The translations under genes and the position numbers were made by a program. Below the pieces are notes generated by a model, which made no database searches, was not told the origin of the DNA, and saw nothing but the letters and a program-made list of their open reading frames with translations. Shown here one piece after another: positions 1 through 64,000 of a stretch of DNA of 64,000 bases (position 1 is its first letter; each line of letters opens with the position of its first letter). The DNA comes from Daucus carota subsp. sativus (taxonomy: Eukaryota > Streptophyta > Magnoliopsida > Apiales > Apiaceae), in NCBI RefSeq assembly GCF_001625215.2, contig NC_030388.2:19466058-19530057 (forward strand), in the 5' to 3' direction.

Positions 1-161
1 TGGCCTGTTTATATATGATAGGCAGATGCCTCGGGTATTATATGTTACTTTAGGTTATTAGTTCTCTTTCTATAGTCTACAGGGATTTAGTTTTTCAGGC
101 ACAAAAATTGTCTTGAACGACTCTTTTGTACAGACTCAATTTTCCATTTTTTTGGTGACAG

Positions 162-227
162 GTTAAGGATCCTATCCTTCAGTACACTAAGCGCCAGAGA
201 GACTCGCCTACTGCATATATAACTTGA
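162..227 (+). CDS. Possible terminal exon of an upstream gene (partial)
   Basis: A good 3' splice site (T-rich tract then AG at 160-161) is followed by 22 codons ending in TGA at 225-227. The short peptide contains LQYTKRQRDSPTAYIT and is rich in charged and polar residues. I do not recognise the family. The rest of the gene would lie left of the window. It could equally be chance, since the piece is very short and rests only on the splice signal, an open frame and its position just before non-coding DNA. Confidence 0.3.
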   Translation, partial: VKDPILQYTKRQRDSPTAYIT

Positions 228-1918
228 ATTTGCTTTCTTCCTTTATTTGTTGAACCTGGTGATTCGTAAGTGGATATGTAATATATCTGATTATTATGCT
301 TATTATGTTAAAAGTTCAGACTTCTGATAACACTTTCCAAATCTTTTTTGGAGTCCAAGTACGACGATAAATGGCAACTGAAGGAGACCTGGTTTGTTCA
401 TCTACGTCCATATCTTTTATGTTACTACCTTTCTATATTTGTTTCTAAGATTCATTATGAATTTTGATAGTAACAGCAGCAAGTGATTCATTGAATTAGA
501 AGGCAGTAGCAGCAGTACTATTAGCTCTTAGTTCAGATTTCCACAGGCCAACATACTTATATATTAGGTGCTGAGTCGTTGCTGAAAACGACCACCAGTA
601 AGAATCTGAATGCGGTCACAATATATTGATAAACCGAACCAGTATGCAGCAACAAAAAACCAGCTTTGAGATTAGGGTACGATTCCATCTGACCAAGTTA
701 AATAAATTTTCGGGCTGTGAAGTTTAAACTAATCTGTTCAGAGTTTGACATGATGAACCTTTAGCTAGAATCTCAGTGGCTTCGAATTTGTAAGTGTTTT
801 GCATCAACATTGCCACGAGCATTCAGCAAAAACCGAAACTACATTGTCTGGCCAGTTCCTGTAAATTGATTTTATAAATCAGTGATATTACTGATCTGAG
901 GTCACATGTTACCAAGTTTCCAGCATGAAGAGGCAAAGCCACCTACTTCTAGGTGGTACCATTTTTCTGACATGTAGTGTCAAAATTACTTTGCGGTCAA
1001 GCCCTTGCAATTTCAAATTATGTTCAAGGATAGTAATATGTATTTTCTTTTTATAATTTATCGATTGCAGAAATTTAAATATTCATACACATGATGCTAT
1101 GAATTCAAAACTTATTCCGTACATCCAAGCCAATAAGTTGTAGTTTAGTCCCTGACTTCAGCGTTGGTATCAAGTTTGGGAACAGGACATAAATTTTATT
1201 CTTTTTTGTCATGATTGATGCTTTCTTGGGTTTGTATGGTGCATCATAGAGAAATTATATGTTCCATTATCCTTCAGGTAAACTATTATGGCCAAGTGTT
1301 AAAAGTCATTGCTATTAAAAGCTCACTAAACATAAAATAAATATAAAAAATAATTAAAAATATATTACTAGAATCTATATTTATTCTACTTTAAAATGTT
1401 TTTTTTTCAATTTTTAGGATCATGTAAGAATATATATTTGTATATAATAAAATAAATTATTTTTCCTTACACACTTTAACTATATGGATTTATCATATCT
1501 AATTGACTTTAGACAAGCTATATGAATCAAATTCATATGCAAAACCGTGATCTTCAACAATCATATTTTCTTATACTTCTTGAAGGACTTCAAATACACT
1601 GTGGTGCAAGTCACAAAACACATGTCGGGTGTGTGAGTTGAATTGTATTATTTAAAGGTACCTAGATTCAAATTTTAGTTACATAATTGTTTATTAATAA
1701 TATTTTTATGCCCCTCTAACTAATCAGTTGTACTATAATAATCTTGTTTAATTAACTATTTTAATATAATTTTATAATACATCTCCTTTGTTAGACGGGC
1801 TTTTGGTACTGTATATATTTTTCCCACCTCATACAACATTTTTTCTATCCAATATGTTTTTATAGATCATGTTTGGATATAATATTGGATATAATAAAAA
1901 TAATAAGAGTTCTATACG
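228..1918. other. Intergenic DNA, no gene seen
   Basis: AT-rich sequence with frequent stops in all frames. The right part (about 1,300-1,918) is probably the body of the Helitron whose 3' end lies at 1,921-1,950, but I could not find a convincing 5' TC terminus. Confidence 0.5.
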
Positions 1919-1950
1919 AGGCCCGTGCCTTGCACGGGCACTAATGCTAG
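1919..1950 (+). mobile_element. Helitron 3' terminus
   Basis: A perfect GC-rich hairpin (GCCCGTGC, short loop, GCACGGGC) at 1,921-1,939 is followed by CTAG at 1,947-1,950 and then T. This is the standard 3' end of plant Helitrons (hairpin about 10 bases before CTRR, inserted before T). It closely resembles the end of the complete Helitron at 57,954-58,615, so both probably belong to one non-autonomous family. Confidence 0.7.
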
Positions 1951-3695
1951 TTTTTGTTTAAAGTTGAAAATAACTTTAAGTCCCCGTGGTAATTCAGGCA
2001 ACAACTTTTAGCTTTTTACGATAAGAAGCAAGCTTCTACTTTTCATGATCCGTTTGTCTAAAAAGGAGCAAGAAACATTTAAAATGCTGAGAATACTATC
2101 TTTTGTTTCAAGACTTCTACTTTTTTTTCCAAACAATTTAATCACTTGTAAGTCTTAATTCATTTCTCACTTCTAGTCCAATTCTTTATTTTAAGCGAAA
2201 GTACTTTTTTTAAGTTTACCCAAACAACCACATTATCAAATTTTAATCCAGATATCTTCATTTTAAAGTTGAAAATAGTTGTAAGTCCGGGCATTAAGCC
2301 GGGACAAACATGCTCATAGTCAAATTCATCAAATTTTGATCCACAATTATAAGTTTGGTATAATTCAGAAAATTTTAAAATTTATATAAATAAAATATAT
2401 ATTTGTTTAATTTAAATATTTTTTTTTCAAGTTTTAAACTTATAAAAAGATAAAATCGTTTACAATCAAAATTTGATAATTTAATAATTGAAAAATCAAA
2501 GTAAAGTAAGCCTATATTATATTCATACCAGAGAGTATTATTTTCAGAACCGACGAAGGAAAGTATATCCTTTGGTTTCATAAATTTTAAATCCATAAAC
2601 TTTAATTAAAATATATACTTCATTTTTCTTTTACTCTAATATATGTTTTCAACACTATATGATTTGTCCAAGATCAATCTAGACATAAAAAACAAAACTG
2701 AGATTTAAGCGGTTGCCTCCACATGGCTTAGCTGGACAAGCAGGTAAGTGTTACTTTCCAGTCTTACCCCCACCAAATATAAAAACGGCAACTTAATAAA
2801 TGTGCAGATTTCTCTTGTTTAAGATTCTCATTGAACTCACAATTCTAGGAAACCAATGAGTATGTCTTAAGCCAAAGGTGCCTACCACATGCTTGCTTGA
2901 GTGCCTCAAAGGGTTTGTTTTCAGAGCTGCATTAAAGTTATACACATGCTCTATTGAGTTTTCCAAGGTTTTCTTGAGATGGGTAATTTTATTTTCTTGA
3001 TTTGAGGTAGTATTTAATGGTGAAAGAGTAAAAAGGTGGGATTTTTATTGTGAGTTTCAAGTTTTCTTTAAAGGGTATGATTGGTTTTAGTCATTAATGT
3101 CAAGTATGGTTGATTCTTGGAATTTTGTAGTGTTTGGTAGTGGGGTTTTTTTAAGTGGGTAATTCTGCGGGGAGGGGTTGACCTAAAATTCTTGTCTGCT
3201 TTGAGTTTAATTTATTTTATATTTTGGAATTAAATATCAAATATGGGTATCTTCTGCAGTGGTTAAGTGTGCTGGAGTGGGTTAAGAATTGGGATTTGAA
3301 AAAGAATAGAAATTTCATTTTTGTCCAACATATTGGTGGATTGAGGGGTAGTTGTGCTCTGTAATTCAAAGTGTTTGGGAAGCGGGTTTTGCCATTTGGG
3401 TTGTTTCAGAGTGTGGTAGTTGCATTTTGGTGGAGTTTTCAAGAGCTTTTGTGATTCAGGTTGAGCTTTTAGTGGGATTTGCTTGGGTATTAAAGTCTTA
3501 AAGGCTTTGCATTTCTTCTGGTATCCTTTGGTAACATTTTAGCCACCTTGATCTAAGGTGAGGGGTAGTAGAACTTACAGGACACTGCTCTAAGAGGGTT
3601 CGTAATTTACTGTTTGATCTTCTAGTTTTAGAGGTTTACCTCCAGAGGCTGTTGGGAAATCTTTCAGTTAGACTGCAATACTGAATTGTGCTAAA
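1951..3695. other. Intergenic DNA and probable 5' leader of the NPH3 gene
   Basis: A near-direct repeat (AAAGTTGAAAATA followed by TAAGTCC) occurs at about 1,959 and 2,263 and flanks about 300 bp that look like a decayed small element. A strong donor-like sequence (AAGCAG then GTAAGT) lies at 2,738-2,749, so a non-coding first exon with a leader intron running toward 3,696 is possible. No conserved coding sequence was seen. Confidence 0.35.
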
Positions 3696-6620
3696 ATGGC
3701 TTGTATGAAGTTGGGATCTAAACACGATGCATTTCAAAGGAAAGGGCAGGCCTGGTATGGAATCTTTAACTTGGCCTTCTTGGTTTACTCTGTATCATTC
3801 CTACTCTTTGTGGCCTTCCCATTTTTTGACGATGAGATTATTAATTTTCTCTAGTGCACTGCTGTTTGTACTAGTGATTTTGTATGTCTAACTAAAATTT
3901 TCCTCTTGCGTGCTACAGTTTGCAGTCGTGATCTTGTATGTCTTATTTTGGTTTTGATTGTTTGTTTGTCATTGGATTTTGCATCTTGGGATCTTGAAGA
4001 AAGTCCTTGTGGCTTTATTATTGTACATAGTTTAGATTCATTATGAGGATTTACTTATAATATATGTCTGTTCTAAGTTATAATTACAAAAACCTTTGTG
4101 GGTTTAGTATTAGTTACCTTCGTGTAATTTAGACAATTGGTTTGTACATTGTCCGACTAATAGTACATGCTATTCTATATTTTGGACTATATATGGTTTT
4201 TAGCTTGTTACTGTCTTCTGTGATTAAATATGCATAGAAAGGTTATGAGTTATAACTTACCAATGAAACATGCATTCGACTTGAGTACACTAGTACAAGT
4301 ATTTAACGAAATATGAAAATGTTTAATTTGGGTCCTCAATATTTTGGAATCCGAATGAGATTCTATTCTTTTGGTTGCGTTTTTTTTCTCGCTGAATTTT
4401 CTGTCACAAAAAATAAATAAAAAACGTTGCATATCTAATTCCTTTTCCCGTTCTGCGTAATTATTAAATTTCATTATAATGATATTTAAGGTTCTGCACA
4501 ACTGGCCTTCCAAGTGATATTGTTGTTGAGGTTGAGGATATGTCATTCCATCTCCACAAGGTAATATCCTTTCAAAACTTATTTGGTAGAGAGAATCTTA
4601 AATTATTATATCCTCTTATACTTTCTTTTTCCCCTGATGCAGTTTCCGTTGCTCTCCAGGAGTGGAGTGATGGAAAAATTGATTGCAGAAGCTTCTGGAG
4701 CAGAAGATGGCTGTGTTGTTAACCTCCCTCATATCCCTGGAGGAGATAAAACATTTGAACTTGTTGCAAAGTTCTGTTATGGGGTTAAGCTTGAACTTAC
4801 TGCTGCAAATGTTGTGTACCTGCGTTGTGCTGCTGAGTGTCTCGAAATGACTGAGGAGTATGGGGAGGGCAATCTAATCTCACAGACTGAAAATTTTCTC
4901 AATCAGGTAGTCCTGAGAAACTGGAAAGACTCTCTAAAAGCGCTTCAAAGCTGTGATGATGTTGTTCCATTTGCTGAAGATCTTAATATTCCTAAACGCT
5001 GTATTGAGTCCTTGGCTGTGAAAGCAGGTAGCGACCCAAATCTATTTGGGTGGCCTATGGTTGAATATGGTGGGCCCATGCAGAGTCCAGGTGGGAGTCT
5101 CTTATGGAATGGGATAAGCACAGGGGCAAGACTAAAAAATGCAAGTTCAGATTGGTGGTATGAAGATATATCATGTTTGAGTTTGCCACTCTACAAGAGG
5201 TTGATTTCAGCTATGGAATCTCGTGGGATCAAACAAGAGGTCTTAGCTGGATCCCTCACTTCATACGCAAAGAAGTATTTGCCAGGGCTTAATAGACATC
5301 AAAGTGCAAGTGAGTCTAGCAAAAGTCTTGAACCAGTGGGATCAGGAGGCCTACCATCTGAAGAAGATCAAAAACTTTTACTTGAAGAGCTTGATAAATT
5401 ACTTCCCATGCATAAGGGATTAATCTCAACCAAAATTCTGTTTGGCCTACTTCGGACAGCTCTGATACTTCGGGCAAGCCCCTCATGCATATCAAACTTG
5501 GAAAGAAGAATAGGAATGCAGCTTGATCAGGCATCTCTTGAGGATCTCCTGATGCCCAACTTCTCATATACCATGGAGACTCTTTATAATGTTGAATGCA
5601 TTGAGAGGATTCTTGAGCACTTCTTGGCCATGGATCAGGTGACAGGGGGGGCCTCTCCTTGTTCAGGTGATGATGACCAGTTGATGGGTTCTCCTTCACT
5701 GACACCAATCACAACAGTGGCCAAGCTGATTGATGGTTACTTGGCAGAGGTTGCCCCTGATACAAATTTAAAGCCCTCCAAGTTCCAGTCCCTTGCTGCC
5801 GCGGTCCCTGATTATGCCAGGCCCTTAGATGATGGTCTGTATCGTGCAATTGACATATATCTTAAGGTGCATCTCTCAACCCCTGTGATCAAATAAGAAG
5901 CACATAGTATTACTCTCTTTTTACTGCAAAACTTTTTATTAAATGCTTCAAATTTTCAGTCTTCTGATTTAGATATTTTAGAAAAAGCATAATCTATGCC
6001 TGGTGCAGTTATTTGGCTACTATTCTCATTTTGCGAGGCTTACGAACCTTCATTTTGTTTTTGTTCTACAGTCACACCCTTGGTTGTCAGATGCAGACAG
6101 AGAACAGTTATGCAGGCTGATGGACTGTCAAAAGCTCTCCATGGAAGCTTGCACCCATGCTGCTCAAAATGAGAGGCTGCCATTGAGAACCATTGTCCAA
6201 GTCCTTTTCTTTGAGCAACTCCAGCTTAGGACTTCCATAGCTGGCTGCTTTCTTGTATCTGACAATCTTGATGGTTCAAGACAATTGAGAAGTGGTTTAG
6301 TGGCGTCGAACGATGGAGGTTGGAACACAGCCGTGAGAGAGAATCAAGTTCTGAAAGTGGGAATGGACAGCATGCGGATGCGAGTTTCTGAGCTCGAGAA
6401 AGAGTGTACAAATATGAAGCAGGAGATTCAAAAACTGGGCCGCGTAAAGGGAAGCAGCACTTGGGGAAACATGTCAAAGAAGTTGGGATTTAGGCTTAAA
6501 TCTCAGATGTGCAGTGCCCAAGAAGGGTCAGTTAGCAATCAAAAACTGGAATCCGGAAAGAGTGAAAAGGCAAAAGAAAAGAATGGAAAGTACAAGAATA
6601 AGCAACTTGCACTGAAATAA
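3696..6620 (+). CDS. BTB/POZ and NPH3 domain protein (At1g30440-like)
   Basis: Four exons are inferred: 3696-3754, 4491-4560, 4643-5866 and 6072-6620, all with GT-AG borders and compatible phases, giving 633 aa. The start [14 protein letters not shown] is typical of this family. The BTB domain is at about residues 25-100 ([14 protein letters not shown]), and the NPH3 domain at about 200-520 carries the signature [14 protein letters not shown] around residue 451. A C-terminal coiled coil spans about 541-574 ([12 protein letters not shown]), followed by a basic tail. Family members act as substrate adaptors for CUL3 E3 ligases, often at the plasma membrane in phototropin or auxin-related signalling; the exact role of this member is not known to me. 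Length is close to that of the Arabidopsis homologue. No lesion was seen. The downstream neighbour is CCC1 on the same strand, as in Arabidopsis. A leader intron upstream of 3,696 is possible. Confidence 0.93.
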
Positions 6621-7494
6621 CACAATTTGGTTTCACTAATTCTATTTTATTTATATCTTTATCATTTGCAAATTGGTTCTCTAGGTTTATTGTGTTTCCG
6701 TGTTTCTGTCATTACTTGATATAAGTGTTTCTATCAAGTAATAGTCAAATGCTAAAAAACTGTTCTAGAAGTGCATATTTGTATTGTGAATCCTCCCTTG
6801 CTGTGTACAGACTCTGTGAATTCAGTTTTTTTCTCTTTTGACATGAATTTGTTTTGAGGAAAAAAAGATGCATGTCAAGTGCCTCATATTAACAACAGTC
6901 TTTTATCATAATCATTTATCATTTGTACTTATAAATTTCAATTTTAATTTAAGTTTGAATTTAGGTAAACATAGTCCAAACATTTTTGCCGTTTTGGCTA
7001 ATATTCCCTCAGTCTCAAATCTTTCGTCTAATTCGACTCTTTTTTGGTCAATTTGATAAATTTTATTACATCTCTATTTATATTTTATGTGTAATATCTG
7101 TTCAAAATTTGATCAATTTGATAACTAAAAAGTCAAAGTAACACAAAAGATTTGGGACAAAGTGGGCAAAATAGAAAGTCCAGGACATATAGAGTTGGGA
7201 GAACAGAAATAAGGGAACAAAAAAGTAATTAATACATTATTTCTGTTAAGAAAGGGCCCGTAATTAAACAAACCGTCATTTTCTCTTCTTCATGTAATCT
7301 GATAATGCATGATCACACACAAATTCACTCAATTCGATTCCTGTATTCTTCAGAGCCTGTCCACAACAACATAGCCAACACACGCTTTGATAATCTGGAT
7401 GTGTTCGTGGACATTTTTCGAGCATTTTGATTCTGAAAAAGCCTAATACAGAGCATGTATAATTAGGTGATGCATGTAGATTGGAAGAAGAAAC
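6621..7494. other. Intergenic region between the NPH3 gene and CCC1
   Basis: About 870 bp that must hold the 3' UTR of the NPH3 gene and the promoter and leader of CCC1. It is AT-rich. No clear repeat or further gene is visible. Confidence 0.6.
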
Positions 7495-10400
7495 ATGGAC
7501 AAGGAAGGAGACGATAGATACCGCCCGGTGGTGGCGCAGGACAATGACCGGGCCGTGCTTGAGATGTCTTCGTTGCCTCGTACTACATCCGCTTCTTCTA
7601 CTGATTCTATGTACTTTCTCTGCAACTCATCTCTCTTTTTTCTGAATTATTTCATGTATGCCCGCTCGTGTGACAATAATTGTTCTGCACTTTTTTATAT
7701 TTGCATGATATTTTTAATATGAAGCTTTTATATGTGGAGTGCTGCCATATGTTATGTTCTAATTATTATGAAGCTTAGTTGTGCACTCAGTGAACCTTGT
7801 ATGATTTCGGGTGTTGGCCCCAAATGTCATTATTTAGCAGAAAAATGCTTCTATTGTCACTTAATGAAAAAATGCCCCAAAATGTCACTTCAAAACTCAA
7901 CTTCATGTCGTGTTTATAATATCGGAGAAAAAACACAACTTGAAGTTGTGGTTTTGCAGCTGAAACGCAATTTCAAGTTGTGTTTCACTTGGAAAATTAA
8001 TTAAAACACAATACGAAGTTGCGTTTTGAAGTGACATTTGGGGCCATGTTTCCAAAAAATGACATTGAAACCCATTTTTCTTAAAATAGTGACGTTTGAG
8101 GTCTTTTCTCTATGATTTCATAGTTTTGTAGAGTCTCATACTATTTATACTAGTTTATTAGTCGTAAAAAGTCGACAAGCTTCACAGACATGTATTTTAC
8201 CAGATTTAATATATAATATACATCAATTCCTTAGTATAAATCAGACATTATAGGATGTAACTTTTAATAAGAATAGGTACGATAATAACATGCATACACC
8301 AAATATTCCAAGCATATTAAAAACATAAGTGATGATGGAAATCAAGGAAAGTCATCCATCCCAATATCATGTTTATCTTCTTTGGGTATTGTTATTGGTT
8401 GGATCTGATGATGGTATTACCATAATCATGGTTATCAGAATGCTAAGTCGAGCCTCGAAGCCCTCGATGCTTGAATACCTTTGAGAAGACTAGTCGATAG
8501 TGGACAACTAGTCGTCTTAGTGATAATCATCTAGTATCAATGTAACTTGCTGCGGGTTTTGATTTTTATTGGCAAGAACAATGTATTCAAGCTGAATGAG
8601 ATCAATTGTTTTAATCTAAAAAAAGAAGGTGCAAAGAATTTGACTAGAGTTTGCATAATTTTGCACATGGGGGGTTTCAGTGATGTAATATCAGAACATA
8701 GTGCATACTGAAAAATGTATGTAATAAAAACATTAGTGATGCTTTATAAACTTGATTGCTAAAAGAGCATCTAGCATTCCCCTAATCCAAAGGCATACTT
8801 GTATGTGGTTCGGCCATAAGCTCTACCTTGGACTGGATTTCTTTTCTTTAATTAGATCAGGTAATGTAAATTTTAGGCCTTGTTAAATGGTGGAAACCCT
8901 CACTCAGCGAGCAGTTTAGACATTATTGTGTACAAATATCATCAAAGACGAGCCTGTAAATTTCTTGTCCACTTTATTGTACAGCTGTACAGTTGTACTT
9001 GAGAAGATAGGAGGTGAACTGGTACAGATCTGAGTATGTGCCCGAGGCTGGATTGATTACCATTTGATTTTATCTACAATATAAGAATTCAAACTTGCAT
9101 AAGACTCTTCAATTTAGGATACCTTTCTGTTTTAATTTCTTTTCCTATTTTGTAATACTCATATGCTTTCTGTGTATTGTTGCAGGAAAATAGAAGTGGG
9201 AGTGCAGCCAAAGCTGAAAATAAGATCTGTGAACAAATCATTGCCTAATCATGAAGTTGCTAATGGCTCCCAGTCAGAATCTAAACTGGAATTGTTTGGA
9301 TTTGATTCTCTTGTAAATATTTTGGGTCTGAAGAGGTATGACGACTTCTCTGTTATCTATACATCTGGCCAAACCTATGCGTTCAATTAAATACATTGGA
9401 GCAGGCTTTCTTTACCTGCTATACTAAAATATCTTTTATCATGAAGATGTTTTGTTCAGCTTTTTTATATACTGCAGAATCAAAGAGTATCGATGTGGAA
9501 ATACTCCTTTCTAAAAGTTCGATACCTGATTTTAGCTAATGCATGCAAAGCCCTCCTTACTCACTAATATCTTCTTTGTTGTTTATTCTTCAGTAATCTT
9601 AACTATTATACAGTATATTTTACTCAGCTTGCTGTTTCAGCATGACAGGTGAGCAAAGTCCAACACCATCCAGTCCTAGAGATAGCGAGGATGGCTCAGT
9701 CACCTTGGAGCAACATCCAAAAGTATGCTTGGAATTACTTTCTGTTTAATTGCTCTATACTCTACCTTATTACAAACTGTTTAAGCATTTTTTCTTTTTT
9801 TTTTCTTTTTGTTCTGACTATTTATTATCACACATACATTAGTAGAGGTTGGTAATGTGAAATATTGGCCTGTTTTAAAAGTTCTATAAGCTTTTTCGGG
9901 ACTTTATTTTTTGTCAATTCAGTATACTCTCAGTTCTAGTCTCTTCAAGAAATAATTAAGTCGGGTTCTCGCAAAGTTATTCTCTTAGTGCTACTTGAGG
10001 TTACTATTGTACCAGAACACTTTACATATCAACTGCAAGATGTTCCAAAATACTTGTACATTCTAATTGTGGATTGTATCAACAAACTTATTTATGTTCA
10101 CGGCTTTGGTAGTATACCCTTGTGGTGATCAATATTTATCCTATGCAGAAAATATAAATTAGAGTAACATTCACCTCAACTTGGCCCTGCTTCCATATTT
10201 TTGTTTGAAACAATGCTTCCGTGTTCTATAAATATGACATATTAGAAATTGTCTGTTTTGAAATGTAAAGATATATATAGCATGTACTATTTGTCTTGCG
10301 CAGTTTGGGAGTAGTATTATGTATTCCATCCGAAAGTTAATTATTGTCATAATATCATATTGTATACTGACTGAACAATCATTTATTTGTTCAGACTGCT

Positions 10401-13400
10401 GGCATGAAACTAGGAACAATGATGGGAGTGTTTCTGCCATGTTTTCAAAATATCATGGGAACTATCTACTTCATTCGTTTCTCTTGGTAAACTTTTGTTT
10501 CTCAACATAAACAGTTAACAACAGTAGACTTATACATCTATTGGTTTTGATAAGTGTATTAAGAAAATCATTGTACATTCGCATATTCCATACGTGCAAT
10601 ACCTTTTAATTGATTTCTATTATTGCCTGTTTGGGAACTTGAATTTCATTTGAAATTCTGGATTTGATCAAATGACATGTTTGGATACACAAAAAGATGG
10701 ATTTGGATTTCATTTGAAATCCTGGACATTTATATACTAGTATAAAGTTGGGAATTTGAAATGACACCTAAAATCACGTCATTTCAAATCCAAAAAATGA
10801 AATGAAATACATGTTTCCAAATGCAATCTTACCCTTTCAGGTAATTGACATTCACCGATATAAGTGATTGTAGTATCTTGCTGTCGACAACCTCATCTTT
10901 TTTTTTTAATTTCTGAGGATTTGAAGTCAAGTGAAGTTTTCTAAGAACTTGAGTTGGGTTATCCATAGGAAAATCAAATCAAATCGGAGATATTACATCA
11001 CAAAATTTATTTAGTTAACACTTATCAACAACAAAGCCTTTTTACGCTTGAATATGATGTATTAAGTTTATGGTTTTGGACTTAAAAACTCGATACTTCA
11101 TCTTAATTTCTCTATATAGCATCTCGTTAAAATTTCAAAAAATTCCTTGTTTGTATGAAATTGCAGGATTGTTGGTATGGCTGGCATTGGGGAGGCACTT
11201 GTGATAGTTGCCCTATGTGGTTCATGTACATTCCTCACTTCATTATCTCTGAGTGCAATTGCAACTAATGGTGCAATGAAGGTGATTTAGATCTCTGTAT
11301 CTATTATGCTTATGCAATTTATTTGTCTTGCTTCATTACATACTGCCAATTTAGAAGTTAAGATGGATGTTATACCAACACAAAATAATTTCTACTTTAA
11401 AATATATCTGTGTATAGAGGTGAGCAGGGTTGAACCCTAGGAATTGGTATGATGTATCTTAAACACAATAAGAAGTGAAACAAGGGTTTTGAGATTTGAA
11501 CTAAAACTAATAATTCTAAATAAAATATGGACGACTAACTGTCTACACCAGAGATTATCTCGTGAATGGTTAACTGGGAGTGAATGTTGATGCTAAAATA
11601 TATTTTTAACTCTTTCACTAAATGGTTATGATTTTTGGTATAACCTAATCTCTACAGAGAACTGTTTCTTCCTTTCCTACATTCCATCAACCTACGCCAA
11701 AAAAATAATACAAAATTTAGATTAATGAGACATTCAAGAACTTTCAATTACAAACATGCAAGGATATATGATCATCAAGTAAATATATTGCACAATTGTC
11801 AAGTTACAATTGATTGATACTGCTACTGGGTCATGGAAAACCATTATGTTGTGTTTGGTTGGGGTGAATGGAATGGAATGAATATTAATAAAAGAAAATA
11901 ATAAAGTGTAGGAGGGAGGACTTTGAAAAAAATGAGTGAGTGCAAATTTTATATGATAGGATTTGGGTAGAATAGATATGATAAGGAATGGAGCATTCCT
12001 TCACAAAATGGAGAGTTTGAGCTTTAGTTAAGGATGATAGGATTGGAATGGTGGAAGGAATGGAATTATTATACATTCAACTAAATTATAGTTCAAATCT
12101 CATTCCATTCCCTCCATTTTCATTCACCCCAACCAAACACAACATTAGATTTTTGGTTTGTCGCAAACAAGGCGCTACTATAACTTCAGTTCTGCACTAA
12201 CACACATACTCCGAGTGAGAAAAATTTGAATAGAATAAAATAAAAACATTACTCAGTAAAGGAAACAGAGACAAGCAGTAAACATGTCCAATTTCACCTT
12301 ATATTTTTTATGAGGGGTGGTCACAGATATTTACTGAAAAATTGAAAATATTGTAGTCACACATTAAAGGAGTTGGCTAATGAGGGTTGCCCTCTGTTAT
12401 GTGCATACATCCATTGTCTTCTTTCTGACCTCTTCCTATGTTAATGGTATAAATGTAATAATACCTTCTATAATATGGATGCTTTGATATTTCTATTTTT
12501 AAGGCTAAAATTCCTGTTTATTCATCAGGGAGGGGGCCCATACTATCTCATTGGCCGTGCCTTAGGCCCAGAGGTGGGAGTTAGCATAGGACTCTGTTTT
12601 TTTCTCGGAAATGCAGTTTCTGGATCTCTGTGAGTGTGTGATATTTATATCATATATGTTCATGCATGCATGCTAGTTTCATCTGATGCACATCAGTCAC
12701 TCTATAATAATAGAGATTTGTTGCTCTGTAATTCAATTCACATCTATGCTGTAAAATGTAAGAATCAAGTTAACAGTTTGATTTCTCTGTGTTCATCTTA
12801 ATGTCTGATTTTAAACTTTCTTCCCTGTCTGTTTAGCTACGTGCTAGGAGCAGTAGAGACTTTCTTAAAATCCGTGCCAAAGGCCAGATTATTTAAAGGT
12901 AATCCTAAATTTTACCTGTGCTAATTTTAGCTTTTTAACTACATTAGTCATTTGTCTTGTTTGAACATCTTATTTTATTGACCTATATCTTCCAACATAA
13001 TTTTAATTATGTTTAACATTACTTGTTATTCACTGTAGATAGAGGTTGATAGTTTCATTATTTCTTTTGCCTGCTTTTGGAAATACATGATGAATTATCC
13101 TTGATGTTATGCTGTATTTTCTGGTTTTTGACACTCCATCTGATATTATCTTCCATCTTATAACTGCAGAGACCATCACGAAATTAAATGACACTTCAGC
13201 AGCAGATCCTGTATCTAGTCCAAGTTTGCATGATCTGCAAATTTATGGGATTATTGTTACCATCAGCTTATCCTTTGTTGTCTTTGGTGGTGTGAGAAGG
13301 ATAAACAAGGTCGCACCAACATTTCTTGTACCTGTCCTATTCTCATTGTGCTCAATATATTTTGGAATACTTTTGGCAAGTAAAGATAGTCCGGCAAGTA

Positions 13401-16400
13401 AGTGCAATTAATTTTGGATCATTTTCATGGTACTATATCCAACAAAGGTGCATATTCTCTGCAGATATTAGTCGTGTTGTACCATAAGAGCAGAATCTCA
13501 CAATCCTCTATGTTTTGAATGATATACATAAATTCATACTTAAAATGATAGTTATAACATACACCTATGTTTATAAATAAGCTGGAAGGAAGCTGAGTTC
13601 CTCTTAATGCTGCATTAGTCAAGACCATTTTATTTGTGTTGCGAACATTCGCTATTCCTTACATTCAATTGTTCAATCTTCTGTTTGACTGTCCTAATAC
13701 TGTGATTACTTTCATCGTTTTCTGATCATATTCTGTGACCATCATTGTTAGTTTTAGTGAATCTAAATTTTTAAGAAAGACGATTACTTGAGCTCTAATT
13801 TTCTCTAAAATTTTTAATTGTATTTACTGCCTTTTCTAAATAATATTGCAAGATTAAATGAGCTTAATATTATGTTTCGATTTAACTAGATATGAATGCA
13901 GGGGTTCCTGGCCCCTCCGTAGTTTTAAGTTTGAGTGCATGCAATATAGTTGATTTAGTCTAATATGAATCGTGGCTCAGTTGGTATGTTGTATTTAATT
14001 TCTATGTAGATTGAAGTATGAAAATTAAAGTGAAAGGCAGTACTTCAATAAAGAATTTAATTCACCTATGGCTTTAAGCTGAAAAATGTTTGTTTGTGTA
14101 ATAAGCCAGAAGTCGGCTTAAAGTCAGACTTAGGCTAGAAACCGACTTAAAGCCAGAAGTAAGTTTGAGGTACTTTTTTCGGTGACTAATTTTTTTTGAA
14201 CTCTTTTTTTGATAAAAGTTACTCTTAAGTCATAAATTACTCATAAATCACTTTTATTTTTATTATTATATTTTTAATAACTCATAAGTCATTAATAAGT
14301 CAAAATTACCCAAACAGACATTTTAAGCTCTCAGCTTATCAAATAAGTCACGTTAAGTCATAAGTCACGTTAAGTCATTAGCCATAAGCTCAGCCAAACG
14401 GGCTCCTAATCTAAGTGATTGCCAAGTCACAAAAGCCGCTTAAATATTTACTATTAATCTAGTCATATAATTCCAGATTAAATAAAATAGATTGGGAAAA
14501 ATCTCTACACTAGTTCAATAAAATATTTGGAACCCTCTCCAAACTTCCTGCCTCCATCACTACACCAATCATTACCTCTAACGTTTTCTTACATTGAAAT
14601 TTTTAAGCCAGTTCTTCCTCACTGAATAAGTATTCTCTCACTCAATAATTTGCATAGAGGGGATCACCGGCTTGAGATTTAGAACATTTGAAAAAAATTG
14701 GAGCTCAGCTTACCAACCTACGAATGAGGCTGGAATACCAGATCCTAAAGGCGAAAGAGACTGGAGTTTCAAGTAAGCGTTTTTATTTGTTTCTCATTCC
14801 TCAAAAATGTTTGTGCCCCATACTTGGTGTTTTGCCAACATAAAGAATGTCTAATATTTGTAATCCAGAGTCTCTTTATTCTCTGCACGGAACTATAAAA
14901 TAATGGGTGGAGATCCCTGGCAAGTGTTTGTTGGCAACAAACTGTCCACGCTTTTTTATAGTGGAAAGACACAACACCTAGAATGGGTATCTAAACCCCA
15001 GATAAGCGATGTGGCCCCTGCATTCACATAAAAAAACAGGTGTTATGTCTTTGGGAGATAAAATACCGCGGAAATATTGATGCCAAAAACGATTGTTAGG
15101 GACCCGGACCCTAAAACAAAATACTGAAATATAAGGATCTAAAAATTTATAGAAGCTTTCTCTGTAAGTTTTCATGTCATTAAATCATTCCTCTTATTTC
15201 AACCCTTTCTGGAAGTCCCATACTACACCTTTACTATCACTGTAACCTACTAGCATATGTGCCTCACTTCCGGTTATATTACCCTGCTTCCTACTTGTTC
15301 TCAACCTCTTGGGACACTTAATTACATCTTGTATTTGGACTTATCTATATTCAAATTTTTGGCCACAAAGTCGCTCTACTGGCTCTTGAGAATGTGTTAG
15401 GATTAATAGTATTCTTGAACTAGTTGTATGTTCTTGACCATTTTTTAGGTATATTTCCTATACCTTTCGTCAGCAAATGTAGTTTTATAAAGATCGCTGA
15501 GCATCCTCATATATCTTTCTGACTCCTTATCACTTATTGTTAGTGAATTGGTAGGTCTCTTTTTCCCAGCTGTAACGGGGATTATGGCAGGTTCCAATCG
15601 CTCCGCCTCTTTAAAAGATACTCAACGATCTATACCTATAGGAACACTTGCTGCAACTCTTACAACAAGCTCTGTATATTTGATATCTGTAGTCTTATTT
15701 GGGTCTCTCGCGACTAGAGAAAAGCTCTTTTCGGACAGGTATAATGTGCTTCCTTGAGTCAATTGCTGTGATATGACTTCTCCTGTAATTTTCCTTCTAT
15801 GAAGTTATATTATGTATTTACATGTCATCAATATATATGTTTAGATACCTAACATATTGTCTGCACATCAAATAATGTGCTAAATGTAATTTTTCTGATA
15901 ATTTGCAACTAGATTTCTAGTTCAATGTGAATAGTTTCAAGTAATTATTATTATGTATGGTTGAATTTGCCAGCGGCGTCAAAGGAATAGCCTTGAATCT
16001 TGAGAATGAAAATAATTTATAGCCCAAGACTAGATTAAATCTAGTCTGAGTCGATGCATTAAAAATGGTTTGAATTGTACAGAAAACATAAGCAATGCCA
16101 CTACAGACAGTGACCAAACAACAAAAAGTCTCTCAGGGACCTGGTTCTTATATTGTGACCATTCCAGCCATGATTTGGTTCTTCACCTTGGACATATATT
16201 GCTTTCTAAGTCATCGTACACACAACTTGAACTTGTATGAATTTACCATATCAGATCAAGTGAAAACTGATACTACTTTGGGTTTATTTAGTTGTTTTGA
16301 TGTCAACTGCTACATTAATCTCAATTTAGTTTCTTTTGTTTCATGTATGGTCATATATTGTAACTCTGCAAATCTTTTCCAAGAAAACTCCAGTATTTGT

Positions 16401-19204
16401 TTCAAGTAACGTGTTTGTTTCATTTTTTAAATCCTAGAACAAAGGACATGGATTTTACTAAAAATTTTTCTGCTTCAGTGATCAAATTAATGGCAAAAAA
16501 TTGTCATAATTAGAGTACTTATGCAGGTTGCTCACAGCGACGGTTGCTTGGCCATTACCTTCTCTTATATATGTTGGAATTATCCTTTCAACTCTGGGGG
16601 CAGCACTTCAGAGCCTGACTGGTGCTCCGCGTCTGCTTGCGGCAATTGCCAATGATGACATACTACCTGTTCTTAAGTACTTTAAGGTTGCAGATGGCAG
16701 TGAGCCGCACACTGCTACCATCTTTACTGCCTTCATCTGTATGGGGTGCGTTGTAATTGGAAATTTGGATCTCATATCACCAACTACAACAATGTTTTAC
16801 CTTCTGTGTTACGCGGGGGTGAATTTATCCGGCTTTCTTCTGGATCTACTAGATGCTCCCAGCTGGCGTCCTAGGTGGAAATATCACCATTGGAGCCTCT
16901 CTCTTCTGGGAGCATCTCTATGTATATGTACGGCTCCCTTGTCTATTTAAGTTGTTATCCTTGTGCAACATTTTTCTGTGATTTTTATGTTTGTCTATGA
17001 GGCTGGTTGCGTGTAGGTTCCTAGGGCACCATGCATTATTGTGTGATCCCTATATGATTCTCCGTAGCATCTAGATTTGGAGATCGGTACTCCTAAGATC
17101 ATCTAGAGTAACTTAAGGGCCGGGAGAGGCTAGTTTGAAGAGTATAAATACTTGGCTGGTGTACAATTACTTTGTATGCCTGATTTTTCCTCAGACAGTT
17201 GATTAGGAACCTCAACTCTTGTCGTATCATGACTTTGAATCTATAATTTTGTGCTAATTATGTTGTCCATATGAGCTTCTACAAATTAAATGTTATCCAT
17301 TTAAAAATTTTATGGCTGAGTATTGGTGCACTAAACTTCCTCTATAGGAAGTTAGTTGGTCTTTGGGCCTTTACACCCAAATTTTTCTTGCTAATTTGAA
17401 CCGAATCACAAACATGCTATAAAATCGTTTAGAAACACAGATATTTAGCATGAAGTGTAGATAGTGATGCTCTTCCCAAACTCATGTGTGTGTATTAGAT
17501 TTTAGATTTCAGATTTAATCATTGGTGTAATTTCGGGTACTGATAGTTTTTAACCTGAAAGCTGATTACTGTTAGATTTATTGATTTAAGTACAAATGAT
17601 TGTAGCACCATGTTCCAATGTGTCTCTATGTCTGTTATGTATCCTTGTTTGTGCCAGTTGTTGCATATGACTACTGTATTCAGATGTTGCTTCTTTTCCA
17701 ACAGTGATCATGTTCTTGATCTCGTGGTCATTCACTGTGGTGTCTCTTGCCCTAGCAAGTCTCATATATTATTACGTGAGCCTCAAAGGCAAAGCTGGTG
17801 ACTGGGGTGATGGTTTCAAAAGTGCATACTTTCAACTGGCACTTCGAAGTCTTCGGTCTTTAGGAGGTATGTTACGTCAGAAGTATCTCTTTTATGTACT
17901 ATTTTGTAATAATTAGAATTTCTTTCTTGAGTTTCCATTCAGAAGATATTTCAAACTTAAAATCTATCTAATAGCAGAGATCAACAGTGCTAATGCCTAA
18001 TAGCATATATATATATATCGTCTTATGAAGTTAAGGCATAGATTTTATCTTTGTACTGAGTGCACTTGGATGTCTATTTTGTTTTTTGTCTAACGATCTA
18101 TTATTATTTGTAGCTAACCAAGTTCACCCGAAGAACTGGTATCCGATCCCCTTAATTTTCTGCCGACCATGGGGAAAGCTACCAGAAAATGTACCTTGCC
18201 ATCCAAAGCTTGCTGATTTTGCCAACTGCATGAAAAAAAAAGGCAGGGGAATGTCCATTTTTGCCTCCATATATGATGGTAATTATCATGAATGTGCTGA
18301 AGATGCCAAGATTGCCTGCAAGCATCTTAGTACCTATATTGAATACAAGCGCTGTGAAGGCGTAGCAGAGATAATTGTAGCTCCCAGTATGTCTGATGGC
18401 TTCAGAGCCATTGTTCAGACAATGGGTCTTGGTAATCTCAAGCCCAATATTGTAGTGATTAGGTATCCCGAGATATGGCGACGTGAAAATTTGACTGAAA
18501 TTCCAGCTACTTTTGTCGGAATAATTAATGACTGCATTGTTGCTAATAAGGCAGTTGTTATTGTCAAAGGTCTTGATGAATGGCCTAATGAGTATCAAAG
18601 GCAGTATGGTTCAATTGATTTATACTGGATCGTGAGAGATGGTGGTTTAATGCTTCTCCTTTCACAGCTTCTTCTTACCAAAGATAGCTTTGAGAGCTGT
18701 AAGATTCAGGTATTCTGTATAGCAGAGGAGGATGCTGATGCAGGGGTTCTCAAAGCTGATGTGAAGAAATTTCTTTATGATCTTCGGATGCAGGCTGATG
18801 TGATTGTAATATCAATGAAGTCATGGGATTCCCGAGAAGACGGTGAAACAAAGCAGGATGAATCTGTTGAAGCATTTACTGCTGCTCAGCGAAGGATAGC
18901 TAGTTGCTTAAAAGAGATGAAAGCCAAAGCCGAGATGGATGGCATGCCGCTTATGGCTGATGGTAAGCCTGTGATTGTCTACGAAAACCAGGTAGAGAAA
19001 TTTCTTTACACCACTCTCAAGTTGAACTCAACAATTCTGCATTATTCAAGAATGGCTGCAGTTGTGCTCGTGAGTCTACCACCTCCGCCCCTCAACCACC
19101 CTGCTTACTTTTACATGGAATATATGGATTTATTGGTTGAAAATGTTCCGAGGCTCCTGATAGTCAGAGGTTATCGTAAAGATGTTGTTACTTTGTTCAC
19201 ATAG
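7495..19204 (+). CDS. CCC1: Cation-chloride cotransporter CCC1
   Basis: Thirteen exons are inferred: 7495-7610, 9186-9335, 9641-9722, 10395-10486, 11167-11281, 12529-12629, 12837-12898, 13170-13397, 14658-14772, 15544-15738, 16527-16927, 17705-17866 and 18114-19204. All phases agree and give 969 aa (Arabidopsis CCC1 is about 975). The short polar N-terminus ([21 protein letters not shown]) is cytosolic. The SLC12 membrane core follows, with [53 protein letters not shown] and [20 protein letters not shown]. The last exon encodes most of the large cytosolic C-terminal domain, ending VVTLFT. The family carries electroneutral Na+, K+ and Cl- symport; plant CCC1 works mainly at Golgi/TGN membranes in ion homeostasis. 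The start gives a slightly shorter N-terminus than Arabidopsis but keeps the conserved YRPVV stretch. No lesion was seen. Introns 1, 4, 5 and 8 are enlarged by small transposons. Confidence 0.96.
7811..8105. mobile_element. MITE with about 100 bp imperfect inverted repeats, in CCC1 intron 1
   Basis: The left arm starts GTGTTGGCCCCAAATGTCA. The right arm, read in reverse complement, starts AGACCTCAAACGTCACTATT and then follows the left arm for about 100 bp, including the shared core CCCCAAATGTCACTTCAAAA. The interior has several GAAGTTG/CAACTTC blocks. A related copy in reverse orientation lies at 53,977-54,248. No coding capacity. The superfamily is not clear to me; long arms suggest a foldback or Mutator-like MITE. 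Confidence 0.7.
10625..10850. mobile_element. Probable decayed MITE in CCC1 intron 4
   Basis: A block of nested inverted motifs (ATTTCATTTGAAAT, GGATTTGGATTTCATT, GTCATTTCAAATCC, GAAATGAAATACATG) bounded by CTGTTTGGGAACTTG on the left and CATGTTTCCAAATGC on the right. The palindromic make-up suggests a small foldback element. Exact ends and target duplication are not resolved. Confidence 0.4.
11847..12144. mobile_element. Tourist-like MITE (TTA target duplication) in CCC1 intron 5
   Basis: A 298 bp element with terminal inverted repeats TGTTGTGTTTGGTTGGGG at the left and its exact complement at the right (CCCCAACCAAACACAACA). It is flanked by TTA at 11,844-11,846 and 12,145-12,147. The 3 bp TTA duplication and the TIR style fit the PIF/Harbinger (Tourist) group. 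The inner arms, rich in GGAATGGAATG, are also inverted. No coding capacity. Confidence 0.85.
14085..14405. mobile_element. Probable MITE in CCC1 intron 8
   Basis: About 320 bp rich in AAGTCATAA, TAAGTCA and GACTTA motifs. The left side has TTTGTTTGTGTAATAAGCC; the right side ends AGCTCAGCCAAACGGGCTCC. Inside, AATTACCCAAACAGACA reads as an inverted partner of the left edge. The make-up is typical of a plant MITE with short divergent arms; exact borders are uncertain. Confidence 0.55.
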
Positions 19205-20500
19205 TTGCCTTCTCCTTTAGTTTAGCGTACATAGTTTATTTTCTTCGAGCTCTATAAATTCATTCCTGTACCATAATTTTAGACACAGAAATTGCTGCAT
19301 AGGCGTAGCAAGTCTATATAGCTTTCTTGTCTACTATTTTTCTTTTCTTTTCTGATTTGTAAACCCTTTTCTTTTCTTTTCTGAATTGTAAACCCCAACG
19401 GATGAACAATCTTTGATTGTGAAAGGTGAGTTCTTGCCATAATTACCACCAACACCGACTCAGATTTCACTAACGAGTTTTCCGAATTTCCAAAAACATC
19501 AATAGAATCATTCTTAACAAATCCAACATCGAATACATCCAAACATAACGAAACGAAAAAACATAACGAAACACTATAATATCAATATAAGTTGTTGTAA
19601 AATTAAAATTATGGTGTTGCAATATACAAAATTGGTCTTACATAAGTCTTACTTAACATTAAAAACTAGTGTTACAATAAATGATAGTACAATGTTAGAG
19701 TGGATAAAGTGGGCCCTATTGGTATAGGTCTCACTTATTGAGGCCCACTTTTACATCTAAATAATATGTAGTGTAATACTAGTTCTCTGTTACATTTTCT
19801 TATTGTGGTGTTATATTAGGTTGATAATATACTACTTTTATTGATGTTATATTTGATCCGAAAAATATTATATTAACAACAAATAATAATGGTCTTATAT
19901 GAAACACAACTCTACTGTTCTAATAGATATAATGTAACGCTTTTCAAGCCTCTTCTCTAATAGCACGAGGGGGTTACAATAGCCCACTTACGATATAGTG
20001 GCCGAACTTAGCTGTATATTACCTACTCGAGCCCCATTTAAAACATCTATACATCGGCCGGTCACAAGGTCCCATATATCTTCTTCTACATTTCACACAC
20101 TCTAATAGGGGAGGTGGAATCTGGAACGGTCTAGCTAGTTGTGGTGTTTAGTTCCTCATTTTGAAAATTTTAACAATCATACGGTCGATATTCATATTCT
20201 CTTCTGTTTCAAACAATTCGTCTTTCTAACCATGAAACTCCGGGTTTCTTTGAGTATTAGCCTTTTAATTTCCAACTTCCTTCGACTTTTCCAACTTCCT
20301 TTGACTTATTATTCTCCACTTGTTGATATAACTCACTTTTACTTTCTAGAGACACTAACTTTTGGACAAATGAAGGGTGATGGGTGATTTTTAAAATTGT
20401 AACTCCAAGAAAGGAGTTCAAAATTTACATTAAGACTCAGCTGTATTTTACATACCATTTATAGAGTTTTAGCATCAAAATAATCAAATTTTTGTTTGAA
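19205..20500. other. Intergenic DNA after CCC1
   Basis: Contains the CCC1 3' UTR and then AT-rich sequence. Direct near-repeats of a CTTTTCTTTTCTGAATTGTAAACCC type occur at 19,340-19,400. No coding similarity was recognised. Confidence 0.5.
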
Positions 20501-20539
20501 AGTCTTTATAGAATTGTATATAATTATAGAAATATTTGT

Positions 20540-21413
20540 CCCTAGGAAAAGCAAACAACATGGGGTCATCTTAGTGGATGAGTTGGCTACCATCACATAA
20601 AAAATCACCAAGAAAGTTCAGAAGGAATGCGATGAAAAGATGAATGAGATGATGAACATGAAACTTTTTTAATTATAAAGTGGACGAGTTAATTTGTTAC
20701 TCCCAAAAGATAATTTCATGAACGAAACTGGAAACATGAAATTGAAACTATTCGAAGCAGTTGCCAATCGGGAGAAGGGCAAGATCATATATCAAAGCTA
20801 ATGGTATTAATTATGAATGCTATAATATATTTGGTAAATCTCTTCTCTTGTTCTGTTGAGATACTCTAGAGATTAAAACAAGGAAAATAAAAAAGATGGT
20901 AAACTAAATTTATTTGTTGAATGTGGATGTTCACTAGGAAAGCCTTTTAAGTGGACAAATACAAAACATACATTTAAGAGATACACTCTTAATTTACCAC
21001 AAATTCCTTCCAAGGGGGGATTATGACAATATAGACCAACTTTCTTATCCTTGATTTTTCATAATTTTATTTTCTACGTGTCTAAATTTTATTTTATGTT
21101 TCACGTGTTTTTCATACATATAGATGCAAGCCCGACAATTATCATTAATATTTTTTTATTTTTTAAGAGTATTAATCTTATTGTACTTGTATTAATATAG
21201 AGTCACCTACATTTTGTCTGCTTTGCGTTATGGATAGGAAAAATGAAAAAGTTGTTGTGGCTATGGGCACTCTATTCCCATCAAACAATGAAGGGGTAAC
21301 ATTTATTCATATTTGCTCCTCAAAATGTTAAAATATCCGTTGATGATGTTGTATGTGAATTTCAACTAGCACCCCTTGTAGTGCCATGTAATAAACATGA
21401 AATGATTGGAATG
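20540..21413 (+). pseudogene. Possible decayed CACTA-type transposon ORF fragment
   Basis: Scattered frames give VAMGTLFPSNNEGVTFIH, then ISVDDVV and HEMIG, plus an earlier KVQKECDEKMNEMM. This pattern (KxxAxGTL, then VxVDVV, then TIG) recalls a C-terminal region found in plant En/Spm-like transposon proteins. Frames are broken by stops and shifts. The similarity is from memory and weak; it could be chance. Confidence 0.28.
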
Positions 21414-21655
21414 CAGAGGGTAGTTTATATTAAAAAATTTATTGGGTGGGAGTTGTGTTGAAAACTACGATTTAATCAATTCTCACCAGCTGCACAGAGT
21501 AGACATTCCCATAAAAAATTCAATAGGTAGGAGTTTTTCTGAAAACTAAAATCAATTCTCACCAACTGCACAGAGTAGACATTCCCATAAAAAATTCAAT
21601 AGGTAGGAGTTTTTCTGAAAACTAAAATCAATTCTCACCAACTGCACATCATTGC
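21414..21655 (+). repeat. Three-copy minirepeat derived from PDT exon 3 of the fusion gene
   Basis: Three tandem copies begin at about 21,414, 21,495 and 21,571 (periods 81 and 76 bp). Each matches the part of exon 3 that encodes [12 protein letters not shown] through SHQLH of the array genes (compare 33,096-33,176). The first copy keeps TACGATTTAATCAATTCTCA unchanged; copies two and three share a 5 bp loss there and several substitutions. None is open. They are fragments of the same dehydratase gene, outside the main array. Confidence 0.8.
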
Positions 21656-22320
21656 CATATAAGACATGTAGCAATAATATTTGGACCCAAATGCAATGTT
21701 ATTTGAATTATTTACAATAGCAAAAGCAATATGTAAAGAAACATTAGGGCAATAGTATGGATTTTTTTTGACACGTCCATTTCAGAATTATATGAATCCA
21801 CCATTTAAGGTTCATTACAAGAACCCAAAAAAAAAAACTATTATGAATCACAAATGTAACCATGCCTAGACATTAATTCATCATTAGAGGTTCACCACAT
21901 GAACATCCCCAAAACAATACTATTACCAATCACAAGCGTAACCATGCCTACACAACCACAACCAACATTCATACCATTATTATGACATTTGAAAAAATAA
22001 TCAAGTCTAGAATGTTACAGAAAATGCCCAAATATATTAACACACTCAATTTTTGACATCCAATTTGGTAGAAAGTACTACTCGTCAAGAATCATCGAGT
22101 GCTCACTAAAACAATGTCACTTCCCAATGCACCTACATAACAAGCCATATGTCCTCATCGATCTCTCTCATCTCCTTTTCTCAAGTAAATAAATCAATTT
22201 TTTAACAAGAAAAAAAAATGATATTTGGTATATAATAAAAAATATGATTATTTGGGTCATGTGTATAATTTGGCATAACAATATTTTAGAGCTTGCCCAA
22301 AGTATTAGGAGATGAAAGCA
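21656..22320. other. Intergenic DNA, nothing recognised
   Basis: AT-rich. Two similar stretches containing CACAA(A/G)(T/C)GTAACCATGCCTA occur at about 21,850 and 21,935, a short local duplication. No gene seen. Confidence 0.4.
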
Positions 22321-23274
22321 GTTGTTAACTGTGTATAGTTGAATAAAATATCTTCTAATTTTTAAAAAAAATGATTGCTTTGTAGTAAAAGGATGAGTCT
22401 AAGATAAAAGAGAAAACTTTAAAAATGTTAATAATTGGTAATTTAAATATGATATTGAGGTGATCAAGTATATGAATATGAAACACCAAAGTTATGTAAT
22501 TGGTTCGACCCCATGAACTATCTATGACCTACAATGAAGTCCCTCTACCAAGTCTTTATAAAAAATCAAGTACAAATACCCAACCGATTACAATATCAAG
22601 AACAAAATTTTGATCACACAGCTCCCGTTCCCTTTGACACAAATCTTTTTTAGCAATACAGGCCCGTTGTGCTTCTATCATCAATCAATATGTTGACATT
22701 TTTCATTATAATTCCAAAGTGACCAACAATTTTAATTAAAAAAATTATGATTATAAGTTTGATTTGAGAAAGTAGTTTTAAAGGATAAGGTTCCAAAAGT
22801 TCGACTTTGTATATGTACAAAATAAATATAGATTTTTGTTTAAAATCTTTTAAATTAATTAAAAAATAAAAGAGTAATGTGCACAATATGTACTCGCATT
22901 TTGCTCAAGACACTCCTTGCATCACTATTATTCAAAATGGAGCACTTGAAATATCAATATTTATTTTTTATTACATATGTCGCATTTCGTCAATCAGTAA
23001 ACTCCATCAATAAGTTAAGGGAGTAGATGTATTTTTTATCCGGGCACTTCACTTTAAATGAAAATTGGGTACTCAGACTTTACTCCATATTTTGATCTAT
23101 AGAACTACAAATAGTGTCTTTGAATAAATTGCGAGTAAAAAAAGAATCTTAAGTTGATAAAGAAGTTCACCCAAATTAACAAAATACATCAAATTGTCAT
23201 GAAATACCAATATTCATTTATCAATTGCTCAGATTTTAGACTACTATATTATAAATGGTGTCTTGAATAAATTA

Positions 23275-23605
23275 TCTATGAAGACCGCCGTGGAGATCAC
23301 ATATGTTCAGCAATAAAAACACTATGAAATACATTTTTTTGTGAAGGATGTTATACAAATATCACTAATTCGTTAAAACTGTTATCTATTTTTAATAAGT
23401 AGAATGTGTATGTTTAGCAAGTTGAACAAATATTTTTATAGAATAAAACATTTTGTAATGTTCTGCAAAAAATATATGATATTCAAAATTTTAAATGAAA
23501 TAATGATCTTTGTATAACATGATTTGAAAAATTATACTTTTTGTAATATTTTTATGCAATATTTTAAATAGTCTCCACCGCCTCCAAACAAATGGTCTTC
23601 ATAGA
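23275..23605. mobile_element. MITE-like inverted-repeat element inside the unit 1 spacer
   Basis: The left end TCTATGAAGACCGCCGTGGAG is mirrored on the right by CTCCACCGCCTCC and then GGTCTTCATAGA. It interrupts sequence that is continuous in later spacers near 26,780-26,800. The interior is AT-rich and non-coding. The target duplication is not clear. Confidence 0.65.
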
Positions 23606-23613
23606 ACTTAACA

Positions 23614-23690
<77 letters not shown>
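23614..23690. repeat. Compound (CT)n(TA)n microsatellite
   Basis: About 15 bases of CT followed by about 62 bases of TA with one CA interruption. Confidence 0.95.
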
Positions 23691-25698
23691 ATATGTGTGT
23701 ATACCAACTTAGATGGTAGATTATAGAATTTTTAATTAAAATCATACAACTATTCATGAATACTGATATATATTAATTAAATTTTAATATTATAAAAAAT
23801 TTAGTTACCTAATTGTAATTTAATAATATAAAAAAGTTATATTTTTTCAAAAACAAATTATTTGAGATTAATTATGACCAAATATATCAGTGCTCTACCT
23901 CATCCACAACTATATACACTATTAGTGAATTCTCACATTCATGCTTTTCTTCCATCCCCTTCCCACCCCTAATTATATATATACACTATTAGTGAATTCT
24001 CACATTCACGCTTTTCTTCCATCCCATTCCCACCCCTTCTCACAACAAGTTTGATTTCTTTTTGGACAATTAGTAATTTTCACCCATCTATTACTATACC
24101 TCCCATCAGATCCATTCTTCAAATCAGATCTCAAATCATACATCAGCCTCAATAAATCAATTTGGACAACAGTCTTATCAATTTATTTGATATTGGTCCA
24201 TTGACATCAGTCCATCTTGTACATTTCATTACATTGTGAGTATGTTGATACATTTACTTTCAAATCTATTTATTTTAGTTAAATTTTCATATTGTTTTTA
24301 ATATTTTTTTCATTTCAAATGCAAATTAAATTCATTCGTCAAATCAGACCTCATATTAGACATCCACCTCAGATCAATCAATTTCAACATCAGTCTTCTC
24401 AATTTATTTGATATTGGTCTACTGACAACTACAGTCGATCCATCTAATACATTTCATTACATAGTGAGTATGTAGATACATTAGTTTAAACTTTTTAATT
24501 TTTTTAATTAATTTTCCCATTATTTTTTAATCACTTTTGTCAAATGATAAGCTTGTAAATTTTGATAAAATCAAGTGATTTTAAGAGTATCGGCTCTATT
24601 TTGTTTTTCTTTTCCCATAGTTTTAAGTATGAAGTATTAAATCTTAATTTTATCATCAAATATTTTATTGTCTTCTTTTTTATCCTATTCAATATCTTAA
24701 AGCTAAAATAAAATGTATCAATTATGAAAATTTTGGATTTAGCATATTAAATATAATATAATATGTATAATTGTATGAATTCTGAATTTTCTCTTTATAA
24801 TTATTAATAAATATGGTGAATCATTACATGTTTATCTAGATCTAAATAATATTATTAATTCATAATTTTCCTTATTTCTTATCCTTTTCAGAGTTTAAGT
24901 TAATTATATTAAGTGATCTTCTTTTTCTATAACAACTTGCACTTTCTTTTAAAATTTTTTTTCTTAACAATTTGGACGGGTTGGTAGTTTTTCTAAATAA
25001 ATAAGTATTATTTCTAAGTTATGTATGAATATAGATATAGACATAAATGTGCATGTATGTATTTTTATATTGAAAGAGAGTATTTTTGAATTAATTTTAA
25101 TTTGAAATACGAGTTTGACGGATAAGTTACTTAGAGTTTCATAGTTCTGTAATAGTTATATGTTCATCATAATATAAAAATAATTTAATATCACTTTCTA
25201 CCAAATAATTTAAGATCTTTAATAACAGTTATTATTTCAGAAATATCATGTGTAAACCAAACCAAACCAAACAAAACATATATATCCGTTATATCCCGGA
25301 TCTGAACAAGGTCAAGGTAAGATGTAGGCAGCCTTGCCACTACCCTTACCTTCTACAGAAATATCATGTCTGTCTTATCTTAAATTTTTCTGCTTTCACC
25401 CCGTTTTCTTAATAATACTCTCCATGCTATTTAAATTACCTTCTAAGTAATGTGTGTTTTATTTCCTAAAAACAACATGGATATCTTCTTAACAAAAAAT
25501 ATAATATATTATTAAGATATTTCCATACCTTAATAATTTACGTGTTGGTTTAGTTTATGATGACATACCTATCAAACCTATGATGTTTTGAGAATTTGAA
25601 TTCCTTCTTGAAGCTTAGTAATAAAATTGAATTAGGAATGGTAAGGTAAGATATGGTTGGTGTGTGATTTGTATTTCACTGTATAATTTTATAGGAAG

Positions 25699-25767
25699 GT
25701 GTCAACTAGGGAAGTGGACATTGCATGGGAACATTGTACCCATGAGGGTGAAGGAAATAAGAAAAGG
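25699..25767 (+). pseudogene. Unit 1: fragment of the BED exon
   Basis: Matches the first 69 bases of exon 1 of the fusion genes ([12 protein letters not shown] and on to KKR), but the start codon is GTG instead of ATG at 25,699. After GAAAAGG at 25,767 the sequence jumps straight into the 3' flank normally found behind the last exon (AAATAACTAGTAAATATGAC). The whole dehydratase gene is therefore deleted between the first exon and the downstream spacer. Not functional. Confidence 0.9.
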
Positions 25768-27900
25768 AAATAACTAGTAAATATGACTAAATTAACACTA
25801 ATTAAATTAACTAGAAAATAAAAGAGATTTAAATAAGAAACCTTCAACCAGGAAAAAAAATTGTAGTATCTCATTTCACCTCCCACTCTCCGCCTCTCAC
25901 CCTAATAATATCCCAAATCTAATACTAGACAATAATAATAATATCCGATCCTATATCTAATAATAAAAGTATTTTTAAATTTTTATTCAGTATACAAATA
26001 GAGCTCGAAACAAAATAGGATTCTTCATCAAAATTCACAGCTTTCTTTTATCCTCGATTTACGGTCCTTTTCAATTGGATTGTTCTTATGACATCACCTC
26101 TCAATTAAATATAGCTCCATAACCTTCGTGTGGGTGGTAAGATGGTCGAAATACGACATCAAAAACTTAAGATATGGCAGAAATAGAGTTGAACCGTGTA
26201 TAGCCTAATAACTCCTATTTCTCATTTAATTTAGCTCCCAAATAGCTACCTTTTTGAGTTGGACCACAAAGTTTTGAGGAAGCTTCAAAAGTAAAATCTT
26301 GGAGAAAGTCACTGGTTGAAGAATTGAAAATGATTGAGAAAAATCACAACTGAGTCTTTGTAGAACGTCCTTAAAAAGACAATGTAGTTGGATTTAAATG
26401 AGTTTGTCACATAAGTATTCTTCTAAGGGAGTAGAACCAAGGTGGTTTTTCAATGTGTAAAAATGAATCAAACAACCTCTAATTTTTAAAAAGGATGATT
26501 GTTTTATAGTAACGGGACTATTCTAAAGATAAAAAAGACAACATTAAAAATCATAATAATGGTTCAATGTGTATTTTTTGTACTCGCACTTTACATCAAA
26601 TAAAAATTGGGTACTCAGGACTTTATTCTATATTTTGATATAGAGAACTGGTTGAAAAGTGCATCTTACGTTAATAAAGAAGTTCAACCAAATTAACACA
26701 ATACATCAAATTGTCATGAATAGAAATATTCATTTATCAATTGCTCGAGTTTAGACTCCTATATTATAAATGGTGCTTTGAATAAAAGTTAAGAACATAT
26801 ATAATATAATATGTATGTATACCAACTTGGATGATAGATTAAAGAATGTTTGACCAAAACCGTACAATTATTCGTAAATATTGATACATAATAATTAAAT
26901 TTTAATAATGGTTAATATTGATACATAATAATTAAATTTTAATAATGGTAAAAAATTTACTAAAATAATTTTAATTTAATAATAAGATAAATAGTTACAA
27001 ATTTTCACAAAAGTAAAGTATTATTTGAGATTAATTATGTCCAAATATATCAGTTCTCTACCTTAGTCCACAATTATATATACTCTATTAGTGAGTTCTC
27101 ACATTCACGCTTTTCTTCCATCCCCTTTTCACCCCCTTCTCACAATAGGTCTGATTTCACATTCACGCTTTTCTTCCATCCCCTTTTCACCCCCTTCTTA
27201 CAATAGGTCTGATTTCTTTTTGGACGATCAGTAATTTTCACCCCTCCATTGCAATTCCTCCCATAGATCCATTACTCAAATCAACCTCAAATCAGACATC
27301 CCTCAATAAATCAATTTCAACCGCAGTGTTATCAATTTATTTGATATTGGTCCGCTGACATCAGTCCATCTTATACATTTCATTGCACTGTGAGTATGTA
27401 GATACCTTTACTTTAAAATTTATATTTTTTTAGTTAATTTTCTCATTGTTTTTAATTATTTTGTCAATTCAAATGCAAATTAGATCCATTCCTCAAATCA
27501 GACATCCACATCTGATCAATCAATTTCTCAATTTATTTGATTTTGTTCCATTGACGTCCATCCGTCTAATACATTTTATTACAGTATGAGTATGTAGATA
27601 AATTTGTTTAAATTTTATAATATTTTAAATAATTTTCCCAATATTTTTAATCATTTTGGTCAATTCAAATGATAAGCATGTAAATTTTGGTCAAGTGATT
27701 TTAAGATTATCCCCTCTATTTTGTTTTTCTTTTCCCATAGTTTTAAGTATGAAGTATTAAATTTTTATTTTTGTCATCAAAGATTATATTGTCTTCTTTT
27801 TATCCTAGTCAATATTTTAAAATTAAAATGAAATTAATCAGTTGTCAAATTTTTGGATTTAGCATTTTAAATATAATATAATATGTATAATTGTGATAAT
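25768..27900 (+). repeat. Array spacer of unit 2
   Basis: Nearly identical to the spacers at 29,560-31,780 and 35,120-37,610. At 27,900 the promoter-proximal part breaks off and joins a point inside intron 4 of the gene (CTAATTGTCATCCCG), so the leader intron and exons 1-4 are missing. Confidence 0.85.
27100..27215 (+). repeat. Pyrimidine-rich minisatellite, 2 copies (unit 2)
   Basis: Two copies with a period of 58 bp, beginning CACATTCACGCTTTTCTTCC and ending in AGGTCTGATTT. It lies upstream of the (deleted) gene start. Confidence 0.9.
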
Positions 27901-29131
27901 CTAATTGTCATCCCGTTCAATATTTGTATCAGTCACCTTTGTTCCCTAAACCACATTGTTTGGTCCAGCTTATAGTATCATATAAGCAAGAAACCACTGG
28001 TCTTGTAATTGGTACCGCCGAAGACCACACTGGTGTAATCGGAAGTGAAAAAGCTGTTGGATTATATAACTTGCACGTAGTTGCAAGAGGAATCCAGGTA
28101 AAATTTCTTGAATCATCTGGTTTCCTTATTTACGTTTAGTCTAGGAGGTTATATTATATATGTTCATTAAATATGACATTTATAATATATGATTTCTTGG
28201 TGCAGGACGGGAATAAGGGAAGTATTACCCGTTTCTGGATACTAGCTAGAGATCCTATAGTTCTTACAAATGACGGGTCCTTCAAAGTATGTAGCGGAAA
28301 ATTCTTTAAACTTTTCATCAGTAATTTCTTTTTTTAAATTTCCCATGCAACTTCTTTGTGTTCCTTTTCAGACGAGCCTTGTATTCACTCTGCGAGAAAG
28401 CCCTAAAGATGTGCATAAAACCCTTTCAGTATTTGCAACCAGTAAAACATTTAAGCTCACAAAGGTAGGCATGCTACAAAGGAAACTAAATCAATTATGT
28501 GAAGCTAGTGAATATGTACAGGTTAAAAGTTGTTTCTCTTGGTCGTGGTTGTAGGTTGTGAGCAGGCCTCAAAGAAATATACTACCGAATGTGGCTGATA
28601 GATCCCCTGAAGGGTGAGTAAGTTGTATTTTTCTTAGTCCACTGTTTTCAGGATTCGAAGAAAATATATGATTTATTTGACATCTTTTTTTGTAAACACT
28701 AACATAATTAAACAGTTCGTAATTCGGCTTATATGTAACGGTCAAATTCATTAATGCAGGTGCTTTGATTATCTCTTTTATGTTGATTTTGAAGTCAGGG
28801 AAGAGTCAGATGTAGAGTATGTTGTCACAAAACTTAAGGTTTGGTTTACTCCACCTAAACACATTAAATTGGAAGACATATCATTGGTAAAAATGGCCCC
28901 TAACTTCGCACTGTAGGAATCACCGACCAGTTACCTACTTGTCCATAATAACAAATTTTGCTTCCACCCAGAAAATATAGACCTCATAACCATGATGATC
29001 TGTATAAATCTCTCACATAGGTAAATTGTTATGGTAATCTGATTATATGTTAAATGTTACAGGATTTCGCTACATCGGTTCGTATACTTGGATCATATCC
29101 AATAATAGAAGTGAACAATGGTGCTCGATGA
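27901..29131 (+). pseudogene. Unit 2: 5'-truncated dehydratase gene (exons 5-10)
   Basis: Exons match the complete units: 27987-28097, 28206-28286, 28372-28464, 28555-28613, 28760-28838 and 29063-29131. They encode the second half of the PDT domain ([25 protein letters not shown]) and the ACT domain ([29 protein letters not shown]), ending in TGA. Each exon is open and its splice sites are normal, but there is no BED exon, no first half of the catalytic domain and no upstream start. It cannot make a working enzyme. Small differences from the other units (for example P to L in DPIVLTND) show it is a separate copy. Confidence 0.92.
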
Positions 29132-32100
29132 CCGACTCGATTAATTGGCTACTCGACCAATTCAATATATTTTTGTAAATTAATTTGTTGATCTTATTTT
29201 CTTCTTGTTATTCAGACGTATATTACAATCTGTTAAATTATTATTTTTAAATACAACTTTATTTACATATAATAAAACTAAAAACAATTATGTTAAAGTG
29301 CGTTTAATTTTTTTTGGAGTTGTTTGACAAACAAACCCAAAACTAATACTCATTCCATGAAAAAAACGAAATTTTTATCTCACTGCGAGCATGACAAAGA
29401 ATTATATATAACCGCAAGAGCATGGTCTCTAATGTATGGTCTCTATTGTTTGTAGACGGACAAATGCGAGTTGTATGCTCAAGAACACATGTTCGATCAA
29501 TTTTGGTTCAATTACCATCAGTTGTCTCCGAGGGGGAACATGCATGTGGATGTTTTAAAATAACTAGTAAATATGACTAAATTAACACTAATTAAATTAA
29601 CTAGAAAATAAAAGAGATTTAAATAAGAAACTTTCAACCACGAAAAAAATTGTAGTATCTCACTTCGCCTCCCACTCTCCCCCTCTCACCCTAATAATCT
29701 CCCAAATCTAATACTATACAATAATAATAATATCCGATCCTATATCTAATAATAAAAGCATTTTTAATATTTTATTCAGTATACAAATAGAGCTCCAAAC
29801 GAAATAGGATTCTTCATCAAAATTCAGAGATTTCTTTTATCCTCCATTTACGGGCCTTTTCAATTGGATTGTTCTTATTACATCACCTCTCAATTAAATA
29901 TAACTTCATAACCTTCGTGTGGGCGGTAAGATCGTCGAAATACGACATCTGAAACTTAAGATATGGCAGAAATAGATTTGAACTGTGTATAGCCTAATAA
30001 CTCCTATTTATCATTTAATTTAGCTCCCAAATAGCTACCTTTTTGAGTTGGACCACAAAGTTTTGAGGAAGCTTCAAAAGTAAAATCTTGGAGAAAGTCC
30101 GTGGTTGAAGAATTGAAAATGATTGAGAAAAATCACAACTGAGGCTTTGTAGAACGTCTTTAAAAAGACAATGTAGTTGGATTTAAATGAGTTTGTCACA
30201 TAAGTATTCTTCTAAGGAAGTAGAACCAAGGTGGTTTTTCAATGTGTAAAAATGAATCAAACATCCTCTAATTTTTAAAAAGGATGATTGTTTTATAGTA
30301 ACGGGACTATTCTAAAGATAAAAGAGACAACATTAAAAATCATAATAACGGTTCAATGTGTATTTTTTGTACTCGCACTTTACATCAAACAAAAATTGGG
30401 TACTCAGGACTTTATTCTATATTTTGATATAGAGAACTGGTTGAAAAATGCATCTTACGTTAATAAAGAAGTTCAACCAAATTAACACAATACATCAAAT
30501 TGTCATGAATAGAAATATTCATTTATCAATTGCTCGAGTTTAGACTCCTATATTATAAATGGTGCTTTGAATAAAAGTTAAGAACATATATAAAATAATA
30601 TGTATGTATACCAACTTGGATGATGACTTCAAAAAAAAAAAAAAAACTTGGATGATAGATTAAAGAATGTTTGACCAAAACCGTACAATTATTCATAAAT
30701 ATTGATACATAATAATTAAATTTTAATAATGGTAAATATTGATACATAATAATTAAATTTTAATAATGGTAAAAAATTTACTAAAATAATTTTAATTCAA
30801 TAATAAAATAAATAGTTACAAATTTTCACAAAAGTAAAGTATTATTTGAGATTAATTATGTCCAAATATATCAGTTCTCTACCTCAGTCCACAATTATAT
30901 ATACTCTATTAGTGAGTTCTCACATTCACGCTTTTCTTCCATCCCCTTTTCACCCCCTTCTCACAATTGGTCTGATTTCACATTCACGCTTTTCTTCCAT
31001 CCCCTTTTCACCCCTTCTCACAATAGGTCTGATTTCACATTCAAGCTTTTCTTCCATCCCCTTTTCACCCCCTTCTTACAATAGGTCTGATTTCTTTTTG
31101 GACGATCAGTAATTTTCACCCCTCCATTGCAATTCCTCCCATAGATCCATTACTCAAATCAACCTCAAATCAGACATCCCTCAATAAATCAATTTCAACC
31201 GCAGTGTTATCAATTTATTTGATATTGGTCCGTTGACATCAGTCCATCTTATACATTTCATTGCACTGTGAGTATGTAGATACCTTTACTTTAAAATTTA
31301 TATTTTTTAAGTTAATTTTCTCATTGTTTTTAATTATTTTGTCAATTCAAATGCAAATTAGATCCATTCCTCAAATCAGACATCCACATATGATCAATCA
31401 ATTTCTCAATTTATTTGATTTTGTTCCATTGACGTCCATCCATCTAATACATTTTATTACAGTATGAGTAAGTAGATAAATTTGTTTAAAATTTATAATA
31501 TTTTAAATAATTTTCCCAATATTTTTAATCATTTTTGTCAATTCAAATGATAAGCATGTAAATTTTGGTCAAGTGATTTTAAGATTATCCCCTCTATTTT
31601 GTTTTTCTTTTCCCATAGTTTTAAGTATGAAGTATTAAATTTTTATTTTTGTCATCAAAGATTATATTGTCTTCTTTTTATCATAGTCAATATTTTAAAA
31701 TTAAAATGAAATTAATCAGCTGTCAAATTTTTGGATTTAGCATTTTAAATATAATATAATATGTATAATTGTGATAATTGTGAATTTTTCATCTATAATT
31801 ATTGATAAATCTCGTGAATTGTTTCATTTTATCTAGATCTAAACAATATCATTAATTCTTGAATTTATTTATTTCTTATCCATTTGAAAGTTTAAATTAA
31901 TTATATTAAGTGATCTTCTTCTTTTATCACAATTCAGGACTTGCATTTTCTAATTTTAAATTTATCCTTTACAATTTGGACGGGTTGGTAGTTTTTCTAA
32001 ATAAATAAGTATTATTTTTAAGTTATATATACGAATATAGATATAGATATGAATGTGTATGTATTTTTATATTGAAAGAGAGTATTTTTAAATTAATTTG

Positions 32101-32246
32101 AAATAGGATTTTGATCCATAAGATCTATGATGTTTTGTGAATTTTAATTCTTTCTTGAGATTTACTAATAAAATTGAATTAGGGATGGTAAGTTAAGATA
32201 TGGTCAAGTGTATGATTTGTATTTCACCGTATAATTTCATAGGAAG
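29132..32246 (+). repeat. Array spacer and inferred promoter/leader of unit 3
   Basis: Complete spacer of about 3.1 kb: 3' flank, AT-rich middle, pyrimidine minisatellite (30,921-31,093), then an inferred leader exon ending near 31,267 at CACTGTGAGTATG and a leader intron that ends at TTTCATAG just before GAAGATG at 32,243. The same arrangement is kept in units 4, 5 and 6. There are no open reading frames of note; a 17-base A run at 30,632-30,648 is specific to this copy. Confidence 0.75.
30921..31093 (+). repeat. Pyrimidine-rich minisatellite, 3 copies (unit 3)
   Basis: Copies begin at 30,921, 30,979 and 31,036. The units are 57-58 bp and differ by one to three bases. Confidence 0.9.
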
Positions 32247-34705
32247 ATGTCAACTAGGGAAGTGGACATTGCATGGGAACATTGCACCCATGAGGGTGAA
32301 GGAAATAAGAAAAGGGCAAAGTGTAACTACTGCTCAAAGTTGGTATTGGGCATCAACAGGTTTAAACAACACCTTGCTAGAGTAGGGACAGATGTTACAG
32401 GTTGCCCTAATGTACCTGCACAAGTGTCCCATGAAACACTACAGAGGCTTGTCCAAAAGTTTGAGCAAAAGGCTGGCCAGGTTTCATTTGGAAGGGCACA
32501 ATCAAGAGACCACCAACCAAATGCTAGTGGTCACCCAGTTTCCACCTTTCCCCACCTTAAAGTAGCTTATAAGGTATAATTACAACTTGTATGATGTAGC
32601 CATCACCACAAAACATATAATACACCAATACACACTATAATATTATTGATGCACTTGGACACACCAGATTAAGACTTTTAATTACTTAGCATAATTATTG
32701 CTTTAATGGTGATATGCAGGGAATAATAGGAGCATGCAGTGAGGAAGCTGTACTTGCAGTTTATCCTGGTTGTCAGTTAGATCCTTGCGAGACATCTGAG
32801 AATGCAGTGCAGGTTCTTCACATTTCTACTAATTACTACTTCAACGAACTGTTGCAGTTATTTTATCATCTTTACCCAATATATGTGTGAAGTAACTTAA
32901 TTTTTACTCTTGAGATTAATAAGTAGGACATGATATCTTGGTAAAAATAAGAAATCATTTTAAGTTTATACAACCTTATATGATACATAATATTTCCCAT
33001 GCATAGTCCAGCTCAGTTAATATACCAATACCCAGTTTCGTAATTTTCTTTTTAAATAAATAATGCAGGCAGTTGAATCTCATGGGGCTGACAGAGTAGT
33101 CATTCCCATAGAAAATTCATTGGGTGGGAGTTTTGCTGAAAACTACGATTTAATCAATTCTCACCAGCTGCACATTGTTGGTGAAGTTGAAGTATCCACC
33201 AACTTCTGCCTCCTAGCACGACCTGGCGTCAAACTAGAACAGTTGAAACGTGTTCTAGGACATCCACAGGTCAGCAATAATCTATGATGTAATGTCACAA
33301 TTATATATCGTCTTATATAGTTCAATACTTTCAATTTATCAGTTGACAACTTGTTGCTCATCGGCAGGCACTTGGGCAAACCAAAACGTTCCTGGGTAAC
33401 CTGGGTGTTGAAAAAGACATTGTTATTGATGATCCATATTATGCTCAGTTGATCTCCAGTTATCTAATTGTCATCCCGTTCAATATTTGTATCAGTCACC
33501 TTTGTTCCCTAAACCACATTGTTTGGTCCAGCTTATACTATCATATAAGCAAGAAACCACTGGTCTTGTAATTGGTACTGCCGAAGACCACACTGGTGTA
33601 ATCGGAAGTGAAAAAGCTGTTGGATTATATAACTTGCACGTAGTTGCAAGAGGAATCCAGGTAAAATTTCTTGAATCATCTGGTTTCCTTATTTACGTTT
33701 AGTCTAGGAGGTTATATTATATATGTTCATTAAATATGACATTTATAATATATGATTTCTTGGTGCAGGACGGGAATAAGGGAAGTACTACCCGTTTCTG
33801 GATACTAGCTAGAGATCCTATAGTTCCTACAAATGACGGGTCCTTCAAAGTATGTAGCGGAAAATTCTTTAAATTTTTCATCAGTAATTTCTCGTTTTAA
33901 ATTTCCTATGCAAGTTCTTTGTCTTCCTTTTCAGACCAGCCTTGTATTCACTCTGCGAGAAAGCCCTAAAGATGTGCATAAAACCCTTTCAGTATTTGCA
34001 ACCAGTAAAACAGTTAAGCTCACAAAGGTAAGCATGCTACAAAGGAAACTAAATCAATTATGTGAAGCTAGTGAATATGTACAGGTTAAAAGTTGTTTCT
34101 CTTGGTCGTGGTTGTAGGTTGTGAGCAGGCCTCAAAGAAATATACTACCGAATGTGGCTGATAGATCCCCTGAAGGGTGAGTAAGTTGTATTTTTCTTAG
34201 TCCACTGTTTTCAGGATTCGAAGAAAATATATAATTTATTTGACATCTTTTTTTGTAACACTAACAGAATTAAACAGTTCGTAATTCGGCTTATAAGTAA
34301 CGGTCAAATTCATTAATGCAGGTGCTTTGATTATCTCTTTTATGTTGATTTCGAAGTCAGGGAAGAGTCAGATGTAGAGTATGTTGTCACAAAACTTAAG
34401 GTTTGGTTTACTCCACCTAAACACATTAAATTGGAAGACATATCATTGATCTTATTCAAAGGAAAAATGGCTCCTAACTTCACACTATAGGAATCACGGA
34501 CCAGTTACCTACTTGTCCATAATAACAAATTTTGCTTCCACCCAGAAAATATAGGGCTCATAACCATGATGATCAGTATAAATCTCTCACATAAGTAAAT
34601 TGTTATGGTAATCTAATTATATGTTAAATGTTGCAGGATTTCGCTACATCGGTTCGTATACTTGGATCATATCCGATAGTAGAAGTCAACAATGGTGCTC
34701 GATGA
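32247..34705 (+). pseudogene. Unit 3: BED finger-arogenate/prephenate dehydratase fusion gene, splice donor lost
   Basis: Ten exons correspond to the intact units: 32247-32573, 32720-32812, 33069-33269, 33368-33448, 33550-33660, 33769-33849, 33935-34027, 34118-34176, 34322-34400 and 34637-34705. Joined, they would be 397 codons without a stop. However, the donor after exon 4 reads CAG-TT (33,449) where all sister copies have CAG-GT. Intron 4 is 101 nt, so its retention shifts the frame and meets TAA early in exon 5. The product would then lack the TRF motif and the ACT domain. Domains are as in unit 4: BED finger (C26, C29, H42, C53), PDT domain from residue 104, ACT domain from about 295. 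It may still be transcribed; I call it a probable pseudogene because of this single change. Confidence 0.85.
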
Positions 34706-35980
34706 CCGACTCGATTAATTGGCTACTCGACCAATTCAATATATTTTTGTAAATTAATTTGTTGATCTTATTTTCTTCATGTTATTCAGACGTATATTAC
34801 AATCTTTTAAATTATTTTTTTTAAATACAACTTTATTTACATATAATAAAACTAAAAACAATTATGTTAAAGTGCGTTTAATTTTTTTTTGGAATTGTTT
34901 GACAAACAAATCCAAAACTAATACTCATTCCATGAAAAAAAACAAAAAAATTATCTCACTGCGAGCATGACAAAAGATTATATATAACCGCAACAGCATG
35001 GTCTCTACTGTTTGTAGACGGACAAATGCGAGTTGTATGCTCAAGAACACATGTTCGATCAATTTTGGTTCAATTACCATCAGTTGTCTCCGAGGGTGAA
35101 CATGCATGTGGATGTTTTAAAATAACTAGTAAATATGACTAAATTAACACTAATTAAATTAACTAGAAAATATAAGAGATTTAAATAAGAAACCTTCAAC
35201 CACGAAAAAATTGTAGTATCTCACTTCGCCTCCCACTCTCCCCCTCTCACCCTAATAATATCCCAAGTCTAATACTATACAATAATAATAATATCCGATC
35301 CTATATCTAATAATAAAAGTATTTTTAATATTTTATTCAGTATACAAATAGAGCTCCAAACGAAATAGGATTCTTCATCAAAATTCAGAGCTTTCTTTTA
35401 TCCTCGATTTACGGGCCTTTTCAATTGGATTGTTCTTATTAAATCACCTCTCAATTAAATATAACTTCGTAACCTTCGTGTGGGGGGTAAGATCGTCGAA
35501 ATACGACATCTGAAACTTAAGATATGGCAGAAATAGAGTTGAACCGTGTATAGCCTAATAACTCCTATTTCTCATTTAATTTAGCTCCCAAATAGCTACC
35601 TTTTTCAGTTGGACCGCAAAGATTTTGAGGAAGCTTCAAAAGTAAAATCTTGGAGAAAGTAGTGGTTGAAGAATTGAAAATGATTGAGAAAAATCACAAC
35701 GGATTTAAATGAGTTTGTCACATAAGTATTCTTCTAAGGGAGTAGAACCAAGGTGGTTTTTCAATGTGTAAAAATGAATCAAACATCCTCTAATTTTTAA
35801 AAAGGATGATTTTTTTATAGTAACCGGACTATTCTAAAGATAAAAGAGACAACATTAAAAATCATAATAATGGTTCAATGTGTATTTTTTGTACTCGCAC
35901 TTTACATCAAATAAAAATTGGGTACTCAGGATTTTACTCTATATTTTGATATAGAGAACCGGTTGAAAAGTGCATCTTAA

Positions 35981-36363
35981 GAGCATCTCCAGCAGTGTCT
36001 TAGTGTCTTCCTTATAAATATTATAAAATATTGAATCCTAGTGATTTAGGACAAGATTTTGTATTTCAACTCCAACAATGATCCTTATAATTCATTCCTT
36101 ATTATTATTATAATAATAAATTTGGAAAGAGATTGATAAAAGATGGAAGGAAGAGAGAGAAAATAAGTTACAATAAGAGAGAGAAATGATTTTTTTATTA
36201 AAGAAATCAAATAAGGCATGGCTAGTGGTGCCTTATTAATAAGGCATGGAAGGAGGATCCTAGTGATTTAAGGCACCTCTAAGACACTGCTGGAGCACTA
36301 ATTTATGTCACATTCCTTATAATTGGACTTAGGACATGAAATAGGAAGCTGCTGGAGTTGCTC
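35981..36363. mobile_element. MITE with TAA target duplication (empty sites in sister units)
   Basis: A 383 bp insertion starting GAGCATCTCCAGCAGTG and ending CTGCTGGAGTTGCTC, so the TIRs are near-perfect complements. It is flanked by TAA at 35,978-35,980 and 36,364-36,366. The sister spacer at about 41,805 reads GCATCTTAAGTTAATAAAG with a single TAA, proving the insertion and a 3 bp duplication. This fits the PIF/Harbinger (Tourist-like) group. Non-coding. Confidence 0.92.
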
Positions 36364-36759
36364 TAAGTTAATAAAGAAGTTCAACCAAATTAACACAATA
36401 CATCAAATTATCATGAATAGAAATATCCATTTATCAATTGCTCGAGTTTAGACTCCTATATTATAAATGGTGCTTTGAATACAATTTAAGTACATATATA
36501 ATATAATATGTATGTATACCAACTTGGATGGTAGATTAAAAAATGTTTGACCAAAACCGTGCAATTATTCATAAATAATGATACATAATAATGAAATTTT
36601 AATAATGGTTAAAAATTTACTTAAATAATTGTAATTTAATAATAAAATAAATAGTTACAAATTTTCACAAAAGTAAAGTATTATTTAAGATTAATTATGT
36701 CCAAATATATCAGTTCTCTACCTCAGTCCACAATTATATATACACTATTAGTGAGTTCT

Positions 36760-36931
36760 CACATTCACGCTTTTCTTCCATCCCCTTCTCACCCCTTCTC
36801 ACAATAAGTCTGATTTCACATTCACGCTTTTCTTCCATCCCCTTTTCACCCCTTCTCACAATAGGTCTGATTTCACATTCACGCTTTTCTTCCATCTCTT
36901 TTTCAACCCATTCTCACAATAGGTCTGATTT
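36760..36931 (+). repeat. Pyrimidine-rich minisatellite, 3 copies (unit 4)
   Basis: Copies begin at 36,760, 36,817 and 36,874, with a period of 57 bp. Confidence 0.9.
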
Positions 36932-38075
36932 CTTTTTGTACGATCACTAATTTTCACCCCTCCATTGCAATTCCTCCCATAGATCCATTACTCAAATCAA
37001 CCTCAAATCAGACATCCCTCGATAAATCAATTTCAACGGCAGTCTTATCAATTTATTTGTTATTGGTCCATTGACATCAGTCCATCTTATACATTTCATT
37101 GCACTGTGAGTACGTATATACCTTTACTTTAAAATTTATATTTTTTTAGTTAATTTTCTCATTGTTTTTAATTATTTTGTCAATTCAAATGCAAATTAGA
37201 TCCATTCCTCAAATCAGACATCCACATCTGATCAATTAATTTCTCAATTTATTTGATTTTGTTCCATTGACGTCCATCCGTCATTACACTAGAGTATGAG
37301 TATGTAGATACATTTGTTTAAACTTTATAGTTTTTTAAATAATTTTCCCAATATTTTAATCATTTTTGTCAATTCAAATGATAAGCATGTAAATTTTGGT
37401 CAAGTGATTTTAAGATAATCCCCTCTATTTTGTTTTTTTTCCCATAGTTTTAAGTATGAAGTATTAAATTTATATTTTTGTCACAAATATTATATTGTCT
37501 TCTTTTTTATCCTAGTCAATATTTTAGAATTAAAATGAAATTAATCAGTTATCAAATTTTTGGATTTAGCATTTTAAATATAATATAATATGTATAATTG
37601 TGATAATCTTGAATTTTTCATCTATAATTATTGATAAATCTCGTGAATTATTTCATTTTGTCTAGAACTAAACAATATCATTAATTCATAAATTTACTTA
37701 TTTCTTATCCATTTGAAAGTTTAAATTAATTATATTAAGTGATCTTCTTCTTCTATCACAATTCAGAACTTGCATTTTCTAATTTTAAATTTATCCCTTA
37801 CAATTTGGACGGGTTGGTAGTTTTTCTAAATAAATAAGTATTATTTTTAAGTTATATATACGAATATAGATATAGATATGAATGTGTATGTATTTTTATA
37901 TTGAAAGAGAGTATTTTTAAATTAATTTGAAATAGGATTTTGATCCATAAGATCTATGATGTTTCGAGAATTTTAATTCCTTCTTGAGATTTACTAATAA
38001 AATTGAATTAGGGATGGTAAGTTAAGATATGGTCAAGTGTATGATTTGTATTCCACTGTATAATTTCATAGGAAG

Positions 38076-40535
38076 ATGTCAACTAGGGAAGTGGACATTG
38101 CATGGGAACATTGCACCCATGAGGGTGAAGGAAATAAGAAAAGGGCAAAGTGTAACTACTGCTCAAAGTTGGTATTGGGCATCAACAGGTTTAAACAACA
38201 CCTTGCTCGAGTAGGGACAGATGTTACAGGTTGCCCTAATGTACCTGCACAAGTGTCCCATGAAACACTACAGAGGCTTGTCCGAAATTTTGAGCAAAAG
38301 GCTGGCCAGGTTTCATTTGGAAGGGCACAATCAAGAGACCACCAACCAAATGCTAGTGGTCACCCAGTTTCCACCTTTCCCCACCTTAAAGTAGCTTATA
38401 AGGTATAATTACAACTTGTATGATGTAGCCATCACCACAAAACATATAATACACCAATACACACTATAATATTATTGATGCACTTGGACACACCAGATTA
38501 AGACTTTTAATTACTTAGCATAATTATTGCTTTGATGGTGATATGCAGGGAATAATAGGAGCATGCAGTGAGGAAGCTGTACTTGCAGTTTATCCTGGTT
38601 GTCAGTTAGATCCTTGCGAGACATCTGAGAATGCAGTGCAGGTTCTTCACATTTCTACTAATTACTACTTCAACGAACTGTTGCAGTTATTTTATCATCT
38701 TTACCCAATATATGTGTGAAGTAACTTAATTTTTACTCTTGAGATTAATAAGTAGGACTTGATATCTTGGTAAAAATAAGAAATCATTTTAAGTTTATAC
38801 AACCTTATATGATACATAATATTTCCCATGCATAGTCCAGCTCAGTTAATATACCAATACCCAGTTCCGTAATTTTCTTTTTAAATAAATAATGCAGGCA
38901 GTTGAATCTCATGGGGCTGACAGAGTAGTCATTCCCATAGAAAATTCATTGGGTGGGAGTTTTGCTGAAAACTACGATTTAATCAATTCTCACCAGCTGC
39001 ACATTGTTGGTGAAGTTGAAGTATCCACCAACTTCTGCCTCCTAGCACGACCTGGCGTCAAACTAGAACAGTTGAAACGTGTTCTAGGACATCCACAGGT
39101 CAGCAATAATCTATGATGTAATGTCACAATTATATATCGTCTTATATAGTTCAATACTTTCAATTTATCAATTGACAGCTTGTTGCTCATCGGCAGGCAC
39201 TTGGGCAAACCAGAACGTTCCTGGGTAACCTGGGTGTTGAAAAAGACATTGTTATTGATGATCCATATTATGCTCAGGTGATCTCCAGTTATCTAATTGT
39301 CATCCCGTTCAATATTTGTATCAGTCACCTTTGTTCCCTAAACCACATTGTTTGGTCCAGCTTATACTATCATATAAGCAAGAAACCACTGGTCTTGTAA
39401 TTGGTACCGCCGAAGACCACACTGGTGTAATCGGAAGTGAAAAAGCTGTTGGATTATATAACTTGCACGTAGTTGCAAGAGGAATCCAGGTAAAATTTCT
39501 TGAATCATCTGGTTTCCTTATTTACGTTTAGTCTAGGAGGTTATATTATATATGTTCATTAAATATGACATTTATAATATATGATTTCTTGGTGCAGGAC
39601 GGGAATAAGGGAAGTACTACCCGTTTCTGGATACTAGCTAGAGATCCTATAGTTCCTACAAATGACGGGTCCTTCAAAGTATGTAGCGGAAAATTCTTTA
39701 AATTTTTCATCAGTAATTTCTCGTTTTAAATTTCCTATGCAAGTTCTTTGTCTTCCTTCTCAGACCAGCCTTGAATTCACTCTGCGAGAAAGCCCTAAAG
39801 ATGTGCATAAAACCCTTTCAGTATTTGCAACCAGTAAAACAGTTAAGCTCACAAAGGTAAGCATGCTACAAAGGAAACTAAATCAATTATGTGAAGCTAG
39901 TGAATATGTACAGGTTAAAAGTTGTTTCTCTTGGTCGTGGTTGTAGGTTGTGAGCAGGCCTCAAAGAAATATACTACCGAATGTGGCTGATAGATCCGCT
40001 GAAGGGTGAGTAAGTTGTATTTTTCTTAGTCCACTGTTTTCAGGATTCGAAGAAAATATATAATTTATTTGACATATTTTTTTGTAAACACTAACAGAAT
40101 TAAACAGTTCGTAATTCGGCTTATAAGTAACGGTCAAATTCATTAATTCAGGTGCTTTGATTATCTCTTTTATGTTGATTTCGAAGTCAGGGAAGAGTCA
40201 GATGTAGAGTATGTTGTCACAAAACTTAAGGTTTGGATTACTCCACCTAAACACATTAAATTGGAAGACATATCATTGATCTTATTCAAAGTAAAAATGG
40301 CTCCTAACTTCACACTATAGGAATCACCGACCAGTTACCTACTTGTCCATAATAACAAATTTTGCTTCCACCCAGAAAATATAGAGCTCATAACCATGAT
40401 GATCAGTATAAATCTCTCACATAAGTAAATTGTTATGGTAATCTGATTATATGTTAAATGTTGCAGGATTTCGCTACATCGGTTCGTATACTTGGATCAT
40501 ATCCGATAGTAGAAGTCAACAATGGTGCTCGATGA
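38076..40535 (+). CDS. Unit 4: BED zinc finger-arogenate/prephenate dehydratase fusion, intact
   Basis: Exons 38076-38402, 38549-38641, 38898-39098, 39197-39277, 39379-39489, 39598-39678, 39764-39856, 39947-40005, 40152-40230 and 40467-40535 give 397 aa with consistent phases. Residues 1-60 form a BED-type finger as in hAT transposases: W10, C26-x2-C29, H42, C53 (CNYC, FKQHLA, GCPNVP). After a linker, HLKVAYK joins the PDT domain ([21 protein letters not shown] at 152-162, [19 protein letters not shown] with TRF at 279-281) and an ACT domain ([27 protein letters not shown]). PDT/ADT enzymes decarboxylate and dehydrate prephenate or arogenate toward phenylalanine in plastids. Here no transit peptide is visible. 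The many introns and C-terminal motifs look ADT2-like. In the ACT domain ESRP is VSRP and the GALV-type site is SPKDVHK, so Phe control may be lost. Activity is unproven. Confidence 0.85.
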
Positions 40536-43534
40536 CCGACTCGATTAATTGGCTACTCGACCAATTCAATATATTTTTGTAAATTAATTTGTTGATCTTA
40601 TTTTCTTCATGTTATTCAAACGTATATTACAATCTTTTAATTTTTTTTTAATACAGCTTTATTTACATATAATAAAACTAAAAACAATTATGTTAAAGTG
40701 CGTTAAATTTTTTTTTTTGGAATTGTTTGACAAACAAATACAAAACTAATACTCATTCCATGAAAAAAAACAAAAAATTTATCACACCGCGAGCATGACA
40801 AAAGATTATATATAACCGCAAGAGCATGGTCTCTACGGTTTGTAGACGGACAAATGCGAGTTGTATGCTCAAGAACACATGTTCGATCAATTTTGGTTCA
40901 ATTACCATCAGTTGTCTCCGAGGGTGAACATGCATGTGGTTGTTTTAAAATAACTAGTAAATATGACTAAATTAACACTAATTAAATTAACTAGAAAATA
41001 TATGAGATTTAAACATGAAACCTTCAACCACGAAAAAAATTGTAGTATCTCACTTCGCCTCCCACTCTCCCCCTCTCACCCTAATAATATCCCAAGTCTA
41101 ATACTATACAATAATAATAATATCCGATCCTATATCTAATAATAAAAGTATTTTTAATATTTTATTCAGTATACATATAGAGCTCCAAACGAAATAGGAT
41201 TCTTCATCAAAATTCAGAGCTTTCTTTTATCCTCCATTTACGGGCCTTTTCAATTGGATTGTTCTTATTACATCACCTCTCAATTAAATATAACTTCATA
41301 ACCTTCGTGTGGGGGGTAAGATCGTGAAATACGACATCTGAAACTTAAGATATGGCAGAAATAGAGTTGAACCGTGTATAGCCTAATAACTCCTATTTCT
41401 CATTTAATTTAGCTCCCAAATAGCTACCTTTTTCAGTTGGACCACAAAGATTTTGAGGAAGCTTCAAAAGTAAAATCTTGGAGAAAGTAGTGGTTGAAGA
41501 ATTGAAAATGATTGAGATAAATCACAACGGATTTAAATGAGTTTGTCACATAAGTATTCTTCTAAGGGAGTAGAACGAAGGTGGTTTTTCAATGTGTAAT
41601 AATGAATCAAACATCCTCTAATTTTAAAAAAGGATGATTTTTTTATAGTAACGGGACTATTCTAAAGATAAAAGAGACAACATTAAAAATCATAATAATG
41701 GTTCAATGTGTATTTTTTGTACTCGCACTTCACATCAAATAAAAATTGGGTACTCAGGACTTTACTCTATATTTTGATATAGAGAACCGGCTGAAAAGTG
41801 CATCTTAAGTTAATAAAGAAGTTCAACCAAATTAACACAATACATCAAATTGTCATGAATAGAAATATCCATTTATTAGTTGCTCGAGTTTAGACTCCTA
41901 TATTATAAATGGTGCTTTGAATACAATTTAAGTACATATATAATATAATATGTATGTATACCAACTTGGATGGTAGATTAAAGAATGTTTGACCAAAACC
42001 GTGCAATTATTCATAAATAATGATACATAATAATCAAATTTTAATAATGGTTAAAAATTTACTTAAATAATTGGAATTTAATAATAAAATAAATAGTTAC
42101 AAATTTTCACAAAAGTAAAGTATTATTTAAGATTAATTATGTCCAAATATATCAGTTCTCTACCTCAGTCCACAATTATATATACACTATTAGTGAGTTC
42201 TCACATTCACGCTTTTCTTCCATCCCCTTCTGACCCCTTCTCACAATAGGTCTGATTTCACATTCACGCTTTTCTTCCATCCCCTTCTCACCCTTTCTCA
42301 CAATAGGTCTGATTTCACATTCACGCTTTTCTTCCATCTCTTTTTCAACCCATTCTCACAATAAGTCTGATTTCTTTTTGTACGATCAGTAATTTTCACC
42401 CCTCCATTGCAATTCCTCCCATAGATCCATTACTCAAATCAACCTCAAATCAGACATCCCTCGATAAATCAATTTCAACGGCAGTCTTATCAATTTATTT
42501 GATATTGGTCCATTGACATCAGTCCATCTTATACATTTCATTGCACTGTGAGTACGTAGATACCTTTACTTTAAAATTTATATTTTTTTAGTTAATTTTC
42601 TCATTGTTTTTAATTATTTTGTCAATTCAAATGCAAATTAGATCCATTCCTCAAATCAGACATCCACATCTGATCAATCAATTTCTCAATTTATTTGATT
42701 TTGTTCCATTGACGTCCATCCGTCTGATACATTTCATTACACTATGAGTATGAGTATGTAGAAACATTTGTTTAAACTTTATAATTTTTTAAATAATTTT
42801 CCCAATATTTTTAATCATTTTTGTCAATTCAAATGATAAGCATGTAAATTTTGGTCAAGTGATTTTAAGATAATCCCCTCTATTTTGTTTTTTTTCCCCA
42901 TAGTTTTAAGTATGAAGTATTAAATTTTTATTTTTGTCAACAAATATTATATTGACTTCTTTTTTATCCTAGTCAATATTTTAAAATTAAAATAAAATCA
43001 ATCAGTTATCAAATTTTTGGATTTAGCATTTTAAATATAATATAATATGTATAATTGTGATAATTGTGAATTTTTCATCTATAATTATTGATAAATCTCG
43101 TGAATTATTTCATTTTGTCTGGAACTAAACAATATCATTAATTCATAAATTTACTTATTTCTTATCCATTTGAAAGTTTAAATTAATTATATTAAGTGAT
43201 CTTCTTCTTCTATCACAATTCAGAACTTGCATTTTCTAATTTTAAATTTATCCCTTACAATTTGGACCGGTACTGGTAGTTTTTCTAAATAAATAAGTAT
43301 TATTTCTAAGTTATATATACGAAGATAGATATAGATATGAATGTGTATGTATTTTTTATATTGAAAGAAAGTATTTTTAATTAATTTGAAGTAGGATTTT
43401 GATCCATAAGATCTATGATGTTTTGAGAATTTTAATTCCTTCTTGAGATTTACTAATAAAATTGAATTAGGGATGGTAAGTTAAGATATGGTCAAGTGTA
43501 TGATTTGTATTTCACTGTATAATTTCATAGGAAG
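40536..43534 (+). repeat. Array spacer and inferred promoter/leader of unit 5
   Basis: A 3.0 kb spacer nearly identical to that of unit 4 but without the MITE, so it serves as the empty site. The minisatellite is at 42,202-42,372. The inferred leader donor is CACTGTGAGTACG near 42,547 and the leader acceptor ends at 43,530. Confidence 0.75.
42202..42372 (+). repeat. Pyrimidine-rich minisatellite, 3 copies (unit 5)
   Basis: Copies begin at 42,202, 42,259 and 42,316, with a period of 57 bp. Confidence 0.9.
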
Positions 43535-46006
43535 ATGTCAACTAGGGAAGTGGACATTGCATGGGAACATTGCACCCATGAGGGTGAAGGAAATAAGAAA
43601 AGGGCAAAGTGTAACTATTGCTCAAAGTTGGTATTGGGCATCAACAGGTTTAAACAACACCTTGCTAGAGTAGGGACAGATGTTACAGGTTGCCCTAATG
43701 TACCTGCACAAGTGTCCCATGAAACACTACAGAGGCTTGTCCAAAAGTTTGAGCAAAAGGCTGGCCAGGTTTCATTTGGAAGGGCACAATCAAGAGACCA
43801 CCAACCAAATGCTAGTGGTATCCCAGTTTCCACCTTTCCCCACCTTAAAGTAACTTATAAGGTATAATTACAAGTTGTATGATGTAGCCATCACCACAAA
43901 ACATATAATACACCAATACACACTATAAATATCGAATATATTGATGCACTTGGACACACCAATAATTAAGACTTTTAATTACTTAGCATAATTATTGCTT
44001 TGGTGGTGATATGCAGGGAATAATAGGAGCATGCAGTGAGGAAGCTGTACTTGCAGTTTATCCTGGTTGTCAGTTAGATCCATGCGAGACATCTGAGAAT
44101 GCAGTGCAGGTTCTTCACATTTCTACTAATTACTACTTCAACGAACTGTTGCAGTTATTTTATCATCTTTACCCAATATATGTGTGAAGTAACTTAATTT
44201 TTACTCTTGAGATTAATAAGTAGGACATGATATCTTGGTAAAAATAAGAAATCATTTTAAGTTTATACAACCTTATATGATACATAATATTTCCCATGCA
44301 TATATAGTCCAGCTCAGTTAATATACCAATACCCGGTTTCGTAATTTTCTTTTTAAATAAATAATGCAGGCAGTTGAATCTCATGGGGCTGACAGAGTAG
44401 TCATTCCCATAGAAAATTCATTGGGTGGGAGTTTTGCTGAAAACTACGATTTAATCAATTCTCACCAGCTGCACATTGTTGGTGAAGTTGAAGTATCCAC
44501 CAACTTCTGCCTCCTAGCACGACCTGCCGTCAAACTAGAACAGTTGAAACGTGTTCTAGGACATCCACAGGTCAGCAATAATCTATGATGTGATGTCACA
44601 ATTATATATCGTCTTATATAGTTCAATACTTCAATTTATCAATTGACAACTTGTTGCTCATCGGCAGGCACTTGGGCAAACCAAAACGTTCCTGGGTAAC
44701 CTGGGTGTTGAAAAAGACATTGTTATTGATGATCCATATTATGCTCAGGTGATCTCGAGTTATCTAATTGTCATCCCGTTCAATATTTGTATCAGTCACA
44801 TTTGTTCCCTAAACCACATTGTTTGGTCCAGCTTATACTATCATATAAGCAAGAAACCACTGGTCTTGTAATTGGTACTGCCGAAGACCACACTGGTGTA
44901 ATCGGAAGTGAAAAAGCTGTTGGATTATATAACTTGCACGTAGTTGCAAGAGGAATCCAGGTAAAATTTCTTGAATCATCTGGTTTCCTTATTTACGTTT
45001 AGTCTAGGAGGTTATATTATATATGTTCATTAAATATGACATTTATAATATATGATTTCTTGGTGCAGGACGGGAATAAGGGAAGTACTACCCGTTTCTG
45101 GATACTAGCTAGAGATCCTATAGTTCCTACAAATGACGGGTCCTTCAAAGTATGTAGCGGAAAATTCTTTAAATTTTTCATCAGTAATTTCTTGTTTTAA
45201 ATTTCCTATGCAAGTTCTTTGTCTTCCTTTTCAGACCAGCCTTGTATTCACTCTGCGAGAAAGCCCTAAAGATGTGCATAAAACCCTTTCAGTATTTGCA
45301 ACCAGTAAAACAGTTAAGCTCACAAAGGTAAGCATGCTACAAAGGAAACTAAATCAATTATGTGAAGCTAGTGAATATGTACAGGTTAAAAGTTGTTTCT
45401 CTTGGTCGTGGTTGTAGGTTGTGAGCAGGCCTCAAAGAAATATACTACCGAATGTGGCTGATAGATCCCCTGAAGGGTGAGTAAGTTGTATTTTTCTTAG
45501 TCCACTGTTTTCAGGATTCGAAGAAAATATATAATTTATTTGACATCTTTTCTTGTAAACACTAACAGAATTAAACAGTTCGTAATTCGGCTTATATGTA
45601 ACGGTCAAATTCATTAATGCAGGTGCTTTGATTATCTCTTTTATGTTGATTTTGAAGTCAGGGAAGAGTCAGATGTAGAGTATGTTGTCACAAAACTTAA
45701 GGTTTGGTTTACTCCACCTAAACACATTAAATTGGAAGACATATCATTGATCTTATTCAATGTAAAAATGGCCCCTAACTTTGCACGGTAGGAATCACCG
45801 ACCAGTTACCTACTTGTCCATAATAACAAATTTTGCTTCCACCGAGAAAATATAGAGCTCATAACCATGATGATCGGTATAAATCTGTCACATAGGTAAG
45901 TTGTGATGGTAATCTGATTATATGTTAAATGTTACAGGATTTCGCTACATCGGTTCGTATACTTGGATCATATCCAATAATAGAAGTCAACAATGGTGCT
46001 CGATGA
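43535..46006 (+). CDS. Unit 5: BED zinc finger-arogenate/prephenate dehydratase fusion, intact
   Basis: Exons 43535-43861, 44017-44109, 44370-44570, 44668-44748, 44850-44960, 45069-45149, 45235-45327, 45418-45476, 45623-45701 and 45938-46006 give 397 aa. All donors and acceptors are GT/AG and the frame is open to TGA. The BED residues C26, C29, H42 and C53 are kept, as are the PDT motifs ENSLGGS and TRF and the ACT motifs listed for unit 4. Differences from unit 4 are few: HP to IP at residues 96-97, VAYK to VTYK at the domain join, RPG to RPA in exon 3, and KF in place of NF in exon 1. Most differences are single bases, in introns as well as exons, so the copies are young or kept alike by gene conversion. 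With unit 4 this is the best candidate for an expressed gene. Cell location and activity are unknown. Confidence 0.85.
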
Positions 46007-47163
46007 CCGACTCGATTAATTGGCTACTTGACCAATTCAATATATTTTTGTAAATTAATTTGTTGATCTTATTTTCTTCTTGTTATTCAGACGCATATTA
46101 CAATCTGTTAAATTATTTTTTTTAAATACAACTTTATTTACATATAATAAAACTAAAAACAATAATGTTAAAGTGCGTTTTATTTTTTTTGGAGTTGTTT
46201 GACAAACAAATCCAAAACTAATACTCATTCCATGAAAAAAAACAAAAAAATTATCTCACTGCCAGCATGACAAAAAATTATATATAACCGCAAGAGCATG
46301 GTCTCTAGTGTATGGTCTCTACTGTTTGTAGACGGACAAATGCGAGTTGTATGCTCAAGAACACATGTTCGATCAATTTTGGTTCAATTACCATCAGTTG
46401 TCTCCAAGGGTGAACATGCATGTGGATGTTTTAAAATAACTAATAAATATGACTAAATTAACACTAATTAAATTAACTAGAAAATAAAAGAGATTTGAAT
46501 AAAAAACCTTCAACCACGAAAACAATTGTAGTATCTCACTTCGCCTCCCACTCTCCCCCTGTCACCCTAATAATATCGCAAATCTAATACTATACAATAA
46601 TAATAATATCCGATCTTATATCTAATAATAAAAGTATTTTTAATATTTTATTCAGTATACAAATAGAGCTCCAAACGAAATAGGATTCTTCATCAAAATT
46701 CATAGCTTTCTTTTATCCTCGATTTACGGGCCTTTTCAATTGGATTGTTCTTATTACATCACCTCTCAATTAAATATAACTTCATACCTTCGTGTGGGCG
46801 GTAAGATCGTCGAAATACGACATCTGAAACTTAAGATATGGCAGAAATAGAGTTGAACCGTGTATAGCCTAATAACTCCAATTTCTCATTTAATTTAGCT
46901 CCCAAATAGCTACTTTTTTGAGTTGGACCACAAAGTTTTGAGGCAGCTTCAAAAGTAAAATCTTGGAGAAAGTCAGTGGTTGAAGAATTGAAAATTATTG
47001 AGAAAAATCACAACTGAGACTTTGTAGAACGTCCTTAAAAAGACAATGTAGTTGGATTTAAATGAGTTTGTCACATAAGTATTCTTCTAAGGGAGTAGAA
47101 CGAAGGTGGTTTTTCAATGTGTAAAAATGAATCAAACATCCTCTAATTTTTAAAAAAGGATGA
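46007..47163 (+). repeat. Truncated array spacer after unit 5
   Basis: Follows the spacer consensus up to TTTTTAAAAAAGGATGA at 47,163 and then changes to unrelated DNA. The part from about 46,488 to 47,163 is present again at 57,845-59,553 (minus the Helitron and MITE inserted there), so the unrelated block is bounded by duplicated spacer. Confidence 0.8.
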
Positions 47164-47239
47164 AACCTACATTAATTCGTAAGACCTGATGCTTTGAAGC
47201 ACAGTAAGATCGCGGAAATGCCTAGACAAGGTTAGTTTT

Positions 47240-47497
47240 CAAAACTCATTGTTTTTTCAGTTGTTGGAAATTTATAGTTTTGTGGAGGTATTCAAGCTCT
47301 GCAATTGCCTTCTTGTCCGTAAAAGTCTCATTGAACAAGAAAATCATACTCCCCTTGTTCTTCTTCCCCTTGGTATCTCAGCATGTGTTGCCTTTATCTG
47401 TTATCGACGTAGGAACTCAAAACAGTTCCATGATCATGTCCTGGAATTGCAAGATAACCAGTATCTCAAGGTTTCATACCAAGATCTTATGAATTAA
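47240..47497 (+). pseudogene. Fragment of an LRR receptor kinase (membrane and juxtamembrane part)
   Basis: An open stretch reads LVLLPLGISACVAFICYRRR (a membrane span followed by basic residues) and ends QYLKVSYQDLMN and TAA. The phrase (Y)LKVSYQDL is the usual start of the kinase region in plant LRR receptor kinases, where an ATNGFS-like stretch would follow. Here the frame stops at once, with no kinase domain or LRRs nearby. A stranded fragment, not a gene. Confidence 0.6.
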
Positions 47498-47729
47498 AAA
47501 GATGATATCTCTATGAAATTTGAAGCACGGTAGGCATTTCCACGATCATTCCCGGTATCTACGTACATTAATTCATATCAGCAATTAAATATATGTGCTG
47601 AATGTGATTGTGTTTAAATAGATGAAAACATTTTAAAGTCTTAAAAATAGACAACCATCAGACCTACACAGATGGCAAGGATAAAAACAGAGCTTTGCTT
47701 GTCTAATTCTGTCTATAATATTTACACAT

Positions 47730-48106
47730 CACTACAACAAAACAGGGTATTTACGACGGATAACTTACGACGGAACACCTTCGCGCCTCAACTTACGACG
47801 GACAATCTACAATCCGTCGTAACTTATTATGACGGAACACAAAACCGTCTTAAGTTCGTTATTTTATTATTTTTCACTGAATTGAAAAAATTTAAATGTT
47901 CCGATTCCGAGTACGGTGTCGTTTTTATATTCCAAACTTACGATGACATATACGTTTCGTCGTAAGTTCCTTATTTAAATTGATTTCCTAAATAAAAAAT
48001 AATAAAAAATGGTCCGGATCTGAAAGAATGCAGGCTTAATTTCTTCGTAACTTACGACGGAATGCAGGCTTAATTTCCGTCGTAAAAAGGCTGATTTGTT
48101 GTAGTG
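47730..48106. mobile_element. Non-autonomous CACTA element
   Basis: Starts CACTACAACAAAACAGG and ends TTTGTTGTAGTG, giving CACTA-type inverted ends. Inside are many subterminal TTACGACGGA and TCCGTCGTAA motifs in both orientations, typical of transposase-binding repeats. Length 377 bp, no coding capacity. The 3 bp target duplication is not clear (CAT on the left, CAC on the right). Confidence 0.88.
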
Positions 48107-48446
48107 CACTCGGTTTCGATTTTCACGATGGTTGTCTTTTTGAGGAATCTACCTTAACTAGTATTGGCTGCTAGATGCTGGAGACTCACAGGAGATAAAC
48201 AGTTAACTCTTACCCCGTAACTCCCCATCTCTACACACAAATTCTATGCCAAACCCAAAACCGCATGCTTTGAAGCACACTAGGCATGTGGCACATCTCC
48301 ATGAACTACTGATGCAACACTTATAGGGAACAATACGCTGCCTCTTCTTGCAAGAACCATGACTCTACTCGCGTGTTTGGCGCACAAGAATGCACCAAAA
48401 ACATTAGTATCGAACACACTCTTGAAATCTTTTTTTTTTGCTAAAT

Positions 48447-49334
<888 letters not shown>

Positions 49335-49857
49335 TTAGCAATTTCCTTGGACCAAAACTGCCTCCCCCATGAAGCCTTGCATTACTACCCTCCATAGATG
49401 ATAAGAAAAAACTTGTAGATATAAAAGCAAAATCTGCCTCTGAGGTGCATCAGCTATAGCCAAAAAATAAAGAACCCAGCCCTTCCAATCCATAGAATAA
49501 TCCATAGTAATCCCGTGAGTCTCGCTCAAATAAACCCGGTGAATCAGTCTAGCATACGGGCAGTTAATAAAAAGGTGATGAGCTGTTTCAAGCCCTCCAA
49601 CACAAAAAATGCAGCTGTTATCAGAAATGACATGACGATCACACAAAACAGATCTAGTAACCACCTTATCAAGACACAACAGCCAAGACAGGAAACAAAA
49701 TCTAGTGATTTTTAACTTACACCAGACCCAAGCAGACCAGGTGCAACTCTCACCCCTGATGCGAATTGAATCCCATATAACTCGAGTGGTGACATGGTTT
49801 GGTTTAACACCCTCCCAACTTATCTGATCAGCTTGGTCTAAATCAAATAAAGGGTAA
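49335..49857 (-). pseudogene. LINE remnant: zinc-binding region of a non-LTR reverse transcriptase
   Basis: The minus-strand frame reads HVTTRVIWDSIRIRGESC, then SWLLCLDKVVTRSVLCDR, then CIFCVGGLETAHHLFINCPY and ends QGFMGEAVLVQGNC. The pattern (W at an exported segment, a RxxL turn, then CxxC...E..HLF..C) is the zf-RVT domain that follows the reverse transcriptase in plant LINEs. The reverse transcriptase and endonuclease parts are missing. A dead 3' piece of an element inserted in reverse relative to the genes. Confidence 0.75.
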
Positions 49858-52619
49858 TACTATTAGACGTAGAATGAATTTGAAAGCGAAAGGATGAAAA
49901 GTCTCTAGCAGCCAATACTATTAGACGAGACAAATAGACAAATAGACCAGATGGAGCTTTCCAATTATAGAATATTGATGATAAGAAGAATATTTGTCAG
50001 TCCTACTCCATAGAATTTAGATAACAATGATTATCACTATTAAAGTTTATCTTACTCTGTTTATATCGGAAACATGTTCCTTATACGACTTCAGTTACCT
50101 TCACCAGAAAAGTGAATGGAGGTTCCGGTCTTTGAGACCTGAAGCCGGGAATCTGTAAATTAGTATGTTGACATCCTGACTTGTATGATGAATCTGGAAA
50201 TGTTTCAGAAGATAGTTTAATTTTTTCCAGAAATAAGAAATGTGATTAATATAATAAACTCTGCCCTTGAGGCCATAGATAGATGGATGAAAAATGGTTG
50301 TTGAAGGATGCTGACATGAACATCCATCTCAGCTGTCAGCAATTAAGAACAAGAAGTTGATAGTCTCTTGGCTACTTAAGATAAATAAAGCAGAGTCCCG
50401 GTCAATACATTAGTCTTTAATTATTGTAGCATTCGACGATGGACAAACAGAGATTAGAATATTGGTAGCATTCAAGACTTTTATCCGCTAACTTGATTAC
50501 ATAATAGTAGTTAAACTAACATTGACGAGATTGAGATGTGCATGCAAGAACGTATGTTGTATCAATGGAAAGCTATTAAACGTAATTCTTTTAGTATATA
50601 TATGTAGATACAGCAACTATACCTGATCAATGGAAAGCACTTACTTCATTCTGTTCTGCTCCATTTTGATGCTTTTCGCCTATACAAATTTGGCAAATGC
50701 AATTGATACTATAACTGTTAATCAAACAATTAGAGATGATGATAACAGCATCATCATGTCGGCTAAAGAAACTTTTCAAATGGGATTCTTTAGCCCTGGT
50801 AATTCAAAGAGTCGGTTTTTGGGCATATGGTACAAAAATATAGCCAATCTGACTGTTGTCTGGGTTGCTAATAGAGACACGCCACTTACTGATACATCAG
50901 GCATGCTCATGATTGACGCTAATGGAGTTTTAGTACTCATTAATGGTGACAATAAAATAATTTGGTCATCCAACTCATCAAATACTGTGATGAGTCCTGT
51001 GGCACAATTGTTAGATACAGGAAATCTTGTGATCAGGTATGCGAATGACAGTTATCCTGAAGATTTCCTCTGGCAGAGTTTTGATCACCTTGGCGATACT
51101 ATTCTACCAGGCAATTACACATATGGAGTCTATCTCATATTCTGGAAAAGCCCGGATGATCCATCTCCAGGCAATTACACATATGGAGTCTATCTAAAAG
51201 GATATCCACAGCGAGTTGTATGGAAAGGTTCAGCTATGAGATTCAGGTTTGGACCATGAAATGGTGTTCAGTTTGGTGGCAAGTCGAATTTGATGCAGAA
51301 TATGGTTTTCACATATGATGTTGTGTCTGACGAAAAGGATTTGTATTACATGTTTAAACTTCTCAATAGTTCTGCTGCGATGAGAATGATCTTAAATTCA
51401 GACGGAGATCTAAAAATTCTTACCCGGACTAACAATATGCAAGGTTGGGATAACACTGTGACTCTACCAACAGATAAATGCGACGACTTTGCTTTATGTG
51501 GGGCATATGGTATTTGTAACATTACTGAGAAAACTTACGGACGTGACATTGTGGGTTTTGGATGGGTTTGAGCCAAAATTTTCAGAAAAATGGAGGTTAG
51601 CTGATCATTCTGATGGTTGTGTTCGCAAATCTAAGTTGTTGTGTGGGAATGAAGATAGTTTTCAGAGTTACTCCAATCTCAAATTTCCAGACACTCAAAA
51701 TTCATGGTTTGATCGAAGTCTGACCCTAGAGGAATGTGCAGCTAAGTGCTTGAAGAACTGTTCATGCACAGCATATGGAAATATTGATGTAAAAGAAGGT
51801 GGAAGTGGATGCTTATTGTGGTTCGGTGACCTGCTTGATATTAGAGAATATCTGGGAAATGTTCAAGATCTTTATGTAAGAAGGGCTGCTGGAGAATTAG
51901 GTGAGTAAAATTAGTCCACTTAATGTTTATAATATCAGTTTAGATTATGATTTTGTTCTAAAATTTCATATGCACAGGAAGAAGTACAATTAGAAGAGCA
52001 AAGAAGCCGCTGTGGATTATTATCATTGCTGTATTAGTTGTAGTAACAGTATTCCTAAGCCTGTTTATATCAACTGTGTATAAAAAACGAACTCTGAGAA
52101 AAAAAGGTAAGCCAATAATTTACTGATATTAACTCTTTAGCTTCTCAGCACACCAGTGACTTTCATCATGTAGGAAAATATTGTAATTTGTTATTTCTGT
52201 TTTTGTCATTACACAAGTATTAGAGTGTCCTTTTGTTCCCCATTTCTCAGGAAAATTTGGATTTAACGTACAAGGTGAATCAACACATAATAGTGAGAAG
52301 AAAGGTCTGGAATTACCATTGTTTGACTTGGTAACAATTGCTGAAGCAACCAACGATTTCTCGGAAAACAATAAGCTTGGAGAAGGCGGCTTTGGACCTG
52401 TTTACATGGTAATTATATTGATTTACTTATGTTCTGATGAAACATATATTAAGAGTATTTTAGTAACGCAAAATGATCATTATGTTGTTGGAAAAGATAC
52501 CAAGATAGTTATTTTAATTCACTAGCTAGTTTGAATTATACTCTGTCTAGAACAGAGTATTGTCATACAATCATTATATGATGTTAGATTCCATGCACAC
52601 TATTGAATTTTTTTAGTAG

Positions 52620-52830
52620 AAGATATAAGTACTTTATTGTTAAGTGGGTGTCTAACCCAAGTCCCACGTCATAAACATAAAGAAGATTCGTCTTAATTAT
52701 AACCCGTCAAAACAACTCCATTAATATGAGACTTTTTGGGAGGAGTCCAAAAACAAACTCGTCCACGGGCGAGACGGACAATATCATACTAACATGGAGT
52801 TCATGGGTATTGCATGGCCCAACACTTAAC
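52620..52830. repeat. Unclassified repeat in S-receptor kinase intron 3
   Basis: Contains CCCAAGTCCCACGTC, GAGACTTTTTGGGAGGAGTC, CGGACAATATCATAC and GGCCCAACACTT. This phrase order is common in the terminal repeats of some plant LTR elements. No partner repeat is seen here, so it may be a solo terminal repeat; classification is uncertain. Confidence 0.4.
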
Positions 52831-53976
52831 TCAGTTAAAAAAGTACTTTTATCTATGTAACTATGTAATAAATCTGCTAATGTGAATATGTCAATAAAAG
52901 AATAAGTGTAAAATGTTTTTTTTTTTTTTTTTTTTTGCCGCGAAGTGTAAAATGTTTAATAATTAAATATATGAATTAAATCCATAATCATTAGTAAATA
53001 CCTTAAGTCCATATGAAAGTAACGTAACTTGTTTCAGGGAATTTTGGCGGAAGGAACAGAAATAGCAGTAAAAAGGCTCTCGAAGACTTCTAAACAAGGA
53101 CTAGACGAGTTCAAGAATGAGGTTTTATGTATTTCTGAACTTCAACACCAAAATCTTGTGAGGCTTCTGGGATGCAGCATTGACGAAGGAGAGATGCTAC
53201 TGATTTACGAATACATGCCCAACAAAAGCCTTGATTTCCATATATTCAGTACGACAATCCTCAGAACATTTTCAGTCATCTCTCGTACTTAAACTTTTTT
53301 ATCTATAATAGTGTCATAAATTAGACTCTATTATTGTTTGAAAGTATATCAGAAAAATTTATTTACTTACAAATAAATGCAGTTGACTAACTTAGGTTAC
53401 TAATTTGACAGACAAGGAACGAAGCAGATCTCTGGATTGGCCAAAGCGCTACAACATTATATATGGGATAGCTAAGGGCCTTCTCTATCTTCACCAAGAC
53501 TCTAGGATACGGATCATCCATAGAGATCTCAAAGCTGGGAATATACTACTCGACCATGAGATGAATCCGAAAATCTCAGACTTTGGCACCACTAAGAGTT
53601 TCTGGGGAAGTGAAAGTGAAGCAAATACAACAAGAGTTGTCGGAACATTGTAAGACACTTTATAACAATTCAACATTTCATTTTCATTGATTGAAGCTGA
53701 TATGTCTCTCAATTTTGTGGATTCTCTGCAGCGGCTACATGTCTCCAGAGTATGCACTAGATGGAATTTTCTCTTTTAAGTCTGATGTTTATAGCTTTGG
53801 GGTATTAGTGCTAGAAATTATAAGTGGAAAGAGAATGAAAGGTTTTTACCAACCGGATCCCAACCTTAATCTTCTTGGCCAGGTAAGCTAAGTATTTAAC
53901 AATTTAAAAAGTAAATTATCGCATAATTACAAACAAGCCAATAACTGCGTTCATAGTCTAACTACTAACTGAACCG

Positions 53977-54248
53977 AGAAAAGGTCTCAAAAGTCACTAT
54001 TTTAAGCCAAGTGGACCTTAATGCCATTTTCTGGAAAAATTGCACAGCCCAGCTGTCACTTGAAGACATAACTTAAAGTTGCGTTTTGATTTTTATGAAG
54101 AAAGCACAACTTGAAATTGCATTTTCAGCTCAGTTGCGTTTCTATAAACACAACACGAAGTTGCGTTGAAGTGACAGTTGGGGTCATTTTTTCTGAAAAT
54201 GACAATAGAGGTTTTTTGCTTCTAAATAGTGACATTGGAGGCCAACAC
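53977..54248. mobile_element. MITE in S-receptor kinase intron 6, same family as the CCC1 intron 1 element
   Basis: The left end AGAAAAGGTCTCAAAAGTCA and the right end, read in reverse complement, GTGTTGGCCTCCAATGTCAC match the right and left ends of 7,811-8,105. It is thus inserted in the opposite orientation. Internal blocks (AAGTTGCGTTTTGA, CACAACTTGAA, CAACACGAAGTTGCGTT) are shared. Confidence 0.72.
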
Positions 54249-54794
54249 CCAACTCAACATCTAGCAAATAGTACTATAAATATTGAGTATTACTTTTGAA
54301 CAAAGTGACTACAACTTATAAACTTTAGCATACTCCGTATTTGCTCTAATGATTCGATTTTAAGCTGGCTTATGGTTCTATTAATGAATCGATAAATGTC
54401 TACAATAAGCATTTAACAAGTGGATTGAACACTGAGACTTTTAGAATACTGCTAATATTTCATGATACAACATCTTTTAATGTATCATATTGAATTATTC
54501 ATTTAAGCTTGGAGACTCTACAAAGAGGAAAAGTTTCTGGACATAATTGATGATGTGATCCTAGCGTGGTGCAATCACTTCGATGTGTATCGCACTATTC
54601 AAATTGCACTATTGTGTGTACAACCGTTCCCAGAAGACAGACCAAGCATGGCTGTGGTGTCTCTCATGTTAAGTAGTAAATGTGAGGTACCTGAGCCTAA
54701 CCAGCCTGGTTTTTCCACAGAGAGTAAACTTCTTGATTCAGATTCTTCATCCTCTTTGATATCTGAACATTTTTGTTCAGAATTTAGTATCTGA

Positions 54795-55318
54795 GCTCCC
54801 TCTAGCTGGATTTCCTGGATTTCAAAATTTAGTAGTTATTTTGTTCAGATAAAAAATTTCAGTTTAAAACTAATAAGAATTTCTTCTGTGGCCAACTGAT
54901 CCGTTAAAAGTTAGGGATGTATAATGGTAACCCCCGCTATCCCGGCTAGCAAAATTTTTGCATTATATATGCCGCATATAATTTTTATTTTTGTATAGTA
55001 TAATTATAGTGAATTTAGCAAAAGTACCACTTTTTTTAAGTTTTTTTTAGAGTAAATGACACTTTGCACCCACTATGTTATACCGTTTTTTCGTTTTGGT
55101 CTTAAAGTTTTTTTTTTTTTGCAGAACACAACCCATAGTTTTAATTTTGCTTCGATTTGCGCCCTTTGACCGCCTCCCGTTATATTTGCTGTAATTTCCT
55201 AACTCTAACGGCTCTAATCGATGTTTATCCTCATTATAAACATAATAACCCTAAGACTTATACATAGTCAGACACACACCCCCCCCCATATATCTACATC
55301 TTTCTTGGTGAAAAATCC
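54795..55318. other. Intergenic DNA
   Basis: Stop-rich. GAGTAAATGACACTTTGCAC at about 55,031 begins a phrase often seen in dispersed plant repeats, but no element borders are visible. Confidence 0.4.
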
Positions 55319-55560
55319 ATGGCTAGAAAGTGCTTCTGTAGGAAATGAGCGGCTCAACAAACGGCGTGGACCACCGCAAATGTTGGGCAAAGATTCTGGA
55401 CATGTCCAGATCGATGTTGTAACTATTTTCGGTGGATAGATCCCCTTTGTGTGCACGTGCTCAAGCAATCATTCCTGGTCTTATAAGAAGGATTAACATT
55501 CTTGAGGGTGAAAAAAGAGATGGAGAAGAAATGGAGAGGCTTGCTGTTGGCGATGTAGAA
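55319..55560 (+). pseudogene. GRF-type zinc finger protein fragment
   Basis: From ATG at 55,319 one frame reads MARKCFCRK, a stop (TGA at 55,346), then AWTTANVGQRFWTCPDRC and NYFRWIDP. The next part continues in another frame as LCARAQAIIPGLIRRINILE followed by a charged tail. The pattern C-x-C, W(T)xxNxGxRFxxCP, FxWxDPxxC and a trailing helix is the plant zf-GRF family. With a nonsense codon and a frameshift near 55,443, this short copy is dead. Such domains are often carried by transposon-related genes in plants. Confidence 0.72.
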
Positions 55561-55594
55561 AAAAATTTGGTTGTAGCAAGGCACTGTTGCTGCT

Positions 55595-55830
55595 ACGATT
55601 TTACTATTTTTAAAAATATTTGCAAAAATAATAATTTTTTAGAAAATATTTGCAAAAATGATCTACAACTAGATGTAACGAGATGCAACTTCAGTTAATG
55701 GGCGGCGCATGAATTACAAGTATGGTTGCATGTGGTTACAAACATTATTTTTGCAAATATTTTTAAAAATTTGATATTTTTTGCAAAATTTGAAAAGATA
55801 TAGTATTTTTGCAAAAAATATTTTGGACTT
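55595..55830. repeat. AT-rich inverted repeat, possible foldback element
   Basis: TTTTTAAAAATATTTGCAAA near 55,609 is mirrored by TTTGCAAATATTTTTAAAAA near 55,751, with further TTTGCAAAAATA blocks at 55,620, 55,649 and 55,808. The spacing and symmetry suggest a small foldback element. No coding capacity. Confidence 0.5.
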
Positions 55831-57844
55831 GGGTATTTATAAGAAAACCTCTATATTATATTTCGACACTAAAATGGTTTATTCAGAAAAACAATTAAAG
55901 TAATTTATCTACGTATCTAAATTAAAGCGGAATATATATTAAATTAAAATCCAAATAAGTGCAAAATGCCATTGGATATGAGAATAAATATTATAAAATA
56001 TATACCAGAAAATTCTAGTGAGTCCTTTGAATTCTAGAATTTACCTACATATCTAGATCTTTCTATTGAATCCTATATAAAGCCTTTTACCAGATCATTT
56101 GTGATCAAGTACTTTTAAGCAATGCTTTTTATATAAAATCCAGTACTTTTTCTAAATATTTGAGTTGTGTGAGTTTGAGTGCGATCCTGTCAAACAATAT
56201 ACATAGTACAATTTTGTTTGTAATTATTCAATTGGAAACACCAATTTAGGATTGTTATTCACTCAACATAATTGCTTTAATAGTGATCTGCGATGAGGGC
56301 TTGATTCTTTGATGGAGATAATTAATTCCTCTCATCTCATCAGAATAAGTAAATCTCATTTTAGGTTGAGTAATTAAAACTGTACAAGAGCTTGTGAGTA
56401 TCAAATCGCTTATATCATATAGTCCAACTTGAATTAATTTAAATCGGCGTTTCCTCACTTCATTTGATGTTTGCCTAATAATTGGAGAATTCGGCCGAAA
56501 CTGGGACAAACGAGGGAGAAACTGTCATGCCCTCCTAACATCTATTTTTGCTCCGTTTTCAGGTCGGTCTCAAATCGAGCTTTTAAGGGCTATTTCGAAT
56601 TCGGCTACACGCTATATCCCTAATGGGCCTCTCTTCCGTCAATCTCACCCTAATGAGCTTAGTAAGATGGGCCTCCAACATGAGAACTCCTTTTTTAAGG
56701 TAACTAGTAATTAATTCTCCATTATCACATTATTTAACTTATTATTGTTCATCATATATACTTGCCATAATATTTGATGTTTATCGAACACATTCATTTC
56801 TAGTATAATCATATCTTATTTTCATCGCTCATTCTCAATGGTCTCCATCTCAATTAATGTCATGCTCATACCTCTCCTAGACTACATGTAATATAATTAA
56901 ATTCACCACAACTCCCTCAATATCTCTCACACAAATTAAGTTACCACAATAATAGTATACCAACAAGTTAAATGCTTTCATTATTTAGATTTTTGACACA
57001 TTTCTTTGTTTTGTAAAATTCTCCTCTAATAAACTTACAAAGTTCTTGGTATTGAGATATAATTAAGTCGTCCCAACTATATTTTAAAATGTTTCACACA
57101 TGGACACAGTTATATAAGATATATTATTATCCTAATAGATGGATAACTCGTTCATTATATTTTATTGAATTCAGCCAAAAGAAATTAATGTATAAAAAGT
57201 TTAAACGTTTCAATATAAATCGTATTAAAAAAAATTATGAGTTTAAAATGATTGTACAAAGTACGTGGATTTTTCTTCATTTAAATTTTGAATTGTTTTG
57301 GATATTAATAAATTTTTGAATAATAAAAAGTGAGAAGGTGGATTAAATACTTTGTATAAGAATATGGGATTAACCAAGTTCTCATGCATTAGAATGACGC
57401 AGTAGTGTTAGTGTGCCTTGACATGAGTGTTGTTATTATGTTACCTTTGGATTTTTGCTATAAATTTTAATTAAATTACTTTTATTTATAATTGTAGAAA
57501 ACAATGAAGAAAATGCTCCACCGATTTGATTTTCGGCCTATTCTCCATTGACATACATTTTTGAGGTAACGTCTCTTCATATTTATGAAATCCATTGATT
57601 TTAGAGAAGATAAGAAATATTTTCTACATAGTACCAACATTTTCCATGGATCTGGATGTGTTTGCCTTGGAGATTCGGTTGTTAAGGCGGGGCATTGGAT
57701 CGATCAATTTTAATGGGATACTGCATTAGTTTATGCATGACCATGGGATGGTCGCTTTTGACCCCTATTTCAGTTACAATTTGAATCATAATTCCAATAC
57801 TCCCTCAGTCCCTCTTGATTCGAAATTGTAAATTTATTCAAAAT
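55831..57844. other. Intergenic DNA, no gene seen
   Basis: AT-rich. I found no recognisable coding similarity, RNA gene or element border in this 2 kb stretch. Confidence 0.5.
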
Positions 57845-57953
57845 TTAAAAAGAGATTAAAATAAGAAACCTTCAACCAAGAAAAAAATTGTAGTGTCTCA
57901 CTTTGCCTCCCCCTCTCACCCTATAATAATATCCCAAATCTAATACTATACAA

Positions 57954-58615
57954 TCTATACTATACTATAAAAAGGCAACATGGGTATAATTTGTAGTCGT
58001 ACAGAATTTTGGTTTGGTACTCTCCTCTAAAACTAAAAGTCTACAGATATCTATTAAACAATTTCATATACTAAAAACACTCCTTATGTATATTAATATC
58101 TTTTTAAATATAATTTATAATTAGTTGAATAAAAATGAAAACTACTGTTAATAACATATATTAATATTAAAAAAATACTTATAAATAAATGTATAACTAA
58201 TTATAAATATACAATTTTGAATATCTTTTGTCTAAAATACATATAAATAATTGAAGACGCTATTTTTTAATTATAACGTATTCTACTAGAAATTTAACTC
58301 CAACGTGTTCAAATTCATTACAAACACGAACCATTACGTAACATATGACGATATATGAGATACGAAAAATTTGATTTAAAATTAATTGAATAATAAACTG
58401 TCACATATTAGTATCAGAAAAATATTTATCAAATACATAATAAATTGTAAAAGCTAAATTTCCGTTAGAAGATATATAATTAGTTGGTTAATATAATTTA
58501 ATTAAAATCCAATTCATTAATACTAAAATACTAATAAGATGGTGTTAAGATCTAAATTATAATTAATAAATATGAATTATATACCCGCCCGTGCTTTGCA
58601 CGGGTTAAAGGCTAG
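57954..58615 (+). mobile_element. Complete non-autonomous Helitron, 662 bp
   Basis: Begins TCTATACTATACTATAAAAA and ends with the hairpin CCCGTGC-TTT-GCACGGG, then TTAAAGG and CTAG. It sits exactly between A and T. The sister spacers read ATACTATACAATAATAATAA without it, and the flanks here are ATACTATACAA and TAATAATAA, so the insertion is precise with no target duplication, as expected for Helitrons. No coding capacity. Confidence 0.95.
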
Positions 58616-58823
58616 TAATAATAATATCTGATCCTATATCTAATAATAAAAGTATTTTTAATATTTTATTCAGTATACAAATAGAGCTCCAAACGAAATA
58701 GGATTCTTCATCAAAATTCATAGCTTTCTTTTATCCTCGATTTACCGGCCTTTTCAATTGGATTGTTCTTATTACATCACCTCTCAATTAAATATAACTT
58801 CATAACCTTCGTGTGGGCGGTAA

Positions 58824-59203
58824 GAGCAAGCCCAATGCAATTCCCTATTTTCAACCCCTAAAATATTATATATTAATGGTTACTTAAAATATTGGGGATC
58901 AAAAAGCTATTTTGCTCCAACGGTGTTCCCTATTTGATTCCCTATATTTTAAATCTATATATATAACTCAAGGAGAGAGAAAGATTGCACTAATAAATAA
59001 CAGAAAAATAAGAAGAGATATTAGCTGGTGAAGACATGGAGCGGGTTGCTTTTTCATCCCTCAAATAAGGGATTGAACTTTCTCTCACCTAAAATTAATA
59101 GGGGATAAGGAGTTGAATTGGAGGAGCTCTTTTTGTTCTCAATCCTCAAATCTTGTCCATGTAGATCAAATATAGGTAAGGAATGGGTGCATTGGAGTTG
59201 CTC
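58824..59203. mobile_element. MITE with TAA target duplication (empty sites in sister units)
   Basis: A 380 bp insertion starting GAGCAAGCCCAATGCAATTC and ending GGTGCATTGGAGTTGCTC. Flanked by TAA at 58,821-58,823 and 59,204-59,206. Sister spacers read GGGCGGTAAGATCGTCG with one TAA. The TIR style matches the element at 35,981, so the two belong to related Tourist-like families. Confidence 0.92.
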
Positions 59204-60121
59204 TAAGATCATCGAAATACGACATGTGAAACTTAAGAGATGGGAAATAGAGTTGAACCGTGCATAGCCTAATAATTCCTATTTCTCATTTAATTTAGCT
59301 CCCAAATAGCTACCTTTTTGAGTTGGACCACAAAGTTTTGAGGAAGCTTCAAAAGTAAAATCTTGGAGAAAGTCAGTGATTGAAGAATTGAAAATGATTG
59401 AGAAAAATCACAACTGAGACTTTGTAGAACGTCCTTAAAAAGACAATGAAGTTGGATTTAAATGAGTTTGTCACATAAGTATTCTTCTAAGGGAGTAGAA
59501 CGAAGGTGGTTTTTCAATGTGTAAAAATTAATCAAACATCCTCTAATTTTTAAAAAGGATGATTGTTTTATAGTAACGGGACTATTCTAAAGATAAAAGA
59601 GACAACAATAAAAATCATAATAATGGTTCAATGTGTATTTTCTGTACTCGCACTTAACATCAAATAAAAATTGGGTACTCAGGACTTTATATTTTGATAT
59701 AGAATTGGTTGAAAAGTGCATCTTAAGTTAAGAAAGAAGTTCAACCAAATTAACACAATACATCAAATTGTCATGAATAGAAATATCCATTTATCAATTG
59801 CTCGAGTTTAGACTCCTATATTATAAATGGTGCTTTGAATAAAATTTAAGTACATATATAATATAATATGTATGTATACAAACTTGGATGGTAGATTAAA
59901 GAATGTTTGACCAAAACCGTACAATTATTCATAAATAATGATACATAATAATTAAATTTTAATAATGGTAAAGAATTTACTTAAATAATTGTAATTTAAT
60001 AATAAAATAAATAGTTACAAATTTTAACAAAAGTAAAGTATTATTTGAGATTAATTATGTCCAAATATATCAGTTCTCTACCTCAGTCCACAATTATATA
60101 TATATACTATTAGTGAGTTCT

Positions 60122-60290
60122 CACATTCACGCTTTTCTTCCATCCCCTTTTCACCCCCTGCTCACTATAGGTCTGATTTCACATTCACGCTTTTCTTCCC
60201 CTTTTCACTCCTGCTCACTATAGGTCTGATTTCACATTCACGCTTTTCTTCCATCCCCTTTTCATCCCATTCTCACAAAAGGTCTGATTT
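60122..60290 (+). repeat. Pyrimidine-rich minisatellite, 3 copies (unit 6)
   Basis: Copies begin at 60,122, 60,180 and 60,233. The middle copy is shortened by about 5 bp. Confidence 0.9.
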
Positions 60291-61437
60291 TTTTTGGACT
60301 AATTTTCACCCCTCCATTGCAATTCCTCCCACAGATCCATTACTCAAATCAACCTCAAATCAGACATCCCTCAATAAATCAATTTCAACCGCAGTCTTAT
60401 CAATTTATTTGATATTGGTCCATTGACATCAGTCCATCTTATACATTTCATTGCACTGTGAGTATGTAGATACCTTTACTTTAAAATTATATTTTTTTTA
60501 GTTAATCTTCTCATTGTTTTTAATTATTTTGTCAATTCAAATGCAAATTAGATCCATTCCTCAAATCAGACATCCACATCTGATCAATTAATTTCTCAAT
60601 TTATTTGATTTTGTTCCATTGGCGTCCATCCGTCTAATACATTTTATTACACTATGAGTATGTAGATACATTTGCTTAAACTTTATAATTTTTTAAATAA
60701 TTTTCCCAAGATTTTTAATTATTTTTGTCAATTCAAATGATAAGCATGTAAATTTTGGTCAAGTAATTTTAAGATTATCCCCTCTAATTTGTTTCTCTTT
60801 TCCCATAGTTTTAAGTATGAAGTATTAAATTTTTATTTTTGTCATCAAAGATTATATTGTCTTCTTTTTTATCCTAGTCAATTTTTTAAAATTAAAATGA
60901 AATTAATCAGTTATCAAATTTTTGGATTTAGCATTTTAAATATAATATAATATGTATAATTGTGATAATTGTGAATTTTTCATCTATAATTATTGATAAA
61001 TCTCGTGAATTATTTCATTTTGTCTAGATCTAAACAATATCATTAATTCATAAATTTACTTATTTCTTATCCATTTGAAAGTTTAAATTAATTATATTAA
61101 GTGATCTTCTTCTTCTATCACAATTTTGGACTTGCATTTTCTAATTTTGAATTTATCCTTTACAATTTGGACGGGTTGGTAGTTTTTCTAAATAAATAAG
61201 TATTATTTTTAAGTTATATATACGAATATAGATATAGATATGAATGTGTATGTATTTTTATATTGAAAGAGAGTATTTTTAAATTAATTTGAAGTAGGAT
61301 TTTGATCCATAAGATCTATGATGTTTTGAGAATTTTAATTCCTTCTTGAGATTTACTAATAAAATTGAATTAGGGATGGTAAGTTAAGATATGGTCAAGT
61401 GTATGATTTGTATTTCACTGTATAATTTCATAGGAAG

Positions 61438-63878
61438 ATGTCAACTAGGGAAGTGGACATTGCATGGGAACATTGCACCCATGAGGGTGAAGGAAATAAG
61501 AAAAGGGCAAAGTTGGTATTGGGCATCAACAGGTTTAAACAACACCTTGCTAGAGTAGGGACAGATGTTACAGGTTGCCCTAATGTACCTGCACAAGTGT
61601 CCCATGAAACACTACAGAGGCTTGTCCAAAAGTTTGAGCAAAAGGCTGGCCAGGTTTCATTTGGAAGGGCACAATCAAGAGACCACGAACCAAATGCTAG
61701 TGGTATCCCAGTTTCCACCTTTCCCCACCTTAAAGTAGCTTATAAGGTATAATTACAACTTGTTTGATGTAGCCATCACCACAAAACATATAATACACCA
61801 ATACACACTATAATATCGAATATATTGATGCACTTGGACACACCAAATTAAGACTTTTAATTACTTAGCATAATTATTGCTTTGATGGTGATATGCAGGG
61901 AATAATAGGAGCATGCAGTGAGGAAGCTGCACTTGCAGTTTATCCTGGCTGTCAGTTAGATCCATGCGAGACATCTGAGAATGCAGTGCAGGTTCTTCAC
62001 ATTTCTACTAATTACTACTTCAACGAACTGTTGCAGTTATTTTATCATCTTTACCCAATATATGTGTGAAGTAACTTAATTTTTACTCTTGAGATTAATA
62101 AGTAGGACATGATATCTTGGTAAAAATAAGAAATCATTTTAAGTTTATACAACCTTATATGATACATAATATTTCCCATGCATTGTCCAGCTCAGTTAAT
62201 ATACCAATACCCGGTTTCGTAATTTTCTTTTTAAATAAATAATGCAGGCAGTTGAATCTCATGGGGCTGCAGAGTAGTCATTCCCATAGAAAATTCATTG
62301 GGTGGGAGTTTTGCTGAAAACTACGATTTAATCAATTCTCACCAGCTGCACATTGTTGGTGAAGTTGAAGTATCCACCAACTTCTGCCTCCTAGCACGAC
62401 CTGGCGTCAAACTAGAACAGTTGAAACGTGTTCTAGGACATCCACAGGTCAGCAATAATCTATGATGTGATGTCACAATTATATATCGTCTTATATAGTT
62501 CAATACTTCAATTTATCAATTGACAACTTGTTGCTCATCGGCAGGCACTTGGGCAAACCAAAACGTTCCTGGGTAACCTGGGTGTTGAAAAAGACATTGT
62601 TATTGATGATCCATATTATCCTCAGGTGATCTCCAGTTATCTAATTGTCATCCCGTTCAATATTTGTATCAGTCACCTTTGTTCCCTAAACCACATTGTT
62701 TGGTCCAGCTTATACTATCATATAAGCAAGAAACCACTGGTCTTGTAATTGGTACCGCCGAAGACCACACTGGTGTAATCGGAAGTGAAAAAGCTGTTGG
62801 ATTATATAACTTGCATGTAGTTGCAAGAGGAATCCAGGTAAAATTTCTTGAATCATCTGGTTTCCTTATTTACGTTTAGTCTAGGAGGTTATATTATATA
62901 TGTTCATTAAATATGACATTTATAATATATGATTTCTTGGTGCAGGACGGAAATAAGGGAAGTATTACCCGTTTCTGGATACTAGCTAGAGATCCTATAG
63001 TTCCTACAAATGACGGGTCCTTCAAAGTATGTAGTGGAAAATTCTTTAAATTTTTCATCAGTAATTTCTTGTTTTAAATTTCCTATGCAAGTTCTTTGTG
63101 TTCCTTTTCAGACGAGCCTTGTATTCACTCTGCGAACCCTAAAGATGTGCATAAAACCCTTTCAGTATTTGCAACCAGTAAAACATTAAAGCTCACAAAG
63201 GTAAGCATGCTACAAAGGAAACTAAATCAATTATGTGAAGCTAGTGAATATGTACAGGTTAAAAGTTGTTTCTCTTCGTCGTGGTTGTAGGTTGTGAGCA
63301 GGCCTCAAAGAAATATACTACCGAATGTGGCTGATAGATCCACTGAAGGGTGAGTAAGTTGTATTTTTCTTAGTCCACTATTTTCAGGATTCGAAGAAAA
63401 TATATAATTTATTTGACATCTTTTTTTGTAAACACTAACAGAATTAAACAGTTCGTAATTCGGCTTATATGTAACGGTCAAATTCATTAATGCAGGTGCT
63501 TTGATTATCTCTTTTATGTTGATTTTGAAGTCAGGGAAGAGTCAGATGTAGAGTATGTTGTCACAAAACTTAAGGTTTGGTTTACTCCACCTAAACACAT
63601 TATATTGGAAGACATATCATTGATCTTATTCAATGTAAAAATGGTCCTAACTTCGCACGGTAGGAATCACCGACCAGTGACCTACTTGTCCATAATAACA
63701 AATTTTGCTTCCACCCAGAAAATATAGAGCTCATAACCATGATGATCGGTATAAATCTCTCACATAGGTAAATTGTTATAGTAATCTGATTATATGTTAA
63801 ATGTTACAGGATTTCGCTACATCGGTTCGTATACTTGGATCATATCCAATAATAGTAGTCAACAATGGTGCTCGATGA
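61438..63878 (+). pseudogene. Unit 6: BED finger-dehydratase fusion, finger deleted and frameshifted
   Basis: All ten exons are recognisable: 61438-61746, 61899-61991, 62248-62447, 62545-62625, 62727-62837, 62946-63026, 63112-63200, 63291-63349, 63496-63574 and 63810-63878. An 18 bp in-frame loss in exon 1 removes residues 26-31 (CNYCSK), so both first cysteines of the zinc finger are gone. In exon 3 one base is missing after GGGGCTG (about 62,269), which shifts the frame straight into TAG. In exon 7 four bases are missing (CTGCGAACCC, about 63,137), a second frameshift. The copy cannot make the enzyme. The loss of the finger first, in frame, then frameshifts, is one possible order of events; the order cannot be shown from one copy. 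Confidence 0.93.
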
Positions 63879-64000
63879 CCGACTCGATTAATTGGCTACT
63901 TGACCAATTCAATATATTTTTGTAAATTAATTTGTTGATCTTATTTTCTTCTTGTTATTCAGACGTATATTACAATCTGTTAAATTAGTTTTTTTAAATA
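63879..64000 (+). repeat. Start of the 3' flank of unit 6
   Basis: Matches the 3' flank of units 3-5 (ACCGACTCGATTAATTGGCT and on) to the window end, so the array may continue beyond the window. Confidence 0.85.

Follow-up and report, generated by a model that had tools for sequence, protein, structure and literature searches.

A carrot gene lineage with a BED zinc finger exon in the place of the leader exon of an arogenate dehydratase gene: tandem copies on C8 and a diverged candidate gene on C5

The window, i.e., the whole stretch of 64,000 nucleotides of carrot C8 which was analysed, contains a tandem array of chimeric gene copies, in which an exon for a BED zinc finger precedes exons for a prephenate/arogenate dehydratase (PDT/ADT) with an ACT region (Table 1). 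The units of the array core are spaced by 5.8 and 5.4 kb; in the longest aligned piece, the first and third units matched the middle unit at 97.7% and 95.7%, respectively, and related, more broken units occur on both flanks. Around the left border of the array (19000-27300), nothing convincing in the way of terminal inverted repeats was found among the 25 inverted pairs listed of 64, all 25 being either TA runs or A+T-rich, imperfect arms (≤71 nt).

A preliminary description of this DNA had claimed two copies which are open across ten exons, and three more with recognisable parts of the same structure. The two open copies, at 38076-40535 and 43535-46006 (copies 4 and 5), were borne out in boundaries, GT-AG introns and frame, each spliced frame comprising 1212 nt including the stop codon, i.e., 403 amino acids. 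The spliced sequence of copy 4 has 21 and 40 stops in the other two frames (base shuffles average 24.7); at its 5' edge, an in-frame stop is located at 38061-38063, and AG stands directly before GAAGATG. Copies 3, 6 and 2 do keep parts of the structure, with corrections in detail: copy 3 is also open in frame, but has lost a splice donor, and copy 6 carries an 18-nt deletion which takes out the CxxC of the finger, its exons 3 and 7 being 1 nt and 4 nt short, respectively. Six copies with exons 1-10 were examined (copies 3, 4, 5 and 6, L009a and L014), three of which are open with complete splice sites, the third being located on C6; of the remaining three, copy 3 is without one donor and two are broken. 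Other copies of the family lack exon 1 or more. Loci L003-L008 overlap loci which were used elsewhere in the analysis.

Table 1. Features of the chimeric gene family (positions in the window, except for the last two rows, which refer to C6 and C5)
Feature	Position	Strand	Description
Exon 3 scraps	21431..21649	+	three, short
Copy 1	25700..25767	+	BED exon, first 68 nt only
Copy 2	27969..29131	+	exons 5-10 only
Tandem array core	31110..47163	+	units from about 31110, 36948, 42390
Copy 3	32247..34705	+	ten exons, open 403-aa frame; exon-4 donor TT, not GT
Copy 4, exon 1	38076..38402	+	BED finger, in frame into PHLKVAYK; GT donor
Copy 4, exons 2-10	38549..40535	+	PDT plus ACT; all nine introns GT-AG
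Copy 4, exons 2-6	38549-38641, 38898-39098, 39197-39277, 39361-39489, 39598-39678	+	
Copy 4, exons 7-10	39764-39856, 39947-40005, 40152-40230, 40467-40535	+	
Copy 5	43535..46006	+	ten exons, open 403-aa BED-PDT-ACT frame, introns all GT-AG
Copy 6	61438..63878	+	exons 1-10 present, broken, frameshifted
Third open copy, C6	12007816-12010291		
BED-PDT-ACT gene, C5	46920474-46925655	-	522 aa, 11 exons, 1569 nt, intact

Exon 1 had been described as a BED finger with W10, C26, C29, H42 and C53, and this set of an aromatic residue and zinc ligands, the latter being presumed zinc binders as in the BED family, was present at these places in copies 3, 4 and 5; the exon runs in frame into the lead-in of the PDT part, as had been claimed. 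With 12.9 bits, copy 4 scores below the Pfam cut-off for zf-BED (20.6). Its BED homology is real, as is shown by the match of the finger to a double-BED frame of carrot C7, with 52% identity (E 2.3e-12) in a genome search and 55% over 56 residues in a small set of frames. Identities between the BED fingers and those of C7 ranged from 48 to 58%, and the positions of CxxC, H and C correspond. BED-like frames are common in the carrot genome (35 places, of which four new ones were taken up in the analysis). A hAT transposase body following the finger is absent both in copy 4 and in the C5 gene; PDT exons come next.

The C5 gene is a diverged BED-PDT-ACT gene of a type found once in the carrot genome, with an open frame and GT-AG internal junctions. 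Its architecture is the same, which strengthens the earlier contention that the fusion is not an assembly artefact of one locus. Residues matching the W10/CxxC/H/C set are present in its finger, which scores 27.5 bits for zf-BED, above the cut-off; the domain search for BED plus PDT in one chain, proposed earlier as a check, thus succeeded with this gene, whereas in copy 4 the zf-BED part stayed below. Among solved structures, no credible match was obtained for the C5 finger. A candidate 5' leader of the gene contains in-frame stops.

In the ordinary carrot ADT genes L018 and L019, a leader exon and a phase-1 intron are followed by an exon 2 of 68 nt; in the C5 gene, a BED exon and a phase-1 intron are followed by an exon 2 of the same size. 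The sequences of exon 2, with phase-1 entry, in the two ordinary ADTs and the C5 gene are KPLTATDLTSSPNDGSKVRVAYQ, KPLSASELSFSSNGGAKARVAHQ and GPLSVCHVPATLNNSTKVKISYK. The next eight exons (93, 201, 81, 96, 78, 90, 68 and 82 nt) are identical in size in all three genes. As far as gene structure goes, this identity of phases and sizes shows that the leader exon of an ADT gene was exchanged for a BED exon, in agreement with the earlier suggestion that the finger stands in place of the transit-peptide exon. The predicted N terminus of copy 4 and of the C5 gene product would then be the BED finger, without a transit peptide. Use of a native transit-peptide exon instead had been named as an objection; no exon like the leaders of carrot ADTs, and no old linker, was detected in the window with five queries (best E 0.34), which is a weak negative from a search of low power, since leader peptides vary much.

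Between copies 4 and 5, the three codon positions show 5, 5 and 6 differences, respectively, i.e., no bias. Because of this, and because several copies are broken, the C5 gene rather than the window copies is the better candidate for a working gene. There is nearly an even chance that the window array consists of dead or dying copies without function, tandem amplification having taken the chimera along by chance, and that a working gene, if there is one, is to be sought on C5 alone. Such a view accords with the missing codon bias, with the count of three among six examined ten-exon copies which are open with all splice sites, others being without exon 1 or more, and with alterations of the family at about 33% of those PDT positions which are deeply conserved. 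Comparisons with C6 point the other way. The open C6 copy differs from copy 3 at 17/800 codon positions 1+2, 22/400 positions 3 and 73/1244 intron positions, and L009a of C6 differs from copies 3, 4 and 5 less at positions 1+2 than at position 3 (one-sided p 0.002, 0.027 and 0.007, respectively) and less than in introns (p below 0.0002). However, broken copies show the same pattern against L009a, and therefore this speaks for the ancestor and not for the individual copies. Differences were also fewer in exons than in introns when copy 4 was compared with copy 5 (10/808 versus 30/1247, p 0.041) and copy 3 with copy 5 (5/808 versus 30/1246, p 0.001), although third positions are as low as first and second ones. 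The tandem copies of the window are related to the C5 gene, and are young and in part decaying.

The nine further exons had been described as PDT plus ACT. This holds for PDT by Pfam (PF00800, 1-179 of 181; 132.9 bits in copy 4 and 170.3 bits in the C5 gene, cut-off 25.2) and for the ACT region by its coverage in NCBIfam alignments, where prephenate-dehydratase equivalog models match copy 4 nearly end to end, with scores below the curated cut-offs; Pfam gave no ACT call in copy 4 and 14.3 bits in the C5 gene (cut-off 27). The TRF triad, to which passages in PMC10845154 and PMC11980547 ascribe a catalytic role in PDT/ADT, is kept in both lineages (TTRF in copy 4, ITRF in C5), as is the ENS motif. 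Such retention would suit a plain ADT or PDT enzyme outside the plastid, with the finger as a cap in the place of the transit peptide and with a cytosolic phenylalanine route as its task; non-plastid forms (PhADT3, AtADT5, AtADT6) are discussed in PMC10845154. This is nevertheless unlikely in our opinion. Among positions invariant in carrot ADTs and bacterial 2qmx, 20/93 are changed in C5 and 30/92 in copy 4 (21-33%, versus 6-11% in ordinary ADTs), including the T of DTAGAA, which is lost in both lineages. ESRP, present in 5/5 ordinary carrot ADTs, is altered to DCRP in C5 and to VSRP in the window family, and both lineages retain the zinc ligands, which would be needless for a mere cap. At the GALV-type site, the family has KDVH and C5 has GELY, compared with GILF, GVLF, GTLF, SVLF and SVLF in the five ordinary ADTs; the phenylalanine ACT motifs (ESRP plus GALV-type) were found neither in the family nor in C5.

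In the PDT tree, the C5 gene grouped with the window family (99.5/98; 96.8/98 with bacterial PDT added); in the BED tree, the two were not grouped with support. The phylogeny of each half, which had been suggested as a check, yielded sister PDT halves only, and a single fusion is not proven, since the BED halves are without supported grouping. BED exons might have been taken up separately, from different BED sources, by the C5 gene and by the C6/C8 family; we regard this as doubtful. It would explain the spacing of the fingers (CxxC-x13-H in C5, x12 in the window family) and the join between finger and PDT, which consists of an intron and the 68-nt exon in C5, neither being present in the window family. 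The best BED tree also separates the two, and in the AU test the alternative of C5 with the C7 fingers was not rejected (p 0.377); but neither was one BED clade (p 0.257), and two captures would be less parsimonious in genes with well-supported sister relation of their PDT halves. Between the C5 gene and copy 4, dN/dS was about 0.385/1.49 (PDT) and 0.52/1.95 (BED), with dS near saturation. The PDT trees and dN/dS table were made without L015 (a partial native ADT) and copy 3, the BED trees without copy 5 and most array copies, and the BED tree for the AU test without the BED frames L053 and L055. That the BED exon is an adjoining transposon relic, open by chance and outside the gene, is very improbable: the ATG is preceded by an AG, and BED frames of a similar kind are common in the genome, but the exon ends with the lead-in residues of PDT and has a proper donor where ADT genes have their conserved intron, and the order is identical at the diverged C5 locus.

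Taken as a whole, the explanation which we favour, with somewhat better than even confidence, is an exon-swap chimera with one lineage on C5, an amplified lineage on C6 and C8, and a product outside the plastid. As exon structure and sequence of the C5 gene show, the leader exon of an intron-bearing ADT gene was lost and a BED exon gained, joined at intron 1 (phase 1). One lineage is represented by the intact, diverged C5 gene; in the other, both the linker and the intron which separated the finger from the short exon 2 were probably lost, and this lineage was amplified on C6 and C8, the C8 array lying partly in the window. Without a leader exon, the protein should be found in the cytosol or nucleus; the finger may have DNA or a protein partner as its target, and the PDT-ACT part could serve as a ligand-binding module or as a much altered enzyme. 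Such a protein could be encoded by copies 4 and 5 of the window, the others being broken or without a splice site. Exchange of a leader for a BED exon would alter targeting and function in one step. More speculatively, and with rather low confidence, the protein could be a regulator which binds DNA and uses its PDT-ACT part to sense phenylalanine, arogenate or prephenate, i.e., a nutrient-responsive nuclear factor of the carrot lineage or of flowering plants more widely; if this were true, a biosynthetic enzyme would have turned into such a factor. The C6/C8 arrays provide a natural series from intact to broken copies.

In open-access full texts, no paper was found on a prephenate dehydratase with a BED zinc finger or hAT transposase, or on an arogenate dehydratase together with "BED-type"; the earlier remark that no BED-PDT protein has been described is consistent with this literature. 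With the intron-bearing ADTs L018 and L019, the chimera has PDT plus ACT and the TRF triad in common, and the C5 gene also the phase-1 intron, the 68-nt exon 2 and eight further exon sizes; it differs from them by a BED exon for the leader exon, the altered ESRP and 21-33% changed conserved PDT positions. Arabidopsis ADT5, a plastid protein which also reaches the nucleus, was seen in nuclei and a regulatory role was proposed, with no zinc finger mentioned in the sections concerned (PMC5444438). The fusion bears on the question whether a nuclear sensor can evolve from an ADT, which had been raised before for ADT5. Close to the finger are plant BED proteins of hAT type, among which the C7 double-BED frame and the SLEEPER family would be counted; in the chimera, there is no transposase body, and the finger is attached to a metabolic enzyme. 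Host genes are known to have captured zinc fingers of transposons. In BED-NLR immune receptors (PMC7761493), a BED finger was likewise captured by a host gene; the partner in the chimera is a core amino-acid enzyme and not an NLR, and the origin of the fusion is recorded in its exon phases.

The BED-PDT gene proposed in the preliminary description is present in the window (C8:19466058–19530057): two units of the tandem array, copies 4 and 5, are open across ten exons with GT-AG introns. In copy 4, the prephenate dehydratase (PDT) domain obtained 132.9 bits in Pfam with 179 of 181 positions covered, and the zf-BED domain 12.9 bits, which is below the cut-off. Despite this low score the finger is clearly recognizable as a BED relative, since it matched a carrot double-BED frame on C7 in the genome search (E = 2.3e-12; 55% identity over 56 residues in direct comparison). 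This frame and the other BED frames found are presumably hAT-type genes. Compared with ordinary carrot arogenate dehydratases (ADTs) and with the C5 gene, a diverged single BED-PDT-ACT gene outside the window, the PDT domain of the window copies contains an 11-residue insertion in exon 5 (e.g., 39361–39489).

BED-PDT-ACT copies and remnants; positions without chromosome refer to the window
Feature	Position	Strand	Structure	Coding length
Copy 2			only exons 5–10 kept	
Copy 3	32247–34705		open; exon-4 donor is TT	
Copy 4	38076–40535		ten exons, GT-AG introns	403 codons + stop
Copy 5	43535–46006		ten exons, GT-AG introns	403 codons + stop
Copy 6	61438–63878		18 nt gone including CxxC; frameshifted	
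Array scraps	25700–25767; 21431–21649			
L009a (L009 3317–5792)	C6:12007816–12010291	minus	third open copy	402 aa
C5 gene (L016 975–6156)	C5:46920474–46925655	minus	11 exons	1569 nt, 522 aa

Elsewhere in the window, NPH3-family matches were found in two adjoining long frames (4565–6617, plus strand), and matches of amino-acid-permease and SLC12 type at 16510–19201 (plus), probably a single cation-chloride cotransporter gene. A zf-RVT match between copies 5 and 6 (49338–49859, minus) probably marks a fragment of a non-LTR retroelement, and adjoining frames with B_lectin and PAN_2 domains (50627–51905, plus) probably represent a lectin receptor gene which interrupts the array.

Searches of the genome, with counts which are lower bounds, yielded at least 29 matches to the BED exon (E up to 1e-5), read as 14 of the C6/C8 family (2 partial), the C5 gene and 14 other BED frames, and at least 22 matches to PDT exon 3 (E up to 0.001), made up of the C5 gene, 6 loci of ordinary ADTs and, from the family, 10 full or near-full copies and 5 partial pieces. 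The family is located at 19.49–19.67 Mb on C8 and at 11.7–12.0 and 13.6–13.9 Mb on C6. Integrity was assessed for six copies with exons 1–10 in place, several further copies being read in part: three (copies 4 and 5, and L009a from C6) retain every splice site and an open frame that ends in a stop, copy 3 is likewise open but has lost a donor, and copy 6 and L014, a further family copy, are broken.

The C5 gene is intact and the best candidate for a working gene. Every internal junction is GT-AG, and the protein consists of an N-terminal BED finger, a linker of about 140 residues, a short exon 2, PDT and ACT. Abundant in the linker are serine (24), glutamine (12) and acidic residues (20). Pfam scores were 170.3 for PDT, 27.5 for zf-BED (above the cut-off) and 14.3 for ACT (below it); prephenate dehydratase models of NCBIfam aligned nearly end to end with the C5 and copy 4 proteins, below their curated cut-offs. 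The ATG preceding the finger is the likely start, since a candidate 5' leader exon upstream contains in-frame stops. The best-scoring match for the C5 finger elsewhere in the genome is a 475-aa frame with two successive BED fingers (C7:1125526–1126095, minus).

In two ordinary, intron-bearing ADT genes, L018 (C2) and L019 (C1), the leader exon stops one base into a codon and is followed by a 68-nt exon, ending in VRVAYQ or ARVAHQ, and by eight exons of 93, 201, 81, 96, 78, 90, 68 and 82 nt (in L018, the alignment stops at the 82-nt exon). The C5 BED exon likewise stops one base into a codon; its next exon is 68 nt long, ends in VKISYK and precedes exons of the same eight sizes. It follows from this shared phase and exon pattern that a BED exon took the place of the leader exon, joined at intron 1 with the phase kept. 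The leader region of plant ADTs is described as a plastid transit peptide (PMC10845154), and the carrot leader exon would by analogy encode the same. In the C6/C8 family, the finger continues directly into PHLKVAYK within a single 327-nt exon; on the simplest reading, this lineage would have lost the linker, the intron and most of exon 2. A second, separate BED capture is a possible alternative. Maximum-likelihood trees of the PDT half united C5 and the family (support 99.5/98 without the bacterial PDT 2qmx, 96.8/98 with it). The BED halves (14 or 16 sequences, each about 70 residues long) do not decide the question of one clade (AU p 0.257 for C5 with the family, 0.377 when C5 is placed with the C7 fingers). 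The preliminary observation was right and is part of something older, namely a BED-ADT gene that arose when its first exon was swapped, of which the window contains a young amplified branch.

Nei-Gojobori counts, made by us, gave dN 0.385 and dS 1.49 for the PDT of C5 versus copy 4, 0.52 and 1.95 for their BED, and 0.243 and 1.57 for C5 versus L018, all with dS near saturation. L009a differed from copies 3, 4 and 5 at 17–21 of 800 first and second codon positions, 20–22 of 400 third positions and 73–78 of 1244–1245 intron positions; the lower value at positions 1 and 2 gave one-sided Fisher p values of 0.002–0.027 against position 3 and <0.0002 against introns, the three comparisons not being independent. 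Much of this signal sits in exons 8–10, and exon-by-exon tests were mostly not significant. These exons of L009a and the introns there are clearly more diverged than exons 1–7, which looks like conversion by an older copy. Since broken copies showed the same picture against L009a, the constraint can be assigned to the ancestor. Between copies 4 and 5, first, second and third codon positions show 5, 5 and 6 differences; positions 1 and 2 were below introns both here (10/808 versus 30/1247, p 0.041) and between copies 3 and 5 (5/808 versus 30/1246, p 0.001), but this is not clear protein-level constraint, because third positions were as low (6/404 and 4/404, respectively). We read these data as past constraint on the lineage, with no convincing recent constraint inside the array.

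The TRF motif, reported as critical for activity (PMC10845154, PMC11980547), is kept in the C5 gene and the family. Five ordinary carrot ADTs and 2qmx share 93 invariant positions, of which 20 are changed in C5 and 31 in copy 4 if a gap is included (30 of 92 if it is not); leave-out controls with ordinary ADTs, the close pair of the tested ADT being removed from the reference where one exists, gave 6–12 of 102–112 (5.7–10.7%). The T of the DTAGAA segment is among the residues lost in both C5 and copy 4. ESRP and GALV are described as phenylalanine-binding motifs (PMC10845154); ESRP, present in all five ordinary ADTs, is replaced by DCRP in C5 and by VSRP in the family. Since a powdery-mildew PDT with NSRP is reported as active, yet uninhibited by aromatic amino acids (PMC11980547), the altered site speaks for lost feedback and not, by itself, for lost catalysis. 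We favour a protein whose ligand response is altered or whose catalysis has been lost over an ordinary enzyme. A non-plastid location would be expected, because the leader exon is missing; Arabidopsis ADT5 was found in nuclei (PMC5444438), so an ADT can be nuclear. DNA binding is suggested by the finger only. Capture of a BED finger by a host gene is already known; the partner here would be new.
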